In this document: positions 1 to 64,000 of the stretch, one piece after another
Position numbering within the stretch: the first letter of the stretch is position 1
How the letters are laid out: each line of letters starts with the position of its first letter
From: Henricia sp. BOLD:AAB3569
Lineage: Eukaryota > Echinodermata > Asteroidea > Spinulosida > Echinasteridae
DNA: 64,000 nt
Assembly: GCA_037783545.1 (NCBI GenBank)
Contig: JBBELK010000298.1
Span: 2,542,001 to 2,606,000 of the forward strand
Reading direction: 5' to 3'
Program-made: the position numbers and the translations under genes
The notes under the pieces: generated by a model
Databases searched by the model: none
The model's input: only the letters and a program-made list of their open reading frames with translations
Told to the model about the DNA's origin: nothing

Positions 1-179
1 AAGAATATCGTACAAAAGCACTGATTAACCAATCACTTTGGAATCTCTGTTCTGCTTTTAAGTGGTTTCTTCCAAATCCGAAAAGACCTGGGGCCAATTT
101 TATAAAGCTGTTTAGCATTTTAAAAAATTGGCTTAATCAAAAATTTGTGTGTTTTTTAAAAGTAGGTTAATAGTCAAAA

Positions 180-247
180 TTGTATGTCAACTTGTGTTCT
201 TAGCAAGAATAGCTGATAGTCTTGTGAAGAACACAAGTTGACATGCA
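180..247. repeat. Short foldback
   Basis: TGTATGTCAACTTGTGTTCT is followed about 30 bp later by its near complement, AGAACACAAGTTGACATGCA. It is a stem of about 26 bp with a small loop in the intron left of the first RIMBP exon. The rest of 1-839 shows no exon. 420-520 resembles a repeat also seen at 55100-55190. Confidence 0.6.
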
Positions 248-634
248 ATTCCCACGAACGAAGTGATTCCCACGGCAATGAAATGTGATATTTCCTGTTT
301 CTGGGAGAATTCTGAGTAGGGGTCTTAGAATACTGATTTTGTCGGGTTTTCAACCTGATTGAGTCTGCATGGGATGAGCAGACCTCTGGAGCTGCGCGTC
401 TCAAAAACAGCCCTGGTGCCGGTTCTCAGGGGGCACATTTGGTGGAGTGGCGCACCCTGCCGCAGCACCTCTCATGGTGCAGTCATCCTTGCCACAAGAG
501 CTGTTCATTAACATTATTGATGTTACTGCTTGATAAAATAAGGTACACCTACCGACCTCCTATCTTTCGGTCGGAGTATGATTTGCGTTCCTTTTTTTAT
601 AACTGTATAGATTTTATAGAAGAACCTGTTAAGG

Positions 635-814
635 GAGCTGTTTGGGAGAATGTCACAATAGAAGTGCTAATAGGATGTGCGTCACGGCCGGGCAGCGAGC
701 CTAGACAAAGCAAGATAATTCTAATGAGTTCCTGATGGCGGCGATAATAATGGCAACAGTGCTTCGATCCTCTCGTTATAAAGCACTATATAAGAATAGC
801 TATAGCTATTATTA
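635..814 (+). mobile_element. SINE 3' portion
   Basis: It shares 'CCTGATGGC.GCGATAATAATGGCAACAG' and 'GCACTATATAAGAAT' with the fuller SINE at 17270-17620. The tRNA-like head is missing. The tail stops about 25 bp before the RIMBP exon at 840. Confidence 0.7.
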
Positions 815-839
815 ACCTACTTGTGTCTTTGCATGGCAG

Positions 840-956
840 GTCTCTCGCCGTTGTCCGTGTACAGAATCATTGTCAGGGCTAAGAGTAGGAGAACGTCTCA
901 AGACAATTCTCAGGAGAAGTTATCAACAGAGATAGAATTCAAAACACTTCCCGGAG
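840..956 (+). CDS. RIMBP: RIMBP exon: C-terminal strands of an FN3 domain
   Basis: The acceptor is tggcag before 840 and the donor is GGAG|gtgaga. Phase is 1 on both sides. It encodes 'GLSPLSVYRIIVRAKS' and ends 'EFKTLPGG', which are the F and G strands of an FN3 domain. The first half of this domain is outside the window. A SINE ends only about 25 bp before the exon. Confidence 0.9.
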
Positions 957-3900
957 GTGAGAAAAACAATTTTATTTTTCGCACAAATTTCAACCATTTT
1001 ATTGGGAAGAGCAAACATAATTGGGTAATTCCCAAAATTAGGAGTCCAAAAGTGTGACATGCTTTTTAAGATTTCCAAGTGTTTTTAATGATTGAAAGTG
1101 GTTTCCTAGTAGAAAATAATTATTTTTATTTGAACAAATGCCACTCAAACTTAATGTTTGTGTGTAGATATGGCACCAAGGTTAATGCAAACTCATGCTA
1201 CAAAATTGGCGTAGGTAACCCGGGACACCAAACTCCTATCCAATACCATGGAACAAATTATAAGCCTTTATAGTCTTTTGTTTTGAATATTTTTCAAAAA
1301 TCAGAAAACTAAATATTGAAGAAAATGATGCTGCCCCCTATAATCACAGGCCACAGTCTATTACTGAGAATTTGTGATTTTTGAAGCAGAGAGTGTCGTA
1401 CGTCACTGGGACACCAAACATTTTGGACCCCTAATTTTGGGAATTACCTAATTCTCAATAAAAAATAGCTAACAAATGTTTCTTAAAAAGCGATATGTGA
1501 TGTGATCGGGCTAATTGATTTATTTGACATCCAGCATTAAATTTGTGATTTTAACAGTTGTAAATAGGAAGCAGTGTCATTTTTTAAAAATTCAGAAATA
1601 ATGTTTTTCTTCTTAATTTTTCAACTTCACCTTTTATTGAGTTGGTTATATATAAAAAAGCTATATTTTGCTTTCAATTTTGATTTAAAAGTATCAAACT
1701 CCACTTGCCCTAATTTGGACTGTATTTATAAACCATAATGACAACCCACTAATAAAGCTTCATTGCAGCTGTTAAAACTTTGTGGAATTTTTAATATAAA
1801 TTTGTCAGATCCCATCTTTGACTTTGTGCGGTTTTTGCGACGTGAATTTGGATCCGAAATTAATTTGTTGAAGTTTTGAAGTAATACTACATTGCATTCA
1901 TAAATACCTTAGACAGTTTACGCATCCCTATTGGCTGAGAGCACGTCACGTTGCCAGTCTGAAACGGACGATAAAGACCGGCCAGTCTTAAACACTTTTT
2001 AGCCTGGCCCGCCCCGCAGTCAATCAACAATCCGTTTAAAATCGGGTAGGGTCCTGGATGCTGATAATGGCCCGAGCCGCAGGCTAGGGCCCCTAGCCGG
2101 TTTTACTTTACTGTACTTAACAAGCCTTGAATGGAGACCACAATTTTACTTATTTATTTCTATCTCAGGACGCTGGCTTTTTTCTTCGTGTGCATCAAAA
2201 CATAAAATGGATATTTCAACATTTTTTTTTTTTTTTAACCACCTCAAATTTTTACCCTGCCTTCCCCAATGGAAACCAGAGCCTAAACGCTCTAAAAAGA
2301 AAAAGAGGATTCTACCCTGTAAGTAATTATGCCAAGGTATTTGCTAAACGGACATGCCCCTCCCTAAATTTCTTTGTTACGTTCATTGTGTTTTCCTTCG
2401 AAGTGCCGAATTTGGTTTTTCGTTACTTTGCTGAGAAAGAAAGTTAAGAAAGACAGTTTGTTTACTAACATGTATTTTTAACTGAGTGACCTGAGTGACC
2501 TGTGAGTTATCTAAATCATGTTTAAGTTTTATTTCGTTTCAAATTTGAATTTGAACCTGGCACACCTGATTTGACTGATGAAGCTCCAGCCCTACAGTGC
2601 TTTCTTCAGAATAGCTTGTGCATTTAATTCTCCACCACAAAACAGCCCCAGAATTCAGTGGTAGAAAGTGGAATAGTTGGCAGCGATTCAGTTGGAATTT
2701 GTTTTTGATTAGCTTGTCTAGAGTCCTTTCCATCTCATGTGATGGCTTGAAGCCATTCTGGTAAAGCTACTTGTGTATTCTGTAGAAGTGTGAGAAATAA
2801 CTAATAGTTCTCAAATGTTTATCTTCCCCATGAAATTGAACCAAAGGGTAATTGTATTATTTGCAAATGAAACACTTTGACAAATTCCTGGAACAAATGG
2901 TATTACATAAGGCCTTTTCACACTATGAACGTTCAACCCGTGTCGAAATCTACACGGTTCCACCCCGTGTAGACTTTTAAAAATTTCAACACGGGTCCAA
3001 TCGGCTACGTTTTCACACTAAACGCAACACCGGCATTTTTTCTACATGTGTAAGGTTTCGACCCGTGTATCGTGCGATGTTTCACACTACACACACGGCC
3101 GACCTTAAACACGGGTCAAAAAATGAAAATTGTGCATTGCGGTGAGTCATCTCATTCTCCAAATATTGCTATTTCTTGTTCCATCGAGCTGTATTTGGAT
3201 AGAATTGTCAGCCCCAATGGCCAACATATAGCAGCTAACTCCTCTTCACTCCATGTCAGCCTTTTGTCTGATTTCAGGCCTGATTTATTGGACATACTGG
3301 AGAACAAAGTTGTTATACGTTTAGCATGGTAAAACATATAACGCACAAACAGTGAAACCCAAGCTTGTTTGCTCGTTGCAAAACAGCATTTACATGTACT
3401 ACAGTGCGATGCTACCATGCTCCAAAATCTACACGGGTCCAAACTTAACCCAGAGGCGTTCAGACTGTGGTTTTCAACACGTCAAACTTTTCTACATGTA
3501 CACTGGTCGAGAGCTCTCAACCTCCCGAGGTGGGTTAGTTTCAACACGGGTCGAGCGCTCTACACGGGTCAGTGCCGTGTTGAAATTTTGTAGTGTGAAC
3601 AGTGAACACGTGTCGGACCCGTGTACAACCCGGAGATTTTTTTTATAGTGTGAAAAGGCCTAAAGAAGAATGTTGGAAAACTAGCCTGCACAAATTTCAG
3701 CTATGAACATGCGCATGCACAATATTTCTAAAACCTTTAAAACCTTGTTCATGCTCATCTTTAAAACCAACTTTGGTTGTTAAAGATAACATTTTGGTCA
3801 GAAAAAAAAAGGCGTTTGTTAAGATATCAACACTTTAAGAAAGGTTTTGCTTGTCAAATTGCAAATAATACAACTCCCTTTAATAAAGGAAGGATTTCAA

Positions 3901-6900
3901 AATGAGTGTAAACATTGATTTTGAGAGAATTTCTTCTTGTTTTATGTACTCAATATCCACCGTCTTGATAAATGTTTAGCGCTTGTTTAGGCAAAACGTC
4001 TCTACAATACATAATATTAGGCTCCAAAGGAATGATGTGAAAACAATTATAAACTGGCTAGTAATGTGTATGTGTGTCACAAGGTGTAAACAATCCCCAT
4101 TGTATTTGCCACATCATCAACACAAAGTGGTTATTTAAGTTATAAATATTCATCTACGTGTACTGTGAATTATTCATTCATAAATACCTTAGACAGTTTA
4201 CGCATCCCTATTGGCTGAAAGCACATCACGTGGGCAGTTTTAAACAAGCGATAAAGGCACAGTCAGTCTTAAACACTTTTGAGCCTGCTAGCGGCCGTGC
4301 CTGCGCTCTGGTCGGCGCGTATGAAACACGCACAAGCACACAGAAACTGCACTCTCTAGAAAGCAAATTGTGCACTGTGACAAGTACCCAGTCGTGTGCG
4401 TGCGGTTATAACACGCTTGCATTACACGTAACATGCGCGATCGAACAAAAGCATATCGAACGCGGTGTTGACACTGTGGGTGTAGAAAGTTAATGCAAAA
4501 CATGGCAAAACGACGAGCTAATTTTGGTGAGTTTTACCGATTTACGCAAAAAGGTATTTATGCATGGGATTAAAAGTAGATTTGATCAGTTTTAAACAAT
4601 CCGTTTAAAACCGGCTACATGTAGGGTCCTGGGCATTGATAATGGCCTGCGCCTTAAGCTTGGGCCATTATCAGTGCCCAGGACCCTATCCGGTTTTAAA
4701 CGTATGTTTAAAACTGGCCAGACCTACTTTTAAGTCCCTAATTCAAGTTGCAAATCTTCATCTACCCTGTATGCCCTTGTTAAGCCCCATGGGGACATCC
4801 CTTCCAATTCCCTTTGAGTTACGTGACCTACGATCGCTTTGTCCACATAAACTGTGTGTTTCATTTCTTGATGTGCTATATTTCGTGATTGTGGATTTTG
4901 AGAGATATAAAAAAAAAAATAGGATTGACAAAGGTACTCACACCAACTTCATTTTTAACCAGGTCTTCCCGATGCACCTTTGGATGTTCAAGTCAAGGCC
5001 GGCGCTTCGCCTGCTGTCTGTATTGTAGAATGGCTTCCAGTCACTATCACAACGTCCGGACTGTCTAACGGTGCTGTCGTAACCGGCTACGCTGTGTACG
5101 CCGAGGACACAAAGGTGGCGGAAATTCACTCGCCAACCGGTAAGCGGGGCTCTCAATCGGAAAGTTGTGGGTTCAAGCCCCACTATGGCCAATGTGTTTG
5201 TGTCCCTTGGCAAGACACTCAATCCCAATTTACTCGTCGACCCATGCGATATGGGAGCGATATGGGAGCTGTCGGGGAAATGTTACAATCTAAGTGTTGA
5301 TAGGATGTGTGCCATGGCCAGGCAGCATGCTTAGGCGAAGTGAAATGATTCTGATGATTTCCTGATGGCAGTGGTAATTATGGCAACAGCGCTTATTATT
5401 ATTAAACTCCAGGTGGAAATGCGCAAAGGTTGTGGGTTCGAAACAACTAAAGAGTATTTTTACCCCTGAGCAAGGCACTTAACCTCAATTACTCCATCCT
5501 TTGGATGAGGTGTAGCGGTAAATGTGTAGGTCCAGTATTATTTTGTTTTTAATGCACCTAAACAAATCTCAGAGCATTCGTTAGCAAAGAGAAGGGATTC
5601 CTCTCACTGTCTCTGGCTTGGCTGCCAAAGGCGCTGCCCCTATGTTTCTCGATGTCCAGGCGGTTAAAGATAGTATACATGATTGGTAAACTGTTACAAA
5701 TAGTTGTATCCCCCTGTGTGATTGAAGATATGCATGATGATTAAAACCAACCTGAGCAAAAACCAGCTCCGTACTTCGTCTAACTTTTAAGAAAACAGTC
5801 AAAAAAGGGTTTGCAGTCATTTCGCCCCCAAAACCACTTCGCCCTGAACCATTTCGCCCTGAACCACGGCCTGTGCACGAAGTGGATTTGGGGCGAAGTG
5901 GCATTTGGGCGATGTAGTGATTAGACGAAGTGATTTGGGCCGAAATGGCACTCGAGCAAAATGGTTTTGGGGCGAATTGAATTTTGGTCTCATGAGACGA
6001 AAACTAATTGTTTTACTCATTTCTCAAAGACTATAGCACTTCAGACAAAACCATTTCAGGGGAAGTTTTCTACGGTCATCATGTTTATATTGTGTAAGTT
6101 AGGCATAAATCTGTGAACATTTCTGATTTTCGAGATACTAATCATGTATACTGCCTTTAAAGCACATTGAAATGTTGGCAGACATGAAATGTGCTGTATA
6201 AGAACTTAGAACTGAAATATGAATTTGAGGGGCACCATCTATAAGTATTTCCCTCTTGAGGACCCATATATTTATTTGGTATTAACAAAATAAATGAAAA
6301 ACAAATAAATAAATGACGTGTTATAGACAGTATCATCAGTATCCCCTACCAATTGTCCTTCCAGCTGACAGGGTGTCTGTAAGTCTCAACAAGATCAAGC
6401 TTCTCTCAGCCCGAGACGTCGTGGTTCGGACATTATCTCCCAACGGATTCTCCATCGATTCGGTGCCAGCACGGATACCCCCAGTACTCATGGAGGAGAG
6501 GCGTGGGGAGGCTACGCTCAGAGCTATGGAGGCAAAGGTATTAAATCAGTAATGCTTCATTGTTCAAGCTGTTTGACTTTATACATATGTTTCAGTTTTT
6601 TTTAGATATTCCATTAACATCAAGGATGCTTGATCAAGCATCTTTCAAGCCACAATACAACAGTTGTACGTTGTAGCAGCATTTTCTTACCTTTTTGGGC
6701 AAAAGCTATCTTATGAGAACAGTACAAGAGAATTTCTTTAAGTTTGAGATAAACTGAAAACATCTGAAAGGAATTATTAACTTATTTTTCAAATAGGCCC
6801 ATTAGTGTGGAAAGACCCACTTCTCTCTTGAAGTTGATCTTGTAAATGTTATGTGTATGTTTGGCAAAGTGCCGATTTGAATGAGCTCAAAGAAGACATA

Positions 6901-9900
6901 GTTCTAAGGTGTGGACTAAGGCTGTTACAAATTGCGGCGCCAGTTACATAGATAAATACATGTAAAATAAAGTTCTTTTTTTTCTGCATTTTTACTGTCT
7001 TTGGCTTTGCCTAGTTTTATTTGAACATGCATTTATTTAATGTCATACCCGATAACTCAAGTGTCCCTTTTTTGTAAGCTGTCCCCACGCCATAACTTTC
7101 ACAGCAGATGCCGTCGTCGTTATAAATACCGTCATCTGAAGATTAGGCACAGAGTGAGTGGCCTTCCCCCGCTCCACTGACAGGGGTGGGTGATTTTGGG
7201 ATGCTGTGCTGTGTGCTTTTCTCCAACATTTATAATTAGCAGTGCTCTGTTATGGGCTGTTGCCTTATCCATTCCAATCATACATTCAGAAGTAGTCAGT
7301 CACCAGCACCTCAAAGTTCAATTATTGAAATTTTACCAGGTTTTTGAAGTTTTTAAATTGAAACTTTTCTCCATTACTTACCATTGGTGAATTTTATGAA
7401 CCAATCACTTGTTGATTTTTGTATACATAAATTGAGAAAATGATCTATTTTTTTTCAAATGTATTTTTCATGTGAAATTTTCTTTGAACTTGAATGTTCA
7501 GAGAAAATAACGCCAATAGACTTGTGTACACGTAATGATTTTCCAAAACTGCAGATGGCTTTAAGCAGCAACCTTTTCTACATCTTCAATGAATTCATTT
7601 TGGTGAATGCAGAGTCCCTTTCTCGGCCAAATTTGTGGCATGACCGCGTGTTTCTTACGATGTGTTGAAAAAATTATTGGGTTGCAGTGAGAAATATACA
7701 GAAACCATAATGTGAGCTTGTATTTGAACAATGCATTGCACCTTTATTTTGAAAAATTTTTTTTTTTCCAAGCTCAGGGTGTTTACCACGAGCCCTGCAA
7801 GTGGTTTTCAGTTGTAATAAACATTATATACCATTGTCATTCATTGTGTGCAAGTGTTGCAACTGGCTAAAGTTATCAAGAAGAATTTTGTGACAAAAAG
7901 GTTGGTTTCTGAGTTTGGTTAAATTGTAGTGTTGGCAGCAAGGTAGGTAGCCTTGAGTGAAGCAAACTTAGGCCGAAAAAAAAAGATGTTCTGTCTCTGG
8001 TCAGTGCGCGCGTCGATTTCAAGCATGCTTGTCAATACTTTTTTTCCTGCGGCAGCTAAAACAGCACCCTCTATTGCCGCAGCGCCTCACATTTTCTAGA
8101 CTGATCGCCAATCCTGTAGACTACGAAGGGAATGGGAACAAGTCCATGTATTTTCCCGGGTAGCTCGACCTCGTACTCAGGGCAATAGATTCGGACGATG
8201 CTGATATCGAATGAGAACGAATGATAGTGAGTATGAGGTTGTTTAATCAGCTACAACAATGGCGGCTAGTTCTCACGTGACACAACAAGGAATTGCGATT
8301 GTGAATTAGAGCGTGTCTGAGCTGAGCTGAGCTGAATACTGAAATATGCCACTTATTTCCGTGTCCATTGTTTGTGGAGTGAAAACTCTCAGAACATTCA
8401 GTGTTGTGACGGCTCTGCATAGGCCTTACTGTGTACGAATCTGTGTGGGATGGAGGGAACAAAAATAAAAGGGGGAAAAAAGACTGCATCGCAACATCAA
8501 TTTAGGAACTTTGGTCTGACCAGAGACATAATATCTTCTTTTTTGTTTGCGTTAGATTTGACTGCCAAAGAATCATGTTTTCACCATTCCATAAACCCAT
8601 TCATACTTTGGTGTGACTGTTCACTTTTTCAACATTTTAAAATGATTGTCGTAGGTCACACATGTTCAAAACAACCAGTCCAGAATGAAATTTATCGGTG
8701 CACATGAGCTTGGTCATGCCCAACACACAAACATTTCATGCAACATATGAAATAACTGACATTGCTGTGCAGCCTGTTACAGGGAATGAATTGAAATTTT
8801 CATGCTATTTTTTAAACACCCTGATTATAATTTTTGCCATATCCACTGGTTTTCCTTCTATACAGTATTCCCAGCAATCTAACAACATGTACCACGGTGC
8901 CGATGACAATGACAGTTCAAGCTCTGAGGAGATACGCCACGATGCCAGTGGGACGTCATCGAACATTAAGCCACCGGCAGCGACCAGTAGTGGCAAGGCA
9001 GTCGAAACTTCCACTGATAAAGATGATTCAGCTAAGGTTAGAAAAAAATCCACGACATTAAAAGTATGCAGGATTTGTAAAGTCCCAAAATTATGATTAT
9101 GTAATTTTTTAGGGATAATGACCCAGCAGCCGATTTCACGAAACTTTACGCAATTGCGCAAGTCCACTTACGCCATAACTTGCGCAATAACTTGCGCAAT
9201 AACTTATGGCGTAAGTGGACTTGCGCAATTGCGTAAAGTTTCGTGAAATCGGCTGCTGGCACTTATCAGGATGAATTATTTCGATACAAATGTGGACAAA
9301 TGTCCTTGAGTTTGGGAAATCTAGATGCAGTGAAAAACAACTTGGCTCCACCGGGATTCGAACCACGGACCTTCAGTTTAACGTGCCTACTGTTGTTCTT
9401 CACGTGAGTTTAAATTTTAATGAACCATTTGACTGAAACAAATCCTACTCAAATGAGAGATAGGAGAGGTTCTGACTGTCCAATTGAGTGAATTCTGCCT
9501 GAGGTATATTGTCTATCTTGTCTATGACCCCGTTCTCACTAAAGAAGTCACTTCGTTCGATGATGATTCGACGTAGAGATTTTCTGATGAGAATGCACGC
9601 CTCTTCATTCGATGATGATTAGAATCTTTTCATTCGACGAAGCAAATAAGCTTCAATAGACAAAGAGGTCACTTCATTCGACAAAGACCGCTTCATTCGA
9701 CGAAGACCGCTTCATTCGACGAAGCAAATTTCTAATACAAACGCTCCCTTCGTTCGACGGGGCGATATTTTTGGTATACTTGGGGTCACGTCGGGTCTTA
9801 AGGTCACAATTTTAGTAGACTGGTTTCCTGTCCTCGTATTACTTTCCCTTCGTCGTATAGTGAGAGCAGTATGTCGCACATGGACAGGGGACCAGTCTAC

Positions 9901-12900
9901 AATTTTACCCTGGAAGTGTAAAAATCAATCAACAGAGGGCGTCGCACAGCTTCATTCGATCTTCGTTTAGCAGTTGCCTAATGTGTACGGTACCGCTCTT
10001 CATTCGATCTTCGTTAAGTGAGATGAGAATGCACGCTTCGTTAACTAACTATGATTAACTAATCATCGTCAAACGAAGCGATTTCCAAGTGAGAACGGGG
10101 TCTTTGATTTGTGTAAGGTTAGCCAAACTCTGATTTATATGAGGAATTTGAATAAGGAAAATGTTCCAAGTGATTTTTGTCTGAGATATTTGAAAATTCG
10201 ACTTATCCAAGATTTACTGTATTTCCAAACTTCAAGGAGAAAAGATTATTTTAATCCAACCTTATTTCAATCATCTCTTTAGAAGACAGATAACCGCGTT
10301 CCCCGCGAGGACTACACCTCAGACAGTGATCGATCCGAGCTATCGGACATCGCGGAGGAGGCAGAAGAGGAACTATCGGATTTCGCTGATGGCAGCCTGC
10401 CAGGGTTCAGCGAAGACAGTGGAACCAAAGCCTACAAGAGGCTGAAACGCAAGGAGGATGAGCAGAAGAAAATGGTACAGGAAACGCTCAAGGTCAGTCG
10501 GTCAACGGTTTGCGTCTGTCACTTGTGAGTGGATAGGTTAAAGCACCATACTTATAGCAGTTCAACTTAAAATTTGTACATTTCACATTTCATGAGAACA
10601 CCTGCATGCACATCTTGGGATCTCAAGAATTTTCCACTCTGCTAAGGCGGCTGTTGCATTCATCAAACATACGCCCGAGTCATTTTGATGTAATTTAATC
10701 CATTTGGTCATGTTATGCCGAAATAAAACATTTCTTTTCTTTCCAGAAATTGTACTGGTTCTGTTCCTTATGACTGTCCCCAGGCGCAGATCCAGAGGGG
10801 AAAGGGGTCAAAACCCCCCTGCTCTGACTATTTTTTTAAATTTTATTTAATGCATTTTGTGCATCCGCTAAAAGCCGATATGACTGGCTACCCTCCCTCC
10901 AAATTAGAACTAAAATTGTATTTCTTTTGTTTGGGGGTGAGGGACTAGGGGGAGAAGGCACGCAGCACACACCCTCCCCCCCCCCCCCCCCCCCCGCCCC
11001 CTCCCCCACCCTCCCCCACCCCCCCTCTGTGTACCTAAAGCGCCCCTGCCTCTAGCTATGGGGGATGTACAGGGAAGGAGATCCTAGTCTTTATTTACTT
11101 CTACAGCCTTCTTTGTGTCATATATAGAATCGAATCTTAATCCATTAATACCTGGGGTGTATTTGCCCTATATTGGTTGCGACAAACCCCATCTGATGGC
11201 ATTTTACACATTGTCCTGTTCGTAGTTCAACGCCAAGCCTGACCTAGAGCTGGACACAGACCCCGAACTCGAGATTCTCAACCGATCAGACAAGTGTCGT
11301 CCCATTCAAGTCATACGACAGCAGAGTGATTTTGAGAGGGAGACGGAGCAAAGTCCGCACAATCCTGTACTGGAACCGGTTCCCATCAAACAGAGTAGCC
11401 AAGGAGGACCAGCCGTGCCACACATTGGTGAGTGTTAAATCCCAAATAGACCGTATCGAATAGCCGCCATTTCGTGGGGCACCTTTTGTTACTTAAACCG
11501 TTTAACAATGGAAGCACAATATGTGCAACCATGCATGTCCTCAAGGAAACTGCACCACGCAATGGGGGATATTCGATACGGTCTATACATCATTTGCAGT
11601 TACCCAAAATTTTACTTTACGAGTTGACAAGAAAAACCAACTAAAAGTGCTGATTACAGGTTGCACACCATTAAATAGGGCTCCCATAGGAACCAATGCT
11701 AAATGCCCAATTTTCAAAAATCATTTAAAAATACTCACAACTCTCTAAGCTTCTCAGGACAACAACCAGAATACTCACTGATTTCTCATCTTTTTAATTC
11801 TGTTCAATTTTATGGGGGTAATCTGTCACTTTTATTCCCTAATTTCCACTTGAAACAAAACTACCCCTAACAACAGTGAAACTTGCTAATCAGACCTGCA
11901 TCCATTTTGGAACAAATTTAAAGGCACATACGCTACTGGGCAAAATAGGGCTACTTTTAGGAGCTATAGTGTCTAAAATGTTTATAGTTGGAAGAAAAAA
12001 TACCCCACATCGCGACGATAGTCATATTCTACACAAGACCACACTCGTTCAGCTCGCAACTCTCCCTAATAAAGAAGAATTTGAGGGCATACAAAATATT
12101 CATGAGCTCGGTGCACAGATCTCTGCCTATTTACTTGGGTGCACCCTGCAGTGATAACCAACACTACACCGTTTGTTTTCCTTGTAAAATGATACCTTTG
12201 TGGAGAAATTGCCTAGAAAAGGTTGTGTGAATCTAATGCCTTGAAATCCAACTTTTCTAACCATCAGAAATCACCCACCAAGACGAGGCTCGCAAAGCGG
12301 CCGCTTTAGAGAAGCGTTCAGAACCCACCGGCCAATCGTCAGCCCCGACACCATTCACTGATCCCAAATCCCGTCCGCCCAGCGAACCCCACCAACAACC
12401 CCGCCCAGCATCGCCACGCAAGAGCAGTCTCGGCGAGGACCGACAAGGTCCCCGCAAACCGTACCCCAAAGACTACGATGCCAAGTCCAATAACAACAGA
12501 CAACGAAAGCTGTCCGTGGACTCGCGGACGGACGAGACGGGAACGTACGAGACGGGAACATACGAGGATGAGGAGGATTATTCGGTCAGCGAGGGACCGG
12601 AGGAACTATATGATGATTCAGTGGTTCGATTCTTTATGGCGATGTATGATTATGATCCTACGGCAATGTCGCCTAATTATGATGCAGTGGATGAAGAGCT
12701 GAGTTTTAAAGAAGGGGATATTATTAAGGTATATCTCATTCATTTGATCAAAAAAATGTTGTAGTCAAATTCCCAACTGTAGTCAAATTTGAAAAATATA
12801 GGAAAAAGTGCATTCATAATATACAGGGGCGGATCCAGGGGGAGCATGGGGTGCGCACGCTCCCCCTTTTCAAAAAATAAATAAATAAATTTTAAAAATC

Positions 12901-15900
12901 CACACTTTTCCTGCTTAAAGTGGTTAAATATTGCCCCAGATCGCACCACAGAGCATCTATAATCCATATAGAAGCCGTTAGGGCTTCGCGCTACGCGCTC
13001 GCTATTTCATTGTCATCAGCATTTCATGCTTAAAAATTTCACGCCCCCCCTTTTCAAAATCCTGGATCCGCCCCTGATATACACCAATCCAGTAATTAGG
13101 GTCTCCTTCCCTGTACATCTACCATAACCGGGCACTTACAGTACCAGAACTGTGTGTTGTGTGTTGCTACTAAAATGTACAAAGTGCATTCATTACGAGG
13201 TGCCCCTGTGTGCCCAATCTCACAAAGATGCGCAACTTGTTTAAATCGACAGCAAAATGTAACGGCGTAATTTTCAACAAAAACACAAAACATTCAAGTC
13301 ATACACTGGATGCTCCCTTGCTATGATGGACATACAGAAAAGGAGTCCCTAGCTCTCGGATTGGTGTATATTAGGTTAAAATGCAATATGTTTTGTAACA
13401 AGACATTAACATTAAGTATCAAAATATGCAGGACAATTGATGGAAAAATGGTGTGAAATTGAGTGCTTACAAAGCAGCATTAACAATAAAACAAACAAAT
13501 TTGGGAAAAAGTGAGGGCAAGGATATTTCATATTTATATGAAAGATATTTTATTTTGATATGCCCATACATAATGTGGTATATGAACTGTGAGGACAATA
13601 AATCATAGTCTGCCCAGTTGAAATTCGAACCATGACACCCTTCATCAGAGGCGGATCCAGCCTCATTAAAATACAGGAATACAATGAAATTCAGGGGGTC
13701 CATACATGTTTTATTTTTTTATTTTTTTATTTTAATTTTATTTATATACCACATCCAACAGCGGAGGGACCGCCAATTACAGGAATGGGAGCAAGTGTGG
13801 TTGAGTGCCTTGCTAAAGGGCACAGTTGCCACAACCCGTCACGGCCAGGAATCGAACCTACATTCTAGTACTAGCACAGGAACTTAAGTTTGACGCACTA
13901 GACCGCTCGGCCATAACACCCCACATTATTTTGTTCAAAGGCTCATTTATTATTGTATTTATAGGTTTTTGGTGACAAGGACGCCGATGGCTTTTACATG
14001 GGTGAACTAAACAACCAGCGAGGCTACGTCCCACACAACATGGTGGAAGAGGTCGAGGCTCCTGATGAACAGACTCCCCTCAACCCAACCAAGACGCCCA
14101 GTACAGGGGATGTGGTGTCTGGAGAATCACCGGATAGGGGTGGCTACAGTAGCAGTCTAAATACCACCACGGGGAGTCCAGGTAGGAACCAAGATTGGTT
14201 TATCTGTCAGAAACTGGTTTGCAGTATTAGACTCGCGTTGTTTCTTGTGATACTTGCTTATGGGTCTTTCTATAAATTAGGGGTCCAAAAGTGTGACATT
14301 ACGGCTGCGTTCGGGCGTGTACTCGTGTTAACACGAGTTATACTCCTGCGCGCGTGACCGGCAAGAATAACGACACTCGGGTCAGTGAGAGTATGCTCTC
14401 ACTACTCCCCAACAAATGGGGAGTGTGCTCGTACTCCTGTAAAGTGTCATGTGATTTGTACGAAGATGCTGGAATATGGGTGGGATTTTTTGTGAATTTG
14501 CTCAACCTGTCAACTCAATAACTGAAACAATAACTCACTAAGGTTTGTTTCAGACGGCAACAAGGTTCTCACGACTTACGGCCTGTATTTCCTCAGTTTC
14601 TTGTGAGCAATGAAACAACATTTTTTTGTGCAGTGATGGCAAGAGACGTCCATCTTCACTAATTGCCATTCGCGCACGCGGACTGCGGATTTGCCGTTCG
14701 CGTGATGTGACCCGAGTGCAATGCGCACGCAATACTCCCGAGTAACGAGAACTGCACGCCCGAACGCAGCCTTAGTGTCCCCCGTTACACCTGATATGTG
14801 TTATTTTTTGTACAAAAATCATTAAAATGTCTTTTAAACAATTTTTTATGAATTGTACTTTATGTACTCGCTCTTTGAAATGGAAAGTATTTAAAGAATG
14901 TGTCCTGAAATCACAAAAACGAGATGTAAAATGTAACAGGGGACACCAACATTGGACCCCTAATTTATAGAAAGACACATATGCCTTTTAGCAATAATAG
15001 ACCTTTATCACATTGCGTCCATCTTTGTCTTGTTCCCCAATAGTACAAGTCGGGTACGATCAGTGCGTCTGCGTTACCGCGCGATAGTGTAAGAAGCACT
15101 GCCAACGCTGCGCCCTCACTTGAACAACTTTTTATCTTTCCCTCTCCCAAACCAGTGCAAATCATGAGCAGCCCGCTGACCAGCCTGCACATCGCACAGG
15201 ATGCCCGACCCCAGAAGATGAGGGCACTGTTCGACTACAACCCGCAGGAGCTGTCGCCAAACCCGGACGCCGAGGCTGAACTGTCCTTCAAGCAGGGTGA
15301 TGTCATCATCGTGTTTGGAGAGATGGATAACGATGGATTCTTCGTGGTAGGTGTTTCAACTAAAAACAATAGACTTATTAAAGATAGTATACATGTTTGG
15401 TAAACTGTTACAAATAGTTTTATCCCCCTGTGTGATTGAAGATATGCATGATAACCAACCTGAGCAAAAACCAGCTCCGTACTTCTTCTAACTTTCGAGA
15501 AAACAGTCAAAAAAGGGTTTGAAGTCATTTCGCCCCAAAACCACTTCGCCCTGAACCATTTCGCCCTGAACCACGGCCTGTGCACGAAGTGGTTTTGGGG
15601 CAAAGTGGCATTTGGGCGATGTAGTGTTTGGATGAAGTGATTTAGGGCGAAATGGCACTCGGGCGAAGTGGTTTGGGGGCGAAATGGCACTTGGGCGAAA
15701 TGGTTTTGGGGCGAATTGAATTTTCGTCTCATAATCGTTTTACTCATTTCTCAAAGACTATATCACTTCAGACAAAACAATTTCAGGGGAAGTTTTCTAC
15801 GGTCATCATGTTTATTTTTATATTGTGTGAGTTAGGCGTAAATCTGTGAAAATGTCTGATTTTCGAGATATCAATCATGTATACTGCCTTTAAATGGGCG

Positions 15901-18900
15901 GCCATGACAGGAGGCAGTTACATTGTCACCGTGCATCATGCACAAAGTAGGCACTTTGTGGATCCTCTTATCACATCATTTAAAACAGTGTTTGCAAAGA
16001 GAAAAATTAAATCTATGCCCTCTTTTTCTTGAGATTACACAACGTAAATATAAAATACTTTATCACACGTTTAGCCTTAACGACCATTATTTTATCCTTA
16101 GGGCGAACTGTTTGGTCAACGAGGTCTCGTCCCATCAAACTTCCTGGAAATCGTCGGAGAAACCCCTTTGCCTGAGCTGCCACCTAGCCCCCAGGCCTAC
16201 AGCAGTCCCGCCCATCAGCCATATAGCCCCACTCATCAGCCATACAGCCCTGCCCATCAGGCTTACAGCCCCTCCCCTAGCCGGGAGAGCAGAGGCAGTC
16301 GGGGCAGCAGGGGGAGCTACTCTTCACTAAGATCGGATGAGAGACAGACACAGGTAGGAATGCCACCCATTGGTGCCTTATCCCATAGGAGTGGTGCCCC
16401 TTTAATGTTTTCAAACTTTGGCCCCATTTCAAAATGTTATCTTTGAACGCAACCTGTCATGATTAGTGATTAGAAACCCATGTTGATAAAACTGCCCTGT
16501 AAAAATTTCAGGCACATAGGTGCAGTAATAAAACGTGAAAATTCCATGCATTATTTTTGTGTTGAGTTGAATGGTAAAAAAGTAATTTGCAAAATTTTAT
16601 TTTTTAGAAAACTACCTTCAGTTGTTAATTTCTCACACAAAATACCATTGTGGACTGAAATAAAATAATGTGGTCTTTGGCGTCATTGTTATCAACTTTT
16701 TTAGTAATGGTTTTCTTGTCAACTCATGAAAACAAAAATTGGGGTCACTGCAAATGATGTACTATACCTTTAAAAACATCTGGAAATGATTCACCAATTG
16801 TATTAACCCTAACGCCTTGGTCCTATGGAAATCTGTGTACAAATTGAAAGCTTTGGTACTTTTAGGGTGAAATCACCATTTTTGTTAATACACTTATATT
16901 AGAAATATTCATTCCTGTCCATGTTTGCAGATTGCATCCATTGCCCACATTGTTCGTACTCTTCTCTCATTCTTTACTCTTTGCATGACTTGCATGTTTC
17001 ATCCATCTTCATGATTGATTTCCCATTCTTCATTTTGTCTTGGTTTATGATAATACCATGTCATCATCATCATCATCACCACCATACAATAGTCATCACG
17101 GAGGAACGGGTAAGGAGGGGGACCGATAAAAACCATTAGCCTTGCGTTTTTTGCTTCTTGAGCCTGCTAACACGATTCTTGTGTGTCGGACTAAACTTGC
17201 ATTAATCCTGTTTCATTCCGTGTTTGAATTTGTTTTGAGGTTATAAAACTAGCATTTGACGGGAGCGCATGTGGTCTGACGGGAGCGCATGTGGTCTAGT
17301 GGGTATGAAGCGGAACTTCCAATCAGAGGTTGAAGGGTTCAAGCCCCACTTCGACCAATGTGTCTTTGTCCCTGGGCAAGGCACTTAATCCCAGGTGCCT
17401 CGTCAACCCAAGCGATATTTGGGGAGCTGTTAGGGGGAATGCTACAATCTAACTGCTGATAGGGTTGAGCGCCTGGCCAGCAGCCACCTAGTTAAAGCGA
17501 AATGGTTTTGGTGATTCCCTGATGGCAGCGATAATAATAATGGCAACAGCGCCGAAGCACCCCGCAGGGTGGACATGTGCGCTATATAAGAATCCACCAT
17601 TATCATTATCATTATTATTTGCAGAAAATAATCCCTGGTGGCAGAATTCACAACTCGGTTCACTGAGACACAGTATACAAATTTATACAACACAGTGTGA
17701 ATTTAAATAGTAAATACTAATTGGAACTATCTCCAGAGGTGCAGCCGAAGGAGATAGGTCAAAAAAATCCTTGGTTTTGACTGAGTACGCCCGAAACCAA
17801 GGTTTGTTTTTGTCATTCCATGCTTATTGAGAATGGCATTACAGTACGTTTTTGGCATTACAGTACGTTTTTTAAGGATACTTGAAGAAAACATTTTTGA
17901 AATTTAACAACTGGATTGTGTGAAGTATTACAAGCCCTCAAAGTCTCTGAGATGAAAAACTGAATTTCTGGAATTCCCCACCTGAGGGAGCTATTATTCC
18001 TCTTTTATTATGTCTCCTCTGTTCATGCTTTAATTATGTGTGCAAAATTCAAACTTAAGCCCGGTTCATACTTCAGGCGAAAGCGAATGCGAACGTGAAT
18101 CTCGCGTCAATCTGACGTCAAACATTTTGCGGCGAACATTTGCGCAAGTTGAAACTAGTTCAATTTTCTGCAAACTCGCTGCGCAAAACATTCGCTGTGA
18201 CGTCAAATTCGTCACAGCGAATGAATTCGGCTTTAATCGCTCACTCCATCGACCAAAGAGAAAGTGTTCTGACTCCAGTGGCACTTGAATCTTGAGACAC
18301 TGGCTTTAAGTGTTCATCATGCTAGTGGCTCAAGTCTTTCCTCCCTAGTCTCCATTCATGCATTCTGCATCATCTTTTTTCGGCATGTGTATGTCCTCGG
18401 TGATTTATTTTCTTATTAGACATAATGAAAGTGACTAACAACATTTACATGGCTTCATTTGGATTTTGGAGTGCTTTCATGCTTATTTCTTTTTTCTTTT
18501 CTTTTTTGCATGGAAAAGATTTGGCCTCTGCAATAGTTCTCATTCTTTTATTTTCAGTTTGTTTGTCTTTTTTTCTTTAGTTTTTGCTTGCAGGGACAGA
18601 AGATACCAACATTGCCTTTGTATATTAATCTCCGGATGGAGGAAATCTAAATTGTCTTGTCCCCTCACTAATGAGTTGCATATTAACTTTAATTTGTTTG
18701 CTTGTGTCCCTTTTGGCTAAAATTGCTCAGCCTTTGAATTGCCTGGATGTTAGAATATCTGGACTCTTGTCTTAAATTAACATTTCCTTTTTAACTGGTT
18801 CGTTTTTTAGCTCATACAAGCTTGAATTGTTAGATCACTGTCAAATTCCCTGTCATAATTCACTTGGCATTTACCCTGGGTTTAAATAATGTAGAAGAAA

Positions 18901-19797
18901 ATGAACTGATTAGGTTGTTGGCCAAAAATCACTGCTCTATCAATCTATCACTGCTCTAAATCTCATTCTTCTTTTCAGAGAAAAGTAGCTTAAAGATAGT
19001 ATACATGATTGGTAAACTGTTACAAATAGTTTTATCCCCCTGTGCGACCATGATTAAAACCAACCTGAGCAAAAACCAGCTCTGTACTTCGTCTAACTTT
19101 TGAGAAAACGGTCAAAAAAGGGTTTGCAGTCATTTCGCCCCAAAACCACTTCTCCCTGAACCATTTCGCCCTGAAATATTTCGCCCTGTGCACGAAGTGG
19201 TTTTGGGTCGAAGTGGCATTTGGGCGATGTAGTGTTTGGACAAAGTAATTTGTGGCAAAATGGCACTCAGGCGAAGTGGTTTGGGGGCGAAATGGTTTTG
19301 GGGCGAATTGAATTTTCGTCTCACGAGACGAAAACTAATTGTTTTACTTATTTCTCAAAGACTATAGCACTTCAGACAAAACCATTTCAGGGGAAGTTTT
19401 CTACGGTCATCATGTTTATATTGTGTATGTTAGGCGTAAATCTGTGAACATTTCTGATTTTCGAGATTACCAATGATGTATACTGCCTTTAAACTTAGTG
19501 AACTTTGTGAAATGGCAAAAGTGCATCTTGTCACTCTTCCACACTCCATTTTGATTGCCGATTTCTAAAATTTCTCAGAGGACCCTTTTCCATTTCCCAC
19601 AGCTCCAGACCCGACAGCAGGAGAACGGCGAAGCCCCGGGTAAGGTTCGAGAGATGAGATCTAACTCGGACGCAGCGGACCAATCGGGTGACAGCATGGG
19701 CACGCCCGAGCACATCAAGAAGAAGAAAGGCCTTCTGTCCAAGGGCAAAGCTCTCTTTAAGAAGCTAGGCGGTGACAACAAGCAGAAACACAAATGA
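840..19797 (+). CDS. RIMBP: RIM-binding protein (RIMBP), 3' part of gene, 11 exons
   Basis: RIM-BPs are presynaptic active-zone scaffolds whose SH3 domains bind proline motifs in RIM and voltage-gated calcium channels. Exons are 840-956, 4963-5139, 6365-6537, 8866-9036, 10283-10492, 11226-11427, 12268-12728, 13965-14181, 15156-15346, 16102-16353 and 19603-19797. All have AG/GT borders and compatible phases, giving about 787 residues. In order: the end of one FN3, a full FN3, an acidic Ser-rich linker, SH3-II (about residues 447-530), SH3-III (about 595-662) and a Lys-rich tail. The FN3 end 'FKTLPGG', the 'GLSNGAVVTGYAVYA' core and the paired late SH3s match the RIMBP layout. SH3-I and the earlier FN3 sequence must lie left of the window. 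A short exon inside the 3.2-kb last intron cannot be excluded. Confidence 0.92.
1021..1451. mobile_element. TIR element, GGGGTCCAAA family, copy 1
   Basis: The left end TTCCCAAAATTAGGAGTCC is inverted at the right as GGACCCCTAATTTTGGGAA. The interior carries 'GGGACACCAA', shared with the copies at 14261, 23929 and 55938. No coding capacity. Confidence 0.75.
2911..3660. mobile_element. Harbinger-type MITE with TAA target duplication
   Basis: GGCCTTTTCACACTAT at the left is inverted as ATAGTGTGAAAAGGCC at the right, and TAA flanks both ends exactly. A 3-bp TWA duplication is typical of PIF/Harbinger elements. The interior has many ACACGGGTC/CCCGTGT copies and an antisense open frame (3152-3442) with 'LTWSEEELAAI', faintly like a Myb/SANT start. 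Confidence 0.75.
4175..4735. repeat. Dispersed repeat, long copy with inner foldback
   Basis: 'ATTCATAAATACCTTAGACA' and the following ~90 bp recur at 1896-1990. The end (about 4600-4712) is a foldback in which CCGTTTAAAACCGG and TAGGGTCCTGGGCA are inverted around an AAGCTT core. The copy at 1896-2112 keeps only one arm. Confidence 0.65.
4963..5139 (+). CDS. RIMBP: RIMBP exon: N-terminal half of the next FN3 domain
   Basis: The exon starts after taaccag and ends at ACCG|gtaagc. It encodes 'LPDAPLDVQVKAG', the conserved tryptophan in 'VEWLPV', and 'GLSNGAVVTGYAVYAED', a signature of RIMBP FN3 domains. Intron phase is 1 at both ends. SINE sequence begins essentially at the donor. Confidence 0.92.
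5140..5402 (+). mobile_element. tRNA-derived SINE at the donor of RIMBP exon 4963-5139
   Basis: It shows a B-box-like GTGGGTTCAAGCCCCAC, then 'GTCCCTTGGCAAGACACT' and the 'CCTGATGGCAGTGG' tail shared with 17270-17620. The tRNA-like part starts inside or immediately after the donor gtaagc. Confidence 0.7.
5405..5560 (+). mobile_element. Second SINE-like unit
   Basis: It has 'GGTTGTGGGTTCGAAACAAC', a B box, followed by 'GAGCAAGGCACTTAACCTC'. It is a different subfamily from the element just upstream and is truncated. Confidence 0.55.
5664..6160. mobile_element. TTAA-flanked MITE, copy A
   Basis: The ends are TTAAAGATAGTATACATGAT and, inverted, TTAAAGGCAGTATACATGAT. A TTAA duplication suggests a piggyBac-like origin. 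The interior holds degenerate units GGGCGAAATGG/TTCGCCCC. Other copies are at 15378, 18990 and 50174, with fragments at 43690 and 56833. Confidence 0.8.
6365..6537 (+). CDS. RIMBP: RIMBP exon: C-terminal half of the FN3 domain
   Basis: The acceptor is ccttccag and the donor is GCAAAG|gtatta. It encodes 'SARDVVVRTLSPNGFSIDS', followed by a proline-containing linker 'IPPVLMEE'. This completes the FN3 begun at 4963. The exon leaves in phase 0. Confidence 0.9.
6538..8865. other. RIMBP intron, no recognised feature
   Basis: It is AT-rich intron without a convincing exon or TIR element. Small frames such as 7190-7390 have no homology signal or splice context. Confidence 0.5.
8866..9036 (+). CDS. 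RIMBP: RIMBP exon: Ser/Asp-rich linker
   Basis: The acceptor follows tctatacag and the donor is GCTAAG|gttaga. It is 57 codons, phase 0 to phase 0, rich in Ser, Asp and Glu, with no folded domain. It is assigned by phase continuity and by its place between FN3 and SH3-II, where RIMBPs have a long unstructured linker. Confidence 0.82.
9123..9259. repeat. Perfect 56-bp palindrome arms
   Basis: The arms 9123-9178 and 9204-9259 are exact complements around a 25-bp spacer made of two CTTGCGCAATAA units. The outer sequence CAGCAGCCGATTTCACGAAA recurs in a diverged foldback at 45108-45254, so it is a MITE family. Confidence 0.92.
9526..10102. mobile_element. TIR element with TTCATTCGACGAAG repeats
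   Basis: GACCCCGTTCTCACT at the left is inverted at the right. Inside, CTTCATTCGACGAAG-type units recur many times. A smaller foldback with AGACTGGTT.CC ends (9816-9900) is nested in it. Confidence 0.8.
10283..10492 (+). CDS. RIMBP: RIMBP exon: acidic linker
   Basis: It is a 70-codon, phase 0 exon between tctttag and CTCAAG|gtcagt. It encodes the motif 'SELSDIAEEAEEELSDF', which resembles the ELSDI..EEELSD stretch of RIMBP linkers, and then a charged probable helix 'KAYKRLKRKEDEQKK'. Confidence 0.87.
10620..10785. repeat. Dispersed repeat shared with the CENPJ intron
   Basis: 'ACGCCCGAGTCATTTTGATG' and the next ~120 bp match 54525-54645, at high but imperfect identity. The two copies sit in introns of different genes. 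Confidence 0.75.
10974..11025. repeat. Poly-C low-complexity tract
   Basis: A run of about 20 C is followed by CCCTCCCCCACC units within a RIMBP intron. Length here is likely unreliable in any assembly. Confidence 0.9.
11226..11427 (+). CDS. RIMBP: RIMBP exon: linker
   Basis: The acceptor is ttcgtag and the donor is CATTG|gtgagt, leaving in phase 1. It encodes an acidic start 'LELDTDPELEILNRSD' and a Pro/Gln-rich end. No domain is recognised. The frame is continuous with both neighbours. Confidence 0.84.
11446..11586. mobile_element. Small TIR element ATAGACCGTATCGAATA
   Basis: ATAGACCGTATCGAATA is inverted as TATTCGATACGGTCTAT. A related copy lies at 55393-55546, next to CENPJ exon 6. 11590-12250 resembles a repeat also seen near 29840-29945 (GACAAGAAAAACC...CTAAAAGT). 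Confidence 0.8.
12268..12728 (+). CDS. RIMBP: RIMBP exon: basic/Pro linker and first half of SH3-II
   Basis: This is the longest visible exon of the gene (461 nt), from catcag to ATTAAG|gtatat. A Pro, Ser and Arg-rich linker is followed by a duplicated 'ETGTYETGTYEDEED' and then SH3-II, which starts 'RFFMAMYDYDP' (the ALYDY motif) and has 'ELSFKEGDIIK' (RT loop and diverging turn). The intron splits the SH3 after strand b, in phase 0. Confidence 0.93.
12824..13076. mobile_element. CAGGGGCGGATCCAG MITE
   Basis: The ends CAGGGGCGGATCCAGG and CCTGGATCCGCCCCTG are exact inverts, flanked by ATATA on both sides. The next element, at 13078, begins immediately after. A relative with CAGAGGCGGATCC ends is intact at 26044-26156, and its left half appears at 13648. 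Confidence 0.85.
13078..13371. mobile_element. ACACCAATCC TIR element
   Basis: TATACACCAATCC at the left is inverted as GGATTGGTGTATA. The internal CCCTGTACATCTACCATA is also seen in the related element at 47299-47643. Confidence 0.75.
13735..13922 (-). mobile_element. tRNA-derived SINE, minus strand
   Basis: Read on the minus strand it starts TGGGGTGTTATGGCCGAGCG and has GTAGGTTCGATTCC, the A and B boxes of a Leu/Ser-type tRNA. 'GCAAGGCACTCAACCAC' follows. It ends 42 bp before RIMBP exon 13965. Confidence 0.75.
13965..14181 (+). CDS. RIMBP: RIMBP exon: second half of SH3-II and linker
   Basis: The acceptor is tttatag and the donor is AGTCCAG|gtagga. It encodes 'VFGDKDADGFYMGELN' and 'RGYVPHNMVEEV'. 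These are the n-Src loop, the conserved aromatic, and the ALYDY-SH3 terminal G(Y)VP.N motif that forms the proline-binding surface. A Ser/Thr-rich linker follows. Confidence 0.93.
14261..14978. mobile_element. GGGGTCCAAA family TIR element, copy 2, with nested MITE
   Basis: The outer ends TTTCTATAAATTAGGGGTCC and its complement near 14952-14972 define the element. Inside, 14303-14771 is a second element with GGCTGCGTTCGGGCGTG inverted ends. The nested element is therefore younger. Confidence 0.8.
15156..15346 (+). CDS. RIMBP: RIMBP exon: first part of SH3-III
   Basis: The acceptor is aaaccag and the donor is TTCGTG|gtaggt. It encodes 'MRALFDYNPQELSPN', 'ELSFKQGDVIIVFG' and 'MDNDGFFV'. This is the typical third RIMBP SH3, paralogous to SH3-II. 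It enters in phase 1 and leaves in phase 0. Confidence 0.93.
15378..15893. mobile_element. TTAA-flanked MITE, copy B
   Basis: Same ends and TTCGCCC/GGGCGAA interior as copy A, inserted 31 bp after the RIMBP exon ending at 15346. 15898-15975 is a separate fragment (GGCCATGACAGG...GTAGGCAC) shared with 23183-23260. Confidence 0.85.
16102..16353 (+). CDS. RIMBP: RIMBP exon: end of SH3-III and YSP heptads
   Basis: It starts 'GELFGQRGLVPSNFLEIV', which finishes SH3-III with the LVPSNFLE motif. A tail follows with four near-heptads of the form (A/P)YS(P/S)xHQ, then an RGSRGSRGS stretch. The donor is ACACAG|gtagga in phase 0. Confidence 0.92.
16475..16772. repeat. Dispersed repeat 'CCATGTTGATAAAACTGCC'
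   Basis: It shares ordered blocks (AAACTGCC.TGTA.AAATTT, GAATGGTAAAAA, CATTG.TATCAAC) with 42345-43522 and 51060-51830, and is flanked by CTTTAAA. It is probably an old MITE family without clear TIRs here. Confidence 0.6.
16773..18989. other. Last RIMBP intron outside the named repeats
   Basis: Apart from the SINE at 17270 and a GCGAA-rich half foldback at 18056-18240, it shows AT-rich sequence. 17051-17110 has a (CAT)n run ending in gaggaacgg|gtaagg, which looks like a donor but gives no in-phase exon. Confidence 0.45.
17270..17620 (+). mobile_element. tRNA-derived SINE, nearly full length
   Basis: A box GTGGTCTAGTGGGTATGAAG, B box GGGTTCAAGCCCC, then 'TCCCTGGGCAAGGCACTTAA', a conserved body and the end GCGCTATATAAGAAT(CCACCATTATCATTATC). 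The first 18 bases are duplicated in tandem. It is the reference for copies at 635, 5140 and 31210. Confidence 0.85.
18990..19492. mobile_element. TTAA-flanked MITE, copy C
   Basis: TTAAAGATAGTATACATGAT opens the element and ATGTATACTGCCTTTAA closes it. It is slightly shorter inside than copy B, and lies 110 bp before the terminal RIMBP exon. Confidence 0.85.
19603..19797 (+). CDS. RIMBP: RIMBP terminal exon and stop
   Basis: The acceptor is ttcccacag. It encodes 64 residues ending in the Lys-rich 'KKKKGLLSKGKALFKKLG' and a TGA stop at 19795-19797. A basic GLLSKGK-type C-terminus is shared with vertebrate RIMBP2, which supports this as the true end. An internal gtaagg (GGGTAAGG) is in frame and is probably not used. 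Confidence 0.9.
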   Translation, partial: LQTRQQENGEAPGKVREMRSNSDAADQSGDSMGTPEHIKKKKGLLSKGKALFKKLGGDNKQKHK

Positions 19798-19825
19798 AGA
19801 GAAGTGGTGACTTGCCTGGTTCCTG

Positions 19826-21160
19826 AGGAAGAGAAATCTGATCCCACTCCCGCCACCAAAATACTTGGGCTCCAGTCAGCATGGAGTGGAGACGTGGTGG
19901 TCTAGTGGATAGCGCGTCGGATTTTCGGTCGAGAAGTCTATGGTTTGAAGCCTGGTAATTGCACCGCGTTGTGTCCTTGGACAAGACATTTCATTCCACA
20001 TTGTCTCTCTCCACCCAGATATATAAATGGGTACCAGCAAATATGGTTGGGGAAACCCAACTAATTGCTGGGAGTAGACCTGCGATGGACTGGCATCCCA
20101 TCCAGGAGGAGTAGCAATGCTCCTAGTCACTCCATGCCACAGAAACATGGGGATGAGTACCGGCCGTATGAGCCAGTATTGGCTCGTAAATGACTTGCCA
20201 ACCTACCAGTCAGCAAGAATCAGTTCAAGAATAGAGGATAAGGCTCGACCTTTTGCAGGCCAGGGGAATCCTCTCTACTACCTCTCCTCTTTATTCTTGT
20301 TTTGAAGAAACAAGGCATCAGATAACAAATGAAGGAATCCAACAAAATGCAGGAGGAAGAGAAATCTAATCCCACTCCTGTCACCAAAATTCTTAGGCTT
20401 CATCAGCAAGAAGCAGTTCAAGAACGGGGGATAATGTTTGACCTCTTCCAGTCTGGTATCATCTATGCTGCCTCTCCTCTCTATTCTTGTTTTGAAAAAG
20501 CAAGACCTCTGACAGCAAATAAAGAGAACCAACAAACTACCTAAGAGGAAGAGAAATCTGATCCTGTTCCTGCTACCAAAATTCTAGGGCTTCACTCAAC
20601 AGTTCAAGAACAGAGGATAAGGTTTGACCTATACTGCTTCTCCCTTCTAGTCTTGTTTTGAAAAAGCAATGCTTTCTGACGAGAATTGAAGAGAACCAAC
20701 AAACTGCCCCGGTCATGAAGGGAAATCTGATCCCACCCCCTGCCAAATTTATTAGGCTTAAGGTTTTGACTTTTTGCAGTCGGGTGCATCATCTATACTT
20801 CCTCTGCCCTCTTTATTTGAAAAAGGAAGGCTTCTGACGACAAATGAAGAGAGCTTACAAACTGCCTCAGAGGAAGAGAAGTCTGATCCCACTCCTGCCA
20901 CCAAAATTCTTGGGCTTCATCACCAAAAAGCAGTTCAAGAACAGAGGATAAAGTTTGACCTTTTGCAGTTAGAGGAGGTATCATCTTTACTAGCTCTCTA
21001 TACTCTTGATTTGAAAAAAAAGAAGGCTTATTATGACAACAAATGAAGAGAGCCAACGAACTGCACAAGAGAAAGAGAAATATAATCCCACTCCTGCCAC
21101 CAAATTTCTTGAGCCTTAACAAAAAACATTTCAAAAATGAAAGATAAGGTTTGTAGGCAC
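19826..21160 (+). repeat. Tandem 3'-UTR/flank repeat, about six diverged units
   Basis: 'GAGGAAGAGAAATCTGATCC' or close variants begin units at about 19826, 20353, 20548, 20715, 20870 and 21068. Each continues with CCACTCCTGCCACCAAAATT, then 'CAGTTCAAGAACAGAGGATA', a CTCTCCTCTTTATTCTTG tract and AAATGAAGAGAGCCAAC. Unit length is about 160-200 bp. Unit 1 is split by a SINE (19884-20130). Confidence 0.87.
19884..20130 (+). mobile_element. tRNA-derived SINE inside the 3'-UTR repeat
   Basis: TGGTGGTCTAGTGGATAGCG is an A box and ATGGTTTGAAGCCTGG a degenerate B box. The body has CCTTGGACAAGACATTTCAT. It separates the two halves of one repeat unit. Confidence 0.75.
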
Positions 21161-22775
21161 AGGAAAATACAAGAGGAAACGAGCTTAAATCGTTAGTGTC
21201 ATCTGTAGTCTCCTTTGATAAAGATTTGGGGTAGTTTTTATTAAAATTTTGTCGGGTCAAAGATCCATACAAGTTAGTGATTTTGTTGGTCGGTTCTTTG
21301 GGTTCTACAGTATTGCCTACTTTGCAAATAGAATTATTCTCTCGGAAAAATTATTTTTGTCCTTAAAACCTTACAGTCCGTCTCTGTCTTAGTATTTACT
21401 ATGGTGCTGCAGAAATGTACATATTTGGTATGTTTATTTATTTCTTGTCTTTTTATTGGTTGCAGATTGTGTATTTATGTTGATAGACTATAAAAAGTAT
21501 TGTTTTCAGGAATTGGAGAAGTTAGGGTATTTCAGAATATTTTCTCTTGCATGGATTTGCATAGAGTAAAATTTTGGCCATAACTTTAAAATTGACGCGA
21601 ATGGCATTTGCCTTCAGTTTACGCATTCGCTTAATTTAATTTTCTCATATTTTTTAAATATTCTGAAATTATAAATATTTATGTACAGTCATTCCATATT
21701 TAAATATTTAACGGAGTGTAAATATTCATGGTATACATACATTTATATATGGACAATTTATGTTTCAGTTTTCACCGTTTGTCCGTTTTATTCTCTATGT
21801 ACCATGACATTCCAAGCCAATTCATTTTTATTGTATGGTTTGAAATGCAACAAAAATATTAACAGACCAAAATTCAAATTAGATAAAAATATTTCCTCAT
21901 AGAAGTTAACATTTTAATGCAGTATATGCTAAAAATACTTTACAATAATACAATTTTTCCTCTCACTTACAGGGTCGCGTAGTATTTTTTTCCCTTCTTT
22001 TCTTTCGTGATGTTACCTTTCAAATAAACCACAACATTTTACAGTAAATTCTTGATAAATAAATTCTCTGGTGCCCACAGTTAAGCAAGGTTCCCAGTTA
22101 CAATTCACGAATGTTTGGGATTCGATGTGATGAACAGTGATTTGAATAACACTAATTTAAGTCGAGAGTTTCCTGTTTTAAATATGTTACGTCGAAATTA
22201 AATTTAACATTTCTCTAATTATTCCAAAAGAGATTTAAGGGGGTCTCCAGCGGCTCGCGTAGGGTTTGTTGAAGATTGTTGTACCTGTGTTTCAAAGAAG
22301 TGTTTCTAAGACACGTTCTAGCTGGCACAAGTACACTGCAACTTCCATTTTTGCCTTAAAAATTAACCCTATATTTAAAACCTCAAAATTATTTTTATTG
22401 CATTTTTTCCCATCACTTTAATCGGCTTGTTTGAAGCACTGTGAAATTGAAGGTTTCGAAAGCGAAACAAAAACATTTCAATAAAATACCAATACTTATA
22501 TAAAAACTGCGAATGCGTGTGCTTTCAAGTTAATGGACTGAAAGCTTTGTTATTAAAATTAACCCTAATTTCATAAATAAGGAAAACAATTGAGCGTTAT
22601 TAGCACAGCGCTATTAACGCATAATCTATTACTGAACTATAGAGAAGACGGCTTTTTAGCTATTTTATTTCACGTCTTCCATTCAGGCTGTCAAATGCAT
22701 TTGTAAATTTAAGCTAAATAAAACAAGTATTTTTGAAATAGGTTCGCTTGTGTGCGTATGTATTATGTGGATATG
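21161..22775. other. AT-rich intergenic stretch
   Basis: No exon, TIR element or SINE is seen. AATAAA-type hexamers occur at about 22025, 22066, 22485 and 22720, so the RIMBP 3' UTR could end at any of them. Confidence 0.4.
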
Positions 22776-22998
22776 GTTTTACACCCTGATGGGGTACCCG
22801 GAAGAATGGTACCCCACAAGGAACAAAGGTACCCCATGCACAAGTCGGTCTACTTAGTACCCCACAAGGTAAGACCAGTGTTAAGTCTATGGGAAGAGTT
22901 TAGACAAAGGAAACAATAGAAGGACAAAGGGAAGGAAGGAAGGAAGGAAGGGAGGGAGGGTGGGTAACAAAAGAGGTACCCCGTAAGGGTGTAAAAAC
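22776..22998. mobile_element. Small TIR element with GGTACCCC units
   Basis: GTTTTACACCCT is inverted as AGGGTGTAAAAAC. The interior has five GGTACCCC/GTACCCCAC copies and a (GGAA)n run at 22921-22960. Confidence 0.75.
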
Positions 22999-23928
22999 AC
23001 GGTTGTGTGCGTGTGTAAAGGGCTATAATATAATTAGAAAAACCGATATTTTTATTGAGTGTGCGGAGGGAAAAGTAAATATTTATAATGCCTTTAATAT
23101 ACAAATATTTCGAACCGGCCAATTAGATGATATAAGAACCATATTGTTGGTAATGGGGTTTAAATATATGACCTTTGCACCCGCGGCCATGACAGGGTGC
23201 AGTCACATTGTCACTGTGCGTCATGCACGAGTAGGCACTTCGTGGATCTATTGTCACATCATTTAAATATTAAAACCCGCCCCCTGTCATGCCCGGCGAT
23301 GCAAAGGGTCTATTCAAAAGAACATGTTGGGACCCTTCGCTGGTGTACGTATTTCACGTTGTTTGTTATGAAAGTGCTGTGGGACCAGTGAAACTGGCGG
23401 CAAAATTTTGTTTGCGATTGGGTAAAATAAAGTCAGTGTGTTAATGTGATACAAATCCAAGATTTGTCTAGTTTCATGTGTAAGGGGGATCATGTATGCG
23501 CCTACAATTGTTCCCTCACCCCCTCCTCCCCGGGCTGCCCCACCAAATAGATGGGGATTGTCACTGGGGTAAAATTTTGGTGACCAAAATCCCCACCCAT
23601 GGGTGCAGAACATGCATGTTTTGCTCCCAGGTGCGCTGAAAACTAGATTTCTTTGCGTCAAAATCCCCACTCTGGGCCATGAAAATCGTAACCAAATCCA
23701 CCACCTAAGGGGTGGGGTAGCATGGGGGTGGGGAAACAATTGATAGGTGTATTACTGGGAAAGATTACATCTACGGACACCTTCTGAGACCCCATGCGCT
23801 ACACCTATGGGACAACTCTCAAAAACAGTTTTTTTTCCTTATAGTAGATTCATGAGACCCTTCCCTCCTTGGCGCTTTTATCATCAAAATAACATTTTTA
23901 CATGGTTTATATAGGCCTATGGGTAGTT

Positions 23929-24347
23929 CCCAAAATTAGGGGTCCAAAAAGTGCATGCTTTCAAATATTTTCAAGTGTGTTTAGTGATTGAAAGTGGTTT
24001 TCCAGTAGAAAATATTTGTATTTCCTTAAATGCCACTCAAATTTAACCTTTGTGTGCACGTGGATAAGGTACCAAGGTTAATGTAGACTCATACCACAGC
24101 TAATTTTCATTGGCGAAGGTAACCCGGGACACCAAATTCCTATTCAACATAATGGAACAAATTATGAGCCTTGTTTTTTTTCCAAGTATTTGTCGGTAAC
24201 AAAATATTAAAAACATGGATGGCCTGTAATCACAGGCCACAGTCTATTACTGAGAATCTGTGATCACGAGTGGCGATTTTTGACGCACAGGGTGTATACA
24301 TAACTGGGACACCAAAGTTTTGGACCCCTAAATTTGTGAATTACCCT
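23929..24347. mobile_element. GGGGTCCAAA family TIR element, copy 3
   Basis: 'GTTCCCAAAATTAGGGGTCC' at the left pairs with GGACCCCTAAATTTGTGAA at the right. The internal 'TAATCACAGGCCACAGTCTA' is nearly identical to copy 1, making this its closest relative. Confidence 0.8.
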
Positions 24348-24891
24348 TATGTCATAACAATGAAAATCCTGGGCGTCCGTACATGGTAATGAATCCATTT
24401 ACTGTAATTTACCCTTAAAAATAGGGAATTTTGGAATCATGTTGTCGTTTTGATGAGACAAAAAGTTGGATGTTAACTATTAGTGTACTCGATTTAATTT
24501 TATTTTACGTCTTTCAAGACAGGTTTTCCTCTCCGTTTCACATGTTTTCCATTTTAATTTTGCTTCCTATGTTCGCATAGAAATATGTATAATTGTTGTG
24601 TGGTATTTTGTAAATAACAAGAGTCTGTATATTCAAAGAAAATATATGTATTAACTGTGAGTTGATTGTTATGTTTTTCAAGCATCGTGTATATTGTCTC
24701 ACATAATAATGTAACCTGCCCACACTGTAAAAAGTGACTCTACATCATGCACGTGATTCTACCAAGCTCATGCATCTGAAGTGTTGCGCTGAGCAATGCA
24801 TACGCCTCATGGTGAGGCGAGTCTCACCTCATGTTGAGGTGACTGTCACTTCATGTTGAGGCGAGTGTCACCTCAAGTGTTTCATGTGTCT

Positions 24892-25034
24892 GGGCTGCGT
24901 TCCAAACACGCGAACGTTGCCAACGTTCGCCACTGGTTACAGTGCTTTTGTGCACTAGTCTATGAAAAGTCGGGTACCAGTTGTTGGCGAACGATGCAAA
25001 CGTTTGCAATGTTCGCGTGTTTGGAACGCAGCCC
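24892..25034. mobile_element. Foldback with GGGCTGCGTTCCAAACACGC ends
   Basis: GGGCTGCGTTCCAAACACGC is inverted as GCGTGTTTGGAACGCAGCCC, with CGAACGTTGC continuing the arms. The end GGCTGCGTTC is shared with the nested element at 14303-14771. Short TCACCTCA/TGAGGTGA repeats surround it (24790-25370). Confidence 0.85.
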
Positions 25035-25470
25035 TGGTGTGATAGTCAAAGCTTAAATGGAAACACTTCATGTGCGAGAGATGAAATTATTTTCAGTAAA
25101 AACTTTTTGATTGTCAATCATCTTACACCTCAGGTGCAACACATGCTGCTCAGCACGCTCTGACCACCACTTCACACACCTGAAGTGACCATTCAATTTT
25201 ACTTTTTAAATGTTCCGGCCCCACACGTGCATGAGACGCGAGATAACAAATTAAACCATCACTTGATGCACATGAGGAACAGTGGTTTGATCTACTTGAG
25301 CTACTCGGGGTGCTAGTCACTAACACATCAGGTACCTCATCCATAAGCAGTTACCTGCCTCATGTGTTCATGATTGTGGGACAAAAATGTGCTTCTGAAA
25401 TTTTAACAGCCTTATAAACAATCATTTTGGACTAGTTACAAAAGAGTTAAATACACAACTATTTCTGGTA

Positions 25471-26512
25471 TACAGGGTGGATATAAAAAAAAACGAAACC
25501 GAGATATTATTGCTAATTGTAACTAAAGTAGGGCACATATGAAAGAAAGGGAGATATCCCCTGATTGGGTTGAATCTCCTCTTTAAGATGATACCCTGAT
25601 CATGTCATTATGTTTTCGGGTGACTGAGCAGGGACCAATGTTATGGATTTGCGCCACTTTCTTTAATGTCGTCCAGTGACCTAAATCATGGCATAGCCTG
25701 TTTTGACGACCAATATCCTTTGTCAAAAAAAAGACGCCTCTAAAGACCGCCAGAAAGCAGTTGTCTTACGAGCCACAATTCTGTAAGAGTACCACCGAAC
25801 CTTTTTGTTGAACATGGTTAGGGCCAGTCCTAAACCATTTTGTTATATGACTGCTGCGTTCTCCCTGCTGCAGGGCCTGCTGAATTGCTTAAATGTTTTC
25901 TGATGATGACCGACCAGTTCTCCTTCGCCCAGACCTTGGACTCAACAAAAACTCGCTGCATTGCCATGTAGGACTGGATGTGTTCTGTTTGAGAAAATGC
26001 AGGTTTCCCCCACCAACAAGCAGTTGATGTTAGGGTACCACCGCAGAGGCGGATCCAGCCTCATTAAAATACAGGAGTACAATGGAATTCAGGGGGTGCG
26101 ACCCTCTGAAATTCATTGTGTCCCTGTGTTTTAATATGAGGCTGTATCCGCCACTGCATCGACCATGTTGTTGAACATGGTTAGGGCCAGTCTAGTCCTA
26201 CGCCGTTTTCTGCGGCTGATGCATTCTCGCTGCACTCTCATGTACGCCTGAATGTGTTCTAATTAAGAAAATGCAGGTGTTTTTCCAATGGATACTTGGT
26301 CGTAAAAACAGGCTATGTAATGATTTAGGCCACTAGACCATTGCATGTTACATTGGTCACTGCGCAGTCAACCGAAAACATAACGACATGATCAGGGTGT
26401 CATTTTAAAGAGAACATCCAACCATAACAGAGGGCATCTTCCTTTGATTCATACGCGCCCTACTTTAGTTACAATTAGCAATATTATCTCGGTTTCGGGG
26501 GCTTTTTTCTTT
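25471..26512. mobile_element. Long TIR element, CAGGGTGGAT family
   Basis: The left arm includes AACCGAGATATTATTGCTAA and AACTAAAGTAGGGC. The right arm is its complement at 26455-26500. A CAGAGGCGGATCC foldback (26044-26156) is nested. A solo right arm occurs at 29251-29372. No transposase frame. Confidence 0.75.
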
Positions 26513-27551
26513 GTGAAGTGTACGATGGAGTTAACGTAAATTGTATACTAGTCGAAACAAAAACGCTAAATTGTAAAGGAACGAAAAATACATGTATACA
26601 TGAAATCAATCCCTTTTTTCAGTTTCACCATGGGTACAGTTTCTGGCACTGACATATTAAATGTAGTGAAGTCGTGTCTAATTCTTTCGGCTATACTTGA
26701 CTCATGTACCAATTTCCAGCAGGCAGTATCGCCAGGAAATTTCCATTGCGTGTCCGTATATTAATAAGCCTGGATCCGCCACTAATTTCAAGTTACGGTC
26801 CAAAAAAACTCGTCCCATGCAGGCTATGTGACATCCGACTCGGCATTTTCTGTATAATAGATCACAAAATGTTAAAATGCATTGGGTATTTGTTTTTAAC
26901 TGTCCATCGATAAATTAAAGCAAATAACCTTTTATATGCATTGTAAACATTCCCATATTTGTTTTAGTTTGGTTTGTACTTTGTTTTAAAAATATTTTTT
27001 CCGCTTATGTTTGAAATGTTTATTTCGTTTTCGTCGTCGGTATATCTCTTCGTTCAAATATATGGAGAAATGTCAATAACGTTAATGGTCTGGTTTATTT
27101 AAAATGATGCTGTGGAAATACATTTCATAGACAATTTTATCAAATAAAAACCGAAATAATTATGAAGAACGTTTGGTCTTTGATTAATGTTAAGGATTGT
27201 TTGTTTTGAGACAATCACAAAGTCATTATCAGAAACATGGTCACAGGTTTTGTTTATAAATGTTGGGAAAGCAAGACAAAGAACTTTTATAGCAATTGTT
27301 GGCTGACAGCCGCTGAAAGGTGGCGTATAACTTTCACCTTATTTTTATTTCCTTTTACGGAAATAAATACATTGTGTTGTATATACATGATGGTCGACTG
27401 TACTGTACAGTCAGGAAATTGGTTTTAAAAACACACACACACAAAAATAAACCCAAACTCTTGGTACTTTTGCTTTCAGTTTTGTTGTTTAAGAAAAAAA
27501 TATGTATGCGTGTACATGCTTTAAATGTTTGGATTTTTTTGGGGGGGAAAA
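26513..27551. other. Intergenic AT-rich stretch, nothing recognised
   Basis: No splice-flanked frame, TIR or SINE is visible. Confidence 0.4.
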
Positions 27552-28076
27552 GGGACCGTCCATAAAGTACTGCACGGAGGGGGGGAGGTGGTTGACATTG
27601 CGTACACCATGCGTACAGGGGGAGGGGGTCCAAGCCAATGCGTACAAAGTTGACTATGGCTTCAGACCTTATGTACAAAACATAATAGACAGACCACACA
27701 TTTTTCTCACCCCTCAAATTAGATTTTTCCATTAAATCTGCAGTTAGGCCTACTGATGCTTGATGTCATTTTAAGTTTTAAAAAATGCAAAATAAATATA
27801 ATTTACTTCAGACTTTATCTATAGAGGCGACATGCGAATCATTGGTTAAATGTAGCACTACATGTATAAATGTAGTACTGAACCATTTACCAATGCTTAG
27901 CCCCCGTACAGTACCATGTACCAATGCCGAGGTATATATGGAATGCGTATGCGTACAAGGGGAGGGGAGTTGGAGCCACTGCGTACGCCATGCGTACAGG
28001 TAGGGTGGGGGTGGGGGAGGGATAGGGATGTCTAAAAAGTCGGCATTTCATGCGTACGTACTTTATGGACGGCCCC
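27552..28076. mobile_element. GGGACCGTCCATAAAGTAC MITE
   Basis: GGGACCGTCCATAAAGTAC is inverted as GTACTTTATGGACGGCCCC. The interior carries 'GCGTAC.CCATGCGTACAGG' copies and G-rich runs. It is a typical non-autonomous element. Confidence 0.8.
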
Positions 28077-28800
28077 AAACTCCATTTTATCAAGCGGAAA
28101 TAACTCTGACGAGCTTTCTGACAAGTTAGATCCCCGTGCAGCACGTATGGGACCGAGGGTACCCTAGCCTTTTGAAAAGGCCTTGTGAATTTGGGAGATT
28201 TGGTGACTTGAGTAGAGTCTACACACGCCGAGTGTCTCATTCACTTGGCCTTTTTTTTAAACTGTAAGCCAATTCTTATGTTTTTCTTTATAATCGCTAC
28301 CAAAGTTGGTATAGCGAAATCAGCCAGTCACGTGCAGGTCACCCTATGCGAATTACGTCGTGAGCTCCTACAAACAAGAGAGGTAGGCTTACGCCTTTGA
28401 ATCGACTGGGTAGATTAAACAGCAAATAAATCAAATCAAATGGAAATTATATTCGTTCCGTATAAAACTTTGATGTAGTAAACAATTTGTCAAATTTAAA
28501 CGCATTTACATGGAGCTCAATGGGGTATTTTCGAAGTAAATGTAAGTGCCGTACCTACATTGATAATGAACGAGTCCACAACGTCGCAGGCCATGTGATT
28601 GGTCGGATTGTCATGTGGGAACTGGTATCACACGCGCGCGCGCGTGCAAGATCCAGAACTAGATTGGTTCCCGATCCCTATAGATTGAATCGCTTATTTC
28701 TTATATTCTCCTGTGTGGAATATGTGGACGGGAACCAGTCTAGATCCAGAACTAGACCCTTGCATAACACTGGTCACTACTCAGTCAACCGGAAACATAC

Positions 28801-29250
28801 TTAAAGTTGCATTGCCCGTGTTTCGGTGAAAGGATTAAAAAAATTAATTTACACAAGCGAACGAATTTAGAAAGCTTACGTGTCTCTGTAACGAAAAATA
28901 TCAAAAACTTAAATTTCCGACGTCGGGAATTGGAGATACAAGCCTTTTTCTTAAAACGTGCTTCACATGTTGTACATGTGCGCGTACGCTCATATGTACA
29001 TAGTATGTGTACAATGTACACATGTACGCGCACATGTACATTACGTCATAACCCTGTCGATTAAATGACCTGCCAGCCTTTTAATCATTTCTTGTTTTTA
29101 ATCGACTGGCATTAATCCTTGACGGATTTTTACGTTCTTGGTACCAAATGAAAGCTGATAACTTTTTCTATTCTAGAAAAATACCTATTTAACTTTAAAA
29201 AAAAAATTTGTACTTCCAAATCGGCTCAAACACGGGCAGTGCAACTTTAA
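28801..29250. mobile_element. TTAA-flanked MITE, AAAGTTGCA family
   Basis: TTAAAGTTGCATTGCCCGTG opens it and CACGGGCAGTGCAACTTTAA closes it. The centre is a palindromic ACATGTACGCGCACATGTAC cluster. TTAA at both ends suggests a second piggyBac-like family. A small AACCAGTCTAG foldback lies just upstream (28660-28750). Confidence 0.8.
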
Positions 29251-30204
29251 TTTAAAGAGGAGATTCAACCCTAACAGATGATATCTCCCGTTTAATTATA
29301 CGTTCCATACTTCAGTTACAATTAGCAATAATATCTCGGTTTCGTTTTTTTTAAATCCACCCTGTACAGTCAGAAAATTGTTTCACAAATATTCAGTACT
29401 TTTGCTTTTAATTCCTGACTTCATTTGATTTTGTTGTTTGAAAAAAAAAAACCGTATAGGCCTACATGCTTTAAATGTTTTTAATTTCTTTGGAAAACAC
29501 CATTTGATCGTGCTTTAGAGGCGGAAATACCTTTCTGACAAACTGGAAAAGTCGAACTGTTTGATCCCCGTGAATAATATATTAGGCCTAGCCACATTCT
29601 AAACTGGCAATTTCTAAATGGAGTCAGTGAGCCTGTTGCAGCTTTTAAAAGCACGCGGTGGTTTCCCTATAACTTCCCCCATTCTCCTATTTTAATGTAA
29701 CAACACAATAAAGACCAACAATACTATAGACGGCTATGGGTGTTACATTCACAACCTGGGCATTGGTATGCTAATTTGCAATGGAAGAATTATCCGACGG
29801 TTAAAGGTCAGTACATCAATTGAAACGACACAAAATTTTACTTTATAGTTGACAAGAAAAACCCGACTAAAAGTAGTGATATCAATTGTACCAAATACAT
29901 AATTTTCCCGAGCAAAATGGTACCTTTGTGTGAGAAATTGCCAACTGGAGGTGCTTAAAAATTGTCTACAGAAAATTGTTTACCATTGATTCAATTCAAC
30001 ATAAAAACCATGCATTAATTGTTATAGTTTTCTGAAGTATAACTGCATCTATGTGGCTGAAATTTCTACAAGGCAGTTTATCAACATTATTCCTTAGTTA
30101 TTTGATTTGGTTATTCAGCTGGAATTCGTCACAAAGTTTCATGACATCTGCAAATGATATAGGCCTTTAAACTTTAAAGGAAATACACATTGTATTCAGG
30201 TAAA

Positions 30205-30572
30205 CACGATCGGGAAAAGGACCGGATTACAGCCGAAGAGGAAATATAAGCGTGTAGCTGTGGTTTCGCTTTTAAAATACATCCAGTTTCGATTGTATAT
30301 ACCTCCTTTTTGTCAGTATTTCTAGTAAAACGGGGAAAAACACTTCTCCATAACCACACTGCACCAGATTATAGCCGAACAGGAAATCTGCGCACAGAAT
30401 TGTATGCATAATGCTATAAGTATACTTCGAACTGTTCCAACGAACCGTGTCCTAGTTTCGCTTTTATTAAAAATAGGCCTACATTCACTTCGATCGTACA
30501 TAATCAGTGTATTTCTCGTAAACAGTTCAGGGAAAAAGACATCTCCATAACCAGACTGCACTAAGGACAGGA
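30205..30572 (+). promoter_or_regulatory. Diverged tandem duplication just upstream of the signal-peptide ATG
   Basis: Two copies share 'TTTCGCTTTTA', a run 'CTCCATAACCACACTGCAC' (the second copy has AG for AC) and 'AG..GAAGAGGAAAT/GAACAGGAAAT'. Offsets between shared blocks are about 140-195 bp, so the copies have indels. Its position is suitable for a promoter or 5' UTR module. The GGAA cores could be ETS-type sites, but this is speculation. Confidence 0.4.
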
Positions 30573-30736
30573 CATACAGTGCAGCTCAGTGTATTTTAGT
30601 TTCTGCCTCCCGTGGTATCAGCGTGGATCGGGCCACCAATCGCTGGCCCAACTCCGGAGTATTTTCACGCCAGACCTTGCCCTGACCGATTCGCCAAGGA
30701 AAGCCCATCCGTGTCTGTCCCGTGAGAGGTCTGAGG

Positions 30737-31131
30737 ATGGCAGGGACTATGTGCCGTGCTTTGACTATTGCATTTTTGGTTGTTATATTCCATCTGAACG
30801 GAGGACTGGCCGTGCCGATGCCCACGCCGACGGCCATGCCGATGCCCACGCCGACGGCCACGCCGACGGCCACGCCCACGCCCACGCTCACGCCGACGCC
30901 GACGCCCACGCCGACGCCCACGCCGACGGCCACGCCGACGGCCACGCCGACGGCCACGCCGACGGCCACGCCGACGGCCACGCCGACGGCCACGCCGACG
31001 GCCACGCCGACGGCCACGCCGACGGCCACGCCGACGGCCACGCCGACGGCCACGCCGACGGCCACGCCGACGGCCACGCCGACGGCTCTTCCTCCTGAGC
31101 TACATAAAATAGTGACGGAGCTTTGCTCGAG
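30737..31131 (+). CDS. Putative first exon: signal peptide and (PTPTA)n mucin-like stalk
   Basis: An ATG at 30737 opens '[20 protein letters not shown]', followed by NGGLA, a strong signal peptide with likely cleavage after LA. A perfect-to-near-perfect 12-bp repeat then gives Pro-Thr-Pro-Thr-Ala repeats, expected to be O-glycosylated. The frame ends at a TGA at 31148-31150. Candidate donors are CGAG|gtattt (31131) and GATT|gtgagt (31146), both phase 2. The next recognised receptor exon (37605) needs phase 1, so at least one exon is missing in between, or this is a separate gene. Repeat openness proves nothing about coding because several frames are open. The signal peptide is the real evidence. 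Confidence 0.5.
30811..31086. repeat. 12-bp minisatellite GCCGACGGCCAC
   Basis: About 22 units of 12 bp, irregular at the 5' side and uniform from about 30925. It encodes Pro-Thr-Ala repeats in the signal-peptide frame and is open in other frames on both strands. Confidence 0.93.
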
Positions 31132-31209
31132 GTATTTAAGGGGATTGTGAGTCATTAAAATCATTAAAGTGTAATGTTTGTGTTTAGAACTGAATAATAA
31201 TAAATAATA

Positions 31210-31535
31210 ATAATAATAACACATGCAATTGTAAAGCGCCATCTATCTATGTAAACATATTCCGAGGCGGCTGTTGCCATTATTACCGCTGCCATCAGGA
31301 AATCACCAGAACCATTTCGCTTCAACTAGTTGTGCAACCCGGCCAAGGCGCACAATCCTATCAGCAGTTAGATTGTGGCATTCCCCATTACAGCTTCCCA
31401 TATATCGCTTGGGTTGACGAGGCAACTAGGATTAAGTGCCTTGCCCAGGGACACAGACACGTTGTTCGAAGTGGGGCTCGAACCCCCAACCTCTGACTGG
31501 GAATCCCGCTTCATACCCACTACACCCCACGATTA
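31210..31535 (-). mobile_element. tRNA-derived SINE, minus strand
   Basis: The complement of the 17270 SINE: GGGGTGTAGTGGGTATGAAG, GGGGGTTCGAGCCCC and CCCTGGGCAAGGCACTTAAT are read on the minus strand. It ends in (AAT)n at 31195-31220 on the plus strand. Confidence 0.82.
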
Positions 31536-31674
31536 CACCTTGAAAAAAAACTTCGATCGATGAGAGAGGTTATGTTAAAAAAAGTTTAATTTATGAAACT
31601 GGCTATAGATGTAGGCCTATATAGTTTTAAAGTCGCTCATAACCTGCAGTTCGTTTGCGTGCTCGGTAGTACAG

Positions 31675-31800
31675 TACGAAGGACCATTAGTGCCACTGCA
31701 AGTATATGTTACTTAATTCGTAATTACGAATTAGTAATCCGTAATTATGAAATAGTAATCTGTAATTACGAATTTGCAGTGGCGCTAATGGTCCTTCGTA
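31675..31800. mobile_element. Foldback TACGAAGGACCATTAGTGCC
   Basis: TACGAAGGACCATTAGTGCC is inverted as GGCGCTAATGGTCCTTCGTA, with one mismatch. Between the arms are three CGTAATTACGAAT-type units. Confidence 0.85.
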
Positions 31801-32480
31801 TACGGTAGAGCACTGTGAGTACTTTATGTACAAACCACGGATTTATATTAATAGAAATCTGTACTACAAACTCAGTGGCGTATAGTAGGCCTATACATGG
31901 CCTCCGATCCCCTGGCCAATTTTCTCGGTACGGCAACTGATGTACATGTTCATTTCAAGGTTGGGTTATACTTAATTCGAGTCCCTGTTCTATATCTAGG
32001 TAACTATAAATTGTATTAATTACAACTGAAATTCAACAATTTACTTATATTACATTTTCCATTTTTGCAATTGATATGGTACAGTGTCCAGTTTTCACTG
32101 CAGTGGGCAATCTCTCACCGATTATGGGATTCTTAAACAGCTAGAATCCCCCTTCCACATTTTTTGAGTTTTTCTGTTTATCATGAGGTGTATGTGTCTA
32201 CAACACCATCACAACTTGTTTTTCACAAAAAATTTACAGACTTTTGCTTAAAACGTAAAGCAGTTCCGACCCTCTTCACCCGAGATTCTGAAACTTGGTC
32301 TGTTTATCAACAGGGTTTTGACGTCATCCTGAGAAACATACAAAACTGTGCAGTATTGAATGGAAAATACACGAAGTGAATGTTTATCATGCCTGTTCTG
32401 TCCTTGTAATTCAAAATACAAACGTGAAAAACACTTCATGTAAAATGACAACAATCTACTATTAATAATCATAATAATAG

Positions 32481-32645
32481 CTATCTTATATAGCGCCAAA
32501 TGCCATGGCCTCTAGGCGCTTTACAGTATAAACCAAAGCGATAACATACATATACATGTACATAGATAAAAAAATATTAAACGTTAAAAACCAAAGAGCA
32601 TCATCAAGAGCATCAAGTCTGGTAATACTGAACAAAAAGATGTGT
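32481..32645 (-). mobile_element. LINE 3'-end fragment, minus strand
   Basis: It matches, as a complement, 57625-57785: GCGCCTAGAGGCC.TGGCATTTGGCGCTATATA and 'TGATGCTCTTGATGATGCTC'. It is the 3' UTR end of the same LINE family. Confidence 0.8.
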
Positions 32646-33351
32646 CCTATTACCTGTTTTGTGAAAAAACGGTGAAACTGTGGCTCACAATGAAGCTCTT
32701 TTGAAGTAAATACTGGTGCATTGCGACGGGTGGTTTTGTCACGGAACGAACGGCATTCACAGCGGTCTGTCTGCAGCATTGAACGGTTCCCTGCGGGCTG
32801 TATAGTTAACACGTGTTACATCGGCTGGTACAAGTTAGAATGAGCGACTCATTTTTCTCTCTCTTGGTAATAGAAAAGAAAATCTTTCTGCTTTTTTTTT
32901 CTTCATATTTAGTGTCTGGTAAAGCATACAACCACGCAGCTACTGGGCATATATCTGGCTTTTTGGACCAACAAAATTCTTAAAAAAAACACCATCTAAC
33001 AGAGACGGTTTTCCAAGTTTTTTTGAGTGTAAACGTATAGAGCTAACAACCGTGTTGACTTCTCTTTCTCAGGATTGCGTCACGGGGTCACGCGCATATC
33101 ATGAATACCTAATGAGCGTTTCAGAAATCGCGAAAATCTCATTTTCGAAAAGCGCACTTTTGCTTGCAATTTATCCACTTAAAACCGACAATTAAAAAAT
33201 AATAAAAATCCACGTCGGCAAGAGGGATGTTTGGACTATCAAAAAAAGCCTAAATGCTGGATTTTCGTCAAGGGGGATTCTTCCTCTTTAAGTTTAATAC
33301 TGATAAACGGGTATCGATTTAAGACGGGTATCGAAGCGTGGAAGGGATATG

Positions 33352-33600
33352 AATAATACAAAAAATTAAGTCATAGTTATGACTTATAGCACAAGTATAG
33401 TAAGTCATAATTATGACTTGTGCTAAGTCATAACTATGAATAATTTTTTTTTACTCCTGTCCCTTTTTCGCTTTGGTAGTTGTATGGGTATGGAAGCGTG
33501 AAAGGAACATGAATAAAACAAATACTAAGTCATAGTTATGACTTATAAGTCATACATATGACTTATCGTAAGTCATAATTTAAATTATGACATGTCATAA
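33352..33600. repeat. AAGTCATAGTTATGACTT palindrome cluster
   Basis: AAGTCATA.TTATGACTT palindromes recur at 33367, 33400 and 33527-33590, with GGAA.GG.A.ATGAATAA.AC direct repeats before them. It looks like two related foldback elements. Confidence 0.75.
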
Positions 33601-33759
33601 ACATTGTTTGATGACTAAACGTTCGTCGATTTTTTCTTTGATGTTTCATTTTAAAGCGAAAAACTTCAATTCAAGAAAAAAACCTATCTTTTTCTATAGG
33701 TACTACACCAAAATCGCACGGACAATCAGCTTTAATCTTACCGATATATACTTCTAATA

Positions 33760-34194
33760 TATGTGGGTCTGTCCACAGTAATGGGGTACATTTGAAAAAT
33801 AGGTCAATAATTCCTTTCAGATGTATTTAGTTTATCTCAGAATTAAAAAAAATTCCTTGTTTTGTTCTCAGGAGATAACCTTTCCCCAAAAAGGTAAGAA
33901 ATTGCTCCCACAACATACATTTCTGAAAAGCTTGTGTACAAATTTTCCTATTACGTAGGTAACGTGGACAGACAATGTTGTGACATTTTTTTCCGTCTTT
34001 GTAATAGGAAAATTTGTGCACGAGGTTTTCACAAATGTATGTTGTAGGACTATTTTTCTTACTCCTTGGTGAAAAAGTTATTTTCTCAGTTTAGCTCGAT
34101 AATTTAAAGATAAAATTAAGACATTTGAAGTGAACTGGGACCTGAGATCTTGAATGTTACAGAAATGTACCCCATTACTGTGGACAGACCCATA
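33760..34194. mobile_element. TIR element with GTGGGTCTGTCCACAG ends
   Basis: ATGTGGGTCTGTCCACAGTA, then ATGGGGTACATTT, is inverted at 34163-34194. The inner arms also pair (CAAATTTTCCTATTAC with GTAATAGGAAAATTTG). The GGGTC.TTCC-like start resembles the 55938 element. Confidence 0.8.
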
Positions 34195-34578
34195 TGTAAT
34201 ATATATGTATATAACTACATAATTTCAACCAAAAAAATGAAGATTTTGTATATGTAACGTTTGACATTTTGTATTTTTAAGTTATCACTCGCAGAATCCA
34301 TGTGCACACATACCTGCATCTATATTTCGGAGCCTGTGCGAACTTATCTGCGATTCGTCTGAGCATCAGTGTTGGAACGTGAGCATGCGCGACAGGAGCC
34401 AATCACAGTTCCCATCTACTAGTGAGTTACTTTAACAAATTGCTGCTTGTAAAGACACATTTGTATTCTCAGATTCAATCCTATTCCTCACTTAATTCGA
34501 CCTGTAAGTTGCTGTAAATTGCTGTAAATTCTGCACAATCATGCAAAAGAGGAGTAAACAAACTGTTTTGGTTTTCCT

Positions 34579-34866
34579 AAAGGGGAGTTCACACTATCGC
34601 GGAAAAATCACACTGTTCCATTGGTTTGTACACAAACTGGTTTGCCGCTTGTGCGCGGCCTATCGCGACGCGCAAAACGTTTGAGCTGGGTCAAATTTGT
34701 TGAACTTTGACCGCGGTGCGCTGACCTTTCCAACGCGCAGCCAATGAGGTATAAGTTACCAGAGTGGAATTTTCTATTTTGGAATAATCGGCGATTGGGA
34801 GCTCATGCAATGCGGTGAGCGCAGCGCGAAAGTGTGATTTTTCCGCGATAGTGTGTCTCCGCCTTA
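34579..34866. mobile_element. MITE with TTCACACTATCGCGG ends
   Basis: CACTATCGCGGAAAAATCAC is inverted as GTGATTTTTCCGCGATAGTG. The outer AGGGGAG.TCACAC pairs less perfectly. No coding capacity. Confidence 0.82.
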
Positions 34867-34904
34867 ACGCTGCATAACAGTGATATAAAAAATAACGTGG
34901 TTTG

Positions 34905-36265
34905 ATGGGAAATAGTATACAAATATTGACTGCAATGAGGGGCATGGTTAAGATTATAGGCCCAAGGTGATCTCGAAGCCATGACTATGCCCCGATGATC
35001 TTAACCATGACCCGAATAAACAGCAGTCAATATTTGTTTTATATACCGAATGTGTAGATTTTTGTCATCTGGTTGGTTAAAAGTAACGATACATCATACA
35101 GTCATGACAGTGGTCCTTCGAGTTTCGATTTCGGAAGCTGGTCTACGGCGGAAAAGTTGTATATTTACAGCAAACATTTGTAGCATAATCACCTGGCACT
35201 TTAGTAGCACATTTCACCTGACACAGTATTCACTGTAGGCCACATCTCTTAGTTTCTGAAGGACTTCATCATCTACGACAGACAGACGTCGAGATTCCGC
35301 CATTACCGTCCTGATGAATGTTTACGTGAAGCGCCCAGCTGCATAGTTGGTGCACAGCTATGCTAACACATGTAATGCGCGCGTCCGGAACCCGCTAAAT
35401 GACTATGCCCGGGGCATGGCAAAGACTATTGCCCGGTGGGCATATACGCGCCGCGGGTCTAGTCGATTCAATGCCCCCACTTTTAACCAATTAGATGACA
35501 GGAATCTACGCATGAGGTATATAATGAAAACTAACGATCCCGAGATGTTGGATGATTTGGACTATCACCCAAGCCGAAGGAGATACTACAAATATTGACT
35601 GCAACTTATGGACATGGTTGAAGATTATTGGCCCTCGGTGATCTCGAAGCCATCGGCTTCCTCCTCGGGGCATGTTCGTGGCTTAGAGATCACCGAGGGC
35701 CACTATAATCTTAACACTACCCGAATAAACAGCAGTCAATATTAATACCGCGCGAACGTGTATATTTTTGTCATTTGATTGGTTAAAAGTAATGTTACAC
35801 ATGAGAGTGGTCCGTCGAGTTTCGATTTCGGAAGCTGGTCTACGGCGGAAAGGTTGGTCTATTTACAGCAAAAATATGGCAGTACACTTTGGTAGCCACT
35901 TCTGTTATTTTCTCATAAGGACTTCATCATCTACAATCTTGGACAAAATAGCTTGGGACACCCTGGCTAAGTCCCGTGCAACCCCCGCGCCCCCGAGCAA
36001 TGTTGGGTCGCTGGGGTGCGCGCCACCGAAATCTGCAGCAGTCGGCGTCAACATTGAACGGGGGAGCGGGGCCGGGGGTACACACGTAAACTGTTCCAGT
36101 TATTTTGTCCAGGATTGTAGGCATATATACGCGATCAAAACGACTTCGAGATTCCGCCTTTACCGCTCCGATGAATGTTTACGTGAAGCGCGTATAGGTG
36201 CATAGTTGGTGCACAGCATGCAGCTATACACGCGATGCGCGCGTCTGGAACCCGCTAAATGACTC
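34905..36265. repeat. Two related foldback elements in tandem
   Basis: Foldbacks with ATATTGACTGCAA outer ends and GGTGATCTCGAAGCCAT cores lie at 34912-35036 and 35589-35742. Each is followed by a similar flank (GTCATCTGGTTGGTTAAAAG and 'TTCGATTTCGGAAGCTGGTC') at 35060 and 35770. It looks like duplication of a composite element. 36270-36500 is another weak foldback. Confidence 0.65.
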
Positions 36266-36644
36266 TAGGCATATGTTCAGACGGGCAGTACCTTCGAAGG
36301 TAAAGTTAACAACGACAGTCCAACAACGACTCGCAAGCATACACGGCCCATATACTCATAAGATTTCATGTGGGTAAATCGTCGTTGGTAACTTGTAGTG
36401 CGTCCATGCACACGGTCACTATACTTACGAGCTTACTCACGAGTGCTCACTACCAACGACTTACTTATAAGTTAACTACGATCGTCTGAACGCACCTTAT
36501 GCCTGTGGGAATGGCAAAGACTATATGCCCGAGGCATATACACGCGCGGTGTCTAGCTAATTCAATGCCCTTACTTTTAACCAATCAGATGACAGGAATA
36601 TACGCATAAGGTATATAATCCCAATCATCCAACACCGAGGGCCG

Positions 36645-37250
36645 GATCTGGGACGGTTGGGTTGGCGTAGTGGTTCTTTCCTCGCCTTTCACCTCTGGCG
36701 TTCCGGGTTCGAATCCGGGGCGTGTATGTGGATTGGGTTTGCAGTCCCTATTTGACCGCGTGGGTATTCCCCGGGGATTTCTCTGTGGGTTTTCCCCATC
36801 GATATATATACACTGGATGAAGCAACGACGTCTAAAATTGAGGCCACCGTCCGCCATTGTACCCCACCAAATACAATGCCTTGCCTAGACTGGTCATACT
36901 GTCTTCACTAGTCTATATCATGGTCTACACGTGTTAAGTGGAATGCAAGCGATCGCATGGACCGGGGAGCAGTATAGACCAAGTATTGTTCGTGGGGTAC
37001 AATTGCGGCCGGCGCGTGGCTTCAATTCTCGTATAGCCAACTGCTATTGCATACTATACATGTATATCGATGGTTTTCCCCCCGGAGATTTCTCTGGGGG
37101 TTTTCCCACCCACTTCTAAGACTGCAACTCCTTCTTCGTCATCTCAAGTTGATAATAAAGTGTATAGTTAAAGCTAAAATCGTATAGTTGATGGCATAAA
37201 GGGCCTAGTTGCCGAAGATACCACACATTAACTATAAAACAACAACAACC
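36645..37250 (+). mobile_element. tRNA-derived SINE and a second partial copy
   Basis: GGTTGGCGTAGTGG (A box) and CCGGGTTCGAATCCGGGG (B box) start the element. A second, 5'-truncated copy at 37060-37250 carries the tail 'CTGCAACTCCTTCTTCGTCA' and ends in ACAACAACAACC. The same family is at 46318. Confidence 0.8.
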
Positions 37251-37604
37251 GAGGGATCTTTAGCCTTCACTATTTACCCTCAAACCATGTTGGATATTGT
37301 TTTATAGGTTTTCTTGTTCAGTTTTAACAAATTACCCCACGTTCGTTTCAGATGCATTTATTTAAGCACATATTGCAGTTTGGGATCATCTTTCCATTAT
37401 TTAATGAGATCATTCAATTTCGTTTTATAGAGCACGCAATCGGGAAAATTCCGCACTCAAATTTAAAACTATCGCATTAAATTTTGAAATATCAGCGAAA
37501 ATCATTCAAATTTGCGCTAAAATGCATCTGAAACGAACGTATGTGGTACGTTGTTAAAACTGAGCGAGAAAACCTTTTTTAACTATTACTAAATTTTCTT
37601 GCAG

Positions 37605-37773
37605 GACTTCCTTGCTTGAATGGCCAGAATCTTCATTGCGAGTACTCGGATGCTATTGTCTGCAAATATGAAGACGAGAGTGGATCATGCGTTTACATGA
37701 GTGGCGGCTTTAACGGGTTTTGCCAATGCAAAGACGAATATGTCGAGTCACGGTTGCTGTTCCAGGCCGAAGG
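37605..37773 (+). CDS. Receptor exon: small Cys-rich extracellular module
   Basis: The acceptor is attttcttgcag and the donor GAAGG|gtagat, phase 2. Cysteines occur in LPC, LHC, IVC, GSC and FCQC. Spacing and the 'GFCQCKDEY' end look like an EGF- or EB-type knot, but no family assignment is secure. It needs a phase 1 exon upstream that I did not find. Confidence 0.75.
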
Positions 37774-40700
37774 GTAGATTTTTTGTTTGTTTGTTCAGTT
37801 TGCCGGAGTTATCAGCTTTCGAATGTGACACCATAGTAGATGAGTGCTACCCTGTTTATTTAGATGCCGCCATATCTCAAAGAGCCTTCGGGCCTTCGAC
37901 CGTATACAAATAAGAAGTCGACTTATTAAACTCAATTTACGAAGACGCATTGGCAAAATAAGTATCTCGCCAAAATGATATATATTTCATGAAGTCGACT
38001 TTGGTAGGATAAATATATCGGTATAATACCTGAACGGGTAGACGGCACTCATAGAGCGCTGTAAGAAACGCCCCTGCATGATATACAGCTTGAAAATAAA
38101 TCCACCCATAGCATGGAAAGTTATATGGAATAAATAATATTGGGGTAAGCCGGGCAGGAGTTTGGGGCGTATCTGAAATGATCTCTGTGTGGCGTGGTTA
38201 TCTCATTGCAGGGCTTGCTAAGCTCACGCGATAGCCAATCCCAATCAGTGAGGAACAACTGCACGACTGTGATTCGAGACTACCAGTTGGTTTCATAACT
38301 CAACTGGTAGAGCATCTGCACGTTAAGCAGAAGGTCCGCTGTTCGAATCTCGGTGGAGCCAAGTTGCTTTTCACTGCATCCAGATTTCCCAAACATTTGT
38401 ATCGGAATAAATAATAATATAATAAAGTCTGAACCGCTGCCGTCGCGAAACATTTCTGAAAGCAAACAATTTATAATCCATATCTTCGCATTAGTAGAGT
38501 TCAGTGAGTGATAATTTTCGCCAATTGATAATTTCGGCAATCCGAGTAAAATATCTGGTGTTTAATAACAAATCATATATATCCATTACAGGCCTGTATT
38601 CCCAAAGAGACATAAGAGGGATATTGGTATGCTGGGATTTTTTCAAATGACTGTTTTCACCTATTCCTGTGACAAGGTGTGTCTGTCATGCAGATATAAT
38701 TGTCCAATCACAAAATATATGCGTATCCCACAATATCCCTAACTTATTGTGAGTATAAGAAATGTATTGCCATATTGTCATAAAACAATTGGAATTTGAC
38801 TTGCACTGCGCGTGTAAAACATTACTTAACATACTTATATTAATATTACTTAAAAATTATGCACATGACTTTAAACAGTTAACAATTGATACTAAGAGAC
38901 ACCGTACCACAACTAAAATAATTATTACAGAGCACTCACACTAGTGGATAGAAACTGGTTTTCAATCTGCTTCTTTTAGATTTGGTGACCCTGCAGCGGC
39001 TCGCGTGAGCTGTGAAATTCCCGTAATGAATAATGCTCCATACACAACTCAAGCCCCACCTACGGATAATGCTCAGCACGCAACTCAAGCCCCGTCTACA
39101 ACTCAAGCCCCATCTACAACTCAAGCCCCGTCTACAACTCAAGCCCCATCTACAACTCAAGCCCCGTCTACAACTCAAGCCCCGTCTACAACTCAAGCCC
39201 CATCTACAACTCAAGCCCCGTCTATGGACAATGATCCTGATCCAACCTACCTTCCGTACGGTAAAAACAACGTGGCCACGGTCGTTCTAGGCTCTGTCCT
39301 CTCCGCGGTTCTGCTGGTGATTCTTGGCATCGGAGTTTGCTACTTTTGGAGGAAGAAACGCAATAATTCCACGGAACAAACGCCGTAAGTTTGCCACGAT
39401 TTAGTAACCGATCTACACAAACAAATTTGATATACTGTCGGAAAGATTATTATAAAAAATTATCAATTTGTTTTTGTCTTGTAGGAATCCTGAAGAAATC
39501 AAGTACTCCGCGAAAAATTGTAAGTATAGATATTGACAAAATTCTAATGCTGGGCCATTGTATTAATTGCGTCACGCGTCTTTTAATTTATTACAATAAA
39601 GCACCGAGCCCCCGTTTTCAATGACGATTTGAAATTCCTCAATACGCATTGTCATCGTAGGCATATTTACCTTTATTCATTATTAAAACAGGACACAGTT
39701 TTTACCTTAAAGGTGTTTAACAAAATCAGAATATTGAACACCAACACCACGCACTTTTGAAATCGTAAGCAGGAAAATGGCGGGTAAATTATGTACAAAT
39801 TTAACGTTACAATTGATGTTGAATAGACCAGTTGCTTGATAGATTTGCATAAGTCCTGGAGTCACACCTTATATTTACATAAATGCTAGAGTCCCGCCTT
39901 CGCGCTATTAGCGTATGTATATACGAGTGGCTCAAGCGCTGTACTATATCTGGCCAATCGGCCCGTTTCCAGGAGGTGCATGCTGGTACATGGTAACCGT
40001 GCGGTACATGGAATACATCTATGTATTTTTAAGCTGGACCCTATGTTGATTGAACATGTTCATCAGCAACTTCAAACCAGTCAAATAACCCAAAATCGTT
40101 TCTCCACTTTCTTGAATGTATCATTGCAGTTTGGAAACGTTCCAGCTTTCAAAGTTGACATCGATTTCAAGTTTGAAAAAAAACACGTTCTATTTCGTAA
40201 TTTTGACGAACATTCACGATGAGTACGTGTTTTAACATGTTCATTTCACTTGTAATTTCGGATGGTCCATGTTAAAAATGCATAGAGCAATGTGCGAGGT
40301 ATTCCAGGTACCGCACAGACTTTCGCGCTGGTTACTATGTACCAGCTTGCACCACCTGGAGACGGCCCGATTTGCCAGATAGTCTGGTGCTTGACTCACT
40401 CATACGCGAGCGCCATAGCACGAAGGCGGGACTCTATCACGCAACTGGTCTATTGAAATTTCGTGTTCGGTGCTATTTTTGTATACTACCCAAATAATTC
40501 GTCGCTGACATCACGAAGTGACACCCAAGTTACCAAGTGTACTTCTGTTACAGTTCATGAAAACCGCACAGTGAAGTGAGGACACATGTTTGTCACGATC
40601 TGACATCCGAGTGTGCGCGCGCACTCCGTGCACTGGACTAAAAACGCATGAATTTTTGTTTCCACGAACTGACATCCCAAGTAAACGTTGAATTTATTCA

Positions 40701-42127
40701 GGAAAAAAAGCTTTGAAAAGGCTCGACATGAATGGTATCATCCATATACTTGTGAAATAAAGTAAGAGAACATTGTCAGAAACACTGTCTCCATTTTACG
40801 ATATCAGTTCGTGAAAAAAAAAATGTTGGGTGTCAGTTAAACAGTGAAATTACAGTTTAAAACGTCATTTTCTCCCCGAGACGAGCACTGAATTAGGCTA
40901 AGTGGAGTAAGTACCACTGAGTGTCAGTTCGTGGTGTATAAAATAACGTCTTATTTAAAAAAAACTGTAAATATAGTGGTAGGCTTAAGTTATTTTGGTT
41001 TATATAATTTTATTATTAAAAAAAAAAAGAATAAACCGTAATAAACTTTTTAGAATTACGTATTTTTTGCTGTAGCCAAGGTAGGCCTACCAGAACTGCC
41101 GGTGTGCGGCGAAGATAACGAGTACACGTACGTGGACGAGCGCTGGCGCCGGGAACCAGCTGCTATTCCGACGGAGCAGCCCCAAAAGGTTGAAAATTCG
41201 ACGCAAAATCACCTCGTCAACAGCAACTCAAAGGTAGAGAAAATGATCAAAGATGGCGACCATTCCGCTGAACTGCCTCCCAGCGATCCCGAGTATTTCG
41301 TACTGGAGAAAAACGAGGACGGTGAAACAGATGGCTATCAAAGTCTCATTAAGAATGGCGACCAGGGGAGTGGTAATTCTGGGTACGAAGTTGCGCGTCC
41401 AGGAGAAGCAACCACCGAGGACCTGAGCAACGACGCGTCCCCGTACGATCACCTGGACAGAGCGACCGTGGACAAACCGTCAAACGAGGGCACCCTGGCG
41501 AACGTGGACGAGCAGGATGATTACAGCCACATCGAAGCTGCGCGTCCTGGAGGAGCAACCACCGAGGACCTGAGCAACGATGCGTCCCCGTACGATCACC
41601 TGGACAGAGCGACCGTGGACAAACCGTCAAACTCGGGCACCCTGGCGAACGTGGACGAGCAGGATGATTACAACCACATCGAAGCTGCGCGTCCAGGAGG
41701 AGCAACCACCGAGGACCTTAGCGACGACGCGTCCCCGTACAATCACCTGGACAGAGCGACCGTGGACAAACCGTCAAACGAGAGCACCCTGGCGAACGTG
41801 GACGAGCAGGATGATTACAGCCACATCGAAGCTGCGTGTCCAGGAGGAGCAACCACCGAGGACCTGAGCAACGACGCGTCCCCGTACGATCACCTGGACA
41901 TAGCGACCGGGGACAAACGGTCAAATGAGGGCACCCTGACGAAAGTGGACGAGCAGGATGATTACAACCACATCGAAGCTGCGCGTCCAGGAGGAGCAAC
42001 CACCGAGGATCTGAGCGACGACGCGTCCCCGTACGATCACCTGGACAGAGCGACCGTGGACAAACCGTCAAACGAGGGCACCCTGACGAAAGTGGACGAG
42101 CAGGATGATTACAACCACATCAAGTGA
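37605..42127 (+). CDS. Type I transmembrane receptor with ITAM-type motif and ITIM/hemITAM-like repeats (3' four exons)
   Basis: Exons 37605-37773, 38980-39384, 39485-39519 and 41076-42127 join in phases 2, 2 and 1 with clean GT-AG borders, giving 552 residues to the stop. Outside the membrane are a Cys-rich module (six Cys, a seventh just after the junction) and a TTQAPS mucin stalk. One TM helix (about 39271-39346) is followed by WRKKR as stop-transfer. The tail of about 370 residues has 'DPEYFVL' and 'YQSL' ten residues apart, fitting ITAM spacing, and then five 49-residue units. I do not recognise a named orthologue. A role as a phosphotyrosine-signalling (immune or phagocytic) receptor is inference. 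Endocytic YxxPhi sorting is an alternative reading of the same motifs. Confidence 0.82.
38289..38360 (+). tRNA. tRNA-Asn(GTT)-like sequence, probably a pseudogene
   Basis: The acceptor arms GGTTTCA/TGGAGCC pair with two G-U wobbles, the anticodon stem TCTGC/GCAGA is intact, and the loop ACGTTAA would place GTT as anticodon. Position 33 is C instead of T and the T stem CGCTG/CTCGG does not pair. It is more likely a pseudogene or SINE head than a working tRNA. Confidence 0.4.
38980..39384 (+). CDS. Receptor exon: mucin repeat stalk, TM helix, start of tail
   Basis: The acceptor is ttcttttag and the donor ACGCC|gtaagt. It begins 'FGDPAAARVSCEI', has about eight 6-residue TTQAPS units (18-bp repeat at about 39081-39224), a spacer 'DPDPTYLPYGKNN', the helix 'VATVVLGSVLSAVLLVILGI' and the basic anchor WRKKRN. 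This is a typical type I stalk and membrane exon. Confidence 0.87.
39485..39519 (+). CDS. Receptor micro-exon in the juxtamembrane tail
   Basis: It is a 35-nt exon between ttgtcttgtag and AAAATT|gtaagt. It encodes 'NPEEIKYSAKN' and joins in frame on both sides (phase 2 in, phase 1 out). Strong splice sites and perfect phase support it despite the length. Confidence 0.77.
39822..40455. mobile_element. MITE with AATAGACCAGTTGC ends
   Basis: AATAGACCAGTTGC is inverted as GCAACTGGTCTATT. The arms continue for over 150 bp (GAGTCCCGCCTTCG and GGTACATGGTAACC-type blocks) with more mismatch. It lies in the receptor intron between 39519 and 41076. 40460-41075 shows only weak TGACA/GTGTCA repeats. Confidence 0.8.
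41076..42127 (+). CDS. Receptor terminal exon: ITAM-type motif and five 49-aa tyrosine repeats
   Basis: The acceptor is tttttgctgtag. The first two bases complete a codon from 39519. It encodes 349 residues and a TGA at 42125-42127. Tyrosine motifs in order: YTYV, YFVL-x10-YQSL (41294-41347), YEVA, then alternating SPYxHL and DDYxHI, five of each, to the C-terminus. SPYDHL fits the ITIM pattern (S/I/V/L)xYxx(I/V/L). The second motif follows the acidic stretch DEQDD, as in hemITAMs. Confidence 0.87.
41384..42124 (+). repeat. 147-bp coding minisatellite, five units
   Basis: The unit is 147 bp (49 codons). For example, the GAAGCTGCGCG start recurs at 41534 and 41681. Units differ by few substitutions, including SPYDHL/SPYNHL and YSHI/YNHI, and all keep frame and all tyrosines. 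High similarity suggests recent expansion or homogenisation. Confidence 0.93.
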
Positions 42128-42179
42128 AAGGCAGGATCGAGAGGACGCGAGATAGAGATTATACGGATTTTGTGCATAA

Positions 42180-42185
42180 AATAAA
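42180..42185 (+). promoter_or_regulatory. Poly(A) signal AATAAA of the receptor gene
   Basis: A canonical AATAAA lies about 53 bases after the stop codon. It would give a very short 3' UTR. No other hexamer is closer. Confidence 0.6.
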
Positions 42186-42429
42186 GATTTCACTTTTTTT
42201 CCTGGATAGGCCTGTATTATAACGATGTCGTTTTCTTTCCGAGGGCGCAGTATAGTTTGTATACCAACTCTTTTAAAGGCCCTATGTATCATTCGCAAGA
42301 TACAACTTTTTGCAGATTCGTGGAATAAGAGTGTAAAATATATAAGGAAGAGTGTTGGTAAACTAGCCTGAAGAAATTTTAGCTACATAGATGCATATCA
42401 GTGCGTCAGAAAACCTTGAAAATCTATAT

Positions 42430-43342
42430 GTGACCCGCTCTGCAAAAAAAGGTCGCTCCGGCTAGTATACTACGAAGACCCAGAGGGGACATGTAAGTAT
42501 TTTCCTTTTTTTATTTTTTAATACGTACGTACGTGATAATAGTACGTACGTACGTGATAATAATACGTACGTACGTGATAATAGTACGTTTGTTCGTGAT
42601 AATTTAATACGTACGTACGTGATAATTTATCACGTACGTACGTAATAATTTAATACGTACGTACGTGATAATATTAAGTACGTACGTAGTATTATCACGT
42701 ACGTACGTGATAATAATACGTACGTACGTATTATTATCACGTACGTACTTAGTATTATCACGTACGTACGTATTGTTATCACGTACGTACGTGATAATAA
42801 TACGTACGTACTTATTATTATCACGTACGTACGTACTATTATCACGTAAGTACGTATTAAAAATAAAAAAGCATAATACTTAAATGTCCCCTCTGGGTCT
42901 TCGTAATATTCTTTTTGCGACCATAAAAAGAAATCTGTGGCATTTCTACGCTCATTAAAATACCTTTATATATGTCTGCTTATATTAATTTTTAACTAAG
43001 AATTTTCCTAATCTTATTTTTATATGTATTTGTTTTTATTTTTTCAATCTTAATTTATACGGATTTTATCCGGGGAGTGGTTTTAAAATGGACTGTCAAG
43101 TCTCTTCCACAACCCTTGACTTTGTCAAAAAGTGTAAAATAAAAAAATAAACACAAAACAAAATCCAGGCGTAACATTCCAGGGGGAACACAGACATTCC
43201 AGGCGGTATCTGGGCACCGCCAGGAATTTCCATTGTGTTTTGGTATTTTATTGAGCGTGGATTTGCCGCGGATTTCCTTTTATGGTCGCAAAAAGAATAC
43301 TAGCCAGTGCGACTTAAGACCCTTTTTTGCAGAGCGGGTCAC
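42430..43342. mobile_element. Nested TIR element with GTGACCCGCTCTGCAAAAAA ends
   Basis: GTGACCCGCTCTGCAAAAAA is inverted at 43323-43342. A second pair of arms, ATTCTTTTTGCGACCATAAA near 42907 and its complement near 43285, lies inside. The left half contains the ACGT palindrome. Confidence 0.85.
42463..42911. repeat. Palindrome built of TACGTACGTACGTGATAAT units
   Basis: The outer arms ACGAAGACCCAGAGGGGACA and TGTCCCCTCTGGGTCTTCGT pair exactly. Between them about 18 units of ACGTACGTACGT alternate with GATAAT or ATTATC in both orientations, so the whole block is self-complementary at several registers. Confidence 0.9.
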
Positions 43343-43689
43343 ATATATGGATTTTGTGTACAAGTGAATGGTAAAAAATTTCCAACATGAAATACCATTT
43401 TTGACGAAAATAAATTCATGTGGTGTTTGTTACCATTGCTATCAACACTTTGGGTAAGGTTTTTCTTGAAAACTCATGAAAAACAAAATTGGGTCCTTGG
43501 AAATGATACAATGGGCCTTTAAAGCCATCGCACAACATTGTTTTTTTGCTATTAGAGTAATCCGTACTTATGTGATTAAACATATATGTAGTAACATTCC
43601 CCTGTGAAAGTGTCAGCCTCGTTTGGTCATTTCGTATTCGAGAAAAAGGTGAAAATCGGGGGAGGGGGGAGGGGACTAAAAAGTATAAT

Positions 43690-43870
43690 TATCGTCTCAT
43701 GAGACGAAAACTAATTGTTTTATTCATTTCTCAAAGACTCTAGCACTTCAGACCAAACCATTTCAGGGGAAATTTTCTACCATCATCATGTTTATATTGT
43801 GTAAGTTATGTGTAAATCTGTGAACATTTATGATTTTCGAGATTCCCAATAGTGAGCAGGGGCTTTAAAC
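43690..43870. mobile_element. Right-half fragment of the TTAA MITE family (E)
   Basis: 'CTCATTTCTCAAAGACTNTAG', 'CCATTTCAGGGGAA' and GATTTTCGAGAT blocks match copies A-D in order. The left TIR and the TTCGCCC interior are absent. Confidence 0.75.
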
Positions 43871-43878
43871 CTCTTTTA

Positions 43879-44460
43879 GGGCAATTCCGTAGTGACTGAC
43901 GTTACAGGTTTTAAGACATATTGTTCTGTATTCCCCAGGTTAATTAAGGGTGATCCCCTACTTCTATCTAACTGAATAGCTAAGCCCCCATAGCTGTTAA
44001 AATAACTGTCACTTTGTTTACTAATGCAATATTGTATGCAGGGGAGCTCATTAAATGTGCGTGACTGACGTTACAACAAAAGGACATGCAAAAAAAATCA
44101 ATCATCTTTATTTTCAATTTCTTCTCAAACTAATGATACATTCAAAATGGTTATTTTACCCCTCAAAATAGAAGAGTTGGACCTAACAAACACACCATTT
44201 GGAGTCAGAAATATTGCATCAGTATATGTGTACACACAAAAATATGCGTGACTGACGTTACATGTGACTGACGTTACATTTTCTGTCATTACAACTTATA
44301 ACAAAAAAGTGGATACCACAATACCTACAAAACGGATAATACAAAGTGTCCTATACAAATTTACAACCTTAAAGGCATACTCTAACCATCCTAAGTAGTT
44401 TCTAATAAATTTTTGGGGTTTTATTTTTTTCCTCATGTCCACCTATTTGCGGAATTGCCC
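43879..44460. mobile_element. TIR element GGGCAATTCCG with TGACTGACGTTAC repeats
   Basis: GGGCAATTCCG is inverted as CGGAATTGCCC, with TTTA on both flanks. TGACTGACGTTAC occurs four times inside, at 43900, 44062, 44248 and 44264. Confidence 0.8.
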
Positions 44461-46317
44461 TTTACAGAATTTTAATGTCCAACATTTGACAGGAAAACCT
44501 TACTCACATTTCGAAGTGGTTTCAATTTTCCTTTCCACTCGAGATGATATATTTTTTATAAGAAACGATAATTGAAGATGAATTTATAAATGCGTGTGCA
44601 CACAACATTTTTACAAGGGCGCCATCATGTGAATGAAACAAGGCCCCACCGTGGTACACATATTACGGCTTCATTTTCCGTGTACTAGTCAGGGAACCAG
44701 CCTAAATAGGATAGCGGCTTTGCACAATTTCTTGAAAGCATGGACACATTTTTATCGGCGCATACTAAAATAAGGTACTGAGCTGATTTACACACAGGTT
44801 GTTTATTATCATACACATCATTAATCACATGTGGATATAATGTCATTTTTAACAGATTAGGACTAATAATGTAGCATTTATATTTCGATATGCGTCAATT
44901 ATATTGATACCAACCGTTACACAGATCTGTTTATTAATACAAAATGTTTACTGGATCATAATATGCGTATTTGTCGGCAACAGCAGATAATAGCCTTTTG
45001 GCAAGGCCTGATGCTTTGGGGTTATATTGTTTGGTGAAATGTGGGACAATTGGGCGTCTTGAGCGGAGTATACAAAGGCTTGGCGAACGTTAAGCTTAGC
45101 GTACATAGCAGCCGATTTCACGAAAAATTGCGTAGCTTGCGCAACTTTTGAAAATGGCATAAGCCCCATAGCTTGCATGTAATTATCACAGGAATTATGA
45201 AAGTTGCGCAAGCGGGCTTATGCAGTGCGTAAGGTGTCGTGGAATCGGCTGCTGACTTGTCTGTCAAAAGGTTGAACATTCAGACAAAATGAATAAGTGT
45301 TTGGTACTGTAAAATTGGAATATATAATTAAGTAACGACAAAGACATGCTAAAGCTTTTCGACTTGCACTCATCAGAGCAAAACGCAAGAATGGCGTGGG
45401 TACGCTATCCGATTCAGACATAAGATGCACATTCAGACAAAAGTCTGGACAGACAACAGCCAATCAGTAGACAGTTTGATAACATGTGACCTTTTAGTGG
45501 CCACATGATTGAACCAAATTTTTAAACGTCATCAGATTGACAAAGTCTTGCAGACAAAGTCAAACATCAATAAAAAAAAGTGTTGTCTGACAGACCCAGA
45601 TCAAACCTCCCTATTGTCTGATCGTGTCTGACGTGCAGTCCACACTGAGAATTTTGTCTGCAGAAATTACAGACAAATGTCTGTCGATATCGTGTCTGTC
45701 AGAACAACAGTATATATACACAATTAGGCACATGTATGTAATTTAACACAATTTTTGCCAACTACATGTAGTAGAACGTACTTAAGAAAACCCCATGGTT
45801 GTCTTTCTTGTACTTGAATTAAGATGTTATGATTGACATTGTAGCTCAGATAATATTATGGAAATAATTCTAGTGCCATAAATGTAACATAGCAAATGAT
45901 TTTTGTTCGCAGTATGTTTTTTAAAAGACTTTTAGTTCAATAGTTTATGCAAAGTAAATTTCTTGTTATGTGTCAAGCCTTCATTAGATGGAGCGGTTTT
46001 GGAACATTCAAGAAAATGTTGAAACCTTATTACTATGAGACAATGACTTAAATTTCAAGTGATTATTTTAGTTTATTTTCTGATTGCTTATTTGGTTTAA
46101 AACACAATAATGCCTATTACAGAAATTATCCAGATTATACGTTACATTGTTTTAAATTGTTACAAATTAAAATAAAGAAATTTATATTGATAAAATGTCT
46201 TTCTCACTTTGTCTGTTTTGTTAGTTTTCTTTATTTTTATTTCTTCTTCCAAACAAAAAACAAAAAAACAAGAAAGAAACAACCAGTGGTTATCCATAAC
46301 CAATTAAAATTTGCTTA
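44461..46317. other. Intergenic stretch with one foldback and CAGACAAA/TTTGTCTG scatter
   Basis: 45108-45254 is a diverged relative of the palindrome at 9123 (GCAGCCGATTTCACGAAA ends). 45260-45720 has many TGTCTG/CAGACA motifs in both orientations and is probably an old foldback element. No gene is seen. Confidence 0.5.
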
Positions 46318-46922
46318 GGGGCGGTCGGGTTGGCGTAGTGGTTTTTTCCTCGCCTTTTACCTCTGGCGTCCCGGGTTCGAATCCGGGGCGTGTATGTGAA
46401 TTAGGTTTGCAGTCCCTACTTGACCACGTGGGTTTCCCCGCCCCCCACTTCTAAAACTGCAACTCCTTCTTCGTCATCTCAAGTTTAAATTATTATTATT
46501 ATTATTATTTCTTTCTGGTATTCATACTAAGGATTCATCAATAGTGCTCATTGCACTGTCACTCGCAAGCGTGAGGAAACCCATGAAGAATTAGAATTAG
46601 AAATGCATGGCCAGAGACACCGGGGATGATCCCCCTTGCTCTTCACGAAAGAATGCTCTGGGATCTTTAGAGTGCGTTTTCTATTACCTAACACACTGGA
46701 CCAACGGCTTTACATCCCTTCCGAAGGATGGAGCAAGTGTGGCTTGCCCAAGGGCACAGGTACCGTAGCCGTGGGGAGGTTCGAACCTGCAACCCCAAGT
46801 TTTCACCTATGATTGCGAGTCAATGACCTAAAACGCTCGGCCACGGTACCCCACAGTATAGTTAAAGCTAATACCGTATAGCTGATGGCATAAAGGGCCT
46901 TAGTTTCCGAAGATGCCATAAA

Positions 46923-46956
<34 letters not shown>

Positions 46957-46960
46957 TTAA
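46318..46960 (+). mobile_element. SINE with an inserted minus-strand tRNA SINE and (CAA)n tail
   Basis: GGGTTGGCGTAGTGG and CCGGGTTCGAATCCGGGG match the 36645 SINE. Its tail AGTTAAAGCTAATACCGTAT...(AAC)n resumes at 46857. Between (about 46600-46855) a minus-strand tRNA-derived SINE has GTGGCCGAGCG and GGTTCGAACCTCC when complemented. Confidence 0.75.
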
Positions 46961-47059
46961 TTTACTTAAGGTTGTAATTCGCCATCATTAGAGGGCGCTC
47001 TTCACGTCACGAGAGGGCGCCCTTCATTGCCACCTCCTGTAATACAGTAAAGTATTGAG

Positions 47060-47280
47060 CTCGTGCCAATGACGTCATTTTGGGAGTAAAACAATGCCGC
47101 GTCGTTGTGGAAGCAATGTGCGTGCGCGTTGTGTGTGTCCATAGCGCGCGTAACGCGCTATGCTGAGGCTCCCATTGGTGAACTAAACCGCGTTGCGCCC
47201 ACCAGAGAGACACACAACGCGCACGCACATCGCTTCCACAATGACTCAGCATTATTTGACTCCCAAAATGGCATATTCGC
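47060..47280. mobile_element. GC-rich foldback GTGCGTGCGCGTTGTGTGTG
   Basis: GTGCGTGCGCGTTGTGTGTG near 47119 pairs with GACACACAACGCGCACGCAC near 47209, and TTTTGGGAGTAAAACAATGC pairs with the right flank. It is non-coding, although frames are open by chance. Confidence 0.75.
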
Positions 47281-47298
47281 ACGTGTTCGAAAGGGGTC

Positions 47299-47643
47299 AA
47301 TACACCAATCCGGTAACTAATATCTCCTCCCTGCATATCCGCCATAGCTGGGGGGCGTCCAGTGCATGGGCTGTGCGTTTTGTGTTGCTGTTAGAACGAA
47401 AAGCGCTCATCCATTACATGCACGAACGAGCCTCCTTCGCGTATACGCGACGCGCCCGCCTTTGCGTACACGCGACGCGCCCGCCTTCGCGCGCACACAA
47501 CCCTACAAAGACGCGCAACTTGTTCGAAGTAAACAAATGCAGCTTCAGCAACAACAAAAACATACAGTTCATTCAGTGGAAGCCCCCCAGCTATGGCGGA
47601 TGTACAGGGAAGAAGACCTTATTACCGGATTGGTGTATTATAC
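47299..47643. mobile_element. ACACCAATCCGGTAA TIR element
   Basis: ATACACCAATCCGGTAA is inverted as TTACCGGATTGGTGTAT, and ATCCGCCATAGCTGGGGGG also pairs. It is related to 13078-13371. It contains an ACGCGACGCGCCCGCC tandem duplication. Confidence 0.8.
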
Positions 47644-48219
47644 AGAATACTGGTTCTAATATTCATCAATGTTATTGTATGTAAACTCATCCAGTGTATA
47701 TATATATCGATGGACGAGATGCAAACATGGGGCGCCCTCTAGTGTGCTCCTTTGGCTCAGCTCAATAATGGGCTGGCGCCAAAATCGCAACACAGCTAGC
47801 ATGCACGAAATGCTGTCGATCCACCAGGCGCTGCTAGCTGGAAATGAGATGTTCTTTGAGCTCAACCGCTCTGCCAGTCTGCGAAATGTCTTGATTTTGC
47901 ATTTTTTTGGTAAGAATTACTGGCAGTAAGACATTAAACTTCGTCCCATTTCCAAGGGCAAGGCTTTATTATGAAGGTTCCTCGGGCTACCATATTTCAC
48001 GCACATAGTCATAAGACTTGTTACTGTTTTGATCACAAAAAGCCATTGTCAAGGCAGCAACCAAAAAGAACCTTTTTATTTGGCTCTTTTGTCAGATTCC
48101 TTATGTCCAACCCTACCTGGGAGTAAAAGTTCAAGAAAGAGCAACGTCGCCGTACGACGCTAGCTTTGTTTTTGCAAACACATGCAAAAGTAGACTTGGC
48201 AAAGTTACGTGACGTTAAT

Positions 48220-48921
48220 AAACCTTATCGACGTTCTCAATGCATTATGGGATTGGATGACAAAATTGCCCGGCCAAATGTGCATAAACCTATGAGGCGG
48301 ACACCAACTCGCCAACCTTTTTACTCATTTTCACGAAAACCAAAAAGAGTTCAAGAATCAACCTCCCACCACTTGGACACATATCAAACATTCTGACAAA
48401 CATTCTGACAAACATGTCCCGAAACAGAAATGTCGCAAATGCGAGAAATCTTTGGGGATTCCCTTCGTATCGGTAGAGTCCGAGTACCACGCTCGCAGCT
48501 CGGTATGCGCTAGCGCTATGCAACACACGGCGCTGGACGGATCAATTTTTAAAAATTGATATTGGTGGGGGAGATCGAGTACGAGTCCGTGTACACGGAC
48601 TCGCAGTGCAGCACACTGCCGATACGGCGTGTGTTGCATGCATAGCGCATACCGAGCTGCGAGCGTGGTACTCGGACTCTACCGATACGAAGGGAATCCC
48701 CGATGATTTCTCGCATTTGCAACATTTCTGTTTCGGGACATGTTTGTCAGAATGTTTGATATGTGTCAAAGATAAAGTGGTTGGAGGTTGATTCTTGAAC
48801 TCTTTTTGGTTTTCGTGAAAATGAGTAAAAAAGTTGCCTAGTTGGTGTCCGCCTCATGCACATTTGGCCAGGCAATTTTGTCATCCAATCCCATAATGCA
48901 TTGAGAACGTCGATAAGGTTT
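48220..48921. repeat. ~700-bp near-complete hairpin (foldback element)
   Basis: AACCTTATCGACGTTCTCAA at the left end pairs with TTGAGAACGTCGATAAGGTT at the right end. Pairing continues through CATTTTCACGAAAACCAAAA and ACCGATACGAAGGGAATCCC to a centre near 48550-48590. The arms are about 320 bp with few mismatches and small indels. Confidence 0.92.
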
Positions 48922-49852
48922 ATTCGCACCCTAGGGCCTAGTCACATGTCACACTATGGTCATGACGGTGTCCCCGTTGTGCCCAGTATCTGAAAATTAT
49001 GCTTGACGATTCCATAAGCTTCACTGTTATTTTATGAAACACTAGACTCCCAGGATTACAATGGTGTATGTACTATGTGAAAGTGCTCTGGTCTGATGTG
49101 CTTTGGACGATATTTGTAGTGGAACTTTCTCAGATTTCAGCAGTTTAAAACTTAGCATAGGCCTATACGTACGCCCTCGTAGTAGTAGGGCTGTGAATTG
49201 CGACAGTAATAAGTCAGATTTCAAAAGCGAGCTATTGACAGCCCTATTTGTAGGGATAGGCCTAGCCCTACCTAAATAATTAATAGATTAGAAAGAAAAC
49301 AAATTTGTTTACGTGCACAGCACCGAGACTGGAGCGAAAACAAGTTTGTTCATGCTTAGATACATGATGTACGTTTACGCATGGTAAGTGTAACACGGAC
49401 AAGGCCAGGCCAGGGCTTTGTTCCTTCGGCTTCGCTTGTTACCATATGGGCACACCATTGTTTTCACTCCAGCCCTACCAGATGTGACGTGGCACTGATC
49501 GCGAGAATTAAACCAACATTTTACTGAATTGAAGCGATATTTCAAGTTTTACTATGGCAAATTGTCATAAGTTTTACATAACAATAGATCTTTTTGAGGT
49601 TTTCCGCGTACAATGCATGTCAAAGGTCAGGTGTACCAATAAACTAGTTCCCAATCCTATCACTTATTGCAAAACGCCATCTAGCAAAAGTATAAATTCA
49701 GAACCAGTCTATACATGTCATCAAAGGTCGGGTGTACCAATTCCATTGTCAGGATTGTGCACGGAAAACCCCGAAAAGGTCTGTAACATTAAATTCCTTG
49801 ATTTACACAGGCCTCTGATATTGTACCAGTGATGGTCAAATAAATCAGTCCA
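48922..49852. other. CENPJ upstream region
   Basis: No gene is seen. 49612-49750 has CATGTCAAAGGTC.GGTGTACCAAT twice (direct repeats). Any CENPJ promoter or 5' UTR exon must lie here, but I see no clear core element. Confidence 0.4.
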
Positions 49853-50105
49853 ATGGCGACTGGGAAACCCTTTGGAGGTGATGCCAGAATGACCGACAGC
49901 CTGACCAGGACCAGTGCATGGGTCAACCGCGCCGGTGTCGTGCTGGACCCCGCGACAGTATTTGGCAACGTCCGACCAGCCCCAGGTGTTGGTAGCGTCG
50001 GAGAAAAATGGCCAGGGTCGACGCAAAATGGCCAGGGTGCATTCCCACTGTCGGGTGAAGAATTGGCCACACCTTCGGATATTGCTGGAGCTGTACTACA
50101 AATGG
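49853..50105 (+). CDS. CENPJ: CENPJ exon 1 with start codon
   Basis: The ATG at 49853 has G at +4 and an in-frame TAA at 49841-49843, so translation cannot begin further upstream in this exon. The 84 codons include 'SAWVNRAGVVLDPATV', resembling the RAGVIL segment of vertebrate CPAP. The donor is CAAATGG|gtaaaa, phase 1. Untranslated exons may lie upstream. Confidence 0.87.
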
Positions 50106-53100
50106 GTAAAACATTACTTTAAGATGCCCAAAAGTGACCATTTGACATTAACGCTTAGACTGGAAGATGTCCTTATAAAGATAGAAGATATGCATGATTA
50201 AAACCAACCTGAGCAAAAACCAGCTCCGTACTTCGTCTAACTTTTAAGAAAACAGTCAAAAATGGGTTTGCAGTCATTTCGCCCTAAAACCACATCGCCC
50301 TGAACCACGGCCTGTGCGCGAAGTGGTTTTGGGGCGAAGTGGCATTTGGGCGATGTAGTGTTTGGACGATGTGTTTGGAGGAAGTGATTTGGGGCGAAAT
50401 GGTACTCGGGCGAAGTGGTTTGGGGGCGAAATGGCACTTGGGTGAAATGGTTTTGGGGTGAATTGAATTTTCGTCTCTTGAAATTGTTTTACTCATTTCT
50501 CAAAGTCTATAGCACTTCCGACAAAACCATTTCAGGGGAAGTTTTCTACGGTCATCATGTTTATATTAGGTAAGTTAGGCGTAAATCTGTTAATACTTCT
50601 TATTTTCGAGATACCAATCATGTATACTGCCTTTAAGTCCTTTGCAAAAAAATGCCCGCCACCATTTTAGTCCGAGTTTGATTTTCTACTCTAGTAAGTT
50701 TACACGGACGTGTCAGAAATCTCACGTTACAGTCAAAATGAAACTTTGAAAACCATACCATGGAGGTTGTTCGACTCGCAAGAACTATGTGCAATGGTCG
50801 GTTTTTACCAATGACGTAACACTAATTAATGCAATGGAGTACCGGTACATGTATTTATCCGGCATGCTTCTTTTCAGCTGATCAGCTGATTTCCTTTTCT
50901 TTTTTTTTCCCTCATCCGTCCCATTGAAAATTTAAAAACACTGTACAAAGTTGGAGATTTTTTCCCTTTTCCTCTTTAAAAAAAAATAATGACACAGTTG
51001 CATGCCTGATTTATTAAAGATGGAGTACGTACATGATTGGTAAACATTTAAAAACGGCATTATTTCTACTCGTAATTAAAAACCTATGTCAACAAAACTG
51101 CCTTGTAGAAATTTTAGCCACGTACCGGTAGATGCAGTAATACTTCAGAAAACCTGAAAAATCCATACTTATTTTGTTGTGTATGAATGAATGGTAAAAA
51201 GCACCTTTAGTTGGCAATTGTTCTGACAAAGGTTTCATGTTACGCGGAAAAAAATCATGTAGTGTTTGTTACCATTGCTATCAACAGTTTTTTCTTTTCA
51301 ATCCATGCAGTAACATTTCTGGTAACTACTATAGGGCTTTAAAGGGCCTATAAATGATCTGTTTTTGAGCGATTCTGGGAATAAAACCATTATAAATCAA
51401 AAGGAATTTCAGCTCCGCCAAATGTACCATGTTTTCCAAAAACATGAAAATCCATATGCGTTTTGTCGGTCTTAGCGGAGTGTTTCAAAATAACTTATCC
51501 TCAATTCGTCTCTTTGTTCTCAGTCGGTCGCATACTGTGTGGCTCGCATTATGCACTCTGTGGCTCGCGTTATACTGCGTGTGTGCGCGACCTAAAGAGT
51601 TACATATTTAAAAATGCATCGCGTTGGAACAGCGCACACAGTACACAGCGCCCATTTTAGACCGCCCAGATGCGAACCAATAAGTAAATAGTTTGCAAAC
51701 GATCTGAATAATTTCATCTTCATGGATTATTTTCTACCAACCCAATCTTTACTTTGATGAAGGTTTCCCTGTCAACTCGTTGATTAACATTTGGGGCCAT
51801 TGCAATTGATAGTGGCCTTTATATATCATGTGACTTGCAATTCTCCAATCAAATGATTATATGTGAACTTCTGCAGATACCAGTGCTGATCATGCAGAGC
51901 AGCAGCAGGCCAAAGAACAAGCTCGTCTGCTGCAGCGATTTCAGCAACTCAAACAATGGCAGCAGCAACAGCAGGAAAAACTGCTGCGTCAACAGCAAGA
52001 ACAGCTGCAGAAGCTACGACTGGAACAGCAGAGGGTGGAACAAACATTGGTGGCACAGCGGCAAAAACAGTGGGGAGGTGCGTTTGACTGAAAATAATGA
52101 TTTTTAACAAACTTTCCAATTTTAATTCTTGAATATTTTTCATTTTGTTTTAAAGTGATTGATACAATAAAGCACATATGAGTTCTTATTCTTTTCTGGT
52201 CCCAGGCATTCAGCAAATTCAACAGTCCCCTCCAAGGGCCAAGCCTGTTTCCCATCCACCAAGAAGCCCTTCAACCAGCCCTGCCAGGTCCACCGTCCCT
52301 GATGCCCTGGCCAAAGCCTCTATCTCCCTGGGTAAGACTGCCGGCCCGATGGTCCTAAATCCCCTCCTGGATCAGGCCCAGAATCACACTCGGGATAACA
52401 TGGTGGAGCTGGTAGGTGAAACATGCGGAAGTAACAAGTTAAATTTTAGTTGGGGTGTTTCAAAATAACAAGAATTTGAAGTTTTATAGGCATGTCATAG
52501 TAACTGCCACATGTATCATGTCAAATACCATTTACCCGTATTTCGTCTGCATTGAACTCAGAAGTCAAAAACACAAGCTATTATAAGGCCCTAATAATAC
52601 TCTTTCAGAAATTGTTTAATGGTAAAGGCATGTTCTGCAATGTACAGTCGAAAGCTGTTTAATAAAGAGAGGTCCTTGGGACGTTGCATGTTACCTTGTT
52701 ATAACAGTAATCTTGTATTTTCAGGTTCGACAAAAAAATCTGAAAGGCAGAAGCTCGTCAATGCACACGTGAGGCCAAATTCGTGCCACGAAATACGCAG
52801 CTCCAGAGCAAAGGCATGGAGCTGCGTATTTCATGGCACAAATTTGGCCTCATGCGCGCATTGACGAGCCTCTGCCTTTAAAGTTTCCTTGCTACGTGTA
52901 GAATTTTGTATTAAAAGTGTTCTTATTATCGAGGTTTGACAGCACACACTTTTTGATGTATTTGGACATCTATCTTTTCATTGAAATATTGTCTTCCAGA
53001 AGCCTGACCAGGACTTGGCCAGTGACGTTGCCAGTTCCGTGGTGGAGGAGGGGGTCTACCCACTCCCAGAGACACCATCGGAGGTTAGCTCGGGGTTCTT

Positions 53101-56100
53101 AGAGGACCAGGCAGAGACAGCCACGCCCGACAGTAACGCGAGAGGGGAGGGAGAACTTGAAGAGGAAATGGCTCAAGACAATTCACTTGATGAGAGTCTT
53201 CAGGATTTTGTCTCGCTGAATCTGAAGGTAATGCTTGCTTAATGTCACAGTCTGGGTCCAGTTTTGACAAACGTAATCAGAAAATTGTCTCCTAATTTGA
53301 CCAAAGATGACCATTGATCGATGAAGCTCAAACCTGACCATTGGTTGAACTAGTGATGACTGCTTCAGCAACATATTTCTGTTCTTGGTTGTGAAAACTG
53401 GCAGAGCAGGCTGCACATGAACAAAGTCGTTGATAACTTAATTGACTTAATTTTCTCATTATAAAAACTGATTATACTTATTTGATTGATTAAATTTCAG
53501 GGCACTGAATTAGCAAGACTCCTTGTTCTATTTCGACTATGCCTTGGGCATAAGTCAGTTTTTATTATATAATGCCCAAGTAGATCCTTGTGATCTGATT
53601 GGACGATAGCAGGTCACGTGTCGTATAATATTTAATCCATTTAATGCTACGTCACTATACCGTTCCATCTGCCGTGCAATTTTGTTACATACATTTTTTC
53701 CATTTCACAGTGCGCCCGCGCTTACTGTGTGCGTGTACAAGATTGTATGTGATGTGCGTGTCGAATGTATGACGCGAGCGCGACCAGTGAACGCGACCGG
53801 CCCCTGACACAAAATGTTTTTACTACAACTCACAAGCGACATGGCGGGTTGTATACTGTATGATGGACGATGAAATAAATTTGAAGGGTCCGAAGCCTGA
53901 ATAATTTGTAAACAAAAGTAGGATGACAAGGATCTACTTGGGCGTTATATAAAACAAATAATGAATGTTTTAATTCGTGCAATGGCAGGAATATTTTCAT
54001 TCGGTGAAAGATGGAATATGCAAACAACACGCAAATGATATGAACTGAAATGTAAAAAAAAATGACAAAATAAAATTATTTTCATACCTACATGTATTTT
54101 CCTTACCGTTACCGTAAACACGCCATTTAATTGTTTGGCCTTATGGTAAAGCAGAAAGTGGACTTTTGGACTTTTAATATAGGTAAGCAGCAGTGGCAAT
54201 ACCACATCAGCCTCGGGTGATGACAGACCCATCCAATCGGCCCTTGGAACCAAGGCTAAGACATTCGAGGAACTCCTGGAACAGGAGCTACGGATGGAAT
54301 CTGAGAAGGTAAGCCGGGAGCTCATTTAGTCCTCGAGCATTTCAGCATTGGTTTTTTTTCTGACAGATTTTAAGGCAACATTTTAAGCATTCTTGCAGTT
54401 AATTTTCCTCGCTGTCGGCAGTCATCCTGAGATCTCAGGGAATTTCCACTCTGCAAAGCGACGTGACAATACCCTGAGGAAATACACGCAAATCTGTGGA
54501 GCGAGCCGGCTGTTGTCTTGAGCCAACTCACGCCCGAGTCATTTTGATGTAATTTAATCAATTCGGTCATGTTATGCCGAAAAGAAACAATTTCTATACT
54601 TTCCAGAAATTGTATTGGGTTCCGTTCCTTATGACTGTCCCATTCCTACCAAACTTTCAAACGACGGACCTTATTTACTCCGCAGTTTTTCAAATTAATA
54701 ACAGGGATGCATGCTGACGAATGTAATGAAACGGATTCCACAGTATGCTTTAAATAGCAGCCAATCGTCGACGCGGACAACGGCCAGCATTACCGAGTAC
54801 ATGTATCACATGCATGCACGGTGTTTACAATCTGCGCGCGTTACATTTGAATGCCTGCAATCGTGCTACAATGCATTGCCAAGCGTCCTGATTGGTCCAG
54901 CAGAGGCGACAAGATTTCTGTCGCTAGTCCCACCGCCAAATGGGGCCTTTTTCAACAGGGCCACTGTACGCAGGAGTTAGGGAGTGCGTTAAAGGGGCAC
55001 TGTTGCAAGAGGATGTTGGCAGTGGGATAAGTTGATTACTTGATACATGCATCTTCCAAACCGTCCAAGAAGTGCTGGAGCTCAGGGAGGCACTTTAGGC
55101 AGGCACTTCAGGGAGAGTGCACCCTGCCTCAGTGGCTCTTCTGGAGGCTGCTGCAGTCAGCCTTGCCACAAGAGGTGTCATACACATTATTGACCAATAA
55201 AATGCTACATCTCTCAACTTCATTGATCGTTCAGTCAGAGTATATATTGCATTTATTATTATTTTTTTTACAGTATACATCATGAGTGACTTTCACCTGA
55301 GATGGACATTTGATTTCTTAACATTTACTGTGAATTTTTTTTTTGAAAACTGTTCCACTTTTAAAGTTGTATTGTTAAATTAACCTCGCCAAATAGACCA
55401 TAACAAATATCTGCCATCTTATAGGGCAGTTTCTTTGTTCCTTGAGGACATGCATGGTTGGTTGCACATTATGGGCTTACATTGTTGGCCATTTTAAATA
55501 TCAAAAATTGCCCTACAAGAGGGCGGGTATTCGATACGGTCTATTGTATGTTTTTGCAGTATTCAACCTCTAAGACCCATCCCCCACCTGCCCTGAGCGG
55601 CAGCCCTTCCAGGCGTCCATTCCTCCGCAAGGGTTCAGGCACAGCGCGCTTTGGAGTTGTCACTAAGAAGCCACCCAAACCGCCCTCCCCAAGAACTGCT
55701 CATCAGAGAGTTTTACCAAGTCATGAAGCAAAAGGAACTCTCGACAAAAAGACGACTACAGCTGGTAAATCCGATGGTTCGAAGAGAGTAGTTCAGAAAG
55801 TTACGCCGGCGGGAATGAACAAGCTGTCTTTAGTGAGATCGGAGAAGGACTCGGGCAGAGAGGATGGGAAGAGGGGTCAGGACAAGAATAGCCGGGGCAG
55901 GAAGGAAGACGCACCACAGGTACCTCTGGGTTCGATGTGGGTCATTCCATAAATATGGGGGCCAAAGTGTGACATTTTGATGCATATTTGTAAAAATGGC
56001 CTTTTCAAGTTACCAAAATATTTTGAAGAAATTTCTGTGCAATTTCTGAATAGTGTAGAATATTTGAAACAATTTCCAAACATTTAGACATGTCTTGGTG

Positions 56101-59100
56101 TTATAGTTTTGATAATATTCGAGAAAATTGTTTAACGACGTAAGTGGGGACACCAAGGCATTTTTAAATTCTTACGATTACATTTCAAGTCTTTTTGACC
56201 AAGTTCTTTCTGGAAAAGGTAGCTTCTGGTTTTACCCACCTTTAGAACCTGTACCTTATAAATTCAAATTATATTATGAGCAAAATTCTTCAATATAAAT
56301 TTCAAAATGTCACACTTGCATTTAGAAGATCGCACCAGTTTATTGAATCGTTCTCGTCATATTTTGGGTAATATTAACAGGCAAAGGTGTTGTTCGATTT
56401 ACGAGGCCATATATTGTTCATATGCTAAGGCTAACCGTTCTCTGAGGCCCGGTATGTATAAAAATTAACTCCGGAAGGGGGACACTGGGTCCCGTATTTA
56501 TGGAATGACCCATATAATTTGCGACACGCGTTGTAACGACTGATGAACCTTTCTACTGAAAGGATGATGGTCCTGAAGTATTTTCAAAATGGTTATTGTG
56601 CTCACTAGAAACACGCTCGAAAAAAATCACCAAACAAAAATTTGTATTATAAACTTTGCTACTTTTAAGGAAAACTATATGTGCCAATTCATGATGCCAT
56701 CAGTAATTTGTGACTAATTTATTGTTGAGGAAAGATTCCCATGTCCGGACATCATTAATTCTGCTTATTGTGATCATTAATTCATCTATAATGTTGAACG
56801 TGATGCTAGAAAGACTTTGGGGATTTGGTTTTAGGGCGAAATAAATTTACGTTTCGCGAGACGAAAAATAATTGTTTTGCTCATTTCTCAAAGACTATAG
56901 CACTTCAGACAAAACCATTTCAGGGGAAGATTTCTACCGTCATCGTGTTTATATCGTGTAAGCTATGTGCAAATCTGTGAATATTTCTGATTCCTCTAGA
57001 TACCAATCATGTATTCTACCTTTAAGTACTTTCCTGCCTTTTAGATGGCTCGTAAAGTGGCCTCTAAACCGCCAATGGCCAGCAAGCCTCGGGAACCGCT
57101 GTCAAAACAGGTACTCAACAATCAACAACAGCAATTTGGTTCGAACAGGAGACACCCAAGTCTTATGCCAGATGGAACAACCTCCCAGCCAGCACCCACC
57201 GTCAAACCTAGTCAGGAAGCACTTTCAAAGGTTGTGCTCGCAGGTGATCTGCCGGAAACTGAAACAAAAAGACTTGGTAGTCTGACGTCTGAAGCGGCGA
57301 ACACAATTCCTGCTGTCGTAGTGGATGAGGTCGTGGCCCGCATGCATGACGATGCCGCTGTACGTGGGGCGGTAACGAGGGAGGGCGCCCTTCCGGATGA
57401 CACCATCGAGATGTCCTTCCAGATGAGGATGCAGGAGTGGGAACTGAATGACCAAGTAAGCACTTTTTAGAGAAAAACATGCTCAAAGGATTCTATGGTG
57501 ATAGATCATTTGTTTTTTCAGCGGCACACCTCTGGAATGGTCTTCCTAACAGCATGCGTCAAATTCATTCAATCAGTAATCTCAAGTCCCAGCTTAAGAC
57601 ACATCTTTTTGTTCAGTATTACCAGACTTGATGCTCTTGATGATGCTCTTTGGTTTTAACGTTTAATCTTTTTTATCTATGTACATGTATATGTATGTTA
57701 TAGCTTTGGTTTTTGTTTTTATACTGTAAAGCGCCTAGAGGCCCTGGCATTTGGCGCTATATAAGATTGCTATTATTATTATAAAGGATATAACGACCAT
57801 GAAATGTATACTGAGAAACGAAAGAAACGCAAAGAATTTCTTCACACACACCGCTGACCATCTGGTGAGGCTTGCTTTGCCCATGGCAACAAAAGACAAT
57901 GTAATATCGAAGTACATTGTTTAAAGAAAACCCTCCCTTTGTTTCGACTAGTTACAGTGTCAACTTTATTGGAAAAGATATTTTCAAATTTGAAAAAAAA
58001 ACAAAAAAATCAGAAGAAAATGTTTCTGAAAGATAAACATGAGATGTTGAGTACAATGTGCAGATGTGAAGTATTCAAACTTTGTGAGGCTGGCTGCCAC
58101 TTGTGGCTGCTATGGGTGTAAAGCCTATCGTACATCGACCTTGCAACTGGAAGCAACTAGTGGCAACTGGGAGCAACTGATCAGTTGCTCCAAAAGGTCG
58201 ATGTACGCGCACTTGCAACTACCGGCAACTGAAAAAATCCCAGTTGCCGCGAGTTGCTCATGTTGTACTTTCTGGCAACTAGTTGTACCCAGTTGCGGTC
58301 AGTTGCGTCGATGTACGCGTACTTGCAACTAGTTGCTGCAAGTTGCTCGCGTGAATCTGATCACTTGCGCGCACATCGACAGCTACTGAAAGCAACAGTT
58401 GCGAGGTCAATGTACTCTCGGCTTTACCGAGTTGCCGTGTCGATGTGCGCGCTCTGGAAATGTGCACTGACTAGTTGCTCCCAGTTGCCGCTAGTTGCAC
58501 AACTAATCAGTTGCTGTCGATGTGCGCACTACGCACACATCGACAGCAACTGATCAGTTGAGTTGCTTCCAGTTGCAATGCCGATGTACGCTAGGCTTAA
58601 GGCTTTAGACCGCTGGTAGCTGCTATGGTCTCTAAAGGGTTAAACAGTCATCCGGAAATGTAAATTTTCTTTGCTCGATTTAAAATTGTTTAATCTCTTG
58701 TTCCCAAACCCTCACCCGTCGTACTCTGCCAGGTTGAGCAGGAAGAACTTAATGAATTTGAGTTTCTAGAGGAAGCGGCAGATGACAATGCATCCTTTGC
58801 CAGCGATGCGTCTGTTGTGGTCAAAATGATGCAGCGTGTACACCAACACAATGGGGTAGGTTAGTCAATGACAAAAAGTGTCATTTGCAGTTCAGCTTAC
58901 TTTTACATTTTCAATATATTATGATTTTTGTGTTTTTTATCGTAACAGGATTTGTGAATTAATAACATTTTATGTGCAGCGACATCGCCCCCCTCCTCCC
59001 CCCCCCGTACTAGCACCCTGCACTCCCTCCCCCCCCCCCCGAACACTCCCCCTCCCCCTGCACTCCCCCTCCCCCTGCACTCTCCCCCCTCCCCCGCACT

Positions 59101-62100
59101 CCACCTTCCCCTTGCACTCCCCTTTCCCTTGCACTCCCCCCATGCACTTCCCGCCTGCACCCCCACCCCAAATGAGACTTTGGATTTGCACAACTGTATG
59201 TGTAAGCTGCTTTGCGTGCTCCCCCCCCCCCCCCCCCCCCCACCCCCCACACCCCCCTGTGACATGCTCTGCCCCCCCCATCCCCCTCCCCCTCTTTTTT
59301 AAGTCTGGCAACACCGCTGGTGATGTGCTTATTTATAGCACTAGAAGTGTGCGAAAGTACATGATGGGACTGAATTGGGTCATATACAGCAGAAATGTTT
59401 GTAAATAGTTATTTAATGCCTTATTGAAATTGGATGCTTTCTCCCAATTTCAATTTGCATGACCAAATTCATTCCTCCCCCTGCCCCCTGCCCCTGCCCC
59501 CTCCCCCTTCCCCCTCCCCCTCCCCCTGCCCCCTCCCCCAGTCTGTTGTGGCCATTTTCATCCAAACATTAAAGCATACATTTGAGTCATTAAATTTACA
59601 GTTAACCCGTTCGCAGCGGCGAACCATTTTCCAATTCCCCCTAGAGTGGGAGACTGCACTTGCAGTTTTTGCTTATACAGTACATGTACATGTCTCGGAG
59701 GTTGGAGACTTGTAGTTGATAACCATTTGATATTTCAAATCGTAAATCAATTTTATTTCCCAAGTCCAGTCACAATTCATTTTCTCAAGAGTCAAGTCAC
59801 AGGTCAAAAACTAAAAACTGACTTGAGCCCAAGCCAGCAAGTTGAGAGACCAGCTTCTGCCCTGGTAGTACTGACCCATTGGTTAATTCTGTATAACCGT
59901 CCCAAGATACTGACACTTAAAACTGCATATGCAGTTCCCCGTCGTCGCGAAGGGGTTAACTATTTGATGTAATTTATCAACTTTCAGAGACAAGGAGGCC
60001 CGACAAATAAGCTTCAAGTACCTTCCAAGTCCACGATGACTCAAAAATTTGGACAACTCCGACCAATTCCATCACCTGAAATAAAAATAATGTCACTCAA
60101 CCTGCCGAGACGCTTCATCGGTCGCACTGACAAAATCCTGGAAGCGAGTCAAGAAGACAGTTTTGAATTCAGAGACCAAACTCTGACTGGGGACAATGAA
60201 GATGATTATGGTCTTGATGTGGAGGGGCATGGAAGGGGTTTAAGAGAGGGTGAGACGGAGGGACGTCGGGCTGGGAGTGTGACCGAAGAAGACTCGGATG
60301 AAATGCTGGGGGAAGGCAGAGATGGTTTCTTAAAGGCTTCACGTAGAAGCGTAGAGCACAGAGGTAAGGCTGGCGAGAGATTTGAAGTTTTAATGCATGA
60401 GGCCAAAAAGAGGCTTCATTATAAAAGACATCTCCCTTATGTACAAATGTGTTCAAATTTCCAATATACGCTCGTAACCGGACAGACGCTTGTGTTACAT
60501 TTTAGGCCGTCCCGGTTACTAGCGTATATTGGAAATTTGTACACAGGGCTTTTAGAAAGGCATGTTGTCACACTATTTGTAACCCTTTTTGGGCCTAAGT
60601 TATCTATTCAGAACAACTGAAACTTATTTCTTTTATTTTAAGACAAGACAAAGGTATTTCCTTGAAAATATGGTCCGTGTTGCCAAAATGCCCCCTTTAC
60701 TGTGGAAGGACTCGTATGTTGTGCCCTTATTCCAGAAATCCACCAAAACGTTTATCTCTCAAGTGATATATTGGACATGTGTAATACATGTGTAATACAT
60801 GTGTAATACATGTGTACAGGCATGAGAATTCCCCGCCGTTCCGCGGTTTCCCGCTTTTTGGAGGCCAAAATATGTCCTCTCCGAGTTCAATGTGAATCTG
60901 GTTTAAAATTTGGGGGGTAGAGGTGGTCTAGGGTGATTTTTTTTTAGGGAAATTGTGAAAATATAATACCTGAAATGCCCCGAGATCGGCACTTTTAAAG
61001 TCGGCTTCATAGCTTTGTTTTTAGACGCTCCCAGCTGTTTTATAAACCCGTTTGTCCGATCTTATTTACACGACGTACGCAGAGGGAAATTTATAAAACT
61101 CGGAGGTGGTCGGAGGTAGATTGTTTTTGCTAACGTGTAGTTGGTGCGTTAACGGTGGCCCGGAGCTACGCGGTATTAAAATAACAAGCCGGAAGTAGGT
61201 TGTAGCATGTACTACACGGTCACAACAAATTCTACCTACGGGTTACCTCCAACCTCCGGGTTTCAACGACACCCTCCGCAGAGTGATGAAGTGCTGCTAC
61301 AGAGATGAAGTTTACTAAACGAATCAACGATCGCGTTAGGTATCAAGTATTCCATGACGTCATAAAAGTTGTCCAATCAACGATCCCCTATAATGAGGGT
61401 TAGGAAATGCTGTTGTTGAATGAGTAGATTGGTTCCCGATCCCATCGCTTATTGCGAACATATAAGGATCGGTAAAGGGCAGCCATGACGGGCAGAATTC
61501 TGCCCGGTCACGTGGTTATTATTATAATTTTTTTTTAGTAAGTGCGCATATTTTGCATTGACATTTGTAACCCGGCCGTGCATGTCGAAATCAAGATGAA
61601 GCGCCCTTTACCTGTCCCTATATTCTCCTATGTGGATGGGAACCAGTCTATTGATTGAGCGGCCATCGTGTTAACGCTTTGGCCTTTGTGTACGTGAAAG
61701 AAAAAAAGTTATAGTAAAATTATGGTCTTGATGTGGAGGGGCATGGAAGGGGTTTAAGAGAGGGTGAGACGGAGGGACGTCGGGCTGGGAGTGTGACCGA
61801 AGAAGACTCGGATGAAATGCTGGGGGAAGGCAGAGATGGTTTCTTAAAGGCTTCACGTAGAAGCGTAGAGCACAGAGGTAAGGCTGGCGAGAGATTTGAA
61901 GTTTTAATGCATGAGGCCAAAAAGAGGCTTCATTATAAAAGACATCTCCCTTATGTACAAATGTGTTCAAATTTCCAATATACGCTCGTAACCGGACAGA
62001 CGCTTGTGTTACATTTTAGGCCGTCCCGGTTACTAGCGTATATTGGAAATTTGTACACAGGGCTTTTAGAAAGGCATGTTGTCACACTATTTGTAACCCT

Positions 62101-64000
62101 TTTTGGGCCTAAGTTATCTCTTCAGAACAACTGAAACTTATTTCTTTTATTTTAAGACAAGACAAAGGTATTTCCTTGAAAATATGGTCCGTGTTGCCAA
62201 AATGCCCCCTTTACTGTGGAAGGACTCGTATGTTGTGCCCTTATTCCAGAAATCCACCAAAACGTTTATCTCTCAAGTGATATATTGGACATGTGTAATA
62301 CATGTGTAATACATGTGTAATACATGTGTACAGGCATGAGAATTCCCCGCCGTTCCGCGGTTTCCCGCTTTTTGGAGGCCAAAATATGTCCTCTCCGAGT
62401 TCAATGTGAATCCGGTTTAAAATTTGGGGGGTAGAGGTGGTCTAGGGTTATTTTTTTTTAGGGAAATTGTGAAAATATAATACCTGAAATGCCCCGAGAT
62501 CGGCACTTTTAAAGTCGGCTTCATAGCTTTGTTTTTAGACGCTCCCAGCTGTTTTATAAACCCGTTTGTCCGATCTTATTTACACGACGTACGCAGAGGG
62601 AAATTTATAAAACTCGGAGGTGGTCGGAGGTAGATTGTTTTTGCTAACGTGTAGTTGGTGCGTTAACGGTGGCCCGGAGCTACGCGGTATTAAAATAACA
62701 AGCCGGAAGTAGGTTGTAGCATGTACTACACGGTCACAACAAATTCTACCTACGGGTTACCTCCAACCTCCGGGTTTCAACGACACCCTCCGCAGAGTGA
62801 TGAAGTGCTGCTACAGAGATGAAGTTTACTAAACGAATCAACGATCGCGTTAGGTATCAAGTATTCCATGACGTCATAAAAGTTGTCCAATCAACGATCC
62901 CCTATAATGAGGGTTAGGAAATGCTGTTGTTGAATGAGTAGATTGGTTCCCGATCCCATCGCTTATTGCGAACATATAAGGATCGGTAAAGGGCAGCCAT
63001 GACGGGCAGAATTCTGCCCGGTCACGTGGTTATTATTATAATTTTTTTTTAGTAAGTGCGCATATTTTGCATTGACATTTGTAACCCGGCCGTGCATGTC
63101 GAAATCAAGATGAAGCGCCCTTTACCTGTCCCTATATTCTCCTATGTGGATGGGAACCAGTCTATTGATTGAGCGGCCATCGTGTTAACGCTTTGGCCTT
63201 TGTGTACGTGAAAGAAAAAAAGTTATAGTAAAATTATCGTGAAATATCGGAGGCATCCGACTTCAAAATGCCGCGAATTTTTGATAGAAATGAAGAACAT
63301 TTCGTACAGGAGTCAGATAAAGGTGTCAAAGAAAAATGGAAGTGGTCTTGGTTAGAAGATGTGGAAATTAAACTGCCTGGTATTGCCGATAAAGTAAAGT
63401 GCAATCTCGGCGAGTTCGCCAGAAAGGTAGATATACCAGGGAAGTCGCTTTGCAATAAACTGATCAACTATGGAAATTTTAGTACTTGAGTCTGAGGTGA
63501 ATCAAAATTATGTTATTTTTTATTGTTTAACATGGAAATCCACATCTCAAAATTCTGAAAATTTTCTCAAGAAATAACCCAAGAACTTAAAATATGTATC
63601 AATTGGTAACTTGTTATTATAGAGTGATACATTTAGATTCTCAAGTGTCAATTGTGTTTATTTCTGCTGTTTAATAGGGCCTATATTAACATTCAGATCT
63701 AAAAATTACATTGAAAATTGCTTGAAAATGCTACTTTTCAGTACCTAAATTGTCAAAATTTTCTAAAGGGGGCGCTGACCCCTTCCACCCCCGCCAGGGG
63801 CCCCCTGAAACCCCCGGCATGCCTCGCCTTCGGCTTGGGCCAAGCCTACGGCTTGATTGGGTCATTAATAGTGAATCGCTATTTTCCAGTTTTTTTTTCC
63901 TAACACAACCCATTCTCATGCCTGATGTGTAATACATGTGTAATCTTTCCCCAGAGGAGAATTCATTTGAGGAGGATGCTTCCAAGCATGAACAGAACCT
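49853..64000 (+). CDS. CENPJ: CENPJ/CPAP (SAS-4) centriole assembly protein, 5' part, 10 exons
   Basis: CPAP binds tubulin and sets centriole length while building nine-fold microtubules. Exons are 49853-50105, 51877-52077, 52206-52411, 53000-53227, 54183-54308, 55560-55919, 57045-57455, 58733-58855, 59988-60363 and 63955 to beyond 64000. All junctions keep frame, giving about 776 residues here. Diagnostic segments: 'WVNRAGVVLDP' near the N-terminus, a Gln-rich coiled coil, 'DRPIQSALGTKAKTFEELLE' and 'RPFLRKGSGTARF' (the two parts of the PN2-3 tubulin-binding region), and 'ELNEFEFLEEAADDNASFAS'. The main coiled coil and the C-terminal G-box/TCP domain lie to the right. An in-frame TAA 12 bases upstream fixes the start. 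Confidence 0.93.
50174..50636. mobile_element. TTAA-flanked MITE, copy D, left TIR deleted
   Basis: It begins TAAAGATAG and jumps to GAAGATATGCATGATTAAAA, so the left end is internally deleted. The right end ATGTATACTGCCTTTAA is intact. It lies 70 bp after CENPJ exon 1. Confidence 0.82.
51060..51830. repeat. Two copies of the 16475-type dispersed repeat
   Basis: 51068-51335 has AACTGCCTTGTAGAAATTTT and CATTGCTATCAACAG. 51345-51825 has the left part, an inserted GTGTGGCTCGC-rich segment (51500-51690), and the right part GTTTCCCTGTCAACTC. Confidence 0.6.
51877..52077 (+). CDS. CENPJ: CENPJ exon 2: Gln-rich coiled coil
   Basis: The acceptor is acttctgcag and the donor GGGGAG|gtgcgt. It encodes a long amphipathic Gln/Leu helix containing 'RFQQLKQWQQQQQEKLLRQQ', comparable with the EQLK..QQ.EQLKRQQ segment of human CPAP. 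CAG/CAA codons are interrupted, so it is not a pure triplet repeat. Confidence 0.9.
52206..52411 (+). CDS. CENPJ: CENPJ exon 3: Pro/Ser-rich linker
   Basis: The acceptor is tggtcccag and the donor GAGCTG|gtaggt, leaving in phase 0. It encodes a Pro/Ser-rich disordered segment including 'SPPRAKPVSHPPRSPSTSP'. It is assigned by phase continuity with exon 2. Confidence 0.85.
52743..52880. mobile_element. Foldback AAAGGCAGAAGCTCGTCAAT
   Basis: AAAGGCAGA.GCTCGTCAATG and TGAGGCCAAATT.GTGCCA are inverted around an AAAGGCATGG centre. It lies in CENPJ intron 3, and the arms are about 60 bp. Confidence 0.87.
53000..53227 (+). CDS. CENPJ: CENPJ exon 4: acidic linker
   Basis: It is 76 codons, phase 0 to 0, from gtcttccag to CTGAAG|gtaatg. 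The composition is acidic and it ends 'DNSLDESLQDFVSLNLK'. No domain is seen. It sits directly before the PN2-3 exons. Confidence 0.84.
53561..53954. mobile_element. TIR element TGCCCAAGTAGATCCTTGT
   Basis: TATATAA.GCCCAAGTAGATCC is inverted as GGATCTACTTGGGCGTTATATAA. It lies in CENPJ intron 4 and has no coding capacity. Confidence 0.82.
54183..54308 (+). CDS. CENPJ: CENPJ exon 5: PN2-3 helix segment
   Basis: It is a 42-codon exon after ttaatatag, with donor GAGAAG|gtaagc. It encodes 'RPIQSALGTKAKTFEELLEQ', the equivalent of the human [21 protein letters not shown] motif in the tubulin-binding region. This is the strongest single identifier of the gene. Confidence 0.93.
54400..54645. repeat. 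Dispersed repeat shared with the RIMBP intron
   Basis: ACGCCCGAGTCATTTTGATG, 'GGTCATGTTATGCCGAAA' and 'TTCCAGAAATTGTA' occur in the same order as at 10660-10785. 54650-55390 shows a fragment like 440-520 and otherwise nothing. Confidence 0.75.
55393..55546. mobile_element. Small TIR element ending 14 bp before CENPJ exon 6
   Basis: The right end TATTCGATACGGTCTATT is identical to that of 11446-11586. The left end AATAGACCATAACAAAT has diverged. 'TTGAGGACATGCATGGTTG' is the inner shared block. Confidence 0.75.
55560..55919 (+). CDS. CENPJ: CENPJ exon 6: PN2-3 KRGEGLARF-type motif and basic region
   Basis: The acceptor is tttttgcag and the donor CCACAG|gtacct. 120 codons. 'RRPFLRKGSGTARFGV' corresponds to PFLKRGEGLARF, which contacts tubulin. 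The remaining ~90 residues are Lys/Arg-rich, as expected for the microtubule-binding part. A MITE ends about 14 bp before the exon. Confidence 0.93.
55938..56512. mobile_element. GGGGTCCAAA-related TIR element, copy 4
   Basis: TGGGTCATTCCATAAATA is inverted exactly at 56495-56512. GGGGCCAAAGTGTGACAT and GGGGACACCAAGG resemble copies 1-3. 56513-56832 shows nothing further. Confidence 0.75.
56833..57025. mobile_element. Right-half fragment of the TTAA MITE (F) next to exon 7
   Basis: 'CTCATTTCTCAAAGACTATAG', CATTTCAGGGGAAG and ATACCAATCATGTATTCTAC end in TTTAA. Only 19 bp (with the polypyrimidine tract) separate it from exon 7. Confidence 0.78.
57045..57455 (+). CDS. CENPJ: CENPJ exon 7
   Basis: It is 137 codons in phase 0, from ctgccttttag to GACCAA|gtaagc. 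It starts 'MARKVASKPP' and ends 'MSFQMRMQEWELNDQ', which aligns with the LETWEREKE helix of vertebrate CPAP. The TTAA-type MITE at 56833-57025 ends 20 bp upstream. An internal AAACAG|gtactc could be an alternative donor. Confidence 0.9.
57510..57785 (+). mobile_element. LINE 3' fragment with the end of a reverse-transcriptase ORF
   Basis: In one frame it reads AHLWNGLPNSMRQ, then ISNLKSQLKTHLF and a stop. This WN.LP...R......FKS.LKTHLF end is typical of LINE ORF2 in animals. The 3' UTR ends GGCGCTATATAAGATTGC(TATTATTATTAT). The family is also at 32481 (minus). Confidence 0.82.
58119..58602. mobile_element. MITE rich in GCAACT/AGTTGC, AAGCCTA ends
   Basis: AAGCCTATCGTACATCGACC is inverted as GCCGATGTACGCTAGGCTT, with CTTGCAACTGGAAGCAACT continuing. 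More than 20 GCAACT or AGTTGC hexamers in both orientations fill the interior, with CGATGTACGCG repeats. Confidence 0.82.
58733..58855 (+). CDS. CENPJ: CENPJ exon 8: EFLFLEQAAD-type motif
   Basis: It is 41 codons, phase 0, with acceptor tctgccag and donor AATGGG|gtaggt. It encodes 'ELNEFEFLEEAADDNASFAS', matching ELDEFLFLEQAADEISFSS of human CPAP. The order of conserved blocks is the same as in vertebrates. Confidence 0.93.
59000..59545. repeat. C-rich low-complexity region
   Basis: CCCCTCCCCCTGCACTCC units (59000-59160), a poly-C run (59221-59260) and CCCTCCCCCTGCCC units (59475-59540) in CENPJ intron 8. Apparent frames here are composition artefacts. Confidence 0.9.
59988..60363 (+). CDS. 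CENPJ: CENPJ exon 9
   Basis: The acceptor is caactttcag and the donor CACAGAG|gtaagg, phase 1. It encodes a mixed-charge segment with 'SLNLPRRFIGRTDKILEASQ' and an acidic end. Bases 60205-60363 and the donor are copied again at 61719-61877 by a tandem duplication. The copy has no good acceptor and is best read as an exon fragment. Confidence 0.87.
60441..60548. repeat. Foldback AAATTTCCAATATACGCT
   Basis: ACAAATG.GTTCAAATTTCCAA-side and ATATTGGAAATTTGTACACA are inverted around a TTACATTTTAGG centre, with GTAACCGG/CCGGTTAC in the arms. It is also present in the second duplicate at 61955-62062. Confidence 0.8.
61719..61877 (+). pseudogene. Duplicated 3' fragment of CENPJ exon 9
   Basis: It repeats the last 159 bp of exon 9 and the gtaagg donor, without base changes that I see. 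The upstream sequence is TE-derived and offers only a weak ttatag as acceptor, which would put TAA first. It is part of the 1514-bp duplication. Confidence 0.87.
62331..63924 (+). mobile_element. hAT-like DNA transposon remnant in CENPJ intron 9
   Basis: The left end CAGGCATGAGAATTCC (62331; also at 60817 in the first duplicate copy) is inverted at the right end CATTCTCATGCCTG (63924). ATGTGTA flanks both ends, close to the 8-bp hAT target duplication. A short reading frame lies inside at 63268-63489. No transposase core is present, so it is non-autonomous or internally deleted. Confidence 0.6.
63268..63489 (+). pseudogene. Transposon-encoded N-terminal fragment (BED-like region)
   Basis: The frame encodes 73 residues starting 'MPRIFDRNEEHF', with 'KWKWSWLED' and 'GEFARKVDIPGKSLCNKLIN'. 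This resembles the degenerate zinc-finger start of hAT-type or domesticated-transposase proteins in marine invertebrates. The finger lacks its second CxxC cysteine and the frame stops early. The family call is from memory of the motif style and is tentative. Confidence 0.45.
63955..64000 (+). CDS. CENPJ: CENPJ exon 10, cut by the window end
   Basis: The acceptor is cttttccccag-like (tctttccccag). Two bases plus the phase 1 donor of exon 9 give Glu, then 'ENSFEEDASKHEQN'. The frame stays open to base 64000. The hAT-like element ends 30 bp upstream. Confidence 0.8.

Follow-up and report, generated by a model that had tools for sequence, protein, structure and literature searches.

A six-exon gene for a type I membrane protein is predicted on the forward strand between positions 30737 and 42127 of the window, that is, the whole stretch of 64,000 nucleotides that was analysed. 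The coding sequence, assembled from splice signals and homologues, was 2160 nt long and encoded 719 residues with one stop codon. Its exons, and two features of the last exon, are given below.

30737..31146, forward strand: exon 1, with the start codon, a likely signal peptide, a Thr/Pro mucin-like tract and the beginning of the Cys-rich part
34333..34421, forward strand: exon 2, CELICDSSEHQCW; start uncertain (34282, 34295 or 34333)
37605..37773, forward strand: exon 3, Cys-rich module; acceptor TTGCAG; Patiria match
38980..39384, forward strand: exon 4, second mucin stalk, transmembrane helix and basic stop-transfer sequence WRKKR
39485..39519, forward strand: exon 5, 35-nt microexon encoding approximately NPEEIKYSAKN; exons 4, 5 and 6 form one open frame
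41076..42127, forward strand: exon 6, which encodes the cytoplasmic tail up to the stop codon; acceptor GCTGTAG; Patiria tail match
41285..41350, forward strand: DPEYFVL-x10-YQSLI, an ITAM-shaped pair
41387..42121, forward strand: tandem array of five 147-bp units (49 residues each), every one holding SPYxHL and DEQDDYxHI

This predicted model was supported by reading frame, splice signals and homology. The exon 1 product has a hydrophobic segment starting at residue 8, a 12-bp tandem repeat (30814-31086, × 22.8) coding mainly for PTAT, and an LPPEL-type stretch common to the window protein and both sea-star relatives described below. Exon 2 was in frame with exon 3 and gave a weak tblastn match to the Acanthaster segment LCEQLCRTDDVSHNHQCWDL (E = 1.1, taken alone); its junction with exon 1 is uncertain because five in-frame solutions were found. 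In exon 4, the stalk repeat TTQAPS is encoded by an 18-bp repeat (39081-39224, × 8), and the transmembrane helix lies at approximately 39272-39346 (peak hydropathy 2.75). The first-pass annotation had joined 39384 to 41076. Both ends serve as splice sites in the predicted model, but their direct joining was rejected as out of frame, with a stop after 14 residues; the tail frame is kept because the 35-nt microexon at 39485-39519 sits between them. Alternative in-frame acceptors were also seen at 41224 and 41284; use of either would connect exon 4 directly to the tail, remove the first part of the tail and could thus give shorter tails. An AATAAA signal was present at 42180, 3′ of exon 6.

The open frame of the tail spanned 41054-42127 (coding span also given as 41078-42124), with the last codon ending at 42124 and TGA at 42125-42127. 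The 377-residue tail was acidic (85 D/E vs. 33 K/R). Exactly ten residues (EKNEDGETDG) separated YFVL from YQSL in the pair starting at 41285, as had been noted from the sequence at first reading. Among 2000 shuffles, 0.8% matched the corresponding pattern, [DE]xxYxx[LI]-x(6-12)-Yxx[LI], when the full tail was used and 0.2% when it was cut after unit 1. The five repeats reported at the same time were likewise recovered: the units start at 41387, 41534, 41681, 41828 and 41975, are 147 bp long without indels, and carry one SPYxHL and one DEQDDYxHI each (5/5 units for both). Unit-to-unit DNA identity ranged from 0.918 to 0.959 (ten pairs), and the TRF score of the array (1311) was far above chance. 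YNHL replaced the YDxL form in unit 3, and YSHI was found in units 1 and 3. Tyrosines of the array alternated at distances of 26 and 23 residues. YxxPhi motifs were much more frequent than expected, with 13 in the tail where shuffles averaged 2.31 (0/2000 reached 13), a count that includes non-independent copies; when the tail was cut after unit 1, five motifs remained against a mean of 1.34, a number reached in 0.5% of 2000 shuffles.

The searches recovered two relatives, sea-star proteins that are both uncharacterised. With the tail as query, one protein was retrieved at E ≤ 1 (Patiria miniata LOC119727025, E = 0.03), and this protein in turn retrieved Acanthaster planci LOC110986747 (49% identity), each among about 8000 candidates scored. 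A profile of the three proteins yielded no further relatives among 7993 candidates scored. When the Patiria protein was compared with the window by tblastn, three matches were obtained, in order and on one strand: the Cys-rich exon (60% identity, 43 columns, E = 6e-11), the transmembrane exon (E = 2.9e-4) and the tail (33% identity, 191 columns, E = 5.7e-17). These relatives point to a sea star as the most likely source of the sequence. Both relatives have a hydrophobic N-terminus, a Cys-rich module, a transmembrane segment and an acidic tail with YxYVD, DPxYF[VI]LEK, NSGYEVA, YDxL[DN]R and YNHI. The Cys-rich module, transmembrane segment and tail motifs common to all three place the predicted window protein in the sea-star LOC119727025/LOC110986747 family. 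The relatives differ from it in having a single unit each instead of five, an extra YDSL between YDxL and YNHI (absent from the window), no YQSL, and neither the long PT nor the TTQAPS arrays. Of the three species, therefore, only that of the window had the five-fold array. The Patiria protein was predicted without structure beyond residue 240 (pLDDT 25-37, from a shallow alignment).

Five tyrosine motifs were conserved in the three species (YxYVD, DPxYF[VI]L, NSGYEV, YDxL[DN]R and Y[NS]HI). In three-way alignments, the invariant tail tyrosines were both of those in YxYVD and those of DPxYF[VI]LEK, NSGYEV, YDxL[DN]R and YNHI. Tyrosines were invariant significantly more often than other residues (6/9 vs. 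37/171 tail positions, P = 0.006, unit 1 aligned), and the result was the same when units 2 to 5 were aligned in turn (P = 0.004 to 0.006). The first three-way alignment used an edited window sequence, and the tyrosine test was repeated with the unedited units. Unconserved repeat tyrosines in orthologues had been named as evidence against the original receptor proposal; both unit tyrosines were kept in 2/2 relatives. I, L or V occupied position +3 of 13/17 tyrosines in the window, 6/11 in Patiria and 6/10 in Acanthaster (binomial P = 3e-9, 4e-4 and 6e-4, respectively); the window count includes non-independent copies and became 5/9 (P = 0.003) with one unit only. Because tyrosines were preferentially conserved and YxxPhi motifs were enriched in all three tails, the tail is likely to serve phosphotyrosine docking or sorting.

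Assignment of these sites to the classical immune motif classes, as proposed in the first-pass annotation, held up poorly in the relatives. The ITAM patterns had one match in the window and none in the tails of 2/2 relatives, and the narrower spacing x(6-8) gave no match in any of the three species. The first half, DPxYF[VI]L, was conserved in both relatives, but a counterpart of the second half, YQSL, was found in 0/2. The ITIM pattern [SIVL]xYxx[IVL] had five matches in the window, all of them copies of a single site, one in Patiria and none in Acanthaster. It fits SPYxHL in 5/5 window units, yet the serine at −2, present in those units and in Patiria, is P in Acanthaster, so that the consensus fails in one of the three species. 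The YxHI site of the unit has D at −2, which is outside the ITIM consensus. In the hemITAM consensus, acidic residues and then Gly precede YxxL. Neither the strict nor the loose hemITAM pattern was matched in the window, which has Q at −3, or in Acanthaster; the loose pattern had one match in Patiria. Given these counts, the protein is not filed as an ITAM or hemITAM receptor, although it could still work like an ITAM/ITIM-type receptor. What stands of the original description is a membrane receptor-like protein with a mucin stalk, a Cys-rich module and a multi-tyrosine tail in an invertebrate deuterostome, with two sea-star relatives.

Divergence between the copies was similar at synonymous and nonsynonymous sites (10 pairs; pS 0.030-0.089, pN 0.044-0.088), and the amplified block as a whole therefore shows no purifying selection. 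Among the 49 codons of the unit, 18 varied between copies, and the residue was changed in 13 of the 18, a proportion similar to that of nonsynonymous sites in the unit (about 113 of 147). None of the six unit-core positions (Y, +2 and +3 of both motifs) varied among the five copies, a marginal result (P = 0.053) and a post hoc one, as these positions were picked after the units had been seen. It was the sole sign of constraint from within the array. Position +1 varied in both motifs. Retention of 10/10 array tyrosines is in itself little evidence of function, since the divergence fits neutral drift after recent copying.

On balance, we judge it probable that the window encodes a type I membrane protein of a sea star or closely related echinoderm, whose mucin-like stalks and small Cys-rich ectodomain are followed by a disordered acidic tail acting as a phosphotyrosine scaffold. 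Clustering of the receptor would lead Src-family kinases to phosphorylate the YxxPhi sites of the tail, and SH2 proteins would then dock on them. In favour of such a scaffold, passages of PMC11593052 report that Patiria eggs have transcripts of SFK1, SFK3, Csk, Syk, HTK16 and a BLNK-like protein. A block of the form YDxL...YxHI would have been tandemly copied to five units in the lineage of the window, giving ten nearly evenly spaced sites. It is quite possible, though not the favoured reading, that these five copies are a neutral VNTR, i.e., that slippage or unequal exchange multiplied an ordinary tail block with no consequence for function, which is compatible with a docking tail. The near equality of pN and pS and the 13 residue-changing codons among 18 variable ones agree with neutrality, as do the two other coding arrays of the gene (exon 1, 12 bp × 22.8; exon 4, 18 bp × 8) and an array of 21-bp repeats beginning 0.4 kb downstream; with such neighbours, the locus appears liable to tandem duplication. 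Evidence against this reading comes from the maintained frame through the array, the conservation of the unit tyrosines in the relatives and, marginally, the six unchanged core positions. An artefact or pseudogene is very improbable: the window's own tail protein was not found in the protein collection among the candidates scored, but the 720-codon frame runs through six exons with GT/AG splice sites and one stop, and the copies differ at 18/49 codons, which argues against one unit assembled five times.

A purely endocytic or sorting function is unlikely but shares part of the evidence with the scaffold. YxxPhi motifs act as endocytic sorting signals, and YDHL, YxHI and YFVL could, when unphosphorylated, bind clathrin adaptors; the enrichment of YxxPhi in all three tails fits sorting and SH2 docking equally, but a ten-fold number of sites is unusual for sorting signals. 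A mixed activating and inhibitory immune receptor with one ITAM and ten ITIM or hemITAM sites appears improbable. The ITAM-pair match (0.8% of shuffles) and the five ITIM matches favour it, as do the Syk and HTK16 transcripts reported in Patiria eggs. The missing second half of the ITAM in 2/2 relatives, the unconserved ITIM position −2 in Acanthaster, the absence of hemITAM matches in the window and an array spacing (23/26) outside the ITAM range all count against it, and the idea of a mixed on/off switch was thus not supported by the sequences of the relatives.

For the phosphotyrosine scaffold, the 26/23 spacing would make an SHP2/Corkscrew-type partner with tandem SH2 domains, bound by avidity, a better candidate than Syk bound to an ITAM. 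On spacing only, the array matches the approximately 25 residues between two tyrosines expected for tandem-SH2 binding, and the gap between YDxL and YDSL was 24 residues in both relatives. For a second tyrosine placed at random in a 49-residue unit, the chance that both gaps fall within 23-26 was 8% (21% for 20-29). PD-1 and BTLA carry a pair of sites (an ITIM and an ITSM) and an Ig ectodomain, compared with ten array sites in the window. In both, 25 residues lie between the ITIM tyrosine and the ITSM tyrosine, a distance at which the tandem SH2 domains of SHP1/SHP2 may be able to bind bivalently (PMC8631942, passages). The closeness of the array spacing to this value is only suggestive, given the 8% chance and the D at −2 in one of the two sites.

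Tandem copying of a tyrosine segment in a disordered tail also occurs in the EPIYA-C segments of CagA, for which one to six copies are reported in passages of PMC4623810; in the same source, an increase from one segment to two raised SHP2 tandem-SH2 binding more than 100-fold, and later steps measured were less than two-fold. CagA is a bacterial effector with another motif, and the likeness is an analogy only. Signal gain of the sea-star receptor could evolve by gain and loss of 49-residue double-tyrosine units with a spacing suited to tandem-SH2 proteins, a copy-number avidity dial possibly varying between individuals, but we regard such a dial as distinctly unlikely. The ectodomain of Draper differs from that of the window protein. 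This invertebrate receptor illustrates ITAM/ITIM signalling in the fly, with an ITAM acting via Shark and an ITIM in another isoform bound by Corkscrew (Draper-I/Draper-II; PMC9008705, passages); the two motifs are split between isoforms, and there is no array. The earlier remark that no described receptor has the present arrangement was too strong for mixed motif classes, because FCRL2, FCRL3 and FCRL5 combine ITIM with ITAM-like motifs in a single tail, and FCRL3 recruits Syk, ZAP70, SHP-1 and SHP-2 (PMC4950983, passages). These are Ig-domain vertebrate receptors for which the passages of that source describe no tandem array, and the likeness implies no homology. A comparable five-fold double-tyrosine array was not met in the titles, abstract openings and passages of the literature covered. 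The locus names LOC119727025 and LOC110986747 were not mentioned in the literature searched, and the sea-star and echinoderm ITAM/ITIM papers covered, by title, abstract start and passages, included none on this protein family. Syk stands in a table row marked Chordata in the part of PMC8662651 covered, at odds with the Syk homologues reported in invertebrates in passages of PMC10253181 and PMC5978004. Work cited in a passage of PMC2248247 suggests an early origin of both activating and inhibitory ITAM/ITIM receptors.

If the array binds SH2 proteins, sea stars with one unit and with five would provide a natural test of the number of docking sites against receptor output, and the protein would be a candidate upstream receptor for echinoderm Syk, Shark/HTK16 or SHP2-type proteins. 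If the array is neutral, counting motif copies overstates function.

Three further tandem arrays lie in or beside the gene (30814-31086, 12 bp × 22.8; 39081-39224, 18 bp × 8; 42522-42855, 21 bp × 15.6), and the locus is therefore rich in VNTR-like sequence. Upstream, RIM-binding-protein-like exons were found on the forward strand at 4959-15400, with Ig_RIMBP2 at 4959-5297 (E = 1.1e-22), SH3_2 in two frames (at 13965-14354 and at 15044-15400, both scoring above the Pfam cut-off) and one further SH3 piece below the cut-off; these exons mark the DNA as animal. A dispersed minisatellite-like repeat of the GCGAAATGG/CATTTCGCC type was present at 5832-5909, 15526-15715, 19131-19315 and 50318-50462. 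Two identical 300-nt stretches (60205-60504 and 61719-62018) were 1514 bp apart, and the ACATGTGTAAT array recurred at the same offset (60775 and 62289); the identical pair is either a recent duplication or an assembly duplicate.
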